Of a stretch of DNA of 62,241 nt, positions 1 through 62,241 are shown one piece after another. The stretch covers positions 1-62,241 of the forward strand of contig JALONH010000017.1 of the NCBI GenBank assembly GCA_025455005.1. Direction: 5' to 3'. The DNA is from Cytophagaceae bacterium (GTDB lineage: Bacteria > Bacteroidota > Bacteroidia > Cytophagales > Cytophagaceae). Position numbers and translations under genes: made by a program. A model generated the notes under the pieces. It saw only the letters and a list, made by a program, of their open reading frames with translations. It did no database searches and was not told where the DNA came from. Positions within the stretch are counted from its first letter, which is position 1; the number at the start of each line of letters is the position of its first letter.

Positions 1-397
1 GAAGAAAGGCAGATTATTTCTGTCTTTCTCTTTGAGGAAATATTAAATTAGAAATCTTGGAATTTTACTACGAGGTAAAAGTAAAGGTTGGTGTTTAGCG
101 GAACTCTACACTTTCTATATTAAAGATACCTAACTTCCGCGTCACCAACAACCCACTATTAATTCCAGGTGATGTAAAATGAGTTCCAAAGAAAGTATAA
201 AATAAACGCTTCTCGGAGACGCGACAATAATTGTCTAATGACAATTTATTAATTCGTGTTGGTGACTCCGCATTTATTTTCTTCTCATTTAGTACTCCTC
301 TGTGAGCGGCTAAACACACAACACGGGCGTCAGTAGTGATAACACCAACCTGTGCTAAGGATTTATTGGATGGGAAAGTTAAATTGAATTTGTAATG
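1..397. other. Gene-free left edge holding a structured element
   Basis: I see no convincing gene in these 397 bases. A minus-strand frame opens with GTG at 319 and runs to 95. It has no recognisable family and lies entirely inside the inverted-repeat element at 85-351, so I do not call it. The frame is also the same reading frame as the immunity-like gene upstream, separated by that gene's TAG, which could be chance. No promoter matching the Bacteroidota consensus was found here. Confidence 0.6.
85..351. repeat. Nested inverted-repeat element with four GTTGGTG/CACCAAC modules
   Basis: The ends are a perfect 11-bp inverted pair: AGGTTGGTGTT at 85-95 and AACACCAACCT at 341-351. A second perfect 10-bp pair lies inside: GTCACCAACA at 141-150 and TGTTGGTGAC at 257-266. 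A small central hairpin (ATTGTC/GACAAT arms) lies around 227-248. The core GTTGGTG therefore occurs four times in alternating orientation. This could be a non-autonomous mobile element, a structured RNA or a regulatory array. No transposase or target duplication is visible. It sits downstream of the toxin/immunity genes. Confidence 0.6.
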
Positions 398-1078
398 CTA
401 AGTTTTTGAATGAAGATTATTTTGGAGGAGTTTAAACCAATCTGATTCTATTTTATTAATTGCATTATCTAAACTATTCTCTATATACGGAAAATATGTT
501 TCTTTAAAAAAATCCTTTATCGGATTATTCATACAGAGAATTGCTATAACATAAAACCTTAGAATAGTTGTATTGTCAATTGAAGTCAGAAGAGTTTGTA
601 TTTTTTTTGCTTCTAATAACTCTTTTAGTTGACTATTTACAGTATCAATATTTTGGTAACTTTCAAAAAAATCAAATACAGTTTTCGAGTAAAATTCCTT
701 GATTAATTTAGCAAACAATTCAATATCATTAACTGTATTTGTCACAAAACGAATATTTTTTTCATTTACAGTAAATTCCAATTCTTTCGGAATATCTTCT
801 ACGATGGGGCTTTTATGAATGGTGTAATAATTTACCAATTCACCTCCTAATATTTTTTGTATTTCCTGTTCAACGATATTAAATCGCTTTTTAGCTGATA
901 ACCCTTGTGTAGCAAATTTATCCCCATACTCCAACCAACTAAAGCTAATTCTAAAACCTTCTGTTTCTAAATCTTTGGTGTAATAAATGTTATTTTCTAT
1001 TTGATTGAAAATGTACCCTTCTCGTTCAAGAAAGTCACATTCTTTTTTTACAGTCTGTATATATAATTCTCTGTCCAT
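398..1078 (-). CDS. Candidate immunity protein paired with the upstream nuclease toxin
   Basis: A 226-residue protein with no signal peptide and no membrane segment, so probably cytoplasmic. It is rich in Glu, Asp, Lys and aromatic residues and looks mostly helical in the second half. I do not recognise the family. Its role is inferred from context: its ATG follows the stop codon of the 1043-residue exported nuclease-like protein after a single base, so the two are very likely co-translated. A small cytosolic protein directly downstream of a polymorphic toxin is the usual arrangement for an immunity gene that protects the producer. The alternative is an unrelated accessory gene. Confidence 0.6.
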   Translation of the reverse strand: MDRELYIQTVKKECDFLEREGYIFNQIENNIYYTKDLETEGFRISFSWLEYGDKFATQGLSAKKRFNIVEQEIQKILGGELVNYYTIHKSPIVEDIPKELEFTVNEKNIRFVTNTVNDIELFAKLIKEFYSKTVFDFFESYQNIDTVNSQLKELLEAKKIQTLLTSIDNTTILRFYVIAILCMNNPIKDFFKETYFPYIENSLDNAINKIESDWFKLLQNNLHSKT

Positions 1079-1079
1079 A

Positions 1080-4000
1080 TTATTTCAATGAAGTTACATC
1101 TTGAATAGTGTTGCCAATACCATCGCTATTGACCTTAATGTAGTCGGTTACTTTTACTGTTTTGTATGAAGTTCCTGAACCTAAAACAAATTCGCTATTC
1201 GTCTTACTTTCTTTAGAAATTGTTCTTATGTCAAACGTATTAGAAGTGGTTTTGACTTTTGACAATGCGTTGGTCTGTGGTGTTGTAAGTGCTGTGGTAC
1301 TACTTAGTTTGGTTTCTAATACAATAGCATTATTGAAGTTTAAGTATTCTATGCCTGTGATTGCATTTACTTCTTTTTTCACTAAAACAAAATCGGCCAC
1401 AAAAAACTCATCTGCACCATTTGCTATTTGCCCAGTTTTAATTTGTACTTGCTCAAATATTGCATAATTGTTTAAATCAATATTTGGGTATTTAGATAAA
1501 AGTTTGCTTCTCAGTAGAGATAAGTTATTAGAGACAAACTCTTCAAAATCTCTACCTGCATTGGTTACAGTTTTAAAGAAATTTCCTTGTGCCCATTTCT
1601 CCCATCTGCTACCGCCTGTCTTTGCTAATTCAAAACTATATTTTGGGTCGTCTTTTAAAACTTTCCAAATATCTGTTAAGTCATCTGGACTTTCTTTAAT
1701 TAAAGCTTTTAACCCTGCACCATTTGAAGCCGAAGCAATATCAGTTTCGAGCTTCGTTAAATATGTTGCATCAAGTCCATCTAATTTAGAAATCAAACTA
1801 CCATCAACTACATCATCTAACGTATTAACCCACGTTTTTAGGTTGGCGTAACTGCTTAACTTAGACAGTAATCCAGCCTTCCCCACCCCATTAACCACCC
1901 TCTCTAAAAATTCATTTCCTTCCGGTGTCTTCCCTACTAATCCACTCTCCTCTACATCTATTTTACCTTCATCTAGGAGACGTTTCAGCTCCTCTACCTG
2001 GTTTTGACTTAAAGGGATTTCTTTATTTCGATACCAAATCTTTGCCCAGTCTTGTGCTGTTTCCATAAACACTCGTCCGGCTTTGCTGAGTTGTAAAACA
2101 CCATCTATTGTTTTGGCACTTATTCCCAATAGCTTAACTCCACTGCTTACCACCAAGCCTGCGATATGCTCTTCTATCGATATCGGAACGGCAATGGCAG
2201 TAGCTATAGTACCACCTATATACCCCTCATAATAGGCTAACTCACACGCATCCGCTTGCTGAATTTTTTCAATTCCCTTATCTATAGCTTTATCAGCCCA
2301 AGAGTATATTTCGTTTCCTAAGTCTCCATTATCTTTTAATTTATTAATGAATTCCCCTCCTTTTTTCCATTGTTGAGTAGATAATGAAGAGGACAAGAAG
2401 GTAAGCCCATCCATCGCTCCTTTTACTACATCCGGCAATGTTTGCCACACCCCCATGGCAAAGGCAGCTCTCTCATGTGGTTGTATTGAAGTAATATTAA
2501 TGGGTAAAGAATAACCCCATACCATTAAAATAGAATATTTGGTATAGTGATTTGCCTTATACCATTCTATGGAATCACATTTGAATTCACTTAAACCTAT
2601 TCTTAATAAATCAAGGACATTCTCATCTAATAACTCTGATAACTCACCCCATGCCTTGTAATATTCATTACCGGCAAATTTCAAACCGGCAACATAACTT
2701 CCCCAAAAATCGGCAAACCGTTCTCCTATGTTTAATCGTTGTTGTATGGATTGTTTTAATGGAGCCGGAACAGAAATAGATGTAGTAGTGGTATCGGAAG
2801 TAGAATATCCAATGACAATTTTAGTAGTAGCTACTTTAGTAGTATATTTTACTGGATCTTCAAATGGAGTCAAACTCCTTGCTACTAATATATTGTCTTT
2901 AGTATAATAGTAGACATCCTTATTATCTTCTAGTAAAACAATATCCTTACGTTTTGATAGTTCAGCTAACTTCTTTATTTGTTCTATGGAGGTTGGTTTA
3001 GGTAAGGAATAGGAATATGTAGTACTACTCGGGTATTTAAATTTAGAAAAATCGTAGTCTTGCGGTTTACATTGTATTTTTTTTACATTAACCCCTGCAA
3101 ATAGGATATCTTCGTCTTGAATATCGGTTGCAGCAAATGAAGCAGCATTCGGATTACTTGTAGATGTATAGTTTAATACATATTCCCAAACAAATGTTTT
3201 ACGAATTTCTGAAAGTGACGTTGAAGTCTTAGGAATGGCTCCTATAGGATATGCTCCATCACTATCATATTTAAATGCAATCCCATAGTCATTACTTGTC
3301 TCCTCTATGGCGTCCACTTCTATTGCTCCCCATGAATACGTATCATTTTCTTTTAGTGCAAAATGAATAGTAAACACGCCTATTTCAGATGAATAGGTGG
3401 GTATGGTATATTGTGTAAATTTTGTTTTACCTGAAAAATACCCTTCAAATTCCCCTGAACCACTAAATTTAGCTGTGTAAATCTCTCCACCACCTGCATT
3501 AGATGGATTCTGATTATACAAAAAAGCAAGTATAGGCCCTTTTTCAATAGCCGTCACTACTTGTATAGTAAAACCATTAAGAGTTATCACTCTTCCTGTA
3601 GGGTCTAATACATTCCATTCACTTAATAAATTGGAAGTTTCGACACCTTCTACATAAAATAATTTTATTATTCCTTGTAGTGTGTAATTTTTATTGGTTG
3701 CTAATCTTCGTTGAATGGAGGTATTGATTGTTTGGTCGGATACATTTCCTGTAATAAACCGTACGTTAGTAACCATTTCTGTACCTGAACTAACGGCACA
3801 AGGGAAAACTAAATAATGAGATAATACCCCTTGAGGGTCTATCGTCTGTGCATATTGCTGCGCAAGTCTTGTTATCTCTTGTTCATTCTCTATCGTTTTA
3901 TTATGTACCAATGGATAAACAGGTAAGACAGTAGCCGTAACTTTATAAGCTAAGGTTTTAATCTTTGAGATTATTTTTTCTTTATCCTCAGTACTTACAA

Positions 4001-4211
4001 CAGGTGATTGATACACCTCTGCCATATAATCCTTAAAAAAGGCGCTATCTCTTTCATTTGTTGTAGTGGCATTTTTAATTTGTAATCCTCGTTGAACACC
4101 TGCGTCCTGCAACCATTTTTCATACTCATCCTTTTTTACATTCGAGTATCCGGTTGTAAATAGGAAGAGTAGAAATAGTGTAAAAATATATTTTTCAAAA
4201 ATCCTTCTCAT
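1080..4211 (-). CDS. Exported polymorphic-toxin-like protein with C-terminal nuclease-fold domain
   Basis: A 1043-residue protein. Residues 1-23 form a signal peptide. Residues about 24-500 are a beta-rich, Thr/Ser-rich ectodomain of unknown family. Around 575-610 and 655-700 there are short hydrophobic helical stretches (GVWQTLPDVV; GYIGGTIATAI) resembling the pre-toxin modules of Bacteroidota polymorphic toxins. The last 160 residues look like a PD-(D/E)XK nuclease: Glu890/891 in the first helix, Asp940 in VADFVLV, then Glu966-x-Lys968 in VLETKL and a following PQ motif. The likely action is DNA or RNA cleavage in a target cell. No T9SS C-terminal sorting domain or Rhs repeats are seen, so the export route beyond Sec is unknown. 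The immunity-like gene follows after 1 bp. The nuclease call rests on motif spacing only. Confidence 0.65.
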   Translation of the reverse strand: MRRIFEKYIFTLFLLFLFTTGYSNVKKDEYEKWLQDAGVQRGLQIKNATTTNERDSAFFKDYMAEVYQSPVVSTEDKEKIISKIKTLAYKVTATVLPVYPLVHNKTIENEQEITRLAQQYAQTIDPQGVLSHYLVFPCAVSSGTEMVTNVRFITGNVSDQTINTSIQRRLATNKNYTLQGIIKLFYVEGVETSNLLSEWNVLDPTGRVITLNGFTIQVVTAIEKGPILAFLYNQNPSNAGGGEIYTAKFSGSGEFEGYFSGKTKFTQYTIPTYSSEIGVFTIHFALKENDTYSWGAIEVDAIEETSNDYGIAFKYDSDGAYPIGAIPKTSTSLSEIRKTFVWEYVLNYTSTSNPNAASFAATDIQDEDILFAGVNVKKIQCKPQDYDFSKFKYPSSTTYSYSLPKPTSIEQIKKLAELSKRKDIVLLEDNKDVYYYTKDNILVARSLTPFEDPVKYTTKVATTKIVIGYSTSDTTTTSISVPAPLKQSIQQRLNIGERFADFWGSYVAGLKFAGNEYYKAWGELSELLDENVLDLLRIGLSEFKCDSIEWYKANHYTKYSILMVWGYSLPINITSIQPHERAAFAMGVWQTLPDVVKGAMDGLTFLSSSLSTQQWKKGGEFINKLKDNGDLGNEIYSWADKAIDKGIEKIQQADACELAYYEGYIGGTIATAIAVPISIEEHIAGLVVSSGVKLLGISAKTIDGVLQLSKAGRVFMETAQDWAKIWYRNKEIPLSQNQVEELKRLLDEGKIDVEESGLVGKTPEGNEFLERVVNGVGKAGLLSKLSSYANLKTWVNTLDDVVDGSLISKLDGLDATYLTKLETDIASASNGAGLKALIKESPDDLTDIWKVLKDDPKYSFELAKTGGSRWEKWAQGNFFKTVTNAGRDFEEFVSNNLSLLRSKLLSKYPNIDLNNYAIFEQVQIKTGQIANGADEFFVADFVLVKKEVNAITGIEYLNFNNAIVLETKLSSTTALTTPQTNALSKVKTTSNTFDIRTISKESKTNSEFVLGSGTSYKTVKVTDYIKVNSDGIGNTIQDVTSLK

Positions 4212-4215
4212 ATCA

Positions 4216-4446
4216 TCATCGAGGTGTAGTATTCATTACTTCAATTTTATCAACTATGTATTCAGAAACAATCGTTCTCAGTTCAGAATCTTGTTTACTT
4301 ACTATATTCATTAATATTTCTGCTGACAATGTGCCGATATCCTCCATTAATGCATTTTTAAATGCTGTACGTTTACTATCACTCGTTGATAAATCTCTTA
4401 TTATTTCCCTGTTCTTCCATGCCCATACAAAAGCTACTCGTGCCAA
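4216..4446 (-). pseudogene. Small frame, probably the displaced C-terminus of the upstream secreted protein
   Basis: This 76-residue frame lacks an ATG; its first plausible start is TTG at 4446. The same frame is open further upstream, through the stop codon and back into the 3' end of the 369-residue gene. A one-base slip backward at the five-T run (4481-4485 on the plus strand) would join that protein directly to this frame and add about 88 residues (LGFYLQRAQIEHLARVAFVW and onward). The sequence looks protein-like, with amphipathic helices. It is either a frameshifted tail (mutation, sequencing error or programmed slip) or a small independent gene with a TTG start. It ends 4 bp before the toxin ATG. 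Confidence 0.45.
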
Positions 4447-4478
4447 ATGTTCTATTTGAGCCCTTTGTAAATAAAACC

Positions 4479-5588
4479 CTAAAAACCTGTTTTGTTTCCA
4501 ACTTTCCGGTTGGGCTCCAGCGATAATTGAGTAGAATCGTTTTGATACAATATTGCATGTTTATTACTTAAACTATTTCCGGTCAGCTCTGAAATTTTAC
4601 TTAACATCATCACCCGTAAGGAATCTGAAATAGCTTGCTCCCGCTGATATTTATTTTCTTTACTTTGTAATGTATCACTAATGGTATTCATCGCAACAAT
4701 AAACGCCTGCTCAAATACATCCCTTACTTTTTGAAGGGCTACATTCAATACATCATCACTTAAAAATTGAATCTGTATATTCAATTGAATAGTTTCTTGA
4801 TCACTTATTACCGTAGCATTATACGTTCTCATTCCTATAGAATCTGAATGTGCTATGGCATAATAATGCCTTGAGGGTGGATCCCACTGCACGGTGGTCA
4901 CTACAGTCTTGTTTTGTCTCGAAACTACAAAAATTGTTGCTATACTATCTACACCTTCTACATTTTTCCTGAGTGTTAATGTATGCCCATGGTTATACAA
5001 CCGATCTCCTATCTTAAACAAATACTTTGGTGCGTATCGATCCCCCCAGCGCAATTGCAACTCATCTAAGAAGGCATCCATGGCAGCGGCTAAATCTGCT
5101 TTGCATAAAGACACGGAATCGTATTGTTTATGTTGATACCATGGCAACATCTTAGTCTTAGCTGCTTGCCAATCGGCTTCCGGTAAGGTATCGGAGGCTT
5201 CTACCTGAACTGTTAAAGTAAAGGTACCTGCGCCTTCTCTCACCGGTACTAATTTCCAAATCACTTTTACAGAGGGTTGCCACTCCCCTACCAGCGGCAC
5301 TTCCCCTAGCCTACTTACTAAACCTATTAATACTCCTGTGCCTTCTACATTTACCAAGGGCATACACTGCACAAAAGTGTTGCGTTCGAATTGATTTATA
5401 CGCTCTCCTATAGTACTATTCCATAGCACATCCTTTTTAATTTGCACTACCTGCTTAAATCGTACTACAGCTTCTGAAATCTTACTAACCTCAGATGTAT
5501 CTTGGGCATAGGTTATAGTTCCGATACAGATAACAGATAAAAGTACCCTAATTATTTGTTTAAGAAACCCAAAAAAACGTTCGTTCAT
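4479..5588 (-). CDS. Secreted protein of unknown function, first gene of the toxin locus
   Basis: A 369-residue protein with an N-terminal signal peptide (hydrophobic residues about 9-27, cleavage near TYAQ). There is no lipobox. The mature part is a mix of beta-rich sequence (about 60-290) and a charged helical C-terminus (about 290-350). I do not recognise a family. It is the first gene of a minus-strand group leading to the exported nuclease-like protein and its partner, so an accessory or delivery role is possible but only inferred. Its TAG stop at 4479-4481 abuts a homopolymer and the reading frame continues in -1, so the true product may be about 457 residues. Confidence 0.6.
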   Translation of the reverse strand: MNERFFGFLKQIIRVLLSVICIGTITYAQDTSEVSKISEAVVRFKQVVQIKKDVLWNSTIGERINQFERNTFVQCMPLVNVEGTGVLIGLVSRLGEVPLVGEWQPSVKVIWKLVPVREGAGTFTLTVQVEASDTLPEADWQAAKTKMLPWYQHKQYDSVSLCKADLAAAMDAFLDELQLRWGDRYAPKYLFKIGDRLYNHGHTLTLRKNVEGVDSIATIFVVSRQNKTVVTTVQWDPPSRHYYAIAHSDSIGMRTYNATVISDQETIQLNIQIQFLSDDVLNVALQKVRDVFEQAFIVAMNTISDTLQSKENKYQREQAISDSLRVMMLSKISELTGNSLSNKHAILYQNDSTQLSLEPNRKVGNKTGF

Positions 5589-5728
5589 ATTTATGACATT
5601 ACCCGACTTAAATTTACATTTTTTCTACAGTCCTTACAATATCCAATCAGACAAGGTCAACTCCTCTAGATTATGATGATTCTATACTTTTCATTACTTT
5701 TACCTTTCAAGATAAAAGACTTTTAAAA

Positions 5729-8700
5729 GTGGCGTTTGCTTTTTTACATCGATATTGGTTGCACTTGTGTAGTTTAATTTTCGTACTCCCTTTGATGTCT
5801 TTAGGTCAATCAGCCGTATATCCCATTCAAGCGACCTTACAAATCAGTCCACCTTACACCACTCGACTCTCCGATTATATTGGATCTTCTGCATTTCGCA
5901 CACAAGTTTTTATTACCTTAAACGATTTAAACGAACCTAGTTGGGATACCCGTTTAAAAATCACAATACAAGGTAATGGATTTAAACTATATACTCGACC
6001 GGATTATATCCCCCCATCCCCTTTCGTAATCTATAGGGATGCTGCTAATCTTTTGGATGGTGCAGATTTATCTATTTATTTCAACTCTAATGTAACCGTA
6101 GCCGAAGGAATAAATAAAAATCAAATTTTTACTTCGAATACCTTACCGGAAGGTTACTATACTATATGTGTAGAGGTGGCAGATTACCAGTCAGGCAAAG
6201 TATTATCTAATGCTGCTTGCAGTTATGTTGCCATGCAATTGCCTAACGTTCCCATAACCATTCAACCCAGATGCAGTGACGTGGTTCCGGTCACGACTCC
6301 ACAACAAATTCTATTTACATGGAGCCCGGTTCAAAATATCAGTAGTTACCAACCTAATGATCTTTCCTACCAAGTTCAAGTATTTGAGCTTACTTCTACT
6401 TCTGTAGCGCCGGAATATGCTGTAGCAAACGGTATGGCGCAACTTATCTTCACCTCTGACTGGTTACAACAAACAAGCTATCTTTACTCCTTAGCGGATC
6501 CTCCTCTAACACCGGGTCATCGTTATGTATATCGTATTCAAGCACGATTTAATGACAACGATGTACAACTCAGAAATCAAGGGTATTCAGAAATCTGTTC
6601 TTTTTATTATGGCTATCCTACAGGTGGGACAATTTCTACCTTTCTTCCGGATCCATTAACTCCCATTCGATTGGGTGCAGCACCAATATTCTCTTGGTCA
6701 GCTCCTTCTAATGTTTTATCTAATCAATCTATTCGGTATCTATTGACGCTTACAGAAATAGAAGATGGGCAATCCCCTGTTGACGCTTTACTTCTCAACG
6801 CACCTTTTTATACCTATACATCACCGGAAACCTTACCCGGTCAACGTTTTGATTACAGTTTGCCGGTCCCCCTTTCCCCTAATACGTCCTATGCATGGAG
6901 AGTACAAGCGTATAGTGGGTCACAACTTACTGCTGAAAGTCAACTATCTACCGTACAAGGTCCACCGTTACTGAATGGATTTTATGCCCAAAAACATTAT
7001 ATAAAAGTAAATCAAACCTATACTAATTCTACACAACTTTTAAATGGTGAAGGTGAAATAACCTTAGCATCCGGCAAAAAACAACCCTTGCAGTTTGCCA
7101 ACCTGAGCTTAGACCTTGTAGCTGGTAATTGGGTATTAAGACAAGGAGAAATTACTCAATCGCTTGTTGACACTACTTCCATACTATTGACTCCTTACTT
7201 GTCAGAAAATCAAGAGGCTTATTTTCACCCAAGAAAAATAAAGGTTAACCCAGATGGTTTATTTATTCAAGGATTTTGCAGTTGGGCATTCCCTCATGCT
7301 ACAATCAGTGGAGTATTACCTAAGGTATACAGTACTACTTCTTGGGCTAATTATTCAGAATTAAAAGTAATAGGCACTTTCTCGTTAGCACCCGATCAGT
7401 CGTATCAATTGTTAGACCCTTTTCGTTATGTACTTCAACTAGAGTCCTTTTCTACCTTTTCTGTTTCACTTAATGAGTATCGATTATTTTTTCATGGAAA
7501 TGTAAAATGTCCAACGTTGATTTCTGCCGCCGGCATGAGTCAACGGCAAGTTCTTTTACCATTTCAAAATGCTACCCAGTTATTTTACTTTACCAATCAA
7601 GGTGTTTTACCCAATACTGCAATACAGCCCATACAGAACTTTAATTTCCACCTAACACCCCAAAACTATACATTTGATTTTAGTTCCATTCAATCACCAC
7701 ATAAACTGGCTTCAAATGCGAATTGGAAAGGTGTTTATTTTGATAAAAGTATCGTTCTGCTTCCAACTAATATCGATGCCTACGGTCAACTTAAATTAGC
7801 ACAAAATGTTACTCGTATATTTGAACCAAGTCTTAGCGATAGCTCTATTGCATATGTAGATGGTAAAGGCCAAACACTGCACTATAAATATTCTTTTCAA
7901 GGTTACTCAACCTACTTTAATACTTTCCCATCTACGTTAACCGAGTTCTCCATTGAGATCAATCAACATATATTAAGTACAAGTGGTATAAAAGGACATT
8001 TGAAAATTCCATTTTTAAGTGAAACTAATTTATTTCATTTTTATGCTCCTATCCATCAATCAGGATTATATGCCGGTTATTTAACCGATATTGAAGGATA
8101 CAAAAGTATCTTCAGACCGGATAAAGCAACAGAGAAACTTTTACTTACTGTTCACAGTGCTGTTTTCAACAATCAAGATCACCTAGCTTTCGTTGTCGAT
8201 ATAGATTGGCCATTTGCAGGTATTCAATTAACAGACCTCTCCGGATTGAAAGCATGGGGGGATTACCATATTGGGTTTCTTCAAAAACAGGGAAGTAAAA
8301 TTTTAGAAACAACTGTAGATGGAACATTAAGCGATTATCCCTATCGCTTACAAACGATTGGTGCGGGAAGAGGAGCAGGGTTTTATGCCATAGGGTTCTC
8401 CGGAGATGTGCGAATAAATGATGATATAAGTGGCGCAACGGGCACTCCACTTTTAAACACCTACTGCACTATGCCCAATAGTTTGATTCCTGTGGATGCA
8501 GACCAAAGTAGTTATACCGTTATCACAGGAAGCTCAAATTCCGCCTCCGATTGGTCTAATTTAAGTGCATCTCAACAAGAAACCATTATTGCAGAACGCT
8601 TAAAATTAGAACTTCAAAACAGTATTCAAAATGTTCAACAAACTATAGATTCAAGTGCTTTAGCCATACTATATCCTACCGGGCCCACCGTTCTCTTACT

Positions 8701-10726
8701 GCCGGACTCTACTGGCAACGCAAGTCCTTCTGCTAATCCTCAATACAATGGCTTAAGAGGGAAACTAAATTCAAGAGAATTTGATATCGTACAGGATTTT
8801 ACAACTGAAATCATAAGTATAGTAAGTGCACAAGCTACTCTTCCACTAAAGAACGTATCGGATAGTTTATCTTCAAAAATCAATAACCAAATAGATAGTT
8901 TACAATCAACAATAAATACTTTTATACGCAGAACTACAGATAGTATAATCTATACTATTGTAGACAGAGTTATTCAAGGTGTTTCTACAGACGGCTCCGT
9001 ACTTAGAACATCCATCAGTATCATTGCGGATACTATCTCTATAGAATTATCAAATGAAATAATTCGAAGTTTGACCGTATCGATTGAAGATAATATTAAA
9101 TCCCCAACAAATAACTTTTTAAGAGCCATCCTATATGATAGTACTAAAGCCTATGTTCAGTATGCTTTAAGTTCTGTTATAGATAGTTTACTGGAAGGAA
9201 ATTATTCTGCTCGTACTTTAATACAACCTATACTTCAAGGAATTCCTAGACTATTACACCGAAACAGCCAACTTGTTATAGACTATGTTCATCCAAGCCG
9301 TTTGGCTGAAATAATGAAAAATACAGCATTACAAGCTATCAGTGGTATAGACTTAGCTGCAGTAGCCTCTAATCTTACTGGTGGTTTGACAAAACAAGGA
9401 CAGGCTGTAATCGCCCAATCTATTTCTGCACTGGCCTCACAACAAGCCAATGCTATAGTAGGTCAGGCGTTTGCCAATACACCGGGATTACATGCTATAG
9501 CACCACCCGGAATAAGGATGGACTTCCATAATATGGACCAAAAAATTAAAAGTGGTAGAATTGATCAAATCATTACGGTAGACCCAACAAATATTGCAGT
9601 AAATACTAAGTTCGTAAGTTTTAGTGGACAATTAAAACCAATTAAAGATAGTATATACGGAAATGCTTGGAAAGGCTATTTTGATGTTACAGTAAAGAAA
9701 CCAAAACCCTTTAGTATTTCTTCATCTTTTTTAAGTGGCAAAAAACAAGGTCATGAATTTTGGTTTTGCCAAATCAGTTCGGGTAAAGCGGATACCACTA
9801 TGGGTGGTACTTTAAGTCGTCAACTTAAACCTTTTCAAAAGCCCGTCCACATTGGACCTGTTTCAATAGTAGGAGGGAAAGGGAGAGTATACAAAGGCAT
9901 GCGGGAAATTGGTCAAGGAGTTGACATAATTCCGGATGCCCAAATGGATTATGGAGCCTATCTTAATCTTGTAATTTATGACACTCGATCTAAAGGTGAA
10001 AAATTGAGAATACAAGTAGAGACAGAATATACTATAGATAGTGATCACCATTATATTATTGAATTAAGAGGAAACCTACAAAGTTTAAGCAATACCGTAA
10101 GCTTAAATACTCCTGATCCTACAGCAGTACTGAGGGGTAATTTATTACTTTATTATAATTCAGAAGAAGACCATTTTTTAGGTCAAGCAGATGTTACAAT
10201 AGAAAAAACGGGGGTTGTTTGTGGACATGGTTATCTACTAGTAGAAACAAAACCTGGAGTTTGGAAAGTACATTTTGGAGATCGTGAATCGCCTAACCGT
10301 TTCATATTAACCTGTAATACGCTTGGATTATTAGGTTGGGTAAAAGTTGAAAATACGACTGCAGAAATAGGAGGTGGTTTAGGTTATTACATGAGAGCCT
10401 TTGCAGGGATTGATATAGGAGTTTTAGAAGCAGGTATAGGAATCGATGCAGGTATAGAAGCTATGGCTTGGGTTGTAGTTAGTCATAGCCCTCGTTTTAC
10501 ATTCAACCAATTGGGAATTAGAGCAAGAGCTTGGGTTAATATTTTCGTTTATTACGAAACTATAGTAAAAAGTGGTACTTTTACTTTATTAGATGTCGAG
10601 GTAGGAGTTCAAGGAATTGTTACTATAAATCCCAAACCCGCTAATATTCAAGGCGCAGCCTGGGGACATATTAAAATTTTATCGTGGGACGTTGGATTCG
10701 ATGCTAATTTCAAACTTGATATATAG
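5729..10726 (+). CDS. Giant TANFOR-domain surface protein
   Basis: A 1665-residue protein. The start is GTG at 5729, chosen because it gives a complete signal peptide (residues 1-27, ending MSLGQ). Residues about 30-180 match the TANFOR domain pattern: a PPYTTRLSDYIGS-like opening, a strand-rich body, and LPEGYYTICVEVADYQSGKVLSN followed by a Cys-containing strand. Fibronectin-like segments follow to about 430, with repeated motifs of the type FTWSPV and YVYRIQARF. A long beta-rich middle follows, then a helical Ser/Ile-rich stretch about 960-1190 and a Gly-rich C-terminus. TANFOR proteins are large cell-surface proteins of Bacteroidota without an assigned biochemical role. It is transcribed divergently from the toxin group, 140 bp apart, and may act with it; that link is inference. 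Confidence 0.8.
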   Translation: MAFAFLHRYWLHLCSLIFVLPLMSLGQSAVYPIQATLQISPPYTTRLSDYIGSSAFRTQVFITLNDLNEPSWDTRLKITIQGNGFKLYTRPDYIPPSPFVIYRDAANLLDGADLSIYFNSNVTVAEGINKNQIFTSNTLPEGYYTICVEVADYQSGKVLSNAACSYVAMQLPNVPITIQPRCSDVVPVTTPQQILFTWSPVQNISSYQPNDLSYQVQVFELTSTSVAPEYAVANGMAQLIFTSDWLQQTSYLYSLADPPLTPGHRYVYRIQARFNDNDVQLRNQGYSEICSFYYGYPTGGTISTFLPDPLTPIRLGAAPIFSWSAPSNVLSNQSIRYLLTLTEIEDGQSPVDALLLNAPFYTYTSPETLPGQRFDYSLPVPLSPNTSYAWRVQAYSGSQLTAESQLSTVQGPPLLNGFYAQKHYIKVNQTYTNSTQLLNGEGEITLASGKKQPLQFANLSLDLVAGNWVLRQGEITQSLVDTTSILLTPYLSENQEAYFHPRKIKVNPDGLFIQGFCSWAFPHATISGVLPKVYSTTSWANYSELKVIGTFSLAPDQSYQLLDPFRYVLQLESFSTFSVSLNEYRLFFHGNVKCPTLISAAGMSQRQVLLPFQNATQLFYFTNQGVLPNTAIQPIQNFNFHLTPQNYTFDFSSIQSPHKLASNANWKGVYFDKSIVLLPTNIDAYGQLKLAQNVTRIFEPSLSDSSIAYVDGKGQTLHYKYSFQGYSTYFNTFPSTLTEFSIEINQHILSTSGIKGHLKIPFLSETNLFHFYAPIHQSGLYAGYLTDIEGYKSIFRPDKATEKLLLTVHSAVFNNQDHLAFVVDIDWPFAGIQLTDLSGLKAWGDYHIGFLQKQGSKILETTVDGTLSDYPYRLQTIGAGRGAGFYAIGFSGDVRINDDISGATGTPLLNTYCTMPNSLIPVDADQSSYTVITGSSNSASDWSNLSASQQETIIAERLKLELQNSIQNVQQTIDSSALAILYPTGPTVLLLPDSTGNASPSANPQYNGLRGKLNSREFDIVQDFTTEIISIVSAQATLPLKNVSDSLSSKINNQIDSLQSTINTFIRRTTDSIIYTIVDRVIQGVSTDGSVLRTSISIIADTISIELSNEIIRSLTVSIEDNIKSPTNNFLRAILYDSTKAYVQYALSSVIDSLLEGNYSARTLIQPILQGIPRLLHRNSQLVIDYVHPSRLAEIMKNTALQAISGIDLAAVASNLTGGLTKQGQAVIAQSISALASQQANAIVGQAFANTPGLHAIAPPGIRMDFHNMDQKIKSGRIDQIITVDPTNIAVNTKFVSFSGQLKPIKDSIYGNAWKGYFDVTVKKPKPFSISSSFLSGKKQGHEFWFCQISSGKADTTMGGTLSRQLKPFQKPVHIGPVSIVGGKGRVYKGMREIGQGVDIIPDAQMDYGAYLNLVIYDTRSKGEKLRIQVETEYTIDSDHHYIIELRGNLQSLSNTVSLNTPDPTAVLRGNLLLYYNSEEDHFLGQADVTIEKTGVVCGHGYLLVETKPGVWKVHFGDRESPNRFILTCNTLGLLGWVKVENTTAEIGGGLGYYMRAFAGIDIGVLEAGIGIDAGIEAMAWVVVSHSPRFTFNQLGIRARAWVNIFVYYETIVKSGTFTLLDVEVGVQGIVTINPKPANIQGAAWGHIKILSWDVGFDANFKLDI

Positions 10727-10809
10727 AGAACCTCCACCTTCGCAGCATTTGCTCTTATGCCTCCAAAGGATATGCCAAAGTACCATATTCTAAAACCTGA
10801 AGTTGTATA

Positions 10810-13107
10810 CTATTCTAATACCTCCATTTCATCCGGCAAAATTGCACCTTCTACAGCTAAACTGTCAATGGCAGCCGTACTGTCTACCGGATACTTCAAC
10901 GCTCTGTATGGACAGTGTATATTGATAGACATTTTAGCAGGTCGTTTGAAATACCCACTCTTCATATGTTGTAATTCTGGATCATGGTATACTTTCTCTA
11001 AAAATCGACCAAATATGGGTAAGGCTACTTTAGAACCTTCTCCCGTAGCTGAATTCTTAAAATGTATACTCCTGTCTTCTCCTCCTACCCATACTCCTCC
11101 AACTAATTTAGTAGTAACGCCCATAAACCAACCATCTGAATAATTCGATGTAGTACCGGTTTTCCCTCCTATTTCATTTCCCCTGAATACATCAAACTGG
11201 AATAATGCCTGCGATGTACCGCCTCTTTCTTCTGTACCTCCTTTTAACAAATGAACCATTACGGCAGCTTCTTCTTCACTTAATACTTCTTTGGTATTGG
11301 GTATTGTGGTAAATAATACGTTACCGTTATGATCTTCTATGCGTTCTATAAAAATAGGCTCCGTCCAAATCCCTTTATTCACAAAGGTTCCGTAAGCGCC
11401 TACCATATCGTAAACGTTCACATCGCTTGACCCTAAACAAACGGAAGGTACTGCTCTTAGAGGACTTTTTATCCCTAATGCTTTTGCATGCTCTACTACT
11501 TTTTCAGGCCCTACCATTTTCATCACTCGAGCCGCTACCGTATTAATAGAGCGTGCCATCGCTTGTCTAAAATTCAAGGAGTCATAGGTGTACACCCAGT
11601 CTGCATTTTTAGGTGTCCATATAATGTGTTTGCCCTCTTCATCGTATTCAAAAGTAATAGGAGCGTCCGGAACTAACGTGCAAGGTGCTACTCCGGAAGA
11701 TACAGCAGCAGAATAAACAAATGGTTTAAATGCGGAGCCGGGTTGACGGTAACTTTGCTGTACATGGTCATATTTAAAAAACTTAAAATCAATTCCACCC
11801 ACCCATGTTTTTATATAACCGGTCTGAGGCTCCATCGTCATGAAGCCGGTATGCAAAAAATGTTTGTAGTAGTGTATCGAATCCATAGGACTCATCAGGG
11901 TATCTTTTACTCCATCCCAAGTAAATACTTGCATAGGAATTTTTGTTTTCATTATGATTTCAATCGAATCATGCCCTTTGCCATAATACTCCACTAACGA
12001 TTTATATCGGTCAGTGCGTTTCGATGCGTCTTCCACAAAATTAGGAATTACATCTTTGTTCTTATACCTCCATGGCGCTTCTCCATTCCAATGTTTAAAG
12101 AATTTCCGCTGCAAGTCACTCATGTGTTCGCGTACTGCTTCCTCTGCATATACTTGCATTTTGTAATCAATGGTAGTGTAAATTTTTAAGCCATCGGAAT
12201 ATAAATCATACCCATTCTTTTTACACCATTCTTGAACATGCTTACTTAATATGGATCTAAAATATCCGGCTACGCCATCCGTTGTTTTTTCTACTTCGTA
12301 GTCTAATCCGAGAGCTTGTGCTTTGTATTTCGTTACATCCGCTTTAGATAGTAGTTGTTGAGCCTGCATTAATTCTAAAACTGTATTTCGTCTTCGTAAG
12401 GCATTATCCGGATGAAGAACGGGACTATATGTTGTAGGAGCTTTTAAGACACCCACTAATGTTGCAGCTTGAGGAACCGTTAAGGAATCTTGACTAATAT
12501 TAAAAAACGTTTTAGATGCCACTTTAATTCCAAAAGCCGTACTTCCAAAATCTACGGTATTTAAATATAAAGTAAGGATTTCCTTTTTGGTATACTTCCT
12601 TTCTAATGCGATAGCTAATTGCCACTCTTTAATTTTGGCTATTAAAGTATTGACGAGTGGAACATATCCTAAAACGCCCTTACTGGCTAAGCGTCGTGTT
12701 TTGTAAAGATTCTTGGCTAATTGTTGGGTCAATGTGGATGAACCGCGTTGATCCCCTTTTACTAAATACCAAAAAATAGCAAAAGAGGCTTTTAAATCTA
12801 TTCCGGAATGTTCTTCAAATCGTACATCTTCTGTAGCTATTAATGCATGAATGACATTAGGAGAAATCTCTTCGTACCGAACAGGACTTCTATTTTCTCT
12901 GAAATATTTACCTAACAAGATGCCATCGGATGAATACACTTCAGAGGCTAAATTATTTTTAGGATTTTCCATCATTTCTAAATCCGGCATTCGTCCAAAT
13001 AAACCCAAATAGTTTATTCGAATCAAAGCCGAATATAAAACCACATTATATAAAATACCTATAAACAAAGTCCATAGGATAATAACGGATCGGGAATAGG
13101 TAGACAT
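10810..13107 (-). CDS. mrcA: Class A penicillin-binding protein (PBP1A type)
   Basis: A bifunctional peptidoglycan synthase anchored in the inner membrane by one helix (residues about 8-30). The glycosyltransferase GT51 domain shows the catalytic Glu93 in the ATEDVRFEEHSG motif and GSSTLTQQLAKN at 122-133. The transpeptidase domain has all three motifs: Ser458-x-x-Lys461 (SAFK), Ser520-Ile-Asn522, and Lys649-Thr-Gly651. Its length of 765 residues is normal for the family. It lies downstream of the divIC/ftsB gene, which fits a cell-wall and division cluster. Gene naming within class A PBPs (mrcA, ponA, pbpC) is uncertain, but the biochemical role is not. Confidence 0.95.
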   Translation of the reverse strand: MSTYSRSVIILWTLFIGILYNVVLYSALIRINYLGLFGRMPDLEMMENPKNNLASEVYSSDGILLGKYFRENRSPVRYEEISPNVIHALIATEDVRFEEHSGIDLKASFAIFWYLVKGDQRGSSTLTQQLAKNLYKTRRLASKGVLGYVPLVNTLIAKIKEWQLAIALERKYTKKEILTLYLNTVDFGSTAFGIKVASKTFFNISQDSLTVPQAATLVGVLKAPTTYSPVLHPDNALRRRNTVLELMQAQQLLSKADVTKYKAQALGLDYEVEKTTDGVAGYFRSILSKHVQEWCKKNGYDLYSDGLKIYTTIDYKMQVYAEEAVREHMSDLQRKFFKHWNGEAPWRYKNKDVIPNFVEDASKRTDRYKSLVEYYGKGHDSIEIIMKTKIPMQVFTWDGVKDTLMSPMDSIHYYKHFLHTGFMTMEPQTGYIKTWVGGIDFKFFKYDHVQQSYRQPGSAFKPFVYSAAVSSGVAPCTLVPDAPITFEYDEEGKHIIWTPKNADWVYTYDSLNFRQAMARSINTVAARVMKMVGPEKVVEHAKALGIKSPLRAVPSVCLGSSDVNVYDMVGAYGTFVNKGIWTEPIFIERIEDHNGNVLFTTIPNTKEVLSEEEAAVMVHLLKGGTEERGGTSQALFQFDVFRGNEIGGKTGTTSNYSDGWFMGVTTKLVGGVWVGGEDRSIHFKNSATGEGSKVALPIFGRFLEKVYHDPELQHMKSGYFKRPAKMSINIHCPYRALKYPVDSTAAIDSLAVEGAILPDEMEVLE

Positions 13108-13194
13108 GTAAATTGCTGAAAGATATAGACATCTAAAATACGTTATATTCTAACTAAAATCAATGTCTATGTAAGGTAGAACAGAAGAACGTAC

Positions 13195-13503
13195 TTATTC
13201 ATTCGAACGAATGATGTAAATATCTTCTTGTGGTTTTTTCATTAAATAGTGCTCTCGTGCAAAGCGTTCTAATTTTTCTTTGTCCTTTGTGAGCGCTTCT
13301 TGTTCTTGTTGAATTTGAACTATCTTTTGTAAGTAATACGCTTTTTCGTTCTCTAAATCATTTAGTTGTTGCGATAACTTGTATTGATTGATTAAATTAT
13401 TGACATCGAAAAATGTTAAGTGGACTATAAAGAGTACTCCGGTAATAAAATAAAAATTTTTCAACCAAGACGGCAAGGACTGTATAAAGGCTTTCCAACG
13501 CAT
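13195..13503 (-). CDS. ftsB: Septum formation initiator (FtsB/DivIC family)
   Basis: A 102-residue bitopic membrane protein with a short cytoplasmic N-terminus, one transmembrane helix (about 17-35) and a coiled coil (about 38-80; KLSQQLNDLENEKAYYLQKI). After that comes the conserved end pattern RFAREHYLMKKPQEDIYII, typical of the FtsB/DivIC family of divisome linkers, which bridges FtsL and FtsQ. It lies between eno and the class A PBP gene, the arrangement common in Bacteroidota. A terminator separates it from eno, so it probably has its own promoter. It could equally be named divIC. Confidence 0.9.
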   Translation of the reverse strand: MRWKAFIQSLPSWLKNFYFITGVLFIVHLTFFDVNNLINQYKLSQQLNDLENEKAYYLQKIVQIQQEQEALTKDKEKLERFAREHYLMKKPQEDIYIIRSNE

Positions 13504-13512
13504 AACACGAAG

Positions 13513-13545
13513 ATAAAAAAAAGTCCCGATTGCTCGGGACTTTTA
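13513..13545 (-). terminator. Intrinsic terminator of eno
   Basis: Perfect 11-bp stem: AAAAGTCCCGA at 13519-13529, TTGC loop, TCGGGACTTTT at 13534-13544. Read on the minus strand it follows the eno stop codon by 4 bp, and the stem is followed by a run of T. It separates eno from the divIC/ftsB gene. Confidence 0.9.
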
Positions 13546-13548
13546 GTA

Positions 13549-14859
<1,311 letters not shown>

Positions 14860-15957
14860 TTAATTTAACATAGAAACAAACTGGTCAAATAAATAGCGAG
14901 AATCGTGTGGTCCCGGAGAGGATTCCGGATGGTACTGCACAGAAAAAGCTTTTTTATTTTTGATACGAATACCTTCTACGGTATTATCATTTAAGTTCAG
15001 ATGGGTGATTTCTACATGTCCATTGGGGTCAACAGCAGCGGCGTCTACAGCAAAACCATGGTTTTGAGACGTCACTTCGGATAAACCGGTAAGTAAATTT
15101 TTAACCGGGTGATTTAACCCTCTATGACCACTGTGCATTTTAAAGGTAGAAATACCATTCGCTTCTGCTAAGATTTGATGCCCTAAACAGATACCAAACA
15201 AAGGACGATCTTCTGCCAATATTTGTTTCACTGTTTCGATAGCGTAAGAGGTGACCGCAGGGTCCCCGGGTCCATTGGATATGAAGTACCCATCCGGATT
15301 CCAAGCTTTCATTTCGGTATAACTTGTTTTAGCCGGAAATACTTTCAAATAAACGTTGCGTTCTGCGATGTTTGTTAAGATACTGGATTTAACCCCTAGG
15401 TCCAATACTGCTACTTTTTTAGGTGCTCCTGCATCTCCTACAAAGTAGGGTTGTTCAGTTGACACCCGACTGGCTAATTCCAAGCCCTTCATGGATGGTA
15501 CCTTTTTCACTTCTGCTTTTAACTGTTCTACGTCTAAAATGTCAGAAGATATAACAGCGTTTAAAGCACCTTTAGAACGGATGTAACGAACGATTTGTCG
15601 AGTATCTACTTCTGCTATACCAACGATGTTATTTTTTTCAAAATAATCTTGAAGAGACCCTTCAGCCGTTTTACGAGAAAATATTTCAGAAAACGACCGA
15701 CATACTAATCCGCTGAATTTTACGCCTGTAGACTCTTGCTCTTGGTTCACAACTCCATAGTTTCCAATATGGCTGGTTGTATTGACAATGATTTGACCAT
15801 AATACGAAGGATCTGTATAAATCTCTTGGTATCCGGTCATTCCGGTATTAAAACAAATTTCGCCTGAGGTGGTACCTATTTTACCAACCGCAACCCCTTT
15901 GAACCAGGTGCCGTCTTCAAGCATTAAATAAGCGTCTTTCTTTTCGGTAAATTTCAT
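14860..15957 (-). CDS. carA: Carbamoyl-phosphate synthase small subunit
   Basis: The glutaminase subunit that hydrolyses glutamine and passes ammonia to the large subunit CarB for carbamoyl phosphate (arginine and pyrimidine synthesis). The N-terminal CPSase_sm domain (about 8-140) contains the conserved NTGMTGYQEI segment. The C-terminal class I glutamine amidotransferase has nucleophile Cys257 in FGICLGHQ and catalytic His343 and Glu345 in QYHPESSPGPHD. At 365 residues it is normal length. carB is not in the window. Its position between rplQ and eno is typical of Bacteroidota. A possible promoter overlaps the rplQ terminator. Confidence 0.98.
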   Translation of the reverse strand: MKFTEKKDAYLMLEDGTWFKGVAVGKIGTTSGEICFNTGMTGYQEIYTDPSYYGQIIVNTTSHIGNYGVVNQEQESTGVKFSGLVCRSFSEIFSRKTAEGSLQDYFEKNNIVGIAEVDTRQIVRYIRSKGALNAVISSDILDVEQLKAEVKKVPSMKGLELASRVSTEQPYFVGDAGAPKKVAVLDLGVKSSILTNIAERNVYLKVFPAKTSYTEMKAWNPDGYFISNGPGDPAVTSYAIETVKQILAEDRPLFGICLGHQILAEANGISTFKMHSGHRGLNHPVKNLLTGLSEVTSQNHGFAVDAAAVDPNGHVEITHLNLNDNTVEGIRIKNKKAFSVQYHPESSPGPHDSRYLFDQFVSMLN

Positions 15958-15973
15958 GAAGGAAGGATTTCTG

Positions 15974-16005
15974 CAAAATAAAAAAAGGATTTGACAAAAG
16001 TCAAA
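15974..16005 (-). promoter_or_regulatory. Candidate carA promoter inside the rplQ terminator
   Basis: On the minus strand, TTTG (16002-16005) is followed after 20 bp by TTATTTTG (15974-15981) and then CAG. This is close to TTTG-N19-TAnnTTTG but differs at one -7 position and in spacer length. It lies within the terminator hairpin, so carA-eno could restart transcription where the ribosomal operon ends. Confidence 0.35.
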
Positions 16006-16015
16006 CCCTTTTTTA
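15980..16015 (-). terminator. Intrinsic terminator at the end of the ribosomal operon
   Basis: The stem is GGATTTGAC against GTCAAACCC (one mismatch) with an AAAA loop, flanked by A and T runs that extend the pairing. It lies 33 bp after the rplQ stop codon on the minus strand. Confidence 0.8.
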
Positions 16016-16047
16016 TTATGCTTACGTTAGGTTATGAGTAAACTTCA

Positions 16048-16521
16048 TTATTCTTGAGCGTCAGCAGGTGCTTCAGAAGCGTCTGTAGATTCGTCAGTAG
16101 CTTTTTTAGAAGAACGACGAGTACGTTTAGCCGGTTTAGCTGCTGTATCTTTTACGTATGTTTCGTTAAAGTCCACTAATTCAATGATACACATTTCTGC
16201 ATTATCACCTATACGGTTACCTGTTTTAAGGATACGAGTGTAACCACCCGGACGAGAGGCTACTTTATCTGCTACTACACCGAAAAGTTCTTTTACAGAT
16301 TCCTTATTTTGTAAATAAGAGAATACAGTACGTCTATTGTTTAAGGAATCGTCTTTCGATTTTGTAACTAGAGGCTCTACGTATTTACGTAATTCTTTTG
16401 CTTTAGCCAAAGTGGTTGATATTCTCTTATGTAAGATAAGAGAAGACGCCATATTGGATAATAATGCTTTTCTATGAGTGACTGTTCTACCTAAGTGATT
16501 GTCTTTTTTTCCGTGTCTCAT
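16048..16521 (-). CDS. rplQ: 50S ribosomal protein bL17
   Basis: A 157-residue large-subunit protein near the exit tunnel. The N-terminus carries the family signature ([13 protein letters not shown] followed by HRKALLSNM). The core ends near residue 125. After it comes a low-complexity tail of basic residues followed by an acidic, Ala/Glu/Asp-rich end, longer than in E. coli. It is the last gene of the S10-spc-alpha block, 5 bp after rpoA, and is followed by a terminator. Confidence 0.98.
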
Positions 16522-16526
16522 GTCGA

Positions 16527-17516
16527 TTAATCTTCGTCAAGTTTATACTTAGAGGTATCCATTCCGAATAGGAGGTTCTTGTCTTGCATTAGTTGCTCTA
16601 ATTCAGCCAATGACTTTTTACCGAAATTACGGAATTTCATCATATCGGTAATATCCAAGGCAGCTAGTTCACCTAAAGTTTTGATGTCTGCTGCTTTTAG
16701 GCAGTTATAAGCGCGTACAGAAAGATCCAAATCAGCTAATGGAGTCTTTAATAACTTGCGCATATGTAGGAATTCCTCATCTACAGTTTCTTCTTCTTCC
16801 GCTTTTACTGTTTCAAACGTCATCGTTTGATCAGAGAATAACATGAAGTGTTTTATTAAGATGTTGGCTGCTCCTTTTAGAGCATCTTCCGGGTGGATAG
16901 ACCCATCCGTGGATACTTCAATTACTAATTTTTCGTAATCTGTACGTTGTTCAACACGCGTATTTTCTACGCTGAACTTTACGTTTTTGATAGGGGTGAA
17001 AATAGCATCGATGGGAATATAACCGAACACTTGTTCTGCCGGTTTGTTTTCTTCCGCTGATACATAACCTCTACCTTTTTCGATTGTTAATTCGATATCT
17101 AAATTTGACTCGTTATCCAAATTACAAATCACTAATTCAGGATTTAAAATTTGGAATGCAGATGTAAATTTAGCGATATCACCTGCTTTGAAACTAGCTT
17201 GTTTTTTAAGGCTAACAACGATTTTACTTTCGTTAATGTCAGCAACTTTTTTGAAACGTACTTGCTTCAAGTTTAGGATGATTTCCGTTACATCTTCTCT
17301 TACTCCAGAGATCGTGGAGAATTCATGTAACACACCTGGAACTTTTATTCCGGTGATAGCATAACCCTCTAAAGAAGAAAGTAACATTCTTCTAAGAGCG
17401 TTACCGATGGTAACTCCATAACCTTTTTCAAGTGGTTTGAACTCAAACAGACCTTGGAAGTCGTCTGCTTTTTCCATTACCACTTTTTCAGGCATCTGAA
17501 AAGAAAGAATAGACAT
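16527..17516 (-). CDS. rpoA: RNA polymerase alpha subunit
   Basis: A 329-residue alpha subunit that dimerises to start core enzyme assembly. The N-terminal domain (about 1-230) contains [20 protein letters not shown], the dimerisation segment. A flexible acidic linker (EEEETVDEE) leads to the C-terminal domain (about 250-315) with helix-hairpin-helix elements ([26 protein letters not shown]) for DNA and activator contacts. The gene lies between rpsD and rplQ, the conserved alpha-operon position. Confidence 0.99.
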
Positions 17517-17545
17517 AGTGCTATATATTCGATTAAAGGATTGGA

Positions 17546-18151
17546 TTATTTAGAATATAACTCGACGATTAACTGAACTTCGATATTTTCAGGAATTTCA
17601 GAACGTTGAGGGTAAGTAACAAATTTACCGGATAGTTGAGCGTTATCCCACTCTAACCATGTAAACTTTTTAGCGCTGTGTGTAGAAAGGCTATCTGTGA
17701 TGGATTCTAAGGACTTGGATTTCTCCCGTACACCTAAAACATCTCCCGGCTTAAGTTGGAAAGACGGGATATTAACAACAGAGCCGTTAACTACAATATG
17801 CTTGTGTAATACTAACTGACGAGCTGCTCTTCTAGTAGGAGCAATACCCATTCTGTATACTGTATTATCTAAACGAGACTCTAACAATTTTAATAGATTC
17901 TCCCCAGTGATACCTTCTTTCTTAGAAGCTTCGTGGAAAGTTTTAGCAAACTGTCTTTCTAAAACACCGTATGTGTATTTAGCTTTTTGCTTCTCATTTA
18001 ACTGAGTAGCATATTCAGATTGTTTTCTTTTTTTGTTTCTTCCGTGTTGTCCGGCTGGATAATTTTTCTTAGCAAGAACTTTGCTATCGCCCATTACAGG
18101 CTCGCCGAAACGTCTGGAAATTCTAACACTTGGTCCGGTATAACGTGCCAT
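17546..18151 (-). CDS. rpsD: 30S ribosomal protein uS4
   Basis: A 201-residue primary 16S rRNA-binding protein. It has the N-terminal [17 protein letters not shown] segment of the bacterial family and an S4 RNA-binding domain (about 91-155; [34 protein letters not shown]). In many bacteria uS4 also represses its operon; no leader for that can be assigned here. It is located between rpsK and rpoA. Confidence 0.99.
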
Positions 18152-18183
18152 TAGTTTATTGGATTAATTTAATGCTAAAGAAA

Positions 18184-18594
18184 TTATACACGTCTCTTTT
18201 TAGGAGGACGACATCCGTTATGAGGCAATGGTGTTACATCTTTAATGATGGTCACTTCAATGCCGGTGTTTTGAATGGTACGGATGGCAGATTCGCGACC
18301 TGCACCGGGACCTTTAACAAACACTTCACACTTTCTCATTCCAGCTTCAAATGCGACAGTGGCGCAATTTTGAGCGGCAACTTGAGCTGCGTAAGGGGTA
18401 TTTTTCTTAGATCCTCTGAAACCCATTTTCCCTGCTGAAGACCAGGATATTACTTGTCCTGTAGAATTCGTAACAGAAATAATGATGTTATTGAAAGTAG
18501 CTTTGATGTGTACTTGACCTGTAGGTTCAACTACTACTACTCTCTTTTTTGCTTTATCTTTTCTCTTGGCAGAGGCTGAATTTTGTTGTGCCAT
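18184..18594 (-). CDS. rpsK: 30S ribosomal protein uS11
   Basis: A 136-residue platform protein that contacts the mRNA exit region. Conserved segments are [32 protein letters not shown] and the basic end [12 protein letters not shown]. The N-terminus has a short basic extension. It is positioned between rpsM and rpsD as in most bacteria. Confidence 0.99.
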
Positions 18595-18628
18595 ATCTGA
18601 ATAAATCGTTCAGTGTTGCGATTAATTA

Positions 18629-19006
18629 TTATTTAGTAGCTTTTTTCTTGTTCGCTACTGTCTTACGTTTACCTTTACGGGTACGGCAGTTATTTTTCGT
18701 ACGTTGACCACGAACCGGTAAACCTTTTCTATGACGAAGACCACGGTAACAACCGATATCCATCAAACGCTTAATGCTTAATTGTACCTCAGATTTAAGT
18801 ACACCTTCTGTTTTGTACTCACCTGAAATTACGTTACGAACAGCCCCTGATTCTTCATCGGTCCACTCGCCTACTTTTTTATCCCAATCAACACCCGCTT
18901 TTGATAAAATGCGTTGAGCTGACTTACGGCCAATACCATAAATGTAAGTCAAAGAGACTTCGCCTCTTTTGTTGTCTGGAATATCTACACCGGAAATCCT
19001 TGCCAT
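18629..19006 (-). CDS. rpsM: 30S ribosomal protein uS13
   Basis: A 125-residue protein of the 30S head that makes subunit bridges. Conserved features are [25 protein letters not shown], the helix-two-turns-helix region, and the basic tail [27 protein letters not shown]. It directly follows rpmJ. Confidence 0.99.
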
Positions 19007-19019
19007 AGTATTAATTCAA

Positions 19020-19136
19020 TTAACCTTGTCTTTGTTTAAATCTTGGATTCTTCTTGTTGATTACAAATAGTTTTCCGTGTCTACGGATAACTTTGCATTC
19101 AGCGCTTCTTTTTTTGATCGATGCTTTAACTTTCAT
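19020..19136 (-). CDS. rpmJ: 50S ribosomal protein bL36, zinc-free form
   Basis: A 38-residue protein ([20 protein letters not shown], then a [18 protein letters not shown] ending). The ATG is at 19134-19136 and the TAA at 19020-19022. Only Cys14 remains of the usual CxxC...C..H zinc site, so this is the zinc-free variant, which does not depend on zinc supply. It sits between infA and rpsM as expected. Confidence 0.95.
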
Positions 19137-19162
19137 CGCCGTATTGTTTAGAGTTTCTTAAA

Positions 19163-19381
19163 TTATTTGTACCGATATACAATTCTACCTTTTGATAAAT
19201 CATACGGAGACATTTCTAACCGTATTTTATCTCCCGGTAATATTTTAATATAGTTCATTCGCATTTTACCGGAAATATGCGCGATAACTTGATGACCATT
19301 CGCTAATTCAACTCGAAACATCGCATTTGATAATGCTTCTACTATTGTTCCATCTTGTTCAATTGACGCTTGTTTAGCCAT
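19163..19381 (-). CDS. infA: Translation initiation factor IF-1
   Basis: A 72-residue OB-fold protein that binds the 30S A site during initiation. Conserved segments are [42 protein letters not shown] and the end [13 protein letters not shown]. It follows map by 9 bp and precedes rpmJ. Confidence 0.99.
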
Positions 19382-19390
19382 TCAGTTTTA

Positions 19391-20176
19391 TTATTTTTTA
19401 TTCTTTAGTACTTCTTCAATATACTGAAATGTTGTGAGCACTTCAGGTTTTCCTTTCTTAATGGCAACTGTATGTTCAAAGTGTGCCGAAGGGGAACGAT
19501 CCGCTGTTCTAATCGTCCAACCATCTTTTTCTTGCATGACACTTTTTTTACCTAAGTTGATCATGGGCTCAATCGCAATTACTAAATTATTCTCTAGTTT
19601 CAAGCCTTTACCTTTTGCACCATAATTAGGCACTTCCGGTTTTTCATGTAGATGTTTACCTAAACCATGACCTACTAGTTCGCGTACTACAGAAAAGCCT
19701 TCTGATTCAACAAAGGATTGAATCGCATAACCTATATCACCAATTCTGTTTCCGGTAATGGCTTGTTCAATTCCTAAGTATAACGATTGTTTGGTTACAT
19801 CTAATAAGTGTTGTACGTCTGAATGTACATTACCGACCGGATATGTATAGGCACTATCACTATGATAACCTTTATACTTTACACCACAATCAACTGAGAT
19901 TATATCTCCTTCTTTTAGTACATATTCGCTCGGAAAACCATGTACCACTTGCTCATTAACTGAGATACAAAGTGTATAAGGAAATCCATTAAATCCTTTA
20001 AAAGAAGGCGTTCCACCATTATCAAGTATAAACTGGTAAGCGACTCTATCCAGTTCTATTGTTTTAACACCGGGTGCTATTAGTTTAGCTAATTCGCCAT
20101 GTGTTTTACCGAGAATATATCCACTTTCTCGGATAATTTCAATTTCTTCGTCCGACTTGTAATGCAATGTTGCCAT
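19391..20176 (-). CDS. map: Methionine aminopeptidase, type I
   Basis: Removes the initiator methionine from new proteins. It is 261 residues with the pita-bread fold. Metal ligands are visible as Asp96, Asp107 (HSDSAYTY), His170 (GHGLGKHLHE), Glu203 (AIEPMI) and a Glu near 234. His79 in VVHG matches the catalytic residue of the family. The start codon overlaps the secY stop (TAATG), implying coupled translation. Confidence 0.99.
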   Translation of the reverse strand: MATLHYKSDEEIEIIRESGYILGKTHGELAKLIAPGVKTIELDRVAYQFILDNGGTPSFKGFNGFPYTLCISVNEQVVHGFPSEYVLKEGDIISVDCGVKYKGYHSDSAYTYPVGNVHSDVQHLLDVTKQSLYLGIEQAITGNRIGDIGYAIQSFVESEGFSVVRELVGHGLGKHLHEKPEVPNYGAKGKGLKLENNLVIAIEPMINLGKKSVMQEKDGWTIRTADRSPSAHFEHTVAIKKGKPEVLTTFQYIEEVLKNKK

Positions 20177-21504
20177 TACGCTACAGGAGCAGTCTCCATT
20201 CTACCTCTAATACGACCGGATTCCATCATCCCATCATATTTTCTCATCAGAAGGAAACTTTCAATTTGTTGTAGTGTATCTAACACAACACCAATTAAGA
20301 TTAGCAAAGAAGTACCACCATAGAATGCAGCAAACTCCCGCTCAATATTTGCCATGTAAGCAAAGGCCGGCAATATAGCAATTAAGGATAAAGCTAAAGC
20401 TCCCGGAAGGGTTATCTTTGTAATTACATCGTCAATGAAATTGGAAGTATCTTGTCCCGGTTTAACACCTGGAATAAAACCACCGTTACGTTTCAAATCA
20501 TCTGCAATTTGATTAGGGTTCACAGTTATGGCTGTATAGAAATAAGTAAATAACACTATTAAAACAACAACTGTAAGATTATATTGCCATGATGTGAAAT
20601 CACTCATTACACGTGCCATTGTAATGGCCCATTCATAACTTTCTCCTAATGTATTTCCAACTAAAGCCGGAACAATCATAATCGCTTGAGCGAAAATGAT
20701 AGGCATCACACCGGCTGAGATTAATTTTATAGGTAAATATTGACGTTGACCTATGATTTGCTTCCCACCGGCAGCTTGTTTAGCATATTGTACTGCTATT
20801 CTACGAGTTGCTTGTTGAATTAAGACTACAAACATGATAATTGCAAATAATGCAAACAATTCTAATATCAATGGTAATATACCTTTAACACCTTTAGAAA
20901 CTACTTCACCGGATAGTGCAAAAGGTAATCTTGAAATAATACCTACCATGATTAACATAGAGATACCATTACCAATACCTTTTTCAGTTATACGTTCACC
21001 TATCCACATACAGAACATGGTTCCGGACAATAAAATAGATAATCTCAGAAAATGGTAAAAAGGTGTATTCATACCTTCGAACAAATTTTCCGGCGTAACT
21101 TCACTTGATAAATAAGCATACCCTTGAACTATTGTTATTAGGATCGTCAAATATCGAGTGTATTGATTAATCGTTTTTCTTCCAGATTCACCGTCTTTTT
21201 GTAAACGTTGAAAGTAAGGAACTGCGAACGTCAATAATTGTAATACTATAGATGCAGAGATATAAGGCATAATTCCTAAAGCAAAAACTGATACGTTGTT
21301 AAATGCTCCACCGGAAAATGTATTTAATATACCTAAATAACCTTCGTTACTTTCAGCTGCAGTTATCGCATCCGGATTTACTCCGGGTAATACTACAAAT
21401 GATCCTAATCGGAATACCGCTAAGAACATTAAAGTAGTAAGAATTCGAGTGCGAAGTTCCTCGATCTTAAAAATATTAGATATGGTATCTATAAACTTTT
21501 TCAT
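20176..21504 (-). CDS. secY: Preprotein translocase subunit SecY
   Basis: The central channel of the Sec translocon, 442 residues with about ten membrane helices. Recognisable segments include RLGSFVVLPGVNPDA in the first helix and plug region, GIGNGISMLI, and the cytoplasmic loop RRIAVQYAKQ with its basic residues. Its partner SecE is encoded at 45532-45714. The start overlaps the rplO stop by one base and its stop overlaps the map start. adk, which often follows secY in other phyla, is not present. Confidence 0.99.
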   Translation of the reverse strand: MKKFIDTISNIFKIEELRTRILTTLMFLAVFRLGSFVVLPGVNPDAITAAESNEGYLGILNTFSGGAFNNVSVFALGIMPYISASIVLQLLTFAVPYFQRLQKDGESGRKTINQYTRYLTILITIVQGYAYLSSEVTPENLFEGMNTPFYHFLRLSILLSGTMFCMWIGERITEKGIGNGISMLIMVGIISRLPFALSGEVVSKGVKGILPLILELFALFAIIMFVVLIQQATRRIAVQYAKQAAGGKQIIGQRQYLPIKLISAGVMPIIFAQAIMIVPALVGNTLGESYEWAITMARVMSDFTSWQYNLTVVVLIVLFTYFYTAITVNPNQIADDLKRNGGFIPGVKPGQDTSNFIDDVITKITLPGALALSLIAILPAFAYMANIEREFAAFYGGTSLLILIGVVLDTLQQIESFLLMRKYDGMMESGRIRGRMETAPVA

Positions 21505-21956
21505 TATACAATAACAGTTGCTTTACCACCTGCTTTTTCAATTGCAGCGATTGCTGCAGCGGAAAAAGCGTGTACTTTTACCTCTGCTTTCAATGAACCA
21601 GCCTCACCACGAGCCAATACTTTTACTCTATCATTTTTGGAAACTAAACCATTATTAAATAATAGCTCTACATCGATGACAGTAGCCTTTGTTGATTCAG
21701 CTAAAGATACCAAAGTATCTAAGTTAATAGGCTTATATTCTACTCTATTAAGAGGTTTGAAACCAAATTTAGGTACTCTTCTTTGTAAAGGCATTTGACC
21801 ACCTTCAAAACCAACTTTAGTAGAGTAACCAGATCTTGATTTGGCACCTTTATGACCTCTAGTGGATGTACCACCCATACCAGAACCTGGTCCACGACCA
21901 ATTCGTTTGGATGATTTTACAGAGCCTTTAGCAGGTTTTAATGTATGAAGTTTCAT
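21504..21956 (-). CDS. rplO: 50S ribosomal protein uL15
   Basis: A 150-residue 23S-binding assembly protein. The Gly/Arg-rich N-terminus (KRIGRGPGSGMGGTSTRGHKG) and the GFEGGQMPLQRRVPKFGF segment are diagnostic. It follows rpsE with only 19 bp between them, leaving no room for rpmD, which normally stands here. Confidence 0.99.
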   Translation of the reverse strand: MKLHTLKPAKGSVKSSKRIGRGPGSGMGGTSTRGHKGAKSRSGYSTKVGFEGGQMPLQRRVPKFGFKPLNRVEYKPINLDTLVSLAESTKATVIDVELLFNNGLVSKNDRVKVLARGEAGSLKAEVKVHAFSAAAIAAIEKAGGKATVIV

Positions 21957-21975
21957 AATACTTTAGTATTGGTAA

Positions 21976-22494
21976 TTAACCATTAAATACTTTTGACATC
22001 GTTACTCCACGTTGCATGGCAACTTTATGTGGAGCTCTCATTTTTAACAAAGCATCAATTGTTGCTTTCACAACATTGTGAGGATTGGAAGAACCTTTAG
22101 ACTTAGCTAAAACGTCTTTAATCCCTGCGCTTTCAAATACGGCACGCATCGCCCCCCCTGCAATAACCCCTGTACCGGGAGCAGCAGGTTGAACATACAC
22201 AAGGCCACCGCTATATTTACCCATCATTGGATGTGGTAACGTTCCATTAATAACGGGAACTTTAATTAAGTTCTTTTTAGCATCATCAATAGCTTTTGTA
22301 ATAGCATCCGTAACTTCGTTTGCTTTTCCTAAGCCATGACCTACTACGCCATTTCCATCACCTACTACAACCACAGCAGCAAAGCTAAAACGACGTCCGC
22401 CTTTTACTACTTTAGCTACACGATTAATAGCGACAACGTGTTCTTTTAATTCGATTTCGCTCGCTTTAACGGATCTTGTATTTGCTTGAGACAT
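21976..22494 (-). CDS. rpsE: 30S ribosomal protein uS5
   Basis: A 172-residue protein at the mRNA entry site, involved in decoding fidelity. It contains the double-stranded RNA-binding domain ([25 protein letters not shown]) and the [19 protein letters not shown] segment. It lies between rplR and rplO, with rpmD absent downstream. Confidence 0.99.
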
Positions 22495-22515
22495 AAATTC
22501 TTTCTTAATCGATTG

Positions 22516-22866
22516 TTAGAATGCTAAACCGCCTTCACGGGCACCTTCAGCTAATGATTTTACACGACCATGGTATAGAAAACCATTACGATCGAATATC
22601 ACTTGGGATACACCGGCAGAAGCGGCTTTTTCCGCAAGTTTCTTACCTACTAATTTAGATAGGTCAGATTTAGTTCCTTTTTCTGCTTTAAGTTCAGCAG
22701 TGGAACAACTTGCAATTGTGTGCCCTTTGATATCATCTACTAATTGAGCGTAGATACCTGTATTACTTCTGAATACAGTCAATCTTGGCTTCTCAGCGGT
22801 ACCGGAAATTTTTTTACGAATACCTCTTTTAATTCTGAGTCTTCTAAGATCTTTCTTAGTTGCCAT
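22516..22866 (-). CDS. rplR: 50S ribosomal protein uL18
   Basis: A 116-residue 5S rRNA-binding protein of the central protuberance. Conserved segments are RKKISGTAEKPRLTVFRSN, YAQLVDDIKG and the FDRNGFLYHGRVKSLAEGAREGG ending. Its position between rplF and rpsE is conserved. Confidence 0.99.
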   Translation of the reverse strand: MATKKDLRRLRIKRGIRKKISGTAEKPRLTVFRSNTGIYAQLVDDIKGHTIASCSTAELKAEKGTKSDLSKLVGKKLAEKAASAGVSQVIFDRNGFLYHGRVKSLAEGAREGGLAF

Positions 22867-22874
22867 CGTTCTTA

Positions 22875-23429
22875 TTATTTAGCTGCAGTTTTACCTGCTT
22901 TACGTCTAACAATCTCACCAACAAAGCGAACACCTTTACCTTTGTAAGGTTCAACTTTTCTTAACGATCTAACTTTAGCAGCAAATTGACCAATTAATTG
23001 TTTGTCAATCCCTTCCATAGTAACAATCGGATTTTTACCCTTTTCAGTAACCGCAGAAACGGTGATTTCTTTAGGGAAAACTAAATAGATACCATGAGAG
23101 TATCCTAAGCTTAGTTCTAATACATTGTTTGTAACGGTAGCTTTATACCCTACCCCAACAAGTTCTAGATTGGTTTTATAACCAGTGCTAACACCTGTAA
23201 CCATATTGTTGATCAATGTTCTATAAAGGCCGTGAAGGGCTTTATGACGTTTTTGATCGGTTGGTCTGGTCACTACCACCTTTCCAGCTTCTACGGTAAC
23301 TTGAATATCTGCATCTACCTTCTGTGTTAAAGAACCTTTAGGGCCTTTAACTGTAACTTCATTAGAAGAAGAAACAGAAACTTCAACTTTTTCCGGAAGC
23401 GTTACAGGTAATTTTCCTATACGTGACAT
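22875..23429 (-). CDS. rplF: 50S ribosomal protein uL6
   Basis: A 184-residue protein with two related domains, near the factor-binding centre. It begins MSRIGKLPVTLPEKV. The C-terminal signature is RKVEPYKGKGVRFVGEIVRRKAGKTA. It lies between rpsH and rplR. Confidence 0.99.
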   Translation of the reverse strand: MSRIGKLPVTLPEKVEVSVSSSNEVTVKGPKGSLTQKVDADIQVTVEAGKVVVTRPTDQKRHKALHGLYRTLINNMVTGVSTGYKTNLELVGVGYKATVTNNVLELSLGYSHGIYLVFPKEITVSAVTEKGKNPIVTMEGIDKQLIGQFAAKVRSLRKVEPYKGKGVRFVGEIVRRKAGKTAAK

Positions 23430-23460
23430 AATGAATTCGTCCGAAGTTTATTGTTAATTA

Positions 23461-23853
23461 TTAATATACGTAGCAAAGTACTTCACCACCGATGTTCATA
23501 TTTCTAGCTTCTTTGTCGGTCATTACGCCTTTTGAAGTAGATAATACTGCTATACCTAAACCATTTAATACTCTAGGCATATCATCCGCAGAAGTATATT
23601 GTCTTAGACCAGGTGTAGAGATACGCTCTAGACTAAGAATAGCAGATTCTTTTGTTACTGGATTATATTTAAGAGCTATTTTAATGTTGCCCTGAGGTCC
23701 AACATCTTCAAATTTATAGCTTTGAATATATCCTTTATCAAACAACACTTTAGTGATCTCCTTCTTTATATTAGAAGCAGGTACCTCAACGATGCGATGT
23801 CTTGCTTTTATCGCATTTCTGATTTTGGTAAGGAAATCGCCTATTGGATCCAT
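23461..23853 (-). CDS. rpsH: 30S ribosomal protein uS8
   Basis: A 130-residue 16S rRNA-binding protein needed for central-domain assembly. Conserved segments are [18 protein letters not shown] and the C-terminal [26 protein letters not shown]. It is separated from rpsN by 93 bp that contain a promoter-like -7 box and a hairpin, an unusual break inside the spc cluster. In E. coli uS8 is the spc-operon repressor, so the leader may be a control site. Confidence 0.99.
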
Positions 23854-23883
23854 ATTATTTTACTTTTTATTAAAGACATGAAA

Positions 23884-23899
23884 AGCCCTAAATAGGGCT
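23884..23899 (-). promoter_or_regulatory. Hairpin in the rpsH leader
   Basis: AGCCCTA (23884-23890) pairs with TAGGGCT (23893-23899), a perfect 7-bp palindromic stem with a very short loop. On the minus strand it lies directly after the candidate -7 box TAAATTTG and about 30 nt before the rpsH ATG, and is followed by TTTTC. It may be an internal terminator of upstream transcripts, a 5' stabilising stem or an r-protein binding site. Confidence 0.6.
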
Positions 23900-23900
23900 G

Positions 23901-23931
23901 CAAATTTAAATGATTTTTTTAAATTAATAAA
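23901..23931 (-). promoter_or_regulatory. Candidate internal promoter for rpsH
   Basis: On the minus strand: TTTA (23928-23931), 19-bp spacer, TAAATTTG (23901-23908), then CAGCCC. The -7 box is a full match to TAnnTTTG and the -33 box a 3-of-4 match at the same spacing as the other ribosomal promoters in this window. Confidence 0.6.
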
Positions 23932-23946
23932 GTAATTTTCTCAAAA

Positions 23947-24216
23947 TTACCAACTTGATTTGGTAATTCCTGGAATTTTACCGGCAGAAGCCAATTCTCT
24001 AAAGGTAACACGGGAAATTCCGAACTTACGCATATACCCTTTTGGACGACCGGTTAATTTACAACGATTGTGTAAACGAACAGGAGACGCATTTTTAGGT
24101 AATTTATCAAGTGCAAGATAATCACCAGCTTCTTTTAAAGCCTGGCGTTTTGCAGCAAATTTAGCTACTAACGCTTGTCTTTTTCTTTCTCTAGCTTTTA
24201 CGGATTCTTTAGCCAT
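23947..24216 (-). CDS. rpsN: 30S ribosomal protein uS14, zinc-free long form
   Basis: An 89-residue 30S head protein. The C-terminus [19 protein letters not shown] and [12 protein letters not shown] is diagnostic. There is no CxxC pair, so this is the zinc-independent long form rather than the 61-residue zinc form. It lies between rplE and rpsH. Confidence 0.99.
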
Positions 24217-24225
24217 AGTCAGTTC

Positions 24226-24780
24226 TTATTTTTTTAAGGAGGCGAAAGGCATCCCAAATGCTTTTAATAATTCAAAACTTTCTTCATCTGTATTGGCAGT
24301 AGTGACGAAGGTAATATCCATACCAGTGATTTTACTCACTTTATCGATAGATATCTCAGGGAAAATGATTTGTTCTTTAACACCTAAGGTATAATTTCCG
24401 CGTCCGTCAAAACCTTTGTCGCTTACCCCTCTGAAATCACGTACACGTGGTAGCGCAACAGATAATAAACGATCCATAAATTCGTACATTTTTTCACCTC
24501 TAAGGGTTACTTTAGCACCGATAGGTACACCTGCACGTAATTTAAAGTTAGAAACATCTAATTTAGATTTAGTAGCAACCGCTTTCTGTCCGGTGATCAT
24601 GGTAAGTTCATCTACACCTACATCGATCAATTTTTTATCCGCTACAGCAGCACCAATACCCTTATTTACTACGATTTTAGTAATCTTAGGGACTTGCATA
24701 ATGGATTTATACTGGAATTTATCCTTAAGACCAGCAACAATCTCTTTTGTATATTTTTCTTTTAATCTAGGATTAGCCAT
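24226..24780 (-). CDS. rplE: 50S ribosomal protein uL5
   Basis: A 184-residue 5S rRNA-binding protein of the central protuberance that contacts P-site tRNA. Conserved segments are [30 protein letters not shown] and [23 protein letters not shown]. Its start overlaps the end of rplX by 8 bp, so translation is coupled. Confidence 0.99.
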
Positions 24781-25108
24781 TTTTAATTACCTCCCCTGAT
24801 TTTTTTGCGTAACGCACTTTTTTACCTGATTTATCTTCTTTTTTACCAATACGAGTAGGTTTTCCTGATGTAGGATCTACATGCATTAATTTGCTTACAT
24901 GGATTGCAGCTTCTTTTTTTACGATCCCACCACCTTGAGGATTGTTAGCTGTAGGCTTATTATGTTTAGTAACCACATTGATGCCTTCTACGATAGCTCT
25001 TTCTTTTTCTAAATCTACAGAAAGAACTTTTCCGGTTTTACCTTTATCGTCACCGGATATTACAATCACAGTATCGTCTCTGCGTATGTGTAATTTTTTA
25101 GTTGCCAT
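24773..25108 (-). CDS. rplX: 50S ribosomal protein uL24
   Basis: A 111-residue assembly initiator near the tunnel exit with a KOW motif ([25 protein letters not shown]). The [21 protein letters not shown] segment is conserved. It follows rplN by 2 bp and overlaps rplE. Confidence 0.99.
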
Positions 25109-25110
25109 GA

Positions 25111-25479
25111 TTATAGTACTTCAGGGGCTAATGATACAATTTTCATGAATTGTTTATCTCTCAATTCACGAGCAACCGGTCCGAAGATACGAGTACCTCT
25201 TGGCTCATCGTTGTTATTCAACAATACGGCTGCATTATCGGAGAAACGGATATAAGATCCGTCTGAACGTTTTACTTCTTTCGTTGTTCTAACGATAACC
25301 GCTTTAGAAACAGTACCTTTTTTCATATTAGATGAAGAAAGGGCTGACTTTACGGTTACTACAATTTTATCACCAACAGATGCGTAGCGCTTACCGGTAC
25401 CGCCTAAAACACGGATAACCAACACTTCTTTAGCACCACTATTATCTGCAACTGTTAATCTGGATTCCTGCTGTATCAT
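25111..25479 (-). CDS. rplN: 50S ribosomal protein uL14
   Basis: A 122-residue subunit-interface protein. It begins [19 protein letters not shown] and ends in the conserved [26 protein letters not shown]. It lies 2 bp after rpsQ. Confidence 0.99.
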
Positions 25480-25481
25480 GA

Positions 25482-25745
25482 TTACTTAGCTTTTTCAATT
25501 ATTTCGACTAATCTCCAGCGTTTAATTTTACTTAATGGACGGGTTTCCATGATTTTAACGGTATCACCAATTCCACATTGGTTCTGCTCATCATGTGCCA
25601 TTAATTTGGTAGTCTTATGAACGAATTTACCATATTTAGTGTGTTTCACTTTACGTTCCACCGCTACTGTGATAGACTTCGTCATTTTGTTACTAACAAC
25701 TTTGCCAACTCTTTCTTTTCTGGCGTTTCTTTGAACTTGTTCCAT
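25482..25745 (-). CDS. rpsQ: 30S ribosomal protein uS17
   Basis: An 87-residue OB-fold 16S rRNA-binding protein. Recognised by [40 protein letters not shown] and [23 protein letters not shown]. It follows rpmC. Confidence 0.99.
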
Positions 25746-25777
25746 TTTAGTTCAATATTTTTTTAAGTGGATCCGAC

Positions 25778-25966
25778 TTATTTAGACTTCGAAGTTAATG
25801 CCGTATTCAACTGAGCGATTAAGCGACGCGATTGACGGATTTTCATTGGGTTTTCAATGGGAGAAATACCATGAGCAAATTTTAACTTTGCTAGGTTTTC
25901 TTTTTCAGCTGCGATCTTATTTTTAAGATCTGCTACTGTTAATGCGTTGATATCTGCAGCTTTCAT
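25778..25966 (-). CDS. rpmC: 50S ribosomal protein uL29
   Basis: A helical-hairpin protein at the tunnel exit, 62 residues from the ATG at 25966 (MKAADINALTVADLKNKIAA). A longer frame starting at 25996 would overlap rplP; I prefer the later ATG because it begins one base after the rplP stop (TAA-T-ATG) and matches the family N-terminus. The helix segment ENLAKLKFAHGISPIENPMKIR is conserved. Confidence 0.97.
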   Translation of the reverse strand: MKAADINALTVADLKNKIAAEKENLAKLKFAHGISPIENPMKIRQSRRLIAQLNTALTSKSK

Positions 25967-25967
25967 A

Positions 25968-26387
25968 TTATGCAACGTAATCCGGTCTAACAACAATCTT
26001 AGTTTTGAAAGGTAATTTTTGAGCTGCTAAACGTAGTGATTCTTGAGCAACATCTAGCGTAATACCACCGGATTCAAATATAATAGTACCCGGTTTCACA
26101 CAAGCTACCCAATATTCAGGAGCACCTTTACCTTTACCCATACGAACCTCTGCAGGTTTTTTCGTGATAGGTTTATCTGGGAATACTCTAATCCAAACTT
26201 GACCTTCGCGTTTCATCGCTCTTGTCATAGCTATACGAGCAGCCTCGATTTGACGGGCGGTTAACCAACCTGCCTCTAGGGATTTAATGGCAAATGAACC
26301 GAAAGCAATACGATGGCCGCGAGAAGCTATCCCTTTAACTCTCCCTTTTTGCTGCTTTCTAAATTTGGTACGTTTTGGCTGTAACAT
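25968..26387 (-). CDS. rplP: 50S ribosomal protein uL16
   Basis: A 139-residue protein near the peptidyl-transferase centre and A-site tRNA. Begins [19 protein letters not shown]. Conserved [22 protein letters not shown] and [11 protein letters not shown] segments are present. It lies between rpsC and rpmC. Confidence 0.99.
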
Positions 26388-26423
26388 GGCTTAACGTTTA
26401 TAATTTGGCTTATCGCCTTTTAA

Positions 26424-27185
26424 TTAGTTCGACTTTTTTCTTCTTCCTTCATTACCACCTCTTCGCTTCTTGTTGTTCCCACCTCTATCATTAGAAGGAG
26501 AATTATCAGAAGAAGAGTTTGCATTAGCGATCATTCCTACGTTAGGAGAAAGATCTCTTTTACCGTATACTTCACCTTTGAATATCCAAACTTTGATACC
26601 GATTTTCCCATACACCGTAAGAGCTTCACCAATGGCATAGTCAATATCAGCACGAAGAGTATGTAATGGGATACGACCTTCTTTATATTGTTCAGCACGA
26701 GCCATATCAGCACCTGCTAAACGACCGGATACTTTAACTTTTATACCTAAAGCACCTACTCTCATAGTAGAAGCGATAGCTTGTTTCATCGCGCGGCGGT
26801 AAGATATACGAGCTTGAAGTTGTTGAGCTATAGATTCAGCAACTAACATGGCATCTAACTCAGGACGTTTTATCTCATAGATATTGATTTGAACATCCTT
26901 ACCTGTAATCTTTTTTAATTCTTCTTTAATCTTATCCACTTCAGCACCACCTTTACCGATAACAACACCCGGACGAGCGGTATTAATGGTAAGTGTTATA
27001 CGCTTAATGGTTCTTTCGATTACAATTTTAGCAATCCCACCTTTAGGAATACGTGCTAAAACGTATTTACGTATTTGTTCGTCTTCTACAAGTTTGTCGG
27101 CAAATGTTTTACCTCCATACCAGTTAGAATCCCAACCTTTTACAACACCTAGGCGAATTCCTATCGGATTAGTTTTTTGTCCCAT
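26424..27185 (-). CDS. rpsC: 30S ribosomal protein uS3
   Basis: A 253-residue protein of the mRNA entry channel. Begins [13 protein letters not shown]. It has a KH domain with the GKGG loop ([16 protein letters not shown]) and the C-terminal domain [31 protein letters not shown]. The last ~35 residues are a disordered Asn/Ser/Gly/Lys-rich extension not found in E. coli. It is located between rplV and rplP. Confidence 0.99.
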
Positions 27186-27190
27186 GGTAA

Positions 27191-27733
27191 TTAGTTCGCT
27201 TTTTCTTTAGCTTTACTTTTTGAAGCAGTGCTTTTTTTAGCAGAGGCTTTCTTTGTTTGAGTTGATTTTTCTTCTGCTTCTGTTTTTACTTCAACAGGAG
27301 CTGCTGTAGGTGCATTCAACGCAGCCACAACTATCGTTACGTGGTTCGATCTTTTACGAACTCTATACGCTCTTCCTTGAGGTGCTGTGCGAAGTCTTTT
27401 TAATACTCTACCACCGTCTACGAAAATCTCTTTTACGTAAAGATCAGCATCTTCAACACGTATTTCTGTGTTTTTTGCTTGCCAATCTGCTACTGCAGAT
27501 AATACCAACTTCTCCAATTTCCGAGCACCTTGTTTTGCTTGGTATTTCAAGATACCTAATGCTTCGTTCACTCTTTTCCCACGAATGATGTCAGCTACCA
27601 ATCTCATTTTACGGGTAGAAGTGGGAACATTATTAAGTTTAGCCTGTACCGGACCTTTAGAAGCAGCTACTTTCGCAGCTTCTTTCTTTTGTCTTTTAAG
27701 TACAGATTTTTTTATTTTTTTAGTGGTTTCCAT
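27191..27733 (-). CDS. rplV: 50S ribosomal protein uL22 with long tail
   Basis: A 180-residue protein whose core loop lines the exit tunnel. Conserved core: [25 protein letters not shown] and [18 protein letters not shown]. It has a basic N-terminal extension (about 25 residues) and a Lys/Ala/Ser/Thr-rich C-terminal extension (about 40 residues), so it is clearly longer than the ~110-residue E. coli protein. It lies between rpsS and rpsC. Confidence 0.98.
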
Positions 27734-27761
27734 CGGAATACTTACTCTAGGATGAATCTAC

Positions 27762-28031
27762 TTATTTTTTCTTGGCTGCAGTATGCCCTTTAAACTGACG
27801 AGTAGGTGCAAATTCGCCTAATTTGTGCCCCACCATGTTCTCCGTTACATAAACCGGAATAAATTTATTCCCGTTGTGAACCGCAAAGGTGTGACCTACG
27901 AATTCTGGAGAAATCATGCTTCTTCTGGACCAAGTTTTGATCACAGATTTTTTAGTCGACTCATTCATGGTTACTACCTTGTTTTCTAGTCGGAAGTCGA
28001 TATACGGACCTTTTTTGAGTGAACGTGCCAT
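27762..28031 (-). CDS. rpsS: 30S ribosomal protein uS19
   Basis: An 89-residue 30S head protein. Begins [16 protein letters not shown]. Contains [22 protein letters not shown] and ends with [22 protein letters not shown]. It lies 2 bp after rplB. Confidence 0.99.
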
Positions 28032-28033
28032 TA

Positions 28034-28873
28034 TTACTTACTCAATCTTTTGTTAACTCTTTTTTGAACTATTAGATTCTTAGAATACTTGTTTTGCTTT
28101 CTGGTTTTACCACCTTTAGCATATAAGCCTTTTCTAGATCTTGGATGACCACCGGAAGCTCTACCTTCACCACCACCCATTGGGTGATCTACTGGGTTCA
28201 TTGCTACCCCTCTTACTCTAGGGCGAGATCCGAACCATCTATTTCTACCTGCTTTACCAACACTTAGATTCATGTGTTCTGCATTAGATACAGAACCAAC
28301 TGTAGCATAACAAGCAGATAAAACCAATCTCATTTCACCTGAAGGTAAACGCAACGTTGCATATTTGCCTTCGCGTGCTACTAATTGAGCATAAGAACCG
28401 GCGCTTCTTGCCATTGCTCCACCTTTACCAGGCTTTAATTCTACGTTGTGTACAATAGTACCAATCGGCATATCTGAAAGTGGTAAAGCATTACCAACTT
28501 CAGGAGCAATACCTGATCCGGATACGATTACAGTTCCTACTTGCAATCCTTGAGGTGCAATGATATAACGTTTTTCACCATCTGCATAAGTAAGTAAAGC
28601 GATACGAGCCGTTCTATTTGGATCGTATTCTACTGTCTTTACAGTTGCAGGAATATTATATTTATCACGTTTGAAATCTATGATACGATATTGTTGCTTA
28701 TGGCCACCGCCAATATAGCGCATCGTCATTTTACCGGAATTATTACGACCGCCGGATTTCTTTACTGATTTAACTAAGGATTTCTCAGGAGTAGACGCTG
28801 TAATTTCTTCAAAAGAAGGGCCTATTCTGAATCTAGTTCCTGGAGTTATCGGTCTGAATTTTTTAAGTGACAT
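28034..28873 (-). CDS. rplB: 50S ribosomal protein uL2
   Basis: A 279-residue protein required for subunit association and the peptidyl-transferase centre. The conserved [17 protein letters not shown] segment contains His230, equivalent to the residue implicated near the active centre. Upstream segments include [23 protein letters not shown]. It lies between rplW and rpsS. Confidence 0.99.
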
Positions 28874-28886
28874 TGTCGGCTCTCAG

Positions 28887-29174
28887 TTATAGGTTGCTGT
28901 AGAAATCAATGATTTCTCCGTCTTTTACTTTTACGATAGCTTTCTTGTAAGATGATGTTTTCCCATTTAAGAAAGCACCTTTAGCATATCTTGTTTTCTT
29001 TTTGCCCGGAGCTATCATGGTACGAACACCTTCCACGTTAACGCCGTATAGCTTTTCAACTGCATTCTTAATTTGAACTTTATTAGCTTTCTTTTCTACA
29101 ACAAAGCCATAAACGCCCTTTTCGTTTTGCGCAGTTATTTTCTCAGTAATTAATGGTTTCTTTAAGATACCCAT
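28887..29174 (-). CDS. rplW: 50S ribosomal protein uL23
   Basis: A 95-residue tunnel-exit protein, docking site for trigger factor and SRP. Recognised by LKKPLITEKITAQNEKGVYGFVV and the AVEKLYGVNVEGVRTM segment. It is encoded between rplD and rplB. Confidence 0.98.
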   Translation of the reverse strand: MGILKKPLITEKITAQNEKGVYGFVVEKKANKVQIKNAVEKLYGVNVEGVRTMIAPGKKKTRYAKGAFLNGKTSSYKKAIVKVKDGEIIDFYSNL

Positions 29175-29185
29175 GACTATAATTA

Positions 29186-29812
29186 TTAGTTGAGTAAAGC
29201 TTCAATTTTAGCAATAGACCCTTCTGATAATACAATTTTCTCAGCGTTAACTAAGTCGAAAGTATTAATTTGATCTGCTGTTACAACTTTTGCTTTAGGT
29301 AAATTTCTACTGGATAAAACAATGTTCTTATCGTTATCGGCTAGGACTAAAAGTGTCTTTGCGTTATCGATAGCTAGATTTTTAAGGATGGTTAAATACT
29401 CCTTTGTTTTAGGAGAATCGATAGAGAAGTTTTCTACAACTGATAGGTTGTTCTCTTTCAATTTGTAAGCTAAGGCAGATTTACGAGCCAAATCTTTTAC
29501 CTTTTTGTTTACTTTAAAACCATAATTTCTAGGTCTTGGTCCAAAAATAGTACCCCCACCTACAAACACCGGTGACTTACGGCTACCAGCTCGTGCCCCA
29601 CCTGTTCCTTTTTGACGTTTTAATTTTTTAGTAGAGAAGGAAACTTCTGCTCTTTCTTTTGCTTTATGTGTTCCTTGTCTCTGATTAGCTAAAAATTGTT
29701 TAACGTCTAAGTATATAGCATGATCATTCGGCTCTACCGCGAAAATGCTTTCAGAAAGTGTTACCTTCTTACCGGTTTCTTTTCCTTTTATTGATATAAC
29801 GGAGAGTTGCAT
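29186..29812 (-). CDS. rplD: 50S ribosomal protein uL4
   Basis: A 208-residue protein whose extended loop reaches the exit tunnel. The loop is visible as KKLKRQKGTGGARAGSRKSPVFVGGGTIFGPRPR. In E. coli uL4 also represses the S10 operon. Its start is 2 bp from the rplC stop. The 5' leader before rplC is the place where such control would act. Confidence 0.98.
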   Translation of the reverse strand: MQLSVISIKGKETGKKVTLSESIFAVEPNDHAIYLDVKQFLANQRQGTHKAKERAEVSFSTKKLKRQKGTGGARAGSRKSPVFVGGGTIFGPRPRNYGFKVNKKVKDLARKSALAYKLKENNLSVVENFSIDSPKTKEYLTILKNLAIDNAKTLLVLADNDKNIVLSSRNLPKAKVVTADQINTFDLVNAEKIVLSEGSIAKIEALLN

Positions 29813-29814
29813 GA

Positions 29815-30435
29815 CTATTTCTCAATTAAAACGTATGAATTTTTAGCCCCCGGTACAGACCCGCTGATTACAACTAGGTTTTGTTCAGGTATTAATTTTA
29901 AGATGGTAAGGTTTTGTACTTTTACACGATTATTACCCATTCTACCCGCCATGCGAGTTCCTGGGAATACACGTGCAGGGAAAGAACAAGCACCTACTGA
30001 ACCAGCGTGGCGTTGTCTATTGTGCTGCCCGTGAGTTTGACCACCCACACCACCGAATCCATGGCGTTTAACAACCCCTTGAAAACCTCTACCTTTAGAT
30101 GTTCCAACAACATCTACGAAATCGCCTTCTACTAGTACGTCTGCGATTGAAAGAGACTGACCCAGTTGAAACTCCGTTGTGAATTCTTTAAATTCAGCAA
30201 CTTTTCTTTTAGGAGTTACACCTGCTTTTTTAAAGTGACCTAACAACGGTTTGTTGGTGTTTTTTTCTTTTTTGTCATCAAACGCCAATTGTACTGCTGT
30301 ATAGCCGTCGGTCTCTACGGTTTTAATTTGCGTTACAACGCAAGGACCAGCTTCGATCACGGTGCATGGAACGTACTTTCCATTTGCATCGTACACGCTA
30401 GTCATACCGATTTTTTTACCAATTATGCCGGACAT
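29815..30435 (-). CDS. rplC: 50S ribosomal protein uL3
   Basis: A 206-residue assembly initiator. Begins [20 protein letters not shown]. The central loop near the peptidyl-transferase centre is [24 protein letters not shown]. It is the first gene after a dedicated promoter and leader, so it heads the S10 transcription unit here instead of rpsJ. Confidence 0.99.
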
Positions 30436-30499
30436 TATCCTTTATGTTTATAACAGACTATAAATATATTTTTTCACACCCTTCTCAAAAAAGGGACTG

Positions 30500-30530
30500 C
30501 AAAGTTAAGTAAAATTAACATTAACCCAAA
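30500..30530 (-). promoter_or_regulatory. Promoter of the rplC (S10) operon
   Basis: Minus strand: TTTG (30527-30530), exactly 19 bp, TAACTTTG (30500-30507), then CAGTCCC. Both boxes match the Bacteroidota consensus fully. The leader that follows can form a short CCCTT/AAGGG stem before a T/A-rich stretch to the rplC ATG. Confidence 0.85.
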
Positions 30531-30571
30531 TATTTAGGCGTTAAATTTAACTTGTTTTGAACCTTTTAAGA

Positions 30572-30604
30572 GAAAAAAAGAAGGATCAGGTAGCCTAATC
30601 CTTC
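30572..30604 (-). terminator. Intrinsic terminator of rpsJ (str operon)
   Basis: Stem GAAGGAT (30580-30586) with ATCCTTC (30598-30604), plus inner AGG/CCT pairing around TAG. On the minus strand it follows rpsJ by about 23 bp and is followed by a run of T. It separates rpsL-rpsG-fusA-rpsJ from rplC. Confidence 0.85.
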
Positions 30605-30627
30605 ATTAAATTTTAAAAACCTATAAA

Positions 30628-30933
30628 TCAGACTTTAATTTCAACATCCACTCCGGACGGAAGTTCTAATTTCATAAGTGCATCTACTGTTTTGGAGCTA
30701 GTAGAATAGATATCAACTAATCTTTTATACGTACAAAGTTGATACTGATCTCTAGCTTTCTTATTCACGTGTGGTGATTTAAGTACAGTGAAGATTTCTT
30801 TTTCTGTTGGCAAAGGAATAGGGCCGCTTACCACTGCACCTGTTGCTTTTACTGCTCTAACGATACGCTCAGAGGATTTATCTACTAAGTTGTGATCGTA
30901 AGACTTTAATTTTATTCTAATTTTTTGGTTCAT
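30628..30933 (-). CDS. rpsJ: 30S ribosomal protein uS10
   Basis: A 101-residue head protein that also pairs with NusB in antitermination. Recognised by [48 protein letters not shown] and the [12 protein letters not shown] end. It is placed 2 bp after fusA and followed by a terminator, so it belongs to the str transcription unit. Confidence 0.99.
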
Positions 30934-30935
30934 AC

Positions 30936-33038
30936 TTATTTGCTTACAGCACCTTTAGATTTTGCTATTACTGATTCTGCAATGTTTGCAGGTACGAATT
31001 CATAATGAGAGAAAGTCAATGTAGCTGACGCTCTACCGGAAGATATGGTTCTCAAATCTGTTACATAACCAAACAGTTCTCCTAATGGAACATCTGCTTT
31101 AATAACTTGTGAACCAGCCTTAGTATCCATACCTTTCATCATTCCACGGCGTCTGTTCAAATCACCTGTGATTGGACCTGTGTATTCATCCGGTGTTACT
31201 ACTTCAACGGACATAATAGGCTCCATCAATTTCGGAGAACATTTTACAGCAGCTTCTTTGAAGCCCATACGAGCTGCCAATTCAAATGATAATGAATCGG
31301 AATCGACATCATGGTATGATCCATGGAATAATTTCACACGTAACGCTTCAATTGGGTATCCTGCAAGAGCACCATTTTTCATGGAATCTTCAAATCCTTT
31401 TTGAACTGCCGGAATATATTCTTTTGGAATAACCCCACCGACAATTGCATTAACGAATTCCAAACCTTGTTTATCATCTTCACGCGGTCCGATTTCGAAA
31501 ACGATATCTGCGAACTTACCACGACCACCGGATTGTTTCTTATACACTTCGCGGTGTTCTACTTTAGATGTTAAAGCTTCTTTATATGCAACTTGAGGTG
31601 CGCCTTGGTTGATTTCCACTTTGAATTCACGACGCATACGGTCGATGATGATTTCTAAGTGTAATTCACCCATTCCACGTAAAATTGTTTGACCAGTTTC
31701 ATGGTCTGTAGATACATGAAGGGTTGGATCTTCTTCCACCAATTTCGCAATAGCTAAGCCCATTTTATCCATATCAGCCTGTGTTTTTGGTTCGATTGCA
31801 TAACCAATAACCGGCTCTGGGAAGTCCATAGACTCTAATACTATTTTCGATTTCTCATCACATAACGTATCACCAGTTTTAATATCCTTAAAGCCTACAA
31901 CAGCACCAATATCTCCACAGTGTAAACTGTCAATTTGATTTTGTTTGTTGGCATGCATTTGGAAAATACGAGAGATACGTTCTTTGCTGCTGGAACGAGT
32001 ATTGAATACATAAGAACCGGACTCCAACATACCGGAGTAAGAACGTACGAAACATAGTCTACCAACAAATGGGTCTGTAGCAATTTTGAATGCTAAAGCA
32101 CAGAAAGGGTCAGTAGCTACAGGCTTACGGACTACTTCATTTCCGGTATCCGGATCTGTTCCGATAATATTATCTCTATCTAGAGGTGAAGGAAGTAACT
32201 CCATCACATAATCCAACATTGTTTGAACACCTTTATTTTTGAAAGAGGAGCCACACAACATTGGAACAATTTTCATATCCAATACAGCTTGACGAAGGGC
32301 ATTTAAAATTTCAGCCTCCGAAATGGAATTTGGATCTTCAAAGAACTTTTCCATTAAGGTTTCATCGTAGTCCGCAACCGCTTCTAATAGTTTTTCTCTA
32401 TATTCGTTTGCTTCCTCTACCATATCCTCAGGGATTGGAATTTCAGTAAAGGTCATACCTTTATCGTGTTCATTCCAAACGATAGCTCTGTTGTTCACCA
32501 AGTCAACAACACCTTTGAATTGATCTTCCGCACCAATTGGTAATTGTAAAGGTACCGCATTGCTGCCTAACATTTCTTTCACTTGTTTACACACGTTTAA
32601 GAAATCAGCACCTTGACGGTCCATTTTATTAACAAAACCGATACGAGCAACTTTATAATTGTTTGCTAAGCGCCAGTTTGTTTCGGATTGAGGCTCTACA
32701 CCATCAACCGCACTAAATAAAAATACTAAACCATCTAATACACGAAGGGATCTGTTTACTTCAACAGTAAAGTCAACGTGCCCAGGGGTATCGATGATGT
32801 TTACATGGTATTTGTTATTTCTATAATTCCAATTAACTGTGGTAGCAGCAGAGGTAATGGTAATACCTCTTTCTTGTTCTTGCGCCATCCAGTCCATAGT
32901 AGCAGCACCTTCATGTACTTCACCTATTTTATGGTTAACACCGGCATAGTATAGAATACGTTCAGTAGTCGTAGTCTTACCCGCATCGATGTGAGCGGCA
33001 ATCCCTATATTTCTGGTAAATTTTAAATCGCGAGCCAT
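30936..33038 (-). CDS. fusA: Elongation factor G
   Basis: The GTPase that drives ribosomal translocation, 700 residues, full length. P-loop AHIDAGKT at 15-22, switch I RGITI near 57-61, DTPGH at 83-87 and NKMD at 137-140. Domain IV is visible in the [18 protein letters not shown] segment. It is located between rpsG and rpsJ, typical of the str operon. Confidence 0.99.
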
Positions 33039-33055
33039 ATTACTGCCTTTACTTA

Positions 33056-33523
33056 TTAGAATCTAAAGTGTGAAAATGCTTTATTGGCTTCAGCCATACG
33101 ATGAGTATCGTCTTTTTTCTTAACAGCTGCGCCTTCTCCTTTAGATGCAGAAATAATTTCACCAGCTAATCTGTCCATCATCGTTTTTTCTCCACGTAGA
33201 CGAGCATATTTAATTAGCCAATTCATACCCAAGTAATTCTTTCTTTCAGGGCGAACTTCTGTAGGTACTTGGAATGTAGCACCACCCACTCTACGTGAAC
33301 GAACTTCCACTTGTGGGCTAACGTTACTTAATGCTTTTCTCCATACCTCAAGACCGTTCTCACCTGTCTTCTTTTCTACCACTTCAATAGCATTGTAGAA
33401 AATATCATAAGCAATACTCTTCTTACCGTCGTACATTAAGTTATTGACAAACTTTGTTACCAAAGTATCACCGAACTTTGGATCCGGAAGAATATATCTT
33501 TTTTTAGGTTTCGCTTTTCTCAT
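33056..33523 (-). CDS. rpsG: 30S ribosomal protein uS7
   Basis: A 155-residue primary 16S rRNA-binding protein of the head. Conserved [25 protein letters not shown] and YQVPxEVRP-type segment ([12 protein letters not shown]). Ends with the helical [15 protein letters not shown]. It lies between rpsL and fusA. Confidence 0.99.
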
Positions 33524-33535
33524 AGTTGTATTCTA

Positions 33536-33946
33536 TTATTTTTTCCCTTTAGCAGGAGCCGCTGCTGCTTGACCCGGTTTTGGACGTTTAGCACCATACT
33601 TGGATCTACCTTGCTTTCTACCGTTAACACCTGCAGTGTCTAATGCACCACGAACGATGTGATAACGTACCCCAGGTAAATCTTTTACCCTTCCGCCTCG
33701 GATAAGGACGATGGAGTGTTCTTGCAAGTTGTGGCCTTCTCCAGGGATATAGGCATTCACCTCTTTGCTGTTACTTAATCTAACCCTTGCTACTTTACGC
33801 ATAGCGGAGTTAGGCTTTTTAGGAGTGGTAGTGTATACACGTGTACATACCCCTCTCTTCTGAGGACAAGAGTCAAGCGCTGGTGACTTCGATTTGAATA
33901 CCAGTTTTTCTCTTCCTTTTCTTACTAACTGTTGAATGGTAGGCAT
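33536..33946 (-). CDS. rpsL: 30S ribosomal protein uS12
   Basis: A 136-residue decoding-centre protein and classical streptomycin target. Contains [31 protein letters not shown] and [17 protein letters not shown]. The streptomycin-relevant lysine in TPKKPNSA is present. It has a short Ala/Pro/Lys tail. It heads the str operon, 36 bp downstream of a consensus promoter. Confidence 0.99.
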
Positions 33947-33982
33947 TTATCCTATAGTTTACTATTCTCAATTTATGGACTG

Positions 33983-34013
33983 CAAAGGTACGGATAATAT
34001 ACTATTCTGCAAA
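33983..34013 (-). promoter_or_regulatory. Promoter of the rpsL (str) operon
   Basis: Minus strand: TTTG (34010-34013), exactly 19 bp, TACCTTTG (33983-33990), then CAGTCC. This is a full consensus match. The predicted start of transcription leaves a leader of about 30 nt before the rpsL ATG. Confidence 0.85.
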
Positions 34014-34098
34014 CTGTGGATATTATTTTTTTTACGGCTTATCCCCAAGTTCTGCACTTTCGTAAAATTAACGTAACCTATTTATTATCATTATATTA

Positions 34099-34410
34099 CT
34101 AAGCTTCGCCAATAGGCCCTCCAAAATTCATGGGAAACTTAGGGAAGTCATTTTGCTCTTTAATGGCTCCAAAAGTCTCTTCGAACTTTTGAATATTATC
34201 TTTTAAAGCCATTAAGAGGCGTTTTGCATGTTCCGGTGTAATAACTACTCTAGATTTAACTTTAGCTTTAGGTACCCCGGGCATCAAGCGAATAAAATCA
34301 ATTATAAATTCGCTATTGGAATGTGCAATCATTGCAAGATTGGCATACACTCCTTCTGCCATATCCTCCGGCAGTTCTACACTGAGTTGATTTTGATGTT
34401 GTTCTTCCAT
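34099..34410 (-). CDS. DUF3467 family protein
   Basis: A 103-residue cytosolic protein of the DUF3467 family, of unknown function. It is recognised by the pattern GVYANLAMIAHSNSEFIIDF, PGVPKAKVKSRVVITPEHAKRLLMAL and FEETFG. Its place directly downstream of rpoC is a recurring Bacteroidota arrangement. A strong terminator-like hairpin lies between the rpoC stop and its ATG, so expression probably depends on readthrough or on an unseen promoter. Confidence 0.85.
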   Translation of the reverse strand: MEEQHQNQLSVELPEDMAEGVYANLAMIAHSNSEFIIDFIRLMPGVPKAKVKSRVVITPEHAKRLLMALKDNIQKFEETFGAIKEQNDFPKFPMNFGGPIGEA

Positions 34411-34417
34411 ATTGTCA

Positions 34418-34456
34418 GAAAAAATAAGGGCAAAAGATACCTCTCTTGCCCTTATT
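34418..34456 (-). terminator. Terminator-like hairpin between rpoC and DUF3467
   Basis: Perfect 11-bp stem: AATAAGGGCAA (34423-34433) and TTGCCCTTATT (34446-34456) with a 12-nt loop. On the minus strand it lies 18 bp after the rpoC stop and is followed by TTTTTTC, ending just 8 bp before the DUF3467 ATG. Confidence 0.85.
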
Positions 34457-34474
34457 CAAATTATTTAGTTGAAC

Positions 34475-37400
34475 TTAACTTTGTTGTAATTCACCTCTGC
34501 GAGTCGATTGATAGGACTCTCTAGACGCTACTAACGCATCGTATTCATCTTTATTACCAACGATGATATTTTGATAATCTCGTTGACCAGTACCTGCCGG
34601 TATTAAGTGACCCACAATAACGTTTTCTTTCAAACCTCTTAAGAAGTCTACTTTTCCTCTTACAGCAGCCTCGCTCAATACTTTCGTTGTTTCTTGGAAA
34701 GAAGCGGCTGAGATGAAACTTTCTGTATCCAAAGATGCTTGTGTAATACCTTGAAGTGTAGGCATAGAAACCGCCGGTTCTGCATCCCGAACGACTACTA
34801 AACGTAAATCTCTTCGTTTTAAGCTTGAGTTTTCATCGCGTAGTTGACGAGCCGTAATAATCATTCCTGGACGTAATTTTTCAGAATCACCACATTCAAT
34901 CACTACTTTCTTATCCAAAATATTGTCGTTTTCTTCTCTAAAAGAGAAACGATCGACTACTTGTCCGGTTAAGAAAGAGGTATCCCCTGCTTCTATGATT
35001 TGAACTTTTTGCATCATTTGACGAACGATGATTTCGCAATGCTTATCATTAATTTTCACACCTTGTAAACGGTATACATCTTGTATTTCATTTACTAAAT
35101 ATTCTTGAACCGCAGTAGGTCCTTTGATAGATAAAATATCTGAAGGCGTTATCGCACCATCTGTAAGTGCATGTCCGGCTCGAACGAAATCGTTGTCTTG
35201 TACTAAAATATGTTTAGACAATGGAACCATATACCGTTTTTTGATACCATCTTTAGATTCAATAAAGATTTCTCTATTACCACGCTTTATAGTACCATAG
35301 GTTACCACTCCATCGATCTCACTTACTACAGCTGGGTTCGAAGGGTTACGAGCTTCAAATAATTCCGTAACACGTGGAAGACCTCCAGTAATATCTCTGG
35401 TTTTACCAGCAGAACGCGGAATCTTAACAAGAATTTGACCTGGTTTTACTGATTGTCCATCTTCTACTGCTAAGTGGGCTCCTACCGGTATACTATAACC
35501 TCTTGGATCTCCATTCTTAGGTTGAACAATGATAGCCGGGTTTTTCGTTTTATCTTTTGTGTCAACAATAACTTTTTCTCTATGGCCTGTTTGCTCATCC
35601 GACTCTTCTCGGAAAGTGATACCTTCTTCGATGGAATCGTATTTAACTGTTCCTTCATACTCCGACATAATAACGGCGTTGTATGGATCCCAATGGCAAA
35701 GTTCAGTACCCTTTGTTACTTTTTGACCTTCTTTCACTTCTAAATAAGCCCCGTAAGGTACGTGAGATGTAAATAGGGTTTTACCTCCGGTAGGTTCTAC
35801 AATTCGTATTTCACCGGAACGGCCCATTACAATATTTACTTTATCTCCTTCTATGTTTGTAGTCGTGATAACACGTAAATCGTCAAACGCAACTATACCA
35901 TCAAACTTAGCTTTAATATTAGCATCTACCGCAATGTTAGATGCTGTACCCCCAACGTGGAATGTACGAAGTGTTAACTGAGTTCCAGGTTCACCGATTG
36001 ATTGTGCTGCGATTACACCTACAGATTCCCCTATTCCAACCATTTTACCGGTAGCTAAGTTACGTCCATAACATTTTGCACAGCAACCACGTTTCGTTTC
36101 ACATGTTAATACTGAGCGGATTTCAACCGAATCCAATGCTGACTCATCGATACGTTTCGCAATCACTTCATTTATTTCTTGACCAGATTCAACGATTAAA
36201 TCGTTTGTAATTGGATCATATACATCATGAACCGATACACGACCTAATATACGTTCGGAGAGTGGTTCCACAATTTCATCGTTATCTTTCAAAGCAGAAA
36301 CTGTAATGCCTCGAAGGGTACCACAATCTTCTTCGTTGATAATAACATCTTGCGCAACGTCTACTAAACGACGTGTTAAATAACCGGCATCAGCTGTTTT
36401 TAAGGCTGTATCTGCGAGACCTTTACGAGCTCCGTGAGTGGAAATAAAATACTCAATAACATCAAGGCCTTCTTTGAAGTTTGAAATAATTGGGTTTTCA
36501 ATAATTTCACCTACTGAACCTTGTAAATTCTTTTGAGGTTTCGCCATTAAACCACGCATACCACCTAATTGACGAATTTGTTCTCTAGAACCACGAGCTC
36601 CGGAGTGCATCATCATATAGATAGGATTGAAACCTTGTTGATCGCTTTCTAATTGCTTCATCAACGTTTCTGTGATTTGAGAGTTGACACGCGTCCAGAT
36701 ATCGATAACTTGATTATATCGTTCGTTATCGGTAATTAGACCCATGGAGTAGTTGCTCCACACCGCATCCACTTCTTCTTTGGCTTGTTGGATTAATTTA
36801 TCTTTATCCGCCGGAATACCAATGTTATCTAATCCCATCGATAATCCACCACGGAAGGCCATTTGGAATCCTAGTTGTTTAATATCATCTAAGAACTTCG
36901 CTGTTCTAGACATACCGGCCACTTTAAATACATGACCGATAATTTGCTGTAATTTTTTCTTAGTTAGAAGCTCGTTAACATAACCAACTTCTTCCGGAAC
37001 TACCAGATTAAATAAAACTCTACCGGCTACAGTGTCTACGAGTGTTTCAACTAATTCACCATTTTCTTGGCGAACATTTGTCTTCACTTTAATGTGAGCA
37101 TGTAGAGATAGTTTTTTCTCATTGATAGCTATTACAACTTCTTCATGACCATAGAACACTTTACCTTCACCTACTACAACATGTTCCGGTGTTGATTTTC
37201 TTCCTTTGGTAACGTAGTACAAACCTAACACCATGTCTTGAGAAGGTACTGTAATAGGAGCACCGTTAGCCGGGTTAAGAATGTTATGAGAAGCAATCAT
37301 TAATAAGGACGCTTCCAGAACAGCCTCATGACCTAGAGGAACGTGAACAGCCATCTGGTCACCGTCAAAATCCGCGTTAAACGCTGTACATACCAGAGGG

Positions 37401-38791
37401 TGTAATTGAATCGCTTTACCTTCAATTAATTTCGGTTGGAACGCTTGTATACCTAATCTGTGTAAGGTAGGGGCACGGTTTAAAAGAACCGGATGACCTT
37501 TAAGGACATTTTCTAATATATCCCAAACAACCGGATCTTTTCTATCTACAATTTTCTTAGCAGATTTTACCGTTTTTACTATACCTCTTTCTATTAATTT
37601 ACGAATGATAAATGGCTTAAACAGCTCTGCTGCCATGTCTTTAGGTAGACCACACTCGTGTAATTTCAATTCAGGTCCTACGACGATAACCGAACGACCG
37701 GAGTAATCGACACGTTTACCTAACAAGTTTTGACGGAAACGTCCTTGTTTCCCTTTTAGCATATCCGATAAAGACTTCAATGCTCTATTTCCTTCAGCAC
37801 GAACAGCATTTACTTTACGTGAGTTATCGAATAGAGAATCTACCGCTTCTTGAAGCATCCGTTTTTCATTACGTAAAATTACTTCAGGTGCTTTGATTTC
37901 GATTAATCGTTTTAGACGGTTATTACGGATAATAACACGACGGTATAAATCATTTAGATCAGATGTTGCAAATCTACCACCATCCAATGGAACTAGTGGA
38001 CGTAATTCAGGAGGAATTACCGGAACCATTCGGATAATCATCCATTCCGGTTTATTTTCAATACGTGTTCTAGCATCACGGAATGCTTCTACCACTTTCA
38101 ATCGTTTAAGAGCTTCCGCTTTACGTTGTTGTGACGTATCGTTAGCGGCAGCATGGCGTAATGAATATGATAATTCATCTAGATTTAGACGGGATAACAA
38201 CATCTCTAGTGCATCAGCACCCATTTTAGCGATGAATTTATTCGGATCTTTATCGTCTAACATTTGATTTTCTCTTGGCAACTTGTCCAGTATATCCAAG
38301 TATTCATCTTCTGTTAAGAAGTCTAGGTAATTAACACCATCTTCTGCTTTTGCTCCCGGTTGAATAACAACGTAACGCTCGTAATAGATAATTTGATCTA
38401 ATTTCTTAGTAGGTAATCCTAATAAGTAACCTATTTTATTAGGTAAAGAACGGAAGTACCAAATATGAGCCACAGGAACAACTAATTCGATGTGTCCCAT
38501 ACGTTCTCTACGCACCTTCTTCTCTGTTACTTCAACACCACAACGATCACAGATAATGCCTTTGTACCGTATTCTTTTATATTTTCCGCAGTGACACTCC
38601 CAATCTTTTACAGGACCGAAAATACGCTCACAAAACAGACCACCCATTTCTGGTTTATACGTTCTGTAATTGATTGTTTCCGGTTGTGTTACTTCACCAT
38701 GGGAGCTTTCCAAGATAGACTCTGGAGAAGCTAAACTGATTGTCACTTTTGTGAAATCAATATTCAGTTTCTTATTTTTTCTGAACGCCAT
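34475..38791 (-). CDS. rpoC: RNA polymerase beta-prime subunit
   Basis: A 1438-residue catalytic subunit. The N-terminal zinc site has Cys66, Cys68, Cys81 and Cys84. The active-site magnesium motif NADFDGD is at 472-478 with Asp474, Asp476 and Asp478. The second zinc site [11 protein letters not shown] and the bridge-helix/trigger-loop region ([17 protein letters not shown]) are intact. It follows rpoB by 46 bp in the same transcript and is followed by a hairpin terminator. Confidence 0.99.
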
Positions 38792-38837
38792 TGTTTTTAG
38801 TTTATGGGTTAACCTTTTTTGGTTCTAGTTGAATGAG

Positions 38838-41800
38838 TTAGTCTAATGTAATTTCTAATGCTAAACCTCTTAGTTCATGCACTAATACATTGAAAGATTC
38901 CGGTATGTTAGGTCTAGGTAAATTTTCACCTTTTACGATTGCCTCATAGGTTTTCGCACGACCCACTACGTCATCTGACTTGATGGTTAAGATTTCTTGA
39001 AGGATATGAGAAGCACCAAACGCTTCCAATGCCCAAACCTCCATCTCTCCAAATCGTTGACCACCGAATTGAGCTTTACCACCTAGAGGTTGTTGTGTAA
39101 TTAATGAATAAGGTCCGATAGAACGCGCGTGCATTTTATCATCTACTAAGTGTCCTAATTTCATCATATAGATTACACCAACAGTCACCGGTTGTATAAA
39201 CGGCTCTCCGGACAGACCATCGTACAATTTAGTTCTTCCGAAAGCCGGTAGACCTGCTTCTTTCAATTCATTTGTAACTTCACTTACAGTAGCACCATCA
39301 AAAATAGGTGTAGCATATCGCTTTCCTTGTTTTAGACCTGCCCATCCAAGTAATGTTTCATAAATTTGACCTATGTTCATACGAGACGGTACCCCTAGTG
39401 GATTTAATACTATATCTACCGGAGTTCCATCTTCTAGGAATGGCATATCTTCATCACGAACAATACGAGCTACTACCCCTTTGTTACCGTGACGACCGGC
39501 CATTTTATCCCCCACTTTAAGCTTACGTTTTTTAGCGATGTAAACTTTTGCTAATTGAACGATACCTGCAGGTAATTCATCTCCTACTTCGAGTGTAAAG
39601 CGTTCTCTTTTGAATAAACCGGATATTTCGTTGCGACGAGTCAGGTAATTTTTTACCATCTTAAACAATATCTCATTGATACGTTTATCGCTTGTCCAAT
39701 TTTCAATAATCAAATCGGATAATAAATTCGCCTCCTCCGGAACGTTGTAATTACTTTCATCGCGGTAAGGATTTTTATCCGGGAAGATGTTCGCTTCAAT
39801 ATTTTTTCTAGAGAATTTAACACCTTTAGAAAGAATTTCATCCCCAAATTTATGTTTCACACCTTGAGATGTTTGACCATCTAGTAATGAAGCTAACTTG
39901 GTAATCATTTCTTCGCGAAGACCTAGAAGATCTTTTGCGTATTTTGTCTTAAGTGTTTCAACTTGTTTCTTAGCTTTTAATCGTAACTCTTTGTCTTTTT
40001 TAGGACGAGAGAACAATTTTGTATCAATAACAACACCGCGTAAGGACGGAGGTGCCTTCATAGAAGCATCTTTTACATCACCAGCTTTGTCTCCGAAAAT
40101 AGCGCGTAATAATTTTTCTTCAGGTGTTGGATCTGATTCCCCTTTTGGTGTGATTTTACCGATTAGAATATCACCCTCTTTAATTTCAGCTCCAAGACGG
40201 ATGATACCATTTTCATCTAGGTTTTTAACTGCTTCTTCACTAACGTTTGGAATTTCAGATGTTAATTCTTCTTCACCGCGTTTAGTATCTCGAACTTCTA
40301 ATTCAAATTCTTCAATATGAATAGAAGTGAAAATATCATCGCGTACTACACGTTCAGAAATAACAATCGCATCCTCGAAATTGTATCCTTGCCAAGGCAT
40401 AAAAGCAACCATAAGGTTTCGACCTAGGGCTAGTTCACCTTTTTCAGTAGCATACCCTTCGCATAATACTTGACCTTTTTTCACTCTTTCGTTTTTAGCA
40501 ACGATAGGCTTTAAGTTGATACAAGTATCTTGGTTGGTTCTTCTAAATTTAATTAAACGGTACGATACCAAATCTGAGTCAAATGACATTAGACGTTCAT
40601 CTTCTGTTAAGTCGTAACGTATTTTGATTTCATTAGCATCTACAAATTCAACAACACCATCTCCTTCTGCGATGATTAATGTTCTGGAATCCATCGCCAC
40701 TCTTTTTTCTAGACCAGTACCCACGATAGGTGCTTGTGGTCTTAATAAAGGAACAGCTTGACGTTGCATGTTTGATCCCATCAATGCACGGTTAGCATCA
40801 TCGTGTTCCAAGAATGGGATTAAAGAAGCCGCAACCGACACGATTTGGTTGGTCGCGATATCGATAAAATCAAGTTTTTCAGGTTCCACAACTGGGAAAT
40901 CACCTTCAAAACGAGCTTTTACTCTATCAATATTAAAGACACCGTCAGTACTGAAGTCTGCTTTCGCTTGAGCGATAAATTTACCGTCTTCTTCTTCTGC
41001 CGTTAGGTAAACCGGTTCGTTTTTAACATCTACTTTACCACTCACGATTTTACGATACGGAGTTTCGATGAATCCCATGCTATTTACTTTAGCATGAACA
41101 CAAAGAGAGGATATCAAACCAATGTTTGGTCCTTCCGGTGTTTCAATAGTACAAAGACGACCATAGTGAGTATAGTGAACATCACGTACTTCAAAACCGG
41201 CACGTTCACGGGATAAACCACCCGGACCGAGGGCAGACATCCGACGTTTATGCGTTATCTCTGCTAATGGATTGGTTTGATCCATGAACTGAGATAATTG
41301 GTTGGTACCGAAGAAAGAGTTAATTACAGAAGACAATGTTCTGGCATTAATTAAGTCTACCGGTTTAAATTCTTCATTATCGCGAACGTTCATACGTTCC
41401 TTAATGGTTCTAGCCATACGAGCTAAACCAACGGAAAACTGTCCGTATAACTGTTCACCTACTGTACGAACGCGACGATTACTTAAGTGGTCAATATCAT
41501 CTACCACTGCTTTGGAGTTGATAAGACCGATAAGGTATTTAACGATATTGATGATATCTTCTTTTGTTAATACTCGAGTCTCGAAACCAACAGAAGAACC
41601 TAATTTTTTATTAATACGATAACGACCTACTTCACCTAAATCATAGCGTTTATCGGAGAAGAATAAGTTTTGAATGATATCGCGAGCGGTTTGTTCATCC
41701 GGAGCGTCTGTATTTCTTAATTGACGGTAAATTTGTTCTACCGCTTCTTTCTCAGAGTTCGAATTATCTTTCTGTAACGTGTTATAAATAATTGCGTAAT

Positions 41801-42707
41801 CAGCAATATTTACATCTTCTCTATGAACAATAATGGACTTAGATCCGGAATCTTGAATTACGTCAATGTCCTCTTCTTTAATAACAGAGTCTCGTTCTAA
41901 TAGGACTTCATTTCTATCAATGGATACCACTTCTCCAGTATCTTCATCAACGAAATCTTCTGTCCAAGTTCTTAGCACACGAGCTGCCAGTTTACGACCA
42001 ATAACTTTTTTCAAATTATTTTTTGTCGCTTCGATTTCTTCGGACAATCCGAATAAATCTAATATATCTTTATCACTACCATAACCGATAGCGCGTAATA
42101 ATGTCGTAACAGGGAATTTTTTCTTACGATCGATATAGGCAAACATAACGTTATTAACGTCAGTTGCAAATTCAATCCAAGAACCTTTGAAAGGTATAAT
42201 ACGAGCAGAGTAAAGCTTCGTACCATTGGTATGCTTGCTTTGAGCGAAGAACACACCAGGAGAGCGGTGCAACTGAGAAACAATCACGCGTTCCGCACCA
42301 TTGATGACGAAAGAACCACGTTCTGTCATATAAGGAATATTACCTAAGAATACTTCCTGTTCAATGGTTTGAAAGTCTTCATTATCCTCATCGTTACAGG
42401 ATAATTTTAGTTTTGCTTTAAGAGGAACGGCATACGTAAGACCACGGTCGATACATTCATCAACGGAATATTTAGGTGGGTCTATAGTATAGTCGATAAA
42501 CTCTAAAACGAAGTTTTCACGAGAGTCCGATATCGGGAAGTTTTCCGCGAATACCTTATAAAGACCTTCTTTGAATCGATTTTCAGCCGGAGTTTCGATC
42601 TGGAAAAAGTCTTTAAACGACTGCACTTGTACGTCGAGAAAATCAGGATAGTCAACGGTACTTCTTGATTTTGCAAAACTTTTTCTTGGATTGATTTGAG
42701 TTGCCAA
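38838..42707 (-). CDS. rpoB: RNA polymerase beta subunit
   Basis: A 1289-residue catalytic subunit. The rifampicin-pocket segment is visible as [39 protein letters not shown]. Other conserved parts are [31 protein letters not shown] and the C-terminal [23 protein letters not shown]. There is no sign of resistance-type substitutions that I can judge by eye. It is preceded by a hairpin after rplL and a second leader stem. Confidence 0.99.
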
Positions 42708-42745
42708 CGCTATGTAAAGTTTTAATGTTGTTTAGAAAATTAGGA

Positions 42746-42778
42746 GTATGTACAAGCTATAAAAGTTTACGTACATAC
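42746..42778 (-). promoter_or_regulatory. Stem-loop in the rpoB leader
   Basis: Perfect 8-bp inverted pair GTATGTAC (42746-42753) and GTACATAC (42771-42778), loop 17 nt, about 40 bp upstream of the rpoB ATG. Function unknown. It could be an autoregulatory or processing element between rplL and rpoB. Confidence 0.5.
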
Positions 42779-42788
42779 AAACAGGAAA

Positions 42789-42812
42789 AGACCTGACAAC
42801 TTTTGTCAGGCC
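42789..42812 (-). terminator. Attenuator-like hairpin between rplL and rpoB
   Basis: Stem CCTGACA (42792-42798) and TGTCAGG (42804-42810), perfect 7 bp with a 5-nt loop. On the minus strand it follows rplL by about 37 bp and is followed by a short T-rich run. Partial termination here is the classic way to make more L12 than polymerase in other bacteria. Confidence 0.7.
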
Positions 42813-42847
42813 TAATGCCATGTATTAAGAGCTTAGGAGAGAGCGAA

Positions 42848-43219
42848 TTACTTCACTTCTACTTCTGCACCAGCTTCTTTAAGTTGCTTCTCAATAGCTT
42901 CGGCTTCATCCTTAGCAACACCTTCTTTAAGGGGCTTAGGAGCACCATCAACTAAATCTTTAGCTTCTTTTAATCCAAGACCAGTTAAGTCTTTAACTAA
43001 TTTAACAACTGCTAATTTGTTAGCACCTGCACTCTTAAGTATTACATCGAAAGCTGTTTTTTCTTCAGCAGCCGCTGCACCAGCGCCACCTCCGGCAACA
43101 ACTACAGCAGCTGCTGCAGGTTCGATACCGTAATCATCTTTAAGAATTTTCGCTAATTCATTCACCTCAACTACAGTTAAGTTTACTAGTTGTTCTGCGA
43201 AAGCTTTTAAATCTGCCAT
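42848..43219 (-). CDS. rplL: 50S ribosomal protein bL12
   Basis: A 123-residue stalk protein present in several copies per ribosome and recruiting translation GTPases. It has an N-terminal dimerisation helix pair, an Ala/Gly-rich hinge ([20 protein letters not shown], about 36-55) and the C-terminal domain with [24 protein letters not shown]. It lies after rplJ and before the rplL-rpoB hairpin. Confidence 0.99.
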
Positions 43220-43261
43220 CTTATTAGGAATTAAATGTTGTACAATGTTTAATGAAATAAA

Positions 43262-43762
43262 TTAATTTGTTTGACCTTCTTTTTCTTTAGCGTGAAGTAA
43301 AGCAGAGATGATGCGACGAGCCGGGGATTGAAGTAATCCGATAATTTCGCCTACCATTTCTTCTTTAGATTTCAAGTTAGCTAAAGTTTCTAAAGAGGAT
43401 GCGCCAACGTAGAAGTCAGTACCGATAGCAGCACCTTTTACCGTAGGTTTTTGAAGACTAGCGGTATGAAATTCTTTTAATAGTTTTGCGGGTGCATTAG
43501 CAACCGTAGAAAACAATATACCTGAGGTACCTTTCAAGGCTTCTGCCATTGGAGAGTAATCGAAGTTATTTTTTTCGAGTGCTTTTGCGATCAACGTGTT
43601 TTTAACCACTTTGTACTCTATGCCCTTGGCATAGCAAAGCTTACGCAATTTATCAACTTGCGCCACGGTCATTCCGCTACTGTCTGCAATGTAGAAATTT
43701 GGGTATTCTGCAAATTTCGCGGACATTTCGTCAATGATTTTAGCTTTTTCTTCTCTTGTCAT
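43262..43762 (-). CDS. rplJ: 50S ribosomal protein uL10
   Basis: A 166-residue stalk base protein that anchors L12 dimers through its C-terminal helix (ALLHAKEKEGQTN end). Conserved N-terminal segment: FYIADSSGMTVAQVDKLRKLCYAKGIEYKVVKNTL. There is no long leader before it (27 bp to rplA), so an E. coli-like L10 leader is absent. Confidence 0.98.
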   Translation of the reverse strand: MTREEKAKIIDEMSAKFAEYPNFYIADSSGMTVAQVDKLRKLCYAKGIEYKVVKNTLIAKALEKNNFDYSPMAEALKGTSGILFSTVANAPAKLLKEFHTASLQKPTVKGAAIGTDFYVGASSLETLANLKSKEEMVGEIIGLLQSPARRIISALLHAKEKEGQTN

Positions 43763-43789
43763 GTTCTTACTCTTTTAGGTCGTACAGTA

Positions 43790-44488
43790 TTATAAACCAA
43801 CGACTGAGTTTTTGTCAATAGAGATACCCGGGCTCATCGTACTGGAAAGGGTAATACTTCTGATGTATGTACCTTTTGCAGATGCGGGTTTAAGTTTAGC
43901 AATGGTTTGCAATACTTCGTTTGCGTTGTCTACAAGTTTCTCCGGAGAGAAAGAAGATTTACCTACGGAAGTATGAACGATTCCAAACTTATCTACTTTG
44001 AAGTCAATTTTACCTGCTTTAACCTCTTTTACTGCTTTAGCCACGTCCAGAGTAACAGTTCCGGCTTTAGGGTTAGGCATTAAGTTACGAGGACCTAAGA
44101 CTTTACCTAATTTACCGACTTTAGCCATAACGGTAGGCATCGTGATGATAACATCAATATCCAACCAGCCTTGTTCGATTTTAGAGATATAGTCATCTAA
44201 GCCAACATGGTCTGCACCTGCATCTTTTGCATCTTGTGCTTTATCCGGAGTACATAGTACTAGTACACGTACATCCTTACCGGTTCCGTGGGGAAGCGTC
44301 ACGACACCGCGAACCATTTGGTCAGATTTTTTAGGATCAACACCTAAACGAATATCGATATCTACAGAAGCATCGAATTTAGTTAAGGTGATATCTTTAA
44401 TAATTGCAGAAGCCTCAGAAAGAGAGTACTCTTTGTTGACATCAAATTTGCTGAGAGCCAATTTTTGTTTTTTGGTCAATTTTGCCAT
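43790..44488 (-). CDS. rplA: 50S ribosomal protein uL1
   Basis: A 232-residue L1-stalk protein that helps release deacylated tRNA and, in many bacteria, represses its own operon. Conserved [20 protein letters not shown] and [15 protein letters not shown] are present. It follows rplK by 13 bp. Confidence 0.99.
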
Positions 44489-44501
44489 GATGTGTTAATG
44501 A

Positions 44502-44945
44502 TTAATTCTCCCAAGGTGCTTTACCAGTAACAGTGATACCCATAGAACGGGCGGTACCTGCTACCATTTTCATTGCAGATTCGATTTTATATGCATTTAA
44601 ATCAGGCATTTTAGTCTCTGCAATTTGACGTACCTGATCCCAAGTAACTGACCCTACTTTAGAACGGTTAGGTTCAGCGGATCCTTTTTTTACTTTGGCA
44701 GCTTCAGCAAGAAGGATAGCAGCCGGAGGTGTTTTAATTACGAAATCAAATGATTTATCTGAATAGATCGTAATTAGTACCGGTAAAACTACTCCTTGCT
44801 TTTCTTGAGTTCTAGCATTGAATTGCTTACAGAACTCCATGATGTTCAAACCTTTGGAACCTAATGCGGGACCAATAGGGGGTGCAGGGTTAGCCTGACC
44901 ACCTTTTACCTGCAATTTCAGATATCCGGTTATTTCCTTTGCCAT
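44502..44945 (-). CDS. rplK: 50S ribosomal protein uL11
   Basis: A 147-residue GTPase-centre protein. Conserved [33 protein letters not shown] in the N-terminal domain and [22 protein letters not shown] leading to the rRNA-binding C-terminal domain. It follows nusG by 7 bp. Confidence 0.99.
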
Positions 44946-44952
44946 GGTCTAA

Positions 44953-45510
44953 TTATTGGAGTTTTTCTACTTGTATATAATGTAACTCAACCGGTGCATT
45001 TCTTCCGAAAATTTTCACCATAACGTTAAGTTTTTTCTTTTCTTCGAATACTTCTTCTACTGTTCCTGTAAACCCACTGAATGGACCGTCCATAACTTTA
45101 ACGGTTTCGCCCACATAGTACGGAGCATCCAGCTTAACCTCTCCTTCCTGAGCTGCCTCGACCGTACCAAGTATACGATTCACCTCAGATTGACGTAAAG
45201 GAGTCGGTTTTTTTGTAGCAGCACCATCGGATGAACCAAGGAAGCCGAGAACACCAGGAATGCTGGTGATCACGTGGGTTGCTTCTCCGTGATTTAAATC
45301 TGCTTGTACTAAAACATATCCTGCGAAAAGACTTCTTTCACGAACGCGCTTTTTTCCATTGCGCATTTCATATACTTTCTCAGCCGGTATAAGTACTTGT
45401 GGAATAAAATCAGCCAATTTTTGACGAATGATTTCATTTTCCAGGTACGTTTTTACCTTTTTTTCCTGACCGCTAACGGCCTTCACTACATACCATTGTA
45501 ATTCGCTCAT
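44953..45510 (-). CDS. nusG: Transcription antitermination factor NusG
   Basis: A 185-residue Spt5 homologue that binds RNA polymerase and couples it to the ribosome. The NGN domain has WYVVKAVSGQEKKVKTYLE and the RSLFAGYVLVQADL segment. The C-terminal KOW is GETVKVMDGPFSGFTGTVEEV. It lies between secE and rplK. Confidence 0.99.
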   Translation of the reverse strand: MSELQWYVVKAVSGQEKKVKTYLENEIIRQKLADFIPQVLIPAEKVYEMRNGKKRVRERSLFAGYVLVQADLNHGEATHVITSIPGVLGFLGSSDGAATKKPTPLRQSEVNRILGTVEAAQEGEVKLDAPYYVGETVKVMDGPFSGFTGTVEEVFEEKKKLNVMVKIFGRNAPVELHYIQVEKLQ

Positions 45511-45531
45511 GGTCTAAAAAGAAAGTATGTA

Positions 45532-45714
45532 TTAATAGATATTACCAATCAAGTATTTGAACAACATGTCTATCACTGCTATTAAAGCTGCAATAATTAC
45601 AGTAGCAACCAATACTATGAGTGAACTGCTTTGTAATTCGGACCAAGAAGACCAAGACACATTGTCTTTTAATTCTTGAATGGACCCTTCTACAAATGAT
45701 ATAAATCGTTTCAT
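45532..45714 (-). CDS. secE: Preprotein translocase subunit SecE
   Basis: A 60-residue single-helix form of SecE, the clamp of the SecY channel. It has an amphipathic N-terminal helix (VEGSIQELKDNVSWSSWSELQ) and one transmembrane helix (about 30-52). The position between tRNA-Trp and nusG confirms the assignment. Confidence 0.97.
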   Translation of the reverse strand: MKRFISFVEGSIQELKDNVSWSSWSELQSSSLIVLVATVIIAALIAVIDMLFKYLIGNIY

Positions 45715-45732
45715 ACTTTATTGTCTTACGTG

Positions 45733-45803
45733 CACGGGTGGAGAGATTCGAACTCCCATCAACGGTTTTGGAGACCGCTATTCTACCCTTGAACTACACC
45801 CGT
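45733..45803 (-). tRNA. trpT: tRNA-Trp (CCA anticodon)
   Basis: 71-nt cloverleaf on the minus strand. Acceptor stem ACGGGTG/CACCCGT, anticodon loop CTCCAAA with anticodon CCA, T-arm containing GTTCGAATC. No encoded 3' CCA. It sits between a consensus promoter and secE, so it is likely excised from the secE-nusG transcript. Confidence 0.97.
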
Positions 45804-45830
45804 AGGTGTCCCTTAATAAAAAAGGGACTG

Positions 45831-45861
45831 CAAAGATATCAACATTTTAAGAATAAACAAA
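45831..45861 (-). promoter_or_regulatory. Promoter of tRNA-Trp-secE-nusG-rplKAJL-rpoBC
   Basis: Minus strand: TTTG (45858-45861), exactly 19 bp, TATCTTTG (45831-45838), then CAGTCCC. Full consensus match. The -33 box overlaps the edge of the tuf terminator. Just downstream, GTCCCTT and AAGGGAC can form a perfect 7-bp stem at the start of the transcript (about 45807-45827). Confidence 0.85.
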
Positions 45862-45891
45862 TGGGTTTTTGTTGTAACACAAAAACCCATT
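45856..45891 (-). terminator. Intrinsic terminator of tuf
   Basis: Perfect 13-bp stem: AATGGGTTTTTGT (45860-45872) and ACAAAAACCCATT (45879-45891), 6-nt loop. It lies 18 bp after the tuf stop on the minus strand, followed by a T-rich stretch. Confidence 0.9.
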
Positions 45892-45909
45892 GTTATTCAG
45901 AGAGTTGTA

Positions 45910-47097
45910 TTATTTTAAAATCTCAGTAACCTGACCGGCACCTACTGTTCTACCACCTTCACGGATAGCGAAACGTAGACCTTTCTCCATAGCAACCGGA
46001 GCGATCAATTTAACTGTGATAGTGATGTTATCACCAGGCATAACCATTTCAGTACCTGCCGGCAATTCGATTTCACCTGTAACGTCAGTCGTTCTCATGT
46101 AAAACTGAGGACGGTATTTGTTAAAGAATGGAGTATGACGACCACCTTCTTCTTTAGAAAGAACGTAAACTTCAGCTTTGAATTCAGTGTGTGGTTTTAC
46201 TGAACCCGGTTTACAGATTACCATACCACGTTTGATATCCGTTTTTTCGATACCACGTAATAATAAACCTACGTTATCACCTGCTTCACCTCTGTCAAGG
46301 ATTTTACGGAACATTTCCACACCAGTAACAGTAGATTTTAAGTTTTCAGCACCGAAACCGATAATATCAACTGCTTCACCAGAGTTGATTACACCTCTTT
46401 CGATACGACCTGTAGCTACTGTACCACGACCTGTAATCGAGAATACGTCTTCTACCGGCATTAAGAAAGGAAGGTCAACTAAACGAGCAGGAATTGGAAT
46501 ATCTTTATCAACGGCATCCATTAAAGCTTCAATTGTTGCAACCCATTTTGCATCACCATTCAAACCACCTAAAGCAGAACCTTTGATGATAGTCATAGTA
46601 TCGCCAGGGAAGTTATAGAAACTTAATAATTCGCGAACTTCCATTTCAACTAATTCTAATAATTCAGGATCATCTACTAAATCTACTTTGTTCATGAAAA
46701 CAACCATAGAAGGTACACCTACCTGACGAGCTAAAAGGATATGCTCACGAGTTTGTGGCATAGGACCATCTGTAGCAGCAACCACAAGAATAGCGCCGTC
46801 CATTTGAGCAGCACCTGTAACCATGTTTTTCACATAATCCGCGTGACCTGGACAGTCAACGTGTGCATAGTGACGAGTAGCAGTAGCGTACTCAACGTGA
46901 GAAGTATTGATAGTAATACCTCTTTCTTTTTCTTCCGGAGCATTGTCAATTGTAGAGAAATCTCTTTTCTCTGCTAGACCTTTTTCCGCTAATACTTTTG
47001 TGATCGCAGCGGTTAATGTAGTTTTACCGTGGTCAACGTGACCGATTGTACCTACGTTTACGTGTGGTTTGGAACGGTCAAAATTCTCTTTTGCCAT
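45910..47097 (-). CDS. tuf: Elongation factor Tu
   Basis: The GTPase that delivers aminoacyl-tRNA to the ribosome, 395 residues, full length. GHVDHGKT at 19-26, RGITI around 59-63, DCPGH at 81-85 and NKVD at 136-139. It follows tRNA-Tyr, tRNA-Gly and tRNA-Thr and ends in a strong terminator, the same order as the E. coli tufB region. It is the only tuf copy in the window. Confidence 0.99.
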
Positions 47098-47161
47098 ATT
47101 TGAAAATCCTCAATTTAAGGGGTTATAAAACAATTTAATTGTTACACTTTAATTTCAAGAG

Positions 47162-47234
47162 AGCCAATGACGGGGCTCGAACCCGTGACCCCTTCCTTAC
47201 CATGGAAGTACTCTACCAGCTGAGCTACATCGGC
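47162..47234 (-). tRNA. thrT: tRNA-Thr (GGT anticodon)
   Basis: 73-nt cloverleaf. Acceptor stem GCCGATG/CATTGGC (one G-T pair), anticodon stem CTTCC/GGAAG with loop ATGGTAA, anticodon GGT, T-arm GGGTTCGAGCCCC. No encoded CCA. It directly precedes tuf. Confidence 0.96.
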
Positions 47235-47316
47235 TTACTCAATAACAAAAAGAGAAAGCATGTGCCATCTCTTTCTGTTGCTTGCCGGGATAACAACATA
47301 AATTGTACTCCGCAGC

Positions 47317-47337
47317 ATACAACTGCTCCAGTTGTAT
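47317..47337 (-). other. Hairpin in the tRNA-Gly/tRNA-Thr spacer
   Basis: Perfect 9-bp stem ATACAACTG/CAGTTGTAT with a 3-nt loop, starting 8 nt after the 3' end of tRNA-Gly. There is no T run after it, so it is more likely a processing or stability stem in the polycistronic tRNA transcript than a terminator. Confidence 0.55.
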
Positions 47338-47344
47338 TTTGTTG

Positions 47345-47417
47345 AGCGGGAGACGAGGTTCGAACCCGCGACCTATAGCTTGGAAGGCTATCGCTCTACC
47401 AGCTGAGCTACTCCCGC
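47345..47417 (-). tRNA. glyT: tRNA-Gly (TCC anticodon)
   Basis: 73-nt cloverleaf. Acceptor stem GCGGGAG/CTCCCGC, anticodon stem ATAGC/GCTAT with loop CTTCCAA, anticodon TCC. T-arm CGGGTTCGAACCTCG. No encoded CCA. It lies between tRNA-Tyr and tRNA-Thr. Confidence 0.97.
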
Positions 47418-47440
47418 TTTTAAAAGACTCTGGTGTGTCT

Positions 47441-47526
47441 TGGTGGGGAAACAAGGATTCGAACCTTGGAAGACATAAGTCAGCAGATTTACAGTCTGCC
47501 CCAGTTGGCCGCTTTGGTATTTCCCC
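47441..47526 (-). tRNA. tyrT: tRNA-Tyr (GTA anticodon), CCA encoded
   Basis: Class II tRNA with a long variable arm. Acceptor stem GGGGAAA/TTTCCCC, anticodon stem GCAGA/TCTGC with loop CTGTAAA, anticodon GTA. The discriminator A (47444) is followed by CCA (47441-47443) in the genome, unlike the other three tRNAs here. It is the first gene after a consensus promoter. Confidence 0.97.
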
Positions 47527-47592
47527 GGCAACATTCCACTAAAACCTACTCCAAATCGACTCTAAACCGTTTTTCGCGTTTTTTAGGGAATG

Positions 47593-47623
47593 CAAAATTA
47601 GAGGGATTTTCTTTATATTCAAA
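47593..47623 (-). promoter_or_regulatory. Promoter of tRNA-Tyr-Gly-Thr-tuf
   Basis: Minus strand: TTTG (47620-47623), exactly 19 bp, TAATTTTG (47593-47600), then CATTCCC. Full consensus match, about 67 bp upstream of the tRNA-Tyr 5' end. Confidence 0.85.
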
Positions 47624-47673
47624 TTTTTGACAAAATTTTATGCTTAAAATCTGCAGAGGCTTGAATATTAGGG

Positions 47674-49065
47674 TTAAAATTCCGCGTTTTTTGGAGTACG
47701 GGGAAATGGAATAACATCTCGAATATTCCCCATTCCGGTTACAAAAAGCATTAAACGCTCAAAGCCAAGTCCAAATCCGCTATGTGGGGCTGAACCGAAC
47801 TTACGCGTTTCTAAATACCACCAAATATCGGATTCATGAATTCCCACTTCGGCGCAGCGGGCGGTTAGTTTTTCTAAATTGTCTTCTCGTTGTGACCCCC
47901 CAATGATTTCTCCAATACCCGGGAATAAGACATCCATTGCTTTTACAGTTTTGCCGTCTTCATCCAACTTCATATAAAATGCCTTAATTTCTTTAGGATA
48001 ATGGGTCAATATAACCGGCTTCTTAAAGTGCTTTTCTACCAAATAGCGTTCGTGTTCAGATTGAAGGTCTGTTCCCCAATCTACTTTATATTCGAATTTA
48101 TGTCCGGAGCTTTTTAATATTTCAACCGCTTCAGTATAAGTTAATCGTACAAAAGGATGTTGCGTCACACTTTCCAAACGGCTAATGAGTTCTTTATCAT
48201 ACATTTCATTTAAAAACTTTAAATCGTCGATGCAATGATCTAAAGCGTATCGAATAACATATTTCAGAAACTCTTCAGCCAAGTTCATATTATCTACCAA
48301 TTCATAAAAAGCCATTTCCGGCTCTATCATCCAAAACTCCGCCAAGTGACGTGTGGTATTGGAATTCTCTGCTCGAAAAGTAGGCCCAAAAGTATAAATC
48401 TCTCCTAAGGCCATGGCTCCCAATTCGCCTTCTAACTGACCGGATACCGTAAGATTTGTTGCTTTCCCAAAAAAGTCTTGCGTATAATCGACTTTCCCCT
48501 CCACTTTGGGCACGTTATTTAAATCCAAAGTAGTCACCTGAAACATTGCGCCGGCGCCTTCTGCGTCGGATCCGGTTACGATGGGTGTATGTATATAAAA
48601 GAAACCTTTATCATTAAAGAATTTATGGATAGCAAATGCCATAGCGTGACGCATGCGTAGGACTGCACTGAAGGTATTGGTTCTTGGTCGTAAGTGTGCA
48701 ATCTCCCTTAAAAATTCCAACGAATGTCCTTTTTTCTGTAATGGATAGGTTTCCGGATCTGCTTTTCCAATTACTTCTACAGAAGTGGCTTGCATTTCTA
48801 CTGATTGGCCGGCACCTTGAGACGCTACAACTTTCCCTATAGCCTTGATACAAGCTCCGGTGGTAACATCTTTTAACATTTCTTCTGAAAATGTTTGTGT
48901 ATCGCAAACAATTTGAAACGTTAATATAGTAGAACCGTCGTTTAGAGCTATAAAGGCAACGTGTTTATTCCCTCTTTTTGAACGGACCCAGCCTTTCACT
49001 TCTATTGTTGAATCTAAGTAGAGGGCAGAATCCGATAATAGGGTTTTAATTTTTATTCTAGACAC
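47674..49065 (-). CDS. asnS: Asparaginyl-tRNA synthetase
   Basis: Class IIb synthetase charging tRNA-Asn, 463 residues. The N-terminal OB-fold anticodon domain includes [25 protein letters not shown]. Class II motif 2 is [22 protein letters not shown]. Motif 3 is [15 protein letters not shown]. The [14 protein letters not shown] segment favours AsnRS over AspRS. It is divergent from rpoN. Confidence 0.98.
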
Positions 49066-49102
49066 GGTATGAATATTGTTTAATGATGTATGAAAGTAGG
49101 CG

Positions 49103-49133
49103 CAAAAAAAGGATATTTAAAGCATTAATCAAA
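49103..49133 (-). promoter_or_regulatory. Candidate asnS promoter
   Basis: Minus strand: TTTG (49130-49133), 19 bp, TTTTTTTG (49103-49110). One mismatch to TAnnTTTG (T for A at the second position). About 40 bp upstream of the asnS start. Confidence 0.5.
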
Positions 49134-49166
49134 AAATGGCCTATTTTTGTTTAGAAAAGGCCATTT
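49134..49166 (+). promoter_or_regulatory. rpoN -7 box framed by an inverted repeat
   Basis: TATTTTTG (49142-49149) matches TAnnTTTG 33 bp upstream of the rpoN ATG. It lies inside a perfect 8-bp inverted repeat AAATGGCC (49134-49141) and GGCCATTT (49159-49166). No -33 TTTG is seen at 19 bp, so the promoter may need help. The repeat could be an operator. Confidence 0.45.
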
Positions 49167-49181
49167 AAAATTGACTTCGGT

Positions 49182-50639
49182 ATGTCCAAACTAAGTTTAC
49201 AACAGCAATTAGGTCAAAAGTTATCTCCACAACAGATTCAATTTATAAAATTGTTGCAGATACCGGTAGCAGAATTGAATACACGGGTAGAGGAAGAATT
49301 AGAGATAAATCCTGCTTTAGAAGAAGGTTCTGAAAGTCAGGAGGAGGAGAATAGAGAAGATTCGGAGGAGTATGGATCGGAGTCGGAAGAGGAATATGGA
49401 TCGGATACCGAATTAGACGTAGGGGACTATATTCGAGACGAAGATATAGCGGGGTATAAAATGCAGGGAGATGGTCCGAATCCGGATGATGATGATCGAG
49501 AAATGCCAATAATAGGTGGTGCATCGTTACATGAAACCCTACTTACACAGCTTGGTTTTTTAAAATTAGATGAACGTCAGCAAATCATTGCTGAACAATT
49601 GATTGGTAGTATAGACGAAGATGGTTATGTAAGAAGAGAGTTAGAGTTAATAGTAGACGACATAGCATTTTCTCAAAATGTAGAAACGACTGTAGAAGAA
49701 ATTGAAGAATTACTTTTTAAAATACAAGATTTTGATCCGGCGGGTATCGCTGCTCGCGATTTACGAGAATGTTTGTTATTACAAATAGAACGAAAAGATG
49801 AAGATGATCCTACCGTTCAACTTAGTCGACAAATCATCAGTGATTTTTTTGATGAATTTACTAAAAAGCATTACGACAAAATTCAGAAAAAATTAAACAT
49901 TTCAGATGATGCGATAAAATATGCCATTCGTTTAATTACTCGACTGAATCCTAAACCCGGCGCAGGGAATAACGAAGAAATCAAATCACAATATTTATTA
50001 CCTGATTTCATATTACAAAACAATAATGGTCGCTTAGAGTTGTTTTTAAATTCTAAAAACGCCCCGGAATTAAAAGTTAGTAGGTCTTACGCCGAAATGT
50101 TTGATACCTATGATAAAAGTTCAAAAACCGATAAAAAGTTAAAAGAAGCCGTTTCATTTGTTAAGCAAAAACTCGATGCAGCGAAGTGGTTCATTGAAGC
50201 GATTAAACAAAGGCAACAAACGCTTTTAAAGACGATGCACGCTATAGTGGAGTATCAGCGCGAATTCTTTTTAGAAGGTGATGAAAGCTATTTAAAACCC
50301 ATGATTTTAAAAGATATAGCCGATCGGATCCAGATGGATATTTCAACAGTATCCAGAGTAGCCAATAGTAAAGCTGTACAGACAGAATTTGGTATCTATC
50401 CTTTAAAATATTTTTTCTCTGAAGGTATCGCTACAGAATCCGGTGAAGATGCTTCTAGTCGAGAAGTAAAACACATCTTAAAAGAACTTATTGAAGCTGA
50501 AGACAAACATAAACCTTTGTCGGATGAAAAATTGGAAAAATTATTACAAGCCAAAGGGTATACAATAGCCCGGCGAACAGTTGCAAAATATAGAGAGCAG
50601 TTAAATATTCCGGTTGCTCGACTTCGAAAAGAATTATAG
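49182..50639 (+). CDS. rpoN: RNA polymerase sigma-54 factor
   Basis: A 485-residue alternative sigma factor that needs AAA+ activators to open promoters. Region I is Gln-rich and Leu-rich (LSLQQQLGQKLSPQQIQFIKLLQ, residues 3-25). Region II is very acidic (about 45-110). The core-binding domain and helix-turn-helix (MDISTVSRVANSKAV) follow. The RpoN box ARRTVAKYRE is intact at about 463-472. It heads a short plus-strand group of three genes. No activator gene is nearby. Confidence 0.98.
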   Translation: MSKLSLQQQLGQKLSPQQIQFIKLLQIPVAELNTRVEEELEINPALEEGSESQEEENREDSEEYGSESEEEYGSDTELDVGDYIRDEDIAGYKMQGDGPNPDDDDREMPIIGGASLHETLLTQLGFLKLDERQQIIAEQLIGSIDEDGYVRRELELIVDDIAFSQNVETTVEEIEELLFKIQDFDPAGIAARDLRECLLLQIERKDEDDPTVQLSRQIISDFFDEFTKKHYDKIQKKLNISDDAIKYAIRLITRLNPKPGAGNNEEIKSQYLLPDFILQNNNGRLELFLNSKNAPELKVSRSYAEMFDTYDKSSKTDKKLKEAVSFVKQKLDAAKWFIEAIKQRQQTLLKTMHAIVEYQREFFLEGDESYLKPMILKDIADRIQMDISTVSRVANSKAVQTEFGIYPLKYFFSEGIATESGEDASSREVKHILKELIEAEDKHKPLSDEKLEKLLQAKGYTIARRTVAKYREQLNIPVARLRKEL

Positions 50640-50647
50640 ACCTCTTT

Positions 50648-51298
50648 ATGCAAAAATCAATCTCCACCCGAATAGCCGAAACGTTGTCGGTTTTGTTACA
50701 TCCCATATTTATACCAACGTATCTTTTTATAGGGTTTATGTTCTGGGGTGCTGTAATACTTCATCCATTAAGTATTAGTCAACAATACCTATACTTACTG
50801 CTTATTTTCATCACGACTACCTTAATTCCATTAGGAAGTTTATCGTTGTATTGGTGGATTCGACATCGTGTTGTAAACAAGAGCTCTTTTGAAATGTCCG
50901 ACCGTGAGGATCGAGTTATTCCTTTTTTATATGTTGGTATTTTATATAGTGGTATTACTTGGTTGTTCCATTCTGTTTTACACCCCCCTATTCTATTAAT
51001 TGTTGTACTTACGACTATCAGTGTAGGAATATTTGTTTTATCTCTCATCTATCTTTTTTGGAAAATCAGTGCACATGCATTAGGATGGGGATTAGCAACC
51101 GGTTTGATTGGTTTATTGTATACCATAGTACCCGACCATGTTTACATTCAATTTTTACTTACAAGCATTATAGTGAGTGGACTCGTTATGACTTGTAGAT
51201 TACAACTTCAAGCGCATACCTCCGTACAAGTGTATGTGGGGTGGTGTATTGGAATATTATTATCCTTTGGCGGGTTATTTGAACTTTTATTATTGTAA
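50648..51298 (+). CDS. PAP2-like integral membrane protein
   Basis: A 216-residue protein with about six membrane helices. The cytoplasmic loop FEMSDREDRVIPFL and the KISAHALGWG motif resemble the PAP2-type membrane proteins found in Bacteroidota, but the full set of phosphatase motifs is not visible, so catalysis is uncertain. It starts 8 bp after rpoN and is followed after 6 bp by an enoyl-CoA hydratase family gene. The association with rpoN is positional only. Confidence 0.6.
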   Translation: MQKSISTRIAETLSVLLHPIFIPTYLFIGFMFWGAVILHPLSISQQYLYLLLIFITTTLIPLGSLSLYWWIRHRVVNKSSFEMSDREDRVIPFLYVGILYSGITWLFHSVLHPPILLIVVLTTISVGIFVLSLIYLFWKISAHALGWGLATGLIGLLYTIVPDHVYIQFLLTSIIVSGLVMTCRLQLQAHTSVQVYVGWCIGILLSFGGLFELLLL

Positions 51299-51304
51299 TC
51301 TAGT

Positions 51305-52036
51305 ATGTATGTAGAATATATTACAATGGAACATGGAGTTGAGATTCGGTTAAACCAACCGGAGAGTTACAATGCCTTATTCCCAGAATTTATAGAAGCA
51401 ATTGTTTCTGCATTTAATAAAGCGGAAGCAGACAAGGCTATTCAATACATACTTTTTACAGCATCCGGTAAAGGTTTTTGTTCCGGGTTAGATTTAAAAT
51501 GGGCGGCTACTATTCCAACTTCAGATGTTCAACATATAGTAGAAAAATATTTCAATGTTCTAGCCGAAACTATTTTTAACTGTTCTAAAATGACATTTTG
51601 TTATTTACAGGGCGTAGCCAGTGGTGCCGGAGCCTCTTTAGTATTGGCATGTGATTGGATTATAGGAAATTCATCTGCTACTATTCATTTACCCTTTTTA
51701 CAATTGGGTCTAATGCCGGATACCGGAATGAGTTTTTTGTTAACCCGAAGAGTTGGATATGCAAAAAGTATTCAACTGTTAGCCGAATGCAAAAAAATAA
51801 CAGTGTCCGAGTTAGAACATTTAGGAATTGTGCAAACCATTGTAAAAGAAAAGGAAGATATATACCTTCTTATACAACAACTGCCAAACCATAAACTTCA
51901 AGCCTTAAAACAGCTACTTCAACCGAAGCACAACCTTTCATCTGCTTTACAGCAAGAGGCTATTGCACAACATACTATTATGCAAACGGGAGAGTATAAA
52001 GAAAAATTAAATGCTTTTTTAAATAAAACTACTTGA
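51305..52036 (+). CDS. Enoyl-CoA hydratase/isomerase family protein
   Basis: A 243-residue crotonase-fold enzyme acting on acyl-CoA thioesters. The two oxyanion-hole loops are seen at 58-64 (GFCSGLD) and 103-111 (GVASGAGAS). The segment LGLMPDTGMSFLL has Asp139 where many family members have Glu, a pattern also seen in PaaG-type isomerases. The exact substrate is unknown. Its 3' end overlaps the convergent glycosyltransferase gene by 8 bp. Confidence 0.88.
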   Translation: MYVEYITMEHGVEIRLNQPESYNALFPEFIEAIVSAFNKAEADKAIQYILFTASGKGFCSGLDLKWAATIPTSDVQHIVEKYFNVLAETIFNCSKMTFCYLQGVASGAGASLVLACDWIIGNSSATIHLPFLQLGLMPDTGMSFLLTRRVGYAKSIQLLAECKKITVSELEHLGIVQTIVKEKEDIYLLIQQLPNHKLQALKQLLQPKHNLSSALQQEAIAQHTIMQTGEYKEKLNAFLNKTT

Positions 52037-52955
52037 TATTACTTTCTTTAATAATGTACAGAGGTCTGTTTCTTACATTATCACTCAACCGACTAATATA
52101 CTCCCCGATTATTCCAATACTGATTAATTGCACTCCTCCAATAAATAAAACACTTAAAATTAAAGACGTCCATCCGGGTACGAAATCCTTTAATATAAAT
52201 CGCGAATACAAAGCATATAGCATAATCAAAAAAGCGATACCTGAAACAATAAATCCGGATACAGTGGCGAATTTTAGAGGTAAATTTGAAAAAGAAGTAA
52301 TACCATCTAAAGCAAATCGTATCATTTTTTTATAGGTATAACCGGTAGTACCGCCATTTCGTTCGTCTCTATCATACTCGATAAAGGTTTGACGGAAACC
52401 AATCCAAGAAATTTGTCCTCTTAAGAATTTATGTTGTTCCGGCATTTTTTTCAAAACATCGATAATTTTTTTATCAATCATACGAAAATCGCCGGTATCA
52501 ACGGGAATCTCAACTGAAGTGATGGAAGACAACATTCTGTAAAATAGTTTTGCTGTAATTTTTTTTAATACACTTTCACCTTTTCGTGAGATACGCTTAG
52601 CATAGACTACTTCATAGCCTTCTTGCATTTTCTCATACATTTGTATGATCAGTTCCGGTGGGTCTTGAAGGTCCGCGTCGATAATTACTATTTTAGAGCC
52701 ACTGCAATTATCAATTCCCGCTGTAACTGCAATTTGATGACCAAAATTTCTGCTAAAGTCAAGGTACTTTATATGGCTATCAATAGAAGCTATATTTTTA
52801 ATAATTTCTAACGATTGATCTTTACTTCCATCATTAACAAAAACAAATTCATATTCAACCGGAAGTTGAATGACAACTTGTTTTGAGCGCACATACAACT
52901 TTTCAATATTTTGTTCTTCGTTGTATATAGGAATAATGATAGAAATTTTTTCCAT
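52029..52955 (-). CDS. GT2 glycosyltransferase, polyprenyl-phosphate type
   Basis: A 308-residue family 2 glycosyltransferase that probably moves a sugar to a polyprenyl phosphate at the inner membrane. The nucleotide-sugar domain (about 1-225) has SIIIPIYNEE, FVNDGSKD, and the metal-binding DAD at 93-95 within DADLQDPPE. Two C-terminal transmembrane helices (about 230-255 and 265-290) are typical of DPM1/GtrB-like proteins. It lies 3 bp after ispF and ends convergently with the enoyl-CoA hydratase gene. Confidence 0.92.
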   Translation of the reverse strand: MEKISIIIPIYNEEQNIEKLYVRSKQVVIQLPVEYEFVFVNDGSKDQSLEIIKNIASIDSHIKYLDFSRNFGHQIAVTAGIDNCSGSKIVIIDADLQDPPELIIQMYEKMQEGYEVVYAKRISRKGESVLKKITAKLFYRMLSSITSVEIPVDTGDFRMIDKKIIDVLKKMPEQHKFLRGQISWIGFRQTFIEYDRDERNGGTTGYTYKKMIRFALDGITSFSNLPLKFATVSGFIVSGIAFLIMLYALYSRFILKDFVPGWTSLILSVLFIGGVQLISIGIIGEYISRLSDNVRNRPLYIIKESNIK

Positions 52956-52958
52956 AGG

Positions 52959-53438
52959 TTATTGTTGGATTAATAAAGCAACCGCAAATGCATTTACCCC
53001 CTCTTCTCGACCTACATAACCTAATTTTTCATTGGTGGTTGCCTTGATGGAAATATCCGAAACATCGAGTCCCATCGCTTTTGCCAAAGCGGTTTTCATA
53101 GCATCGATATGGGGATTCACTTTGGGTTGTTCAAGAGCTAAGGCTGCGTCTATATTACTAATCTCCCATCCTTCTTGACGAATTAATCGGCATACCTCAG
53201 TAAGTAATATTTTTGAATCTACCCCTTTCCATTTAGGATCTTTATTAGAAAAATGGTACCCTATGTCACGTAAATTAGCGGCACCTAGAATAGCATCACA
53301 GATAGCATGGATGAGTACATCTGCATCCGAATGTCCATCCGGACCAAGGTGATACTCTAATTGAATACCCCCTAATATCATGGGTCTACCTTCTTTCAGA
53401 GGGTGAACATCATATCCAAAACCTACTTTTATTTTCAT
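52959..53438 (-). CDS. ispF: 2-C-methyl-D-erythritol 2,4-cyclodiphosphate synthase
   Basis: A trimeric MEP-pathway enzyme forming MEcPP for isoprenoid synthesis. From the ATG at 53438 it is 159 residues. Metal ligands Asp10, His12 and His44 are visible in GFGYDVH and DADVLIH. The C-terminal GREEGVNAFAVALL is conserved. I chose this start over an upstream ATG at 53462 because it overlaps the M16 peptidase stop as ATGA and matches the family N-terminus. Undecaprenyl supply fits the neighbouring polyprenyl glycosyltransferase. Confidence 0.98.
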   Translation of the reverse strand: MKIKVGFGYDVHPLKEGRPMILGGIQLEYHLGPDGHSDADVLIHAICDAILGAANLRDIGYHFSNKDPKWKGVDSKILLTEVCRLIRQEGWEISNIDAALALEQPKVNPHIDAMKTALAKAMGLDVSDISIKATTNEKLGYVGREEGVNAFAVALLIQQ

Positions 53439-54679
53439 ATTGAGTTGGTTGCTTTGTACCAAAGCGTACTACAATTTTCTTTTTGAAAAATTTCTTTTGC
53501 AATAGAATTCACCTCTGAAGATGTTATGTTCTGAATTTTCTCCGCTTCTTGGTTAACACTTTCCGGGTTACCGGTAACAGCGGCAAAGGCAAGATTCATC
53601 GCTCGATTTAATATTTCCACTTCGCCAAACACCAAAGTACTTTCCGCTTGATTTTTTGCTTTACTAATTTCTTTTTCCCCGATACCGTTTGTCATTATAT
53701 CTTCCAAAAGAGTTTGAATGGCATTGTCTCCATCAGATAAGGAAACCCCTTTGTTTAGTTTACCATCAATCACCAACAAGCCCGGATCGATTGATCCCAT
53801 CACGTACGCTTGAATGGAATTGAAGTATTTTTTTTCTTGAACGAGCTGTTGATATAAAAGGGAAGATTTGCCCCTGCCTACGATATCACTTAAACAATCC
53901 GTTGCATAATAGGCTGCATCGTTTTTACCACACATAGGATATGTTTTGTATAAAGCATCCAGAGGCACATTTCCGGACGTTTCTAAAAAACGAGCGGTAG
54001 TTTGTTTAGGTTCTATTGGAATATTTCGAACCGGCTTTTTACCGCCGGGAATAGGTCCAAACCATTTTTCACTAAGTCGTTTCGCTTCTTCCAGCGTAAT
54101 ATTGCCGGCAAGTACCAGATAAGCATTCGAAGGTACATAATACGTGTAAAAGAAATCTTTTACATCTTGCAGGGTAGCATTTTCTATATGACGGATTTCT
54201 TTCCCGATCGTAGGCCAACGATAACCATGTTGAGTGTAGGCCAAAGGGCGTAATTTTAACCAAACATCACCGTAGGGTTGGTTTAAATACCGTTGCTTAA
54301 ATTCTTCAATGACTACTTGACGTTGCACTTCTAATACTTTTGGGTCAAAAGACAACGAGAGCATACGATCAGATTCCAGCCAAAAAGCCGTTTCTTTATT
54401 TTGAGCAGGAATGGTGATGTAGTAATTCGTGATATCCGGTGAGGTAAACGCGTTGTTTTCTCCACCGGCTCGTTGAAGAGGCTCATCAAATGCCGATATG
54501 TGTTTCGAACCACCAAACATGAGGTGTTCAAAAAGGTGTGCAAAACCGGTTTTATCCGGGTGCTCATCGCGAGAACCTACGTCATACAAGACGTTCAGGA
54601 CAAATGTATTGACTTGAGTATCCGTATGGACGATGACTTGTAAACCATTGTCTAAAGTAAATTGAGAAAATTCAATCAT
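53435..54679 (-). CDS. M16 family zinc peptidase
   Basis: A 414-residue insulinase/processing-peptidase-like protein. The inverted zinc motif HxxEH is at His48-Leu-Phe-Glu51-His52 (AHLFEHLMFGGSKH), with a downstream VIEEFKQR segment supplying the third ligand. A second M16 domain (about 180-360) follows. No signal peptide is visible, so it may be cytosolic or partner another M16 subunit. It overlaps ispF by 4 bp. Confidence 0.93.
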   Translation of the reverse strand: MIEFSQFTLDNGLQVIVHTDTQVNTFVLNVLYDVGSRDEHPDKTGFAHLFEHLMFGGSKHISAFDEPLQRAGGENNAFTSPDITNYYITIPAQNKETAFWLESDRMLSLSFDPKVLEVQRQVVIEEFKQRYLNQPYGDVWLKLRPLAYTQHGYRWPTIGKEIRHIENATLQDVKDFFYTYYVPSNAYLVLAGNITLEEAKRLSEKWFGPIPGGKKPVRNIPIEPKQTTARFLETSGNVPLDALYKTYPMCGKNDAAYYATDCLSDIVGRGKSSLLYQQLVQEKKYFNSIQAYVMGSIDPGLLVIDGKLNKGVSLSDGDNAIQTLLEDIMTNGIGEKEISKAKNQAESTLVFGEVEILNRAMNLAFAAVTGNPESVNQEAEKIQNITSSEVNSIAKEIFQKENCSTLWYKATNSI

Positions 54680-54770
54680 TTATCATTATTTTAACAAAAA
54701 TAGAAATAGAACCTTTAATTTTAAGAATTATTTTAACAGGTAGTATAAATAATTTGTTCCCCAACCGGAT

Positions 54771-56750
54771 ATGATAGCATTTGATCGCAAACAACTGGAA
54801 GATTCAACGCTTCTTTCTATTTATCAAGAATTGTTAAAACCTAGATTGATAGAAGAGAAAATGTTGCTGTTGTTACGCCAGGGAGAACTCAGCAAATGGT
54901 TTTCCGGAATAGGGCAAGAAGCCATATCCGTAGGTGTAGGTTGTGCCTTACACCCGGAGGACTACCTATTACCCTTACATCGAAATTTAGGTGTTTTTAC
55001 GAGTAGAGGCGTTCCATTGCATCGTTTATTTTGTCAGTTTCAAGGAAAACCATCAGGTTTTACCAAGGGACGCGATCGCTCGTTTCATTTTGGGACAAAA
55101 GAGCACCATATAGTTGGCATGATTTCCCATTTAGGGCCACAGATGGCAGTAGCCGATGGGATAGCTTTAGCAGAAAAACTATCTCGGAGTGGGCGAACTA
55201 CACTCGTCTTTACAGGTGATGGCGGCACGAGCGAAGGCGACTTTCATGAAGCATTAAATATAGCTGCCGTATGGAACTTGCCCGTTCTCTTTTTAGTTGA
55301 AAATAATGGATATGGTTTATCTACTCCGGTAGAAGAACAGTTTGTCATAAAAAGTTTCAAAGAAAAAGGGCCTGCCTATGGCATTGATACGATAAGCATA
55401 GATGGGAATAATGTGTTAGAAGTATACCATACCATTCAAGCTGCAGCCAAAAAAGTACAAGAAGAACAAAAGCCCATTTTAATAGAGGCGAATACGTTCC
55501 GCATGCGGGGACACGAAGAGGCGAGTGGAACTACTTATGTTCCGGATGAACTGTTTGCCTATTGGGCATCCAAAGATCCGGTAGAGAACTACGAACACTT
55601 TTTACTTCAAGAAGGAATACTTCAACCGGGAGCAATAGAATCCATCAAGCAGTCGATACAACAAACTATCCAAGAAGCTTGGGCGTATGCACAACAAGAG
55701 TCGCTTCCGGTAGCGGACAGTAGTGTAGAACAAGCGGATATGTATGTGCCGTATGTACAAGCGGTGGTTCGTCCTAGAACGCAACTGACACGTCCAATGC
55801 GTATGGTAGATGCTATACAAGATGCTTTACGACTAGGCTTAGAACGCCATAGAAACTTAATTCTAATGGGTCAAGATATAGCAGAATATGGTGGAGTGTT
55901 TAAAGTTACAGAAGGCTTATTGGAGCGTTTTGGTAAAGACCGTATTCGAAATACGCCTTTATGCGAGTCTGCCGTCATCGGTGCCGGATTAGGGCTTGCG
56001 ATAAAACAATATAAAAGTGTAATTGAAATTCAATTTGCCGATTTTGTGACAAATGGCTTTAACCAGATTGTAAATAATTTAGCTAAGAGTTATTATCGAT
56101 GGGAACAAAATGCGGACGTTGTTATACGTCTGCCTACAGGTGCTGGGTTAACAGCCGGCCCTTTTCATTCTCAATCAACTGAGGCCTGGTTTTTTCACAC
56201 TCCGGGATTAAAGATAGTTTATCCATCCAATGCAGTAGATGCAAAAGGATTGTTATTGGCAGCGATTGAAGATCCCAATCCGGTTTTGTTTTACGAACAT
56301 AAAGCATTGTATCGAAACGCTCCCATCGTTGTTTCAGAAGATTATTATACTACTCTAATAGGCGAAGCCGTTTTGATCGAACAAGGAAGCGATATAAGTA
56401 TCATCACGTATGGAATGGGCGTCCTTTGGGCTAAAGAAGTTTGTCAACAGTTACAAGTATCCGCTGATATAGTAGATTTACGCACCTTACTGCCTTGGGA
56501 TAAAGAAACGATTTTACGTTCCGTCAAAAAGACTGGTCGTGCGTTGGTACTCCATGAAGACACCCTAACGGGGGGAATTAGTGCAGAAATAGCATCGTAT
56601 ATTCAAGAAGCTGCTTTCGAATATTTAGATGCCCCGGTGAAACGATTAGGAGCATTGGATACTGCTGTCCCATTTGCTAAAACCCTTGAAGATAATTTCT
56701 TACCTAAATCGAAATTAGTGGATATGGTACACGAAATTTTATCCTATTAA
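54771..56750 (+). CDS. Fused 2-oxoacid dehydrogenase E1 (alpha plus beta)
   Basis: A 659-residue thiamine-diphosphate enzyme, E1 of a pyruvate or branched-chain 2-oxoacid dehydrogenase complex. The alpha part (about 1-320) has the ThDP motif GDGG at 149-152 to NN at 178-179. The beta part (about 335-659) starts TRPMRMVDAIQDALRLGLER and contains EIQFADFVTNGFNQIVN and the transketolase C-terminal domain (LRTLLPWDKETI). E1 alpha and beta are usually separate genes; a fused form is known in Bacteroidota. E2 and E3 genes are not adjacent. lipA at 59877 makes the lipoyl group such complexes need. Confidence 0.93.
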   Translation: MIAFDRKQLEDSTLLSIYQELLKPRLIEEKMLLLLRQGELSKWFSGIGQEAISVGVGCALHPEDYLLPLHRNLGVFTSRGVPLHRLFCQFQGKPSGFTKGRDRSFHFGTKEHHIVGMISHLGPQMAVADGIALAEKLSRSGRTTLVFTGDGGTSEGDFHEALNIAAVWNLPVLFLVENNGYGLSTPVEEQFVIKSFKEKGPAYGIDTISIDGNNVLEVYHTIQAAAKKVQEEQKPILIEANTFRMRGHEEASGTTYVPDELFAYWASKDPVENYEHFLLQEGILQPGAIESIKQSIQQTIQEAWAYAQQESLPVADSSVEQADMYVPYVQAVVRPRTQLTRPMRMVDAIQDALRLGLERHRNLILMGQDIAEYGGVFKVTEGLLERFGKDRIRNTPLCESAVIGAGLGLAIKQYKSVIEIQFADFVTNGFNQIVNNLAKSYYRWEQNADVVIRLPTGAGLTAGPFHSQSTEAWFFHTPGLKIVYPSNAVDAKGLLLAAIEDPNPVLFYEHKALYRNAPIVVSEDYYTTLIGEAVLIEQGSDISIITYGMGVLWAKEVCQQLQVSADIVDLRTLLPWDKETILRSVKKTGRALVLHEDTLTGGISAEIASYIQEAAFEYLDAPVKRLGALDTAVPFAKTLEDNFLPKSKLVDMVHEILSY

Positions 56751-56804
56751 CAACTTCTTATCCTTTTTCTTCGTTTGGAATATGAGGTGAAATCCTTGTA
56801 TTCT

Positions 56805-56835
56805 TTTGAGAAATCTTGATAAATCGTTATATTTA
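56805..56835 (+). promoter_or_regulatory. Candidate promoter of the lipoprotein operon
   Basis: TTTG (56805-56808), exactly 19 bp, TATATTTA (56828-56835), one mismatch to TAnnTTTG. The ATG lies only 5 bp downstream, which would give a leaderless or nearly leaderless mRNA. Confidence 0.5.
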
Positions 56836-56840
56836 AACAT

Positions 56841-57116
56841 ATGAATACCTTACGTTCCTATATCATCCGCAGTTTGTGGGTAGTACTTTCAAGCGTCATT
56901 CTTTTTGCTTCTTGTCAAAAAAAGCAAGTAATGTGTCCGGGTTTAGGACAATCGAATGAAGCGGATATCAGTATGTTTGATGAAAATGGCAACCTAAAAG
57001 AACAAGGGAAGAAAAAAAAGAAAAGCAGTTCTACGGTAGGGCGCTTTGACGCCAATACCGGCTTAGTCAGTAAAAAGAAATCCCCTGCAAAGGCAAAAGC
57101 TCGAAAACGCGTATAA
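56841..57116 (+). CDS. Small Lys-rich lipoprotein
   Basis: A 91-residue protein with a signal peptide ending in the lipobox LFASC (Cys25), so a likely lipid-anchored periplasmic protein. The mature part is short, charged and Lys/Ser-rich (GKKKKKSSSTVGRF; KKKSPAKAKARKRV). I do not recognise a family. Its TAA overlaps the ATG of the following secreted repeat protein (TAATG), so the two are co-translated and probably work together. Confidence 0.75.
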   Translation: MNTLRSYIIRSLWVVLSSVILFASCQKKQVMCPGLGQSNEADISMFDENGNLKEQGKKKKKSSSTVGRFDANTGLVSKKKSPAKAKARKRV

Positions 57117-57997
57117 TGATTCCAACTAAATCGTTTCCACTGCTCCTGTTTGTTATCCTGTTGTTCACTTGCAACAGCTATTGGAGTTTTGCTCAATCCA
57201 ATAAGGATGTAATAAAAAAACAAAAGCAGATGGGGAAAAGTACCGGAGACATCAATGTGTCCAAGCCAAACGGAGGAATGCAAGGACCAAAAAATAATGA
57301 GGCCACTGTTCCGGTTAAAAGCAATAAAGATAATGCTAAGAAGCAAAAACAGATGGCCAAAAATACCGGTGATCAAACGATTCCTTCCTCCAACGTTCAG
57401 CCTCCAAAGTATGATAATACGGTAGTAGTGAACGATAAGCCTCAACGTAAAGCGAGTAAGCAAATATCAAAATATCAAGGCGACATGGTACCGATGGAGT
57501 CGCAAATGCAAGGACCTAAAAATTCCGGTTCATTAGTTTTGGCCCGAGAGATTAATCGAAAACAAGAAAAAGACCGCGCTCGGTATTCCGGTGATTTACC
57601 TTCCAACTTTTTGCAAAAACGTACTCAACAACGAGAAGATAAAAACCGTCAAGTTTCCTCCTACAAGGGAGATATTCTAGTCCGCACTTTAAATCAACGA
57701 GCACAACGCTCCCGTAAAAAATCTAAAGAAATTGCGAATTACCGCGGCGATATTATTGTAAAGAAAATGAAGAAAGGCATGCATCCAAGTGCGGTGTATC
57801 AAGGCGGAAAAGTAAAAAACAGTTATTCTCAAAAAGAGAAATACCGTCAGAAAATGCTTAAAAAATACGGTAAAAACGAAGACATCGAGAAAGCGAATTG
57901 GCAAAAACAAAAACAACGAGCCCCGCGTTACGATAGCAGAGAAGCGGACATTTGGAATTTAAAACCCAAACCTCAATCTACCACACCTACTCGATAA
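57116..57997 (+). CDS. Secreted basic repeat protein with Y/TxGD motifs
   Basis: A 293-residue protein with a signal peptide (residues 1-27, ending WSFAQ). The mature part is strongly basic and built of six or seven degenerate repeats of about 25-40 residues. Each carries a Lys/Arg-rich helix followed by a [Y/T]xGD motif: KSTGD, KNTGD, KYQGD, RYSGD, SYKGD, NYRGD. Three early copies also share a QGPKN-like motif. I do not recognise a function. The density of basic residues suggests binding to polyanions or to the envelope surface. It is translationally coupled to the lipoprotein and followed by ytxJ. Confidence 0.7.
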   Translation: MIPTKSFPLLLFVILLFTCNSYWSFAQSNKDVIKKQKQMGKSTGDINVSKPNGGMQGPKNNEATVPVKSNKDNAKKQKQMAKNTGDQTIPSSNVQPPKYDNTVVVNDKPQRKASKQISKYQGDMVPMESQMQGPKNSGSLVLAREINRKQEKDRARYSGDLPSNFLQKRTQQREDKNRQVSSYKGDILVRTLNQRAQRSRKKSKEIANYRGDIIVKKMKKGMHPSAVYQGGKVKNSYSQKEKYRQKMLKKYGKNEDIEKANWQKQKQRAPRYDSREADIWNLKPKPQSTTPTR

Positions 57998-58002
57998 TCG
58001 GT

Positions 58003-58338
58003 ATGATTTGGAATGCACTAACCAGCCTTACGACCTTAGAAGAACTTTGGGAAACCAGTGTAGACACACCTGTACTTTTATTCAAACATAGTACACGTTG
58101 TTCAATCAGTACTACAGCTTTGGATCGTATGCTTCGGCAGTGGAAGACAGAAGACAGTCAAAAGGTACTTCCTTACTATCTGGATTTGTTGAACTATCGA
58201 CCCATTTCTTCTGCGATAGCAGAACGCACCGGAGTAGAACACCAATCCCCTCAATTACTTTTATTAAAAAATAAGCAAGTCGTATGGACTGCTTCCCATT
58301 GGGATATTGACTATTCCGAACTGTGGAAATATGTTTAA
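58003..58338 (+). CDS. ytxJ: Bacillithiol-associated YtxJ-like monothiol protein
   Basis: A 111-residue thioredoxin-fold protein. The HSTRCSIS segment carries a single Cys (Cys33) as in YtxJ/DUF2847 proteins proposed to act as monothiol bacilliredoxins. I chose the ATG at 58003 (MIWNALTSL) rather than an upstream in-frame ATG that overlaps the repeat-protein gene. It is 5 bp downstream of that gene. A related role for bacillithiol in this organism is inferred. Confidence 0.85.
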   Translation: MIWNALTSLTTLEELWETSVDTPVLLFKHSTRCSISTTALDRMLRQWKTEDSQKVLPYYLDLLNYRPISSAIAERTGVEHQSPQLLLLKNKQVVWTASHWDIDYSELWKYV

Positions 58339-58350
58339 GGATATACAAGC

Positions 58351-58365
58351 GTAAGTCCGGCTTAC
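58351..58365. terminator. Possible bidirectional terminator between ytxJ and osmC
   Basis: A short stem GTAAG/CTTAC around TCCGG lies between the two converging genes, with A/T runs on both sides. It is short and could be chance. Confidence 0.4.
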
Positions 58366-58372
58366 ACTTTAC

Positions 58373-58783
58373 TTAAAAATTAAAAATAAAATCTTGTTCT
58401 ATATCCGGATGTAAGCTTAATGCAACCGGGCAGGTACGGGCACTTCTTTTTAAGATTTCTGCCTCTTTGCCGGATAATGCAGAGGGATCCGGATGCTTAA
58501 TATCTAAGCGTAAAGCGGCTATTCTGCGAGGTGCTTCCACCGACATTACTTTTTCAATTTGAATGGTGGTACCTTCCAATGGTATGTTATCTCTACGTGC
58601 TACAATACCCATTATTGTCAACATACAAGAAGCTAATGCCGAGGAAACTAAATCTGTAGGAGAATACGTGCTCCCTTTACCATTATTATCCTTGGGAGCG
58701 TCTGTCCGAATGACAGAACCGGATGAAAGGTGCATTCCTTGTGTTTCAAGATCTCCTAAATATTCAACCGTCATTTGATGCAT
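58373..58783 (-). CDS. OsmC family peroxiredoxin-like protein
   Basis: A 136-residue OsmC/Ohr-fold protein that reduces organic or fatty-acid hydroperoxides. The two conserved cysteines are Cys53 (ASCMLTIMG) and Cys118 (TCPVALSLHP). The STYSPTDLVSSALASC segment is diagnostic. It is convergent with ytxJ, another redox gene, and divergent from the downstream outer membrane protein gene. Confidence 0.93.
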   Translation of the reverse strand: MHQMTVEYLGDLETQGMHLSSGSVIRTDAPKDNNGKGSTYSPTDLVSSALASCMLTIMGIVARRDNIPLEGTTIQIEKVMSVEAPRRIAALRLDIKHPDPSALSGKEAEILKRSARTCPVALSLHPDIEQDFIFNF

Positions 58784-58805
58784 AATCCTATCTTACTTTA
58801 AGTTT

Positions 58806-58865
58806 CGAAAATAAATAATATTCAGGAGAAATAATACCTTAAGTAAGCCTCCTGTTTTATTTTCG
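58806..58865. repeat. Long nested hairpin between osmC and the outer membrane protein gene
   Basis: CGAAAATAAA (58806-58815) pairs with TTTATTTTCG (58856-58865), and CAGGAG (58823-58828) with CTCCTG (58849-58854). A further near-symmetric pair CTTACTTTAAG/CTTAAGTAAG overlaps its left end and loop. It lies in a divergent intergenic region, so it is not a normal terminator. It could be an operator, a leader structure or a relic element. Confidence 0.5.
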
Positions 58866-58998
58866 TAAAATGTATCCGGAGTCCTTCATACTAAAAGGGA
58901 TATCTAGCCGTATTAAAGTTATCCTCTCTGCTCCTATGCTTGTTTAATTTAAATACTAAATTTTGTTGTAGAGTTGTGATTTTGTAATTTGAAGCCGC

Positions 58999-59757
58999 AT
59001 GAAGGTTCTACCCCATATCATTCTTTCTTTATTGCTGTTTTATGCATCGGCGGTTCACGCCCAGCAAGTGAACCGTGAAGGAATTTTGAATTACGAACGA
59101 GAAATAATCGGCGGTATAAATTTCAATACCAATGGAGGCTTTATTGGTGGGTTTATGTTTCGATATACTCGTATGGATCCAAACCATACTAAAATGTTGC
59201 ATAACTTTGGTTTAGAGTTGGGTATAGTAAAACATCCTAAAGAGGTACGATTAGCCAACGCCTCAACCGGGGGCACTTTTATAGGGTATAAAACGAATCA
59301 CTTGTTGGTATGGCGTCCGCATTATGGTCGAGAGTTTTTAGTGTTTCGGAAAGGGAATGAAGACGGGGTGCAGTTGGATTGGATTATCAATGGTGGGCCA
59401 TCCTTAGCCATGCTTGTTCCCTATATGATTGAATACGACTATGGAACCAGTTTTCAAATAGAGCAATTCGACCCGGATATACACCGTAATTTATCGAATA
59501 TAGGAGGTAACGCCGGATTTACCAGCGGCTTAGGAAAATCAAACTTTACTCCCGGTATCCACATCAAAACCGGTTTTAGTTTCGAATACAGTCATTTTGA
59601 TACGAACGTAACTGGAATAGAAGTAGGCTTTCTCTTAGAAGCCTTTGCACAACCTATCTCTATGTTAGAGAAAGATACCACATCTCCCGGAAGTTTTAAA
59701 GAATACCAAACCTTCACTTCCATTTACATCAATTTATTTTATGGAGGCAGAAAATAA
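58999..59757 (+). CDS. Outer membrane beta-barrel-like protein, unknown function
   Basis: A 252-residue protein with a signal peptide (residues about 1-21, ending VHAQ). The mature part has alternating Gly/aromatic strands (GGINFNTNGGFIGGFMFRYTR; GIHIKTGFSFEYSHF; TSIYINLFYGGRK end) typical of a small outer membrane barrel. I do not recognise a specific family. It stands alone, between the osmC hairpin region and lipA. Confidence 0.65.
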   Translation: MKVLPHIILSLLLFYASAVHAQQVNREGILNYEREIIGGINFNTNGGFIGGFMFRYTRMDPNHTKMLHNFGLELGIVKHPKEVRLANASTGGTFIGYKTNHLLVWRPHYGREFLVFRKGNEDGVQLDWIINGGPSLAMLVPYMIEYDYGTSFQIEQFDPDIHRNLSNIGGNAGFTSGLGKSNFTPGIHIKTGFSFEYSHFDTNVTGIEVGFLLEAFAQPISMLEKDTTSPGSFKEYQTFTSIYINLFYGGRK

Positions 59758-59800
59758 ATCCGCTTGACTGTTAGATTTTTATCCTCTCCTCTGAACCTTC

Positions 59801-59835
59801 CGTAAATTCTACAGGTTTTGTAGGAAGGATTTACG
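59801..59835 (+). promoter_or_regulatory. Inverted-repeat element upstream of lipA
   Basis: CGTAAAT (59801-59807) is mirrored by ATTTACG (59829-59835), and inside it CTAC (59809-59812) by GTAG (59820-59823). It ends 41 bp before the lipA ATG. It could be an operator or a 5' UTR stem. Confidence 0.45.
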
Positions 59836-59876
59836 ATATTTGTACCGAATTAAACAGGTATATTCCTACGCGTCTT

Positions 59877-60749
59877 ATGATTGAATTACCCGTAGTGCCC
59901 TCTGCATCCGAGCGCAAAAACAGGCCCGATTGGTTACGAGTGAAGTTACCAATAGGTAAAGAGTATGCAAAGGTTCGAGCATTGGTAGATGAACATAAAC
60001 TTCATACCATTTGTCAAAGCGGCAACTGTCCCAACATGGGCGAGTGTTGGGGTGCCGGTACAGCCACCTTTATGATTCTAGGGAATGTATGTACCAGGAG
60101 TTGTACGTTCTGCGCTGTAGCCACCGGGAAACCGAATGAATACGATACCGATGAACCACGGCGAGTAGCCGAGGCTGTCCGATTGATGCAGGTGAAACAC
60201 TGCGTGATAACGTCTGTTAACCGAGATGAACTTAAAGACAAAGGGGCTGAGATTTGGTACCAAACGGTAACGCAAATAAAAGAGCAAAGTCCACAAACAA
60301 CTATAGAAACACTAATACCGGATGTAAAAGGAGATTGGGCTGCCCTTGAGCGCATGATCAGTGCCGGACAGGAAGTAGTATCGCATAACATGGAAACGGT
60401 GGAGCGTCTGTATCGACGCGTGAGGCCTCAAGCCAAGTATGCCCGTAGTTTAGAAGAAATTCAACGTATCAAAGCGTATGGAAAGCGGACAAAATCCGGA
60501 ATTATGTTAGGCCTTGGGGAAACGAAAGAGGAAGTATTAAAAGCTATGGATGATTTAGTAGCTCACGGTTTGGATGTTTTAACCCTAGGACAATATTTAC
60601 AACCTACCAAAATGCATTTAGAAGTGGCCGAATTTATTCATCCGGATCAATTTGCTGAATACAAAGAAATAGGATTACAAAAAGGTTTCCAGTATGTAGA
60701 GAGCGGTCCCTTAGTCCGTTCTTCTTATCATGCAGAACGTCATATTTAA
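59877..60749 (+). CDS. lipA: Lipoyl synthase
   Basis: A radical SAM enzyme that inserts two sulfurs into octanoyl groups on E2 and GcvH proteins. 290 residues. Auxiliary cluster cysteines Cys46, Cys51 and Cys57 ([12 protein letters not shown]), radical SAM CxxxCxxC at Cys72, Cys76 and Cys79, and the C-terminal RSSYHAE at 281-287. It is followed by a strong terminator. It supports the fused E1 complex encoded nearby. Confidence 0.99.
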
Positions 60750-60772
60750 GCGGAGTTGCCTCCGCTTTTTTT
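60748..60772 (+). terminator. Intrinsic terminator of lipA
   Basis: Perfect 8-bp stem AAGCGGAG (60748-60755), TTGC loop, CTCCGCTT (60760-60767), followed by a T run. It overlaps the lipA stop codon and lies upstream of the next gene. Confidence 0.9.
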
Positions 60773-60780
60773 GTACCTTT

Positions 60781-62037
60781 ATGAGTCGGAATTTTCTAAT
60801 TATGCGTTTCCTATTGTATTTCTTTTGCAGTTGCATTCTTTTCCCTTTAGCAGGATTTAGTCAATCGAGTTCACATCAAAAAGATATTGGGGATGTATTT
60901 CAGCCCATATCCGATACTTCAGTAGATGTATCTCCACAAGTAGGAAAACTCTATTTACCCTTGCTCCCTATAGTAGGGTATGCTCCGGCAAACGGATTTT
61001 TGATAGGTATAGGAATTGCTCCCGGTATATTATTAGACAGTGCATCGCATACTCGCATGTCATCCGGTGTCGCGAATATTCAATTCACCACGAAGAATCA
61101 AATCAATTTTAACTTTCGACATAATGTGTATACATCACACGATCGATTTATTATCAAAGGAGATTGGCGTTTGTTGATATTTTCACAAGCGACGTACGGA
61201 TTAGGTATATATAAAACGCCTCCCATCTATAGCTTCAATGGATTTGATGCCACAACCGACGTGGGACAAGACATGCGATTTAATTATTTCAAATTTCATG
61301 AATCGGCTTTTAAAAAAATCACTAAAGAAATTTATTTAGGAGCGGGTATAAAAATAGATCATCATTTTTCAATAAACGATCAACAGTTGCAACTAGCCGG
61401 ACCGGACAGTTTTATCACTTCACATTATGCTTACTCCAAACAATATCAATTTTCGACGAACAACTATTCTATGAATGGAGTATCGGCTGAAGTATTATGG
61501 GATACAAGAGACAATCCGATTAATGCCTATAAAGGATATTTGATTGGTATTAGCTTTCGACATAATACCACTTGGTTAGGAAGCAGTCAAAATAGCAACC
61601 AACTGGCATACGAATTTCGTAAGTACCTACGATTAACTTCGAAAGATGTCATTTTAGCCTTTTGGACATATGGTCAGTTTCAATTCACCGGTGATATACC
61701 CTATTTAAGTTTACCGGCCTTAGGTTGGGACACCTATAATCGTTCGGGCAGAGGGTATATACAAGGTAGGTATAGAGGAGTGGATTTATTGTATATAGAA
61801 AGTGAATTGCGCTTTAAGATAACGCCGAGTGGTTTGTTTGGTGGAGTCGTTTTTGTTAACACCACTACTGCAAGTAATCCATTTACAGAACAGCGAATCG
61901 CAGAAGCCTTTGCCGTTGGATATGGCGCGGGTGTGCGATTGAAAATGAGTAAAGAAAGTCGGACTAATATATGTGCCGATATCGGAGTAGGGCAACGCTC
62001 CTATGGTATTTATTTTGGCATACAAGAAGCTTTCTAA
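60781..62037 (+). CDS. Omp85/BamA-type outer membrane barrel without POTRA
   Basis: A 419-residue protein from the ATG at 60781 (another ATG at 60802 is also possible). An earlier in-frame ATG at 60730 lies inside lipA and before its terminator, so I reject it. A signal peptide ends GFSQ. The barrel shows the surface-antigen motifs VLWDTRDNPINAYKGY and the C-terminal RGYIQGRYRGVDLLYIESELRFKI. No POTRA domains precede it, so it is a short barrel-only member. Its role (assembly, translocation or other) is unknown. Confidence 0.8.
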   Translation: MSRNFLIMRFLLYFFCSCILFPLAGFSQSSSHQKDIGDVFQPISDTSVDVSPQVGKLYLPLLPIVGYAPANGFLIGIGIAPGILLDSASHTRMSSGVANIQFTTKNQINFNFRHNVYTSHDRFIIKGDWRLLIFSQATYGLGIYKTPPIYSFNGFDATTDVGQDMRFNYFKFHESAFKKITKEIYLGAGIKIDHHFSINDQQLQLAGPDSFITSHYAYSKQYQFSTNNYSMNGVSAEVLWDTRDNPINAYKGYLIGISFRHNTTWLGSSQNSNQLAYEFRKYLRLTSKDVILAFWTYGQFQFTGDIPYLSLPALGWDTYNRSGRGYIQGRYRGVDLLYIESELRFKITPSGLFGGVVFVNTTTASNPFTEQRIAEAFAVGYGAGVRLKMSKESRTNICADIGVGQRSYGIYFGIQEAF

Positions 62038-62097
62038 CGCATTCCATTTTCGATTTATACTATTCAATCAAATATCGGAAACCATACTTAAAATTAG

Positions 62098-62241
62098 GGC
62101 GTGCCCCCTCGGACCGAAGATTAGAGAAAAAATAAATGTACCGACTCGGGGTCGGGCTCATATCTTTACTTTGTAAATAAATAATGCAATTTTTATTTAT
62201 GTACATCTAACAACAAAGGGATAATTCTGAGGTCGGGCTAG
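62098..62241. repeat. GC-rich repeated element at the right edge
   Basis: In an AT-rich intergenic stretch, GGGCGTGCCCC (62098-62108) is followed by the palindrome TCGGACCGA (62109-62117), a CCGAC/GTCGG hairpin (62141-62155), and GGTCGGGCT at 62150-62158 that recurs at 62231-62239. The window ends here, so the element may continue. I recall similar GGGCGTG...GGTCGGGC sequence in Bacteroidota intergenic regions, but this cannot be verified here. The rest of 62038-62241 shows no gene. Confidence 0.5.

Follow-up and report, generated by a model that had tools for sequence, protein, structure and literature searches.

The lineage represented by this genome, sister to Cytophaga, has very probably lost rpmD, the gene for ribosomal protein uL30, through a deletion in place, and its ribosome would work without the protein. 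The gene is absent from its usual slot between rpsE and rplO, both flanking genes are intact, and the closest relatives sampled keep rpmD there. Separate losses occurred elsewhere in the phylum.

Results

The rpsE-rplO junction

The window, that is, the whole stretch of DNA analysed here (62,241 bp), is the entire contig C26 of an assembly of 2,942,665 bases in 45 contigs, a draft rather than a closed genome (completeness 99.63%, contamination 0.08). The initial annotation had placed rpsE and rplO only 19 bp apart, and the ends of the two reading frames leave exactly that interval (Table 1). Neither neighbour is truncated: the product of rpsE has the median length of 79 named relatives, and that of rplO falls inside the 148-160 aa range of 80. 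Pfam searches identified 28 further genes of the cluster in the window, namely rplQ, rpoA, rpsD, rpsK, rpsM, rpmJ, infA, map, secY, rplR, rplF, rpsH, rpsN, rplE, rplX, rplN, rpsQ, rpmC, rplP, rpsC, rplV, rpsS, rplB, rplW, rplD, rplC, rpsJ and fusA. The earlier statement that the remaining S10 and spc genes are all present thus holds for these neighbours, with rpmD the only one absent.

Table 1. Coordinates of the features discussed, in window positions.
Feature	Positions	Strand	Remarks
rpsE (uS5)	21976-22494	-	172 aa, C-terminus intact; Pfam PF00333/PF03719
rpsE-rplO spacer	21957-21975	-	19 bp, former rpmD slot
rplO (uL15)	21504-21956	-	150 aa, N-terminus intact; Pfam PF00828
secY	20176-21504	-	directly downstream of rplO in the spc cluster; Pfam PF00344
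rplV (uL22)	27191-27733	-	180 aa, C-terminal extension
S10-spc-alpha ribosomal cluster, rplQ to fusA	16048-33038	-	only rpmD missing among the genes examined
Four clustered tRNA genes	45733-47526	-	side observation

A divergent uL30 or a remnant of the gene inside the window was considered and rejected. When a uL30 profile built from relatives was run against the 2934 six-frame reading frames of the window (at least 12 residues each), the best score was 6.5 bits (E 1.4); the 17 loci matched in the same run scored 88-113 bits. Read on the coding strand, the spacer contains a 6-bp inverted repeat, AATACT-AA-AGTATT, just before the start of rplO, which may be there by chance.

rpmD in related genomes

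According to the initial annotation, uL30 normally lies between rpsE and rplO in Bacteroidota. To sample named relatives independently of uL30, we took the best 80 of 575 loci by rplO similarity, a choice that leans towards relatives of the query and includes one locus labelled Chlorobiota (L027). Both rpsE and rplO are present in 79 of these 80, the remaining one (L061) being truncated at a contig end, and in all 79 the two genes are separated by 185-385 bp holding a uL30 reading frame. The slot is thus usual, with the qualification that the gene has been lost recurrently in the phylum, including in a group outside the class.

Within the family of the window organism, 14 of 19 sampled genomes gave a uL30 match, and in all 14, which were picked by that match and not by its location, rpmD lies between rpsE and rplO. 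A sample of the order gave uL30 matches in 268 of 291 genomes, leaving 23 negatives that include the window organism itself. We re-checked 19 of the 22 others with rpsE and rplO of the window as queries. Seven have rpsE directly beside rplO, with 4-12 bp between them: five genomes of genus g51 (family f9) and two of family f21 (G094 and G165, 0.7 Mb each), the start of rplO in G094 being uncertain and the length of its spacer hence unsure. The other 12 yielded no intact rpsE-rplO pair and are uninformative on uL30, because sequence is missing or the search missed the genes: in G145 just rpsE was recovered, at the edge of a contig, in G197 just a fragment of rplO, and in the remaining 10 neither gene. 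Since 12 of 19 order negatives gave no intact gene pair, we rejected the option of taking profile absence at face value. These uninformative negatives include four family mates (G171, G179, G197 and G203), and the window carries the sole verified uL30 loss in its own family.

To look beyond the order, we searched 392 genomes of the phylum that are at least 95% complete, and 64 gave no uL30 match. Twenty of these were listed: the window organism, 18 members of families f41 and f43, which lie outside its class, and one of f37. Among the 19 other than the window organism, 15 were tested for the rplO locus, which was recovered in 10 (two f41, eight f43) and in none of the remaining five. All 10 readable f41/f43 genomes have rpsE followed by rplO without uL30 (L119-L128, L189-L194), at a spacing of 19-28 bp in the six that were re-measured. 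The genomes of this group measure 3-4.7 Mb and are 99-100% complete; f43 may be Balneolaceae.

Phylogeny and number of losses

A tree built from the concatenated sequences of up to 15 cluster proteins placed the window as sister to the three genomes of genus g2, which we take to be Cytophaga, with an SH-aLRT of 99. A 31-row tree under a mixture model returned the same placement and the same support. The cluster proteins of the window are 81% identical to those of one of the three (G062), and its own genus is represented in the sample by a single genome. All three Cytophaga genomes keep rpmD in the slot, so the comparison with sister lineages that the initial annotation had suggested turned out in favour of loss. 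On these gene orders and trees, the absence of rpmD in the window is a derived state, the close relatives retaining the gene in place.

We counted changes on the first of these trees, which has 92 rows, among them 61 named loci (at least 13 genes each), 14 further rows of the window's family (f1) and 14 uL30-less rows. The absence requires at least four changes on this tree, and its starred branches force four. The position of the f21 pair is unsure because its branches are long, its composition is odd and the tree holds no uL30-bearing f21 genome; other genomes of f21 do have uL30, which speaks for a separate loss in that family. The losses in the phylum thus number four on the tree, or three (window, g51 and f41/f43) without the long-branched f21 pair. 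Forcing the window and g51 into one clade was rejected (AU test on a quick 31-row tree, p = 6.6e-6). Change counts on a tree are by themselves neutral between loss and gain. We read the changes as losses, the more sensible direction, since all 79 named loci with both flanking genes have rpmD in one slot and several independent losses have been inferred before (Yutin et al. 2012, PMC3353972). Most of the losses fell in genomes of ordinary size.

Possible compensation in rRNA and proteins

Compatible with loss, though improbable in our judgement, is the variant in which the place of uL30 in the 50S subunit has been filled, either by an rRNA enlargement of the chloroplast kind or by an unrecognised small or extended protein. 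The precedent is the spinach chloroplast ribosome, which lacks uL30 and carries a 20-nt insertion in H38 near the uL30 site; in the account of its authors, the insertion may compensate for the missing protein (PMC5071890). A further uL30 contact is described for Borrelia, where the pocket of an N-terminal uL30 extension is located at H39-H42, H89 and 5S rRNA (PMC10618245).

In those relatives whose 23S rRNA could be read, the H38 region speaks against such an enlargement. The stretch corresponding to E. coli 938-970 measures 33 nt, as in E. coli, in all five uL30-less Bacteroidota compared (G349, G353, G315, G397 and G094) and in all nine uL30-bearing ones, and no H38 insertion was found in the five. 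One of them, G315, is counted as uL30-less by profile search alone, because its rplO locus was not recovered. Over the wider stretch 830-1000, rows without uL30 measure 170-171 nt and rows with it 165-171 nt. The length of the stretch 1164-1185 ranges from 12 to 25 nt and shows no clear relation to the presence of uL30 (20, 25, 12 and 12 nt and one cut off without uL30; 12-25 nt with it); this stretch is close to where the aligned segment stops, and its alignment may be unreliable. By eye, two bases in the H38 region at about 940-965 (L130-L143) are both C in f41/f43 and in E. coli, and most of the remaining Bacteroidota rows have G at both; they do not follow the presence of uL30, and G182 differs.

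The 23S rRNA search behind these comparisons matched 14 of 30 genomes, and among the 16 misses are the window organism, G165 and each of the four g51 genomes in the search, so that the lack of a 23S match in the window organism says little. Contigs C26-C45, each examined over its first 7 kb or less, showed no 23S either. Contig C33 of this assembly ends in part of a 5S rRNA gene (L152, 4694-4771), which fits rRNA operons broken in the draft.

Among the proteins, lengths were compared for 15 members of the cluster, and all fall within the ranges of the named relatives except uL22, which exceeds every one of them: about 138-159 aa in 51 named relatives, against about 171-190 aa in the family. 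We rejected the extended uL22 as a substitute for uL30. Its length class is the same in the 12 of 14 uL30-bearing family members whose loci reach rplV, and the long uL22 is a family trait.

Searches for uL30 in the rest of the genome

The initial annotation had left open whether rpmD was lost or had moved, an rpmD gene elsewhere in the genome being what would speak against loss. We searched the whole assembly with two profile families and with the uL30 protein of a family member. PF00327 gave no match at E<=0.001, at which 13 of 14 control genomes matched; the exception, the cyanobacterium Synechococcus elongatus, was expected, cyanobacteria being known to lack uL30. Relaxing the threshold to E<=10 again gave no match with PF00327 (14 of 14 controls matched, 13 over the cut-off) or with TIGR01308 (13 of 14 matched, 9 over the cut-off). 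Synechococcus matched with both profiles at this level, showing that weak matches there can be chance. The relative's protein, run without a positive control, also found nothing at E<=10.

Relocation of rpmD within the genome, or onto a replicon outside the assembly, would need the gene to have gone unseen in this draft. The 45 contigs and the breaks at rRNA operons suggested by the 5S fragment leave some room for that, and a genome search can miss genes, rplO itself having gone unmatched in 5 of 15 genomes estimated as 99-100% complete. Against it stand the three blank searches of a genome estimated as nearly complete, together with the family pattern, in which all 14 of the uL30 genes detected occupy their place in the spc cluster, and we consider relocation very unlikely. 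Of the two options, loss was therefore supported and relocation was not. An assembly or consensus error that erased rpmD is less credible still: the genome is a draft seen as consensus only, but about 22 kb and 40 kb of contig lie on either side of the junction, both flanking reading frames have ordinary lengths, and what is missing amounts to nearly one reading frame.

Manner of loss

In G062 the rpsE-rplO interval of 194 bp consists of a 12-bp spacer, the 177-bp rpmD reading frame and 5 bp. The interval in the window is 175 bp shorter, nearly the reading frame alone. By eye, the first 12 bases of the window spacer agree with the left spacers of G062 and G015 at 8 and 7 positions, and its last 8 bases agree at 6 and 7 positions with the right ends of G062 and G015 counted from the rpmD stop; these likenesses are short and may be chance. 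As the missing length is about that of one reading frame and the spacer ends resemble both flanking spacers, deletion in place is the simplest account. The likeliest course of events is a deletion of rpmD where it stood, once the lineage had parted from Cytophaga, rather than a move or an oversight.

Under the preferred reading, deletion in place, about 175 bp would have been removed, probably in a single event, taking out the rpmD reading frame and sparing the spacers, so that rpsE would then run straight into rplO. The deletion would have been tolerated because uL30 is dispensable, with nothing specific taking its place, and the ribosome would function without the protein. E. coli survives deletion of rpmD.

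Discussion

For most ribosomal proteins, gene loss is exceedingly rare; uL30 is among the few exceptions. Yutin et al. (2012, PMC3353972) report that 145 of 995 bacterial genomes lack L30, name S21, L25 and L30 as the ancestral proteins most often missing, give cyanobacteria, chloroplasts and scattered bacteria as cases without uL30, and infer several independent L30 losses by Dollo parsimony. The cases described there resemble ours in that the gene is absent and the losses are several, independent and mostly shallow; ours differs in that it can be placed on the branch to one genus, represented by one genome, beside Cytophaga. In another source (PMC9035817), the presence of rpmD in minimal gene sets is taken as a sign of essentiality, and L30 is also noted as repeatedly missing. 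Among literature titles and abstract openings, none concerned uL30 loss in Cytophagales or in relatives of Balneola. The loss of uL30 as such has long been known; the well-placed instance beside Cytophaga is new.

Two other groups offer comparisons. CPR/Patescibacteria are described as usually lacking uL30 (PMC7137472, PMC9698310), an absence that is group-wide and accompanied by small genomes, whereas the window organism has a 2.94-Mb genome and its relatives in the family, where verified, retain rpmD. In Mollicutes, uL30 is reported in one sub-group only (PMC4014445), likewise a lineage-specific loss within a class, but in strongly reduced genomes. Genome reduction of the CPR or Mollicutes type was not found in the window organism, its assembly being smaller than the three Cytophaga genomes (4.0-4.4 Mb) yet by no means tiny. 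The absence of uL30 is therefore by itself no marker of a reduced or CPR-like genome. The spinach chloroplast 50S subunit shares the lack of uL30, but its 20-nt H38 insertion (PMC5071890) has no counterpart in the five uL30-less Bacteroidota.

Taking the cases together, uL30 may have been discarded three or four times in Bacteroidota, mostly in genomes of ordinary size and without rRNA enlargement of the chloroplast type, the 50S site being either empty or filled by an unrecognised element; we put this general reading at a little under an even chance. If it is true, the window lineage and Cytophaga form a natural pair for testing the role of uL30. A loss beside a cultured genus, with parallel losses in the order and the phylum, provides pairs of relatives in which the part played by uL30 in 50S assembly or function can be compared. 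For draft genomes in general, an apparent absence of uL30 calls for a check of the neighbouring genes, 12 of the 19 re-checked cases in the order being indistinguishable from unrecovered sequence.

Gene order in family f9, to which g51 belongs, differs in a further respect. Six of its loci (L178-L182 and L185), with or without uL30, hold at most 6 of 15 S10-spc genes in the stretch fetched, even in L179 and L185, where that stretch is long. This points to a split S10-spc cluster in the family.
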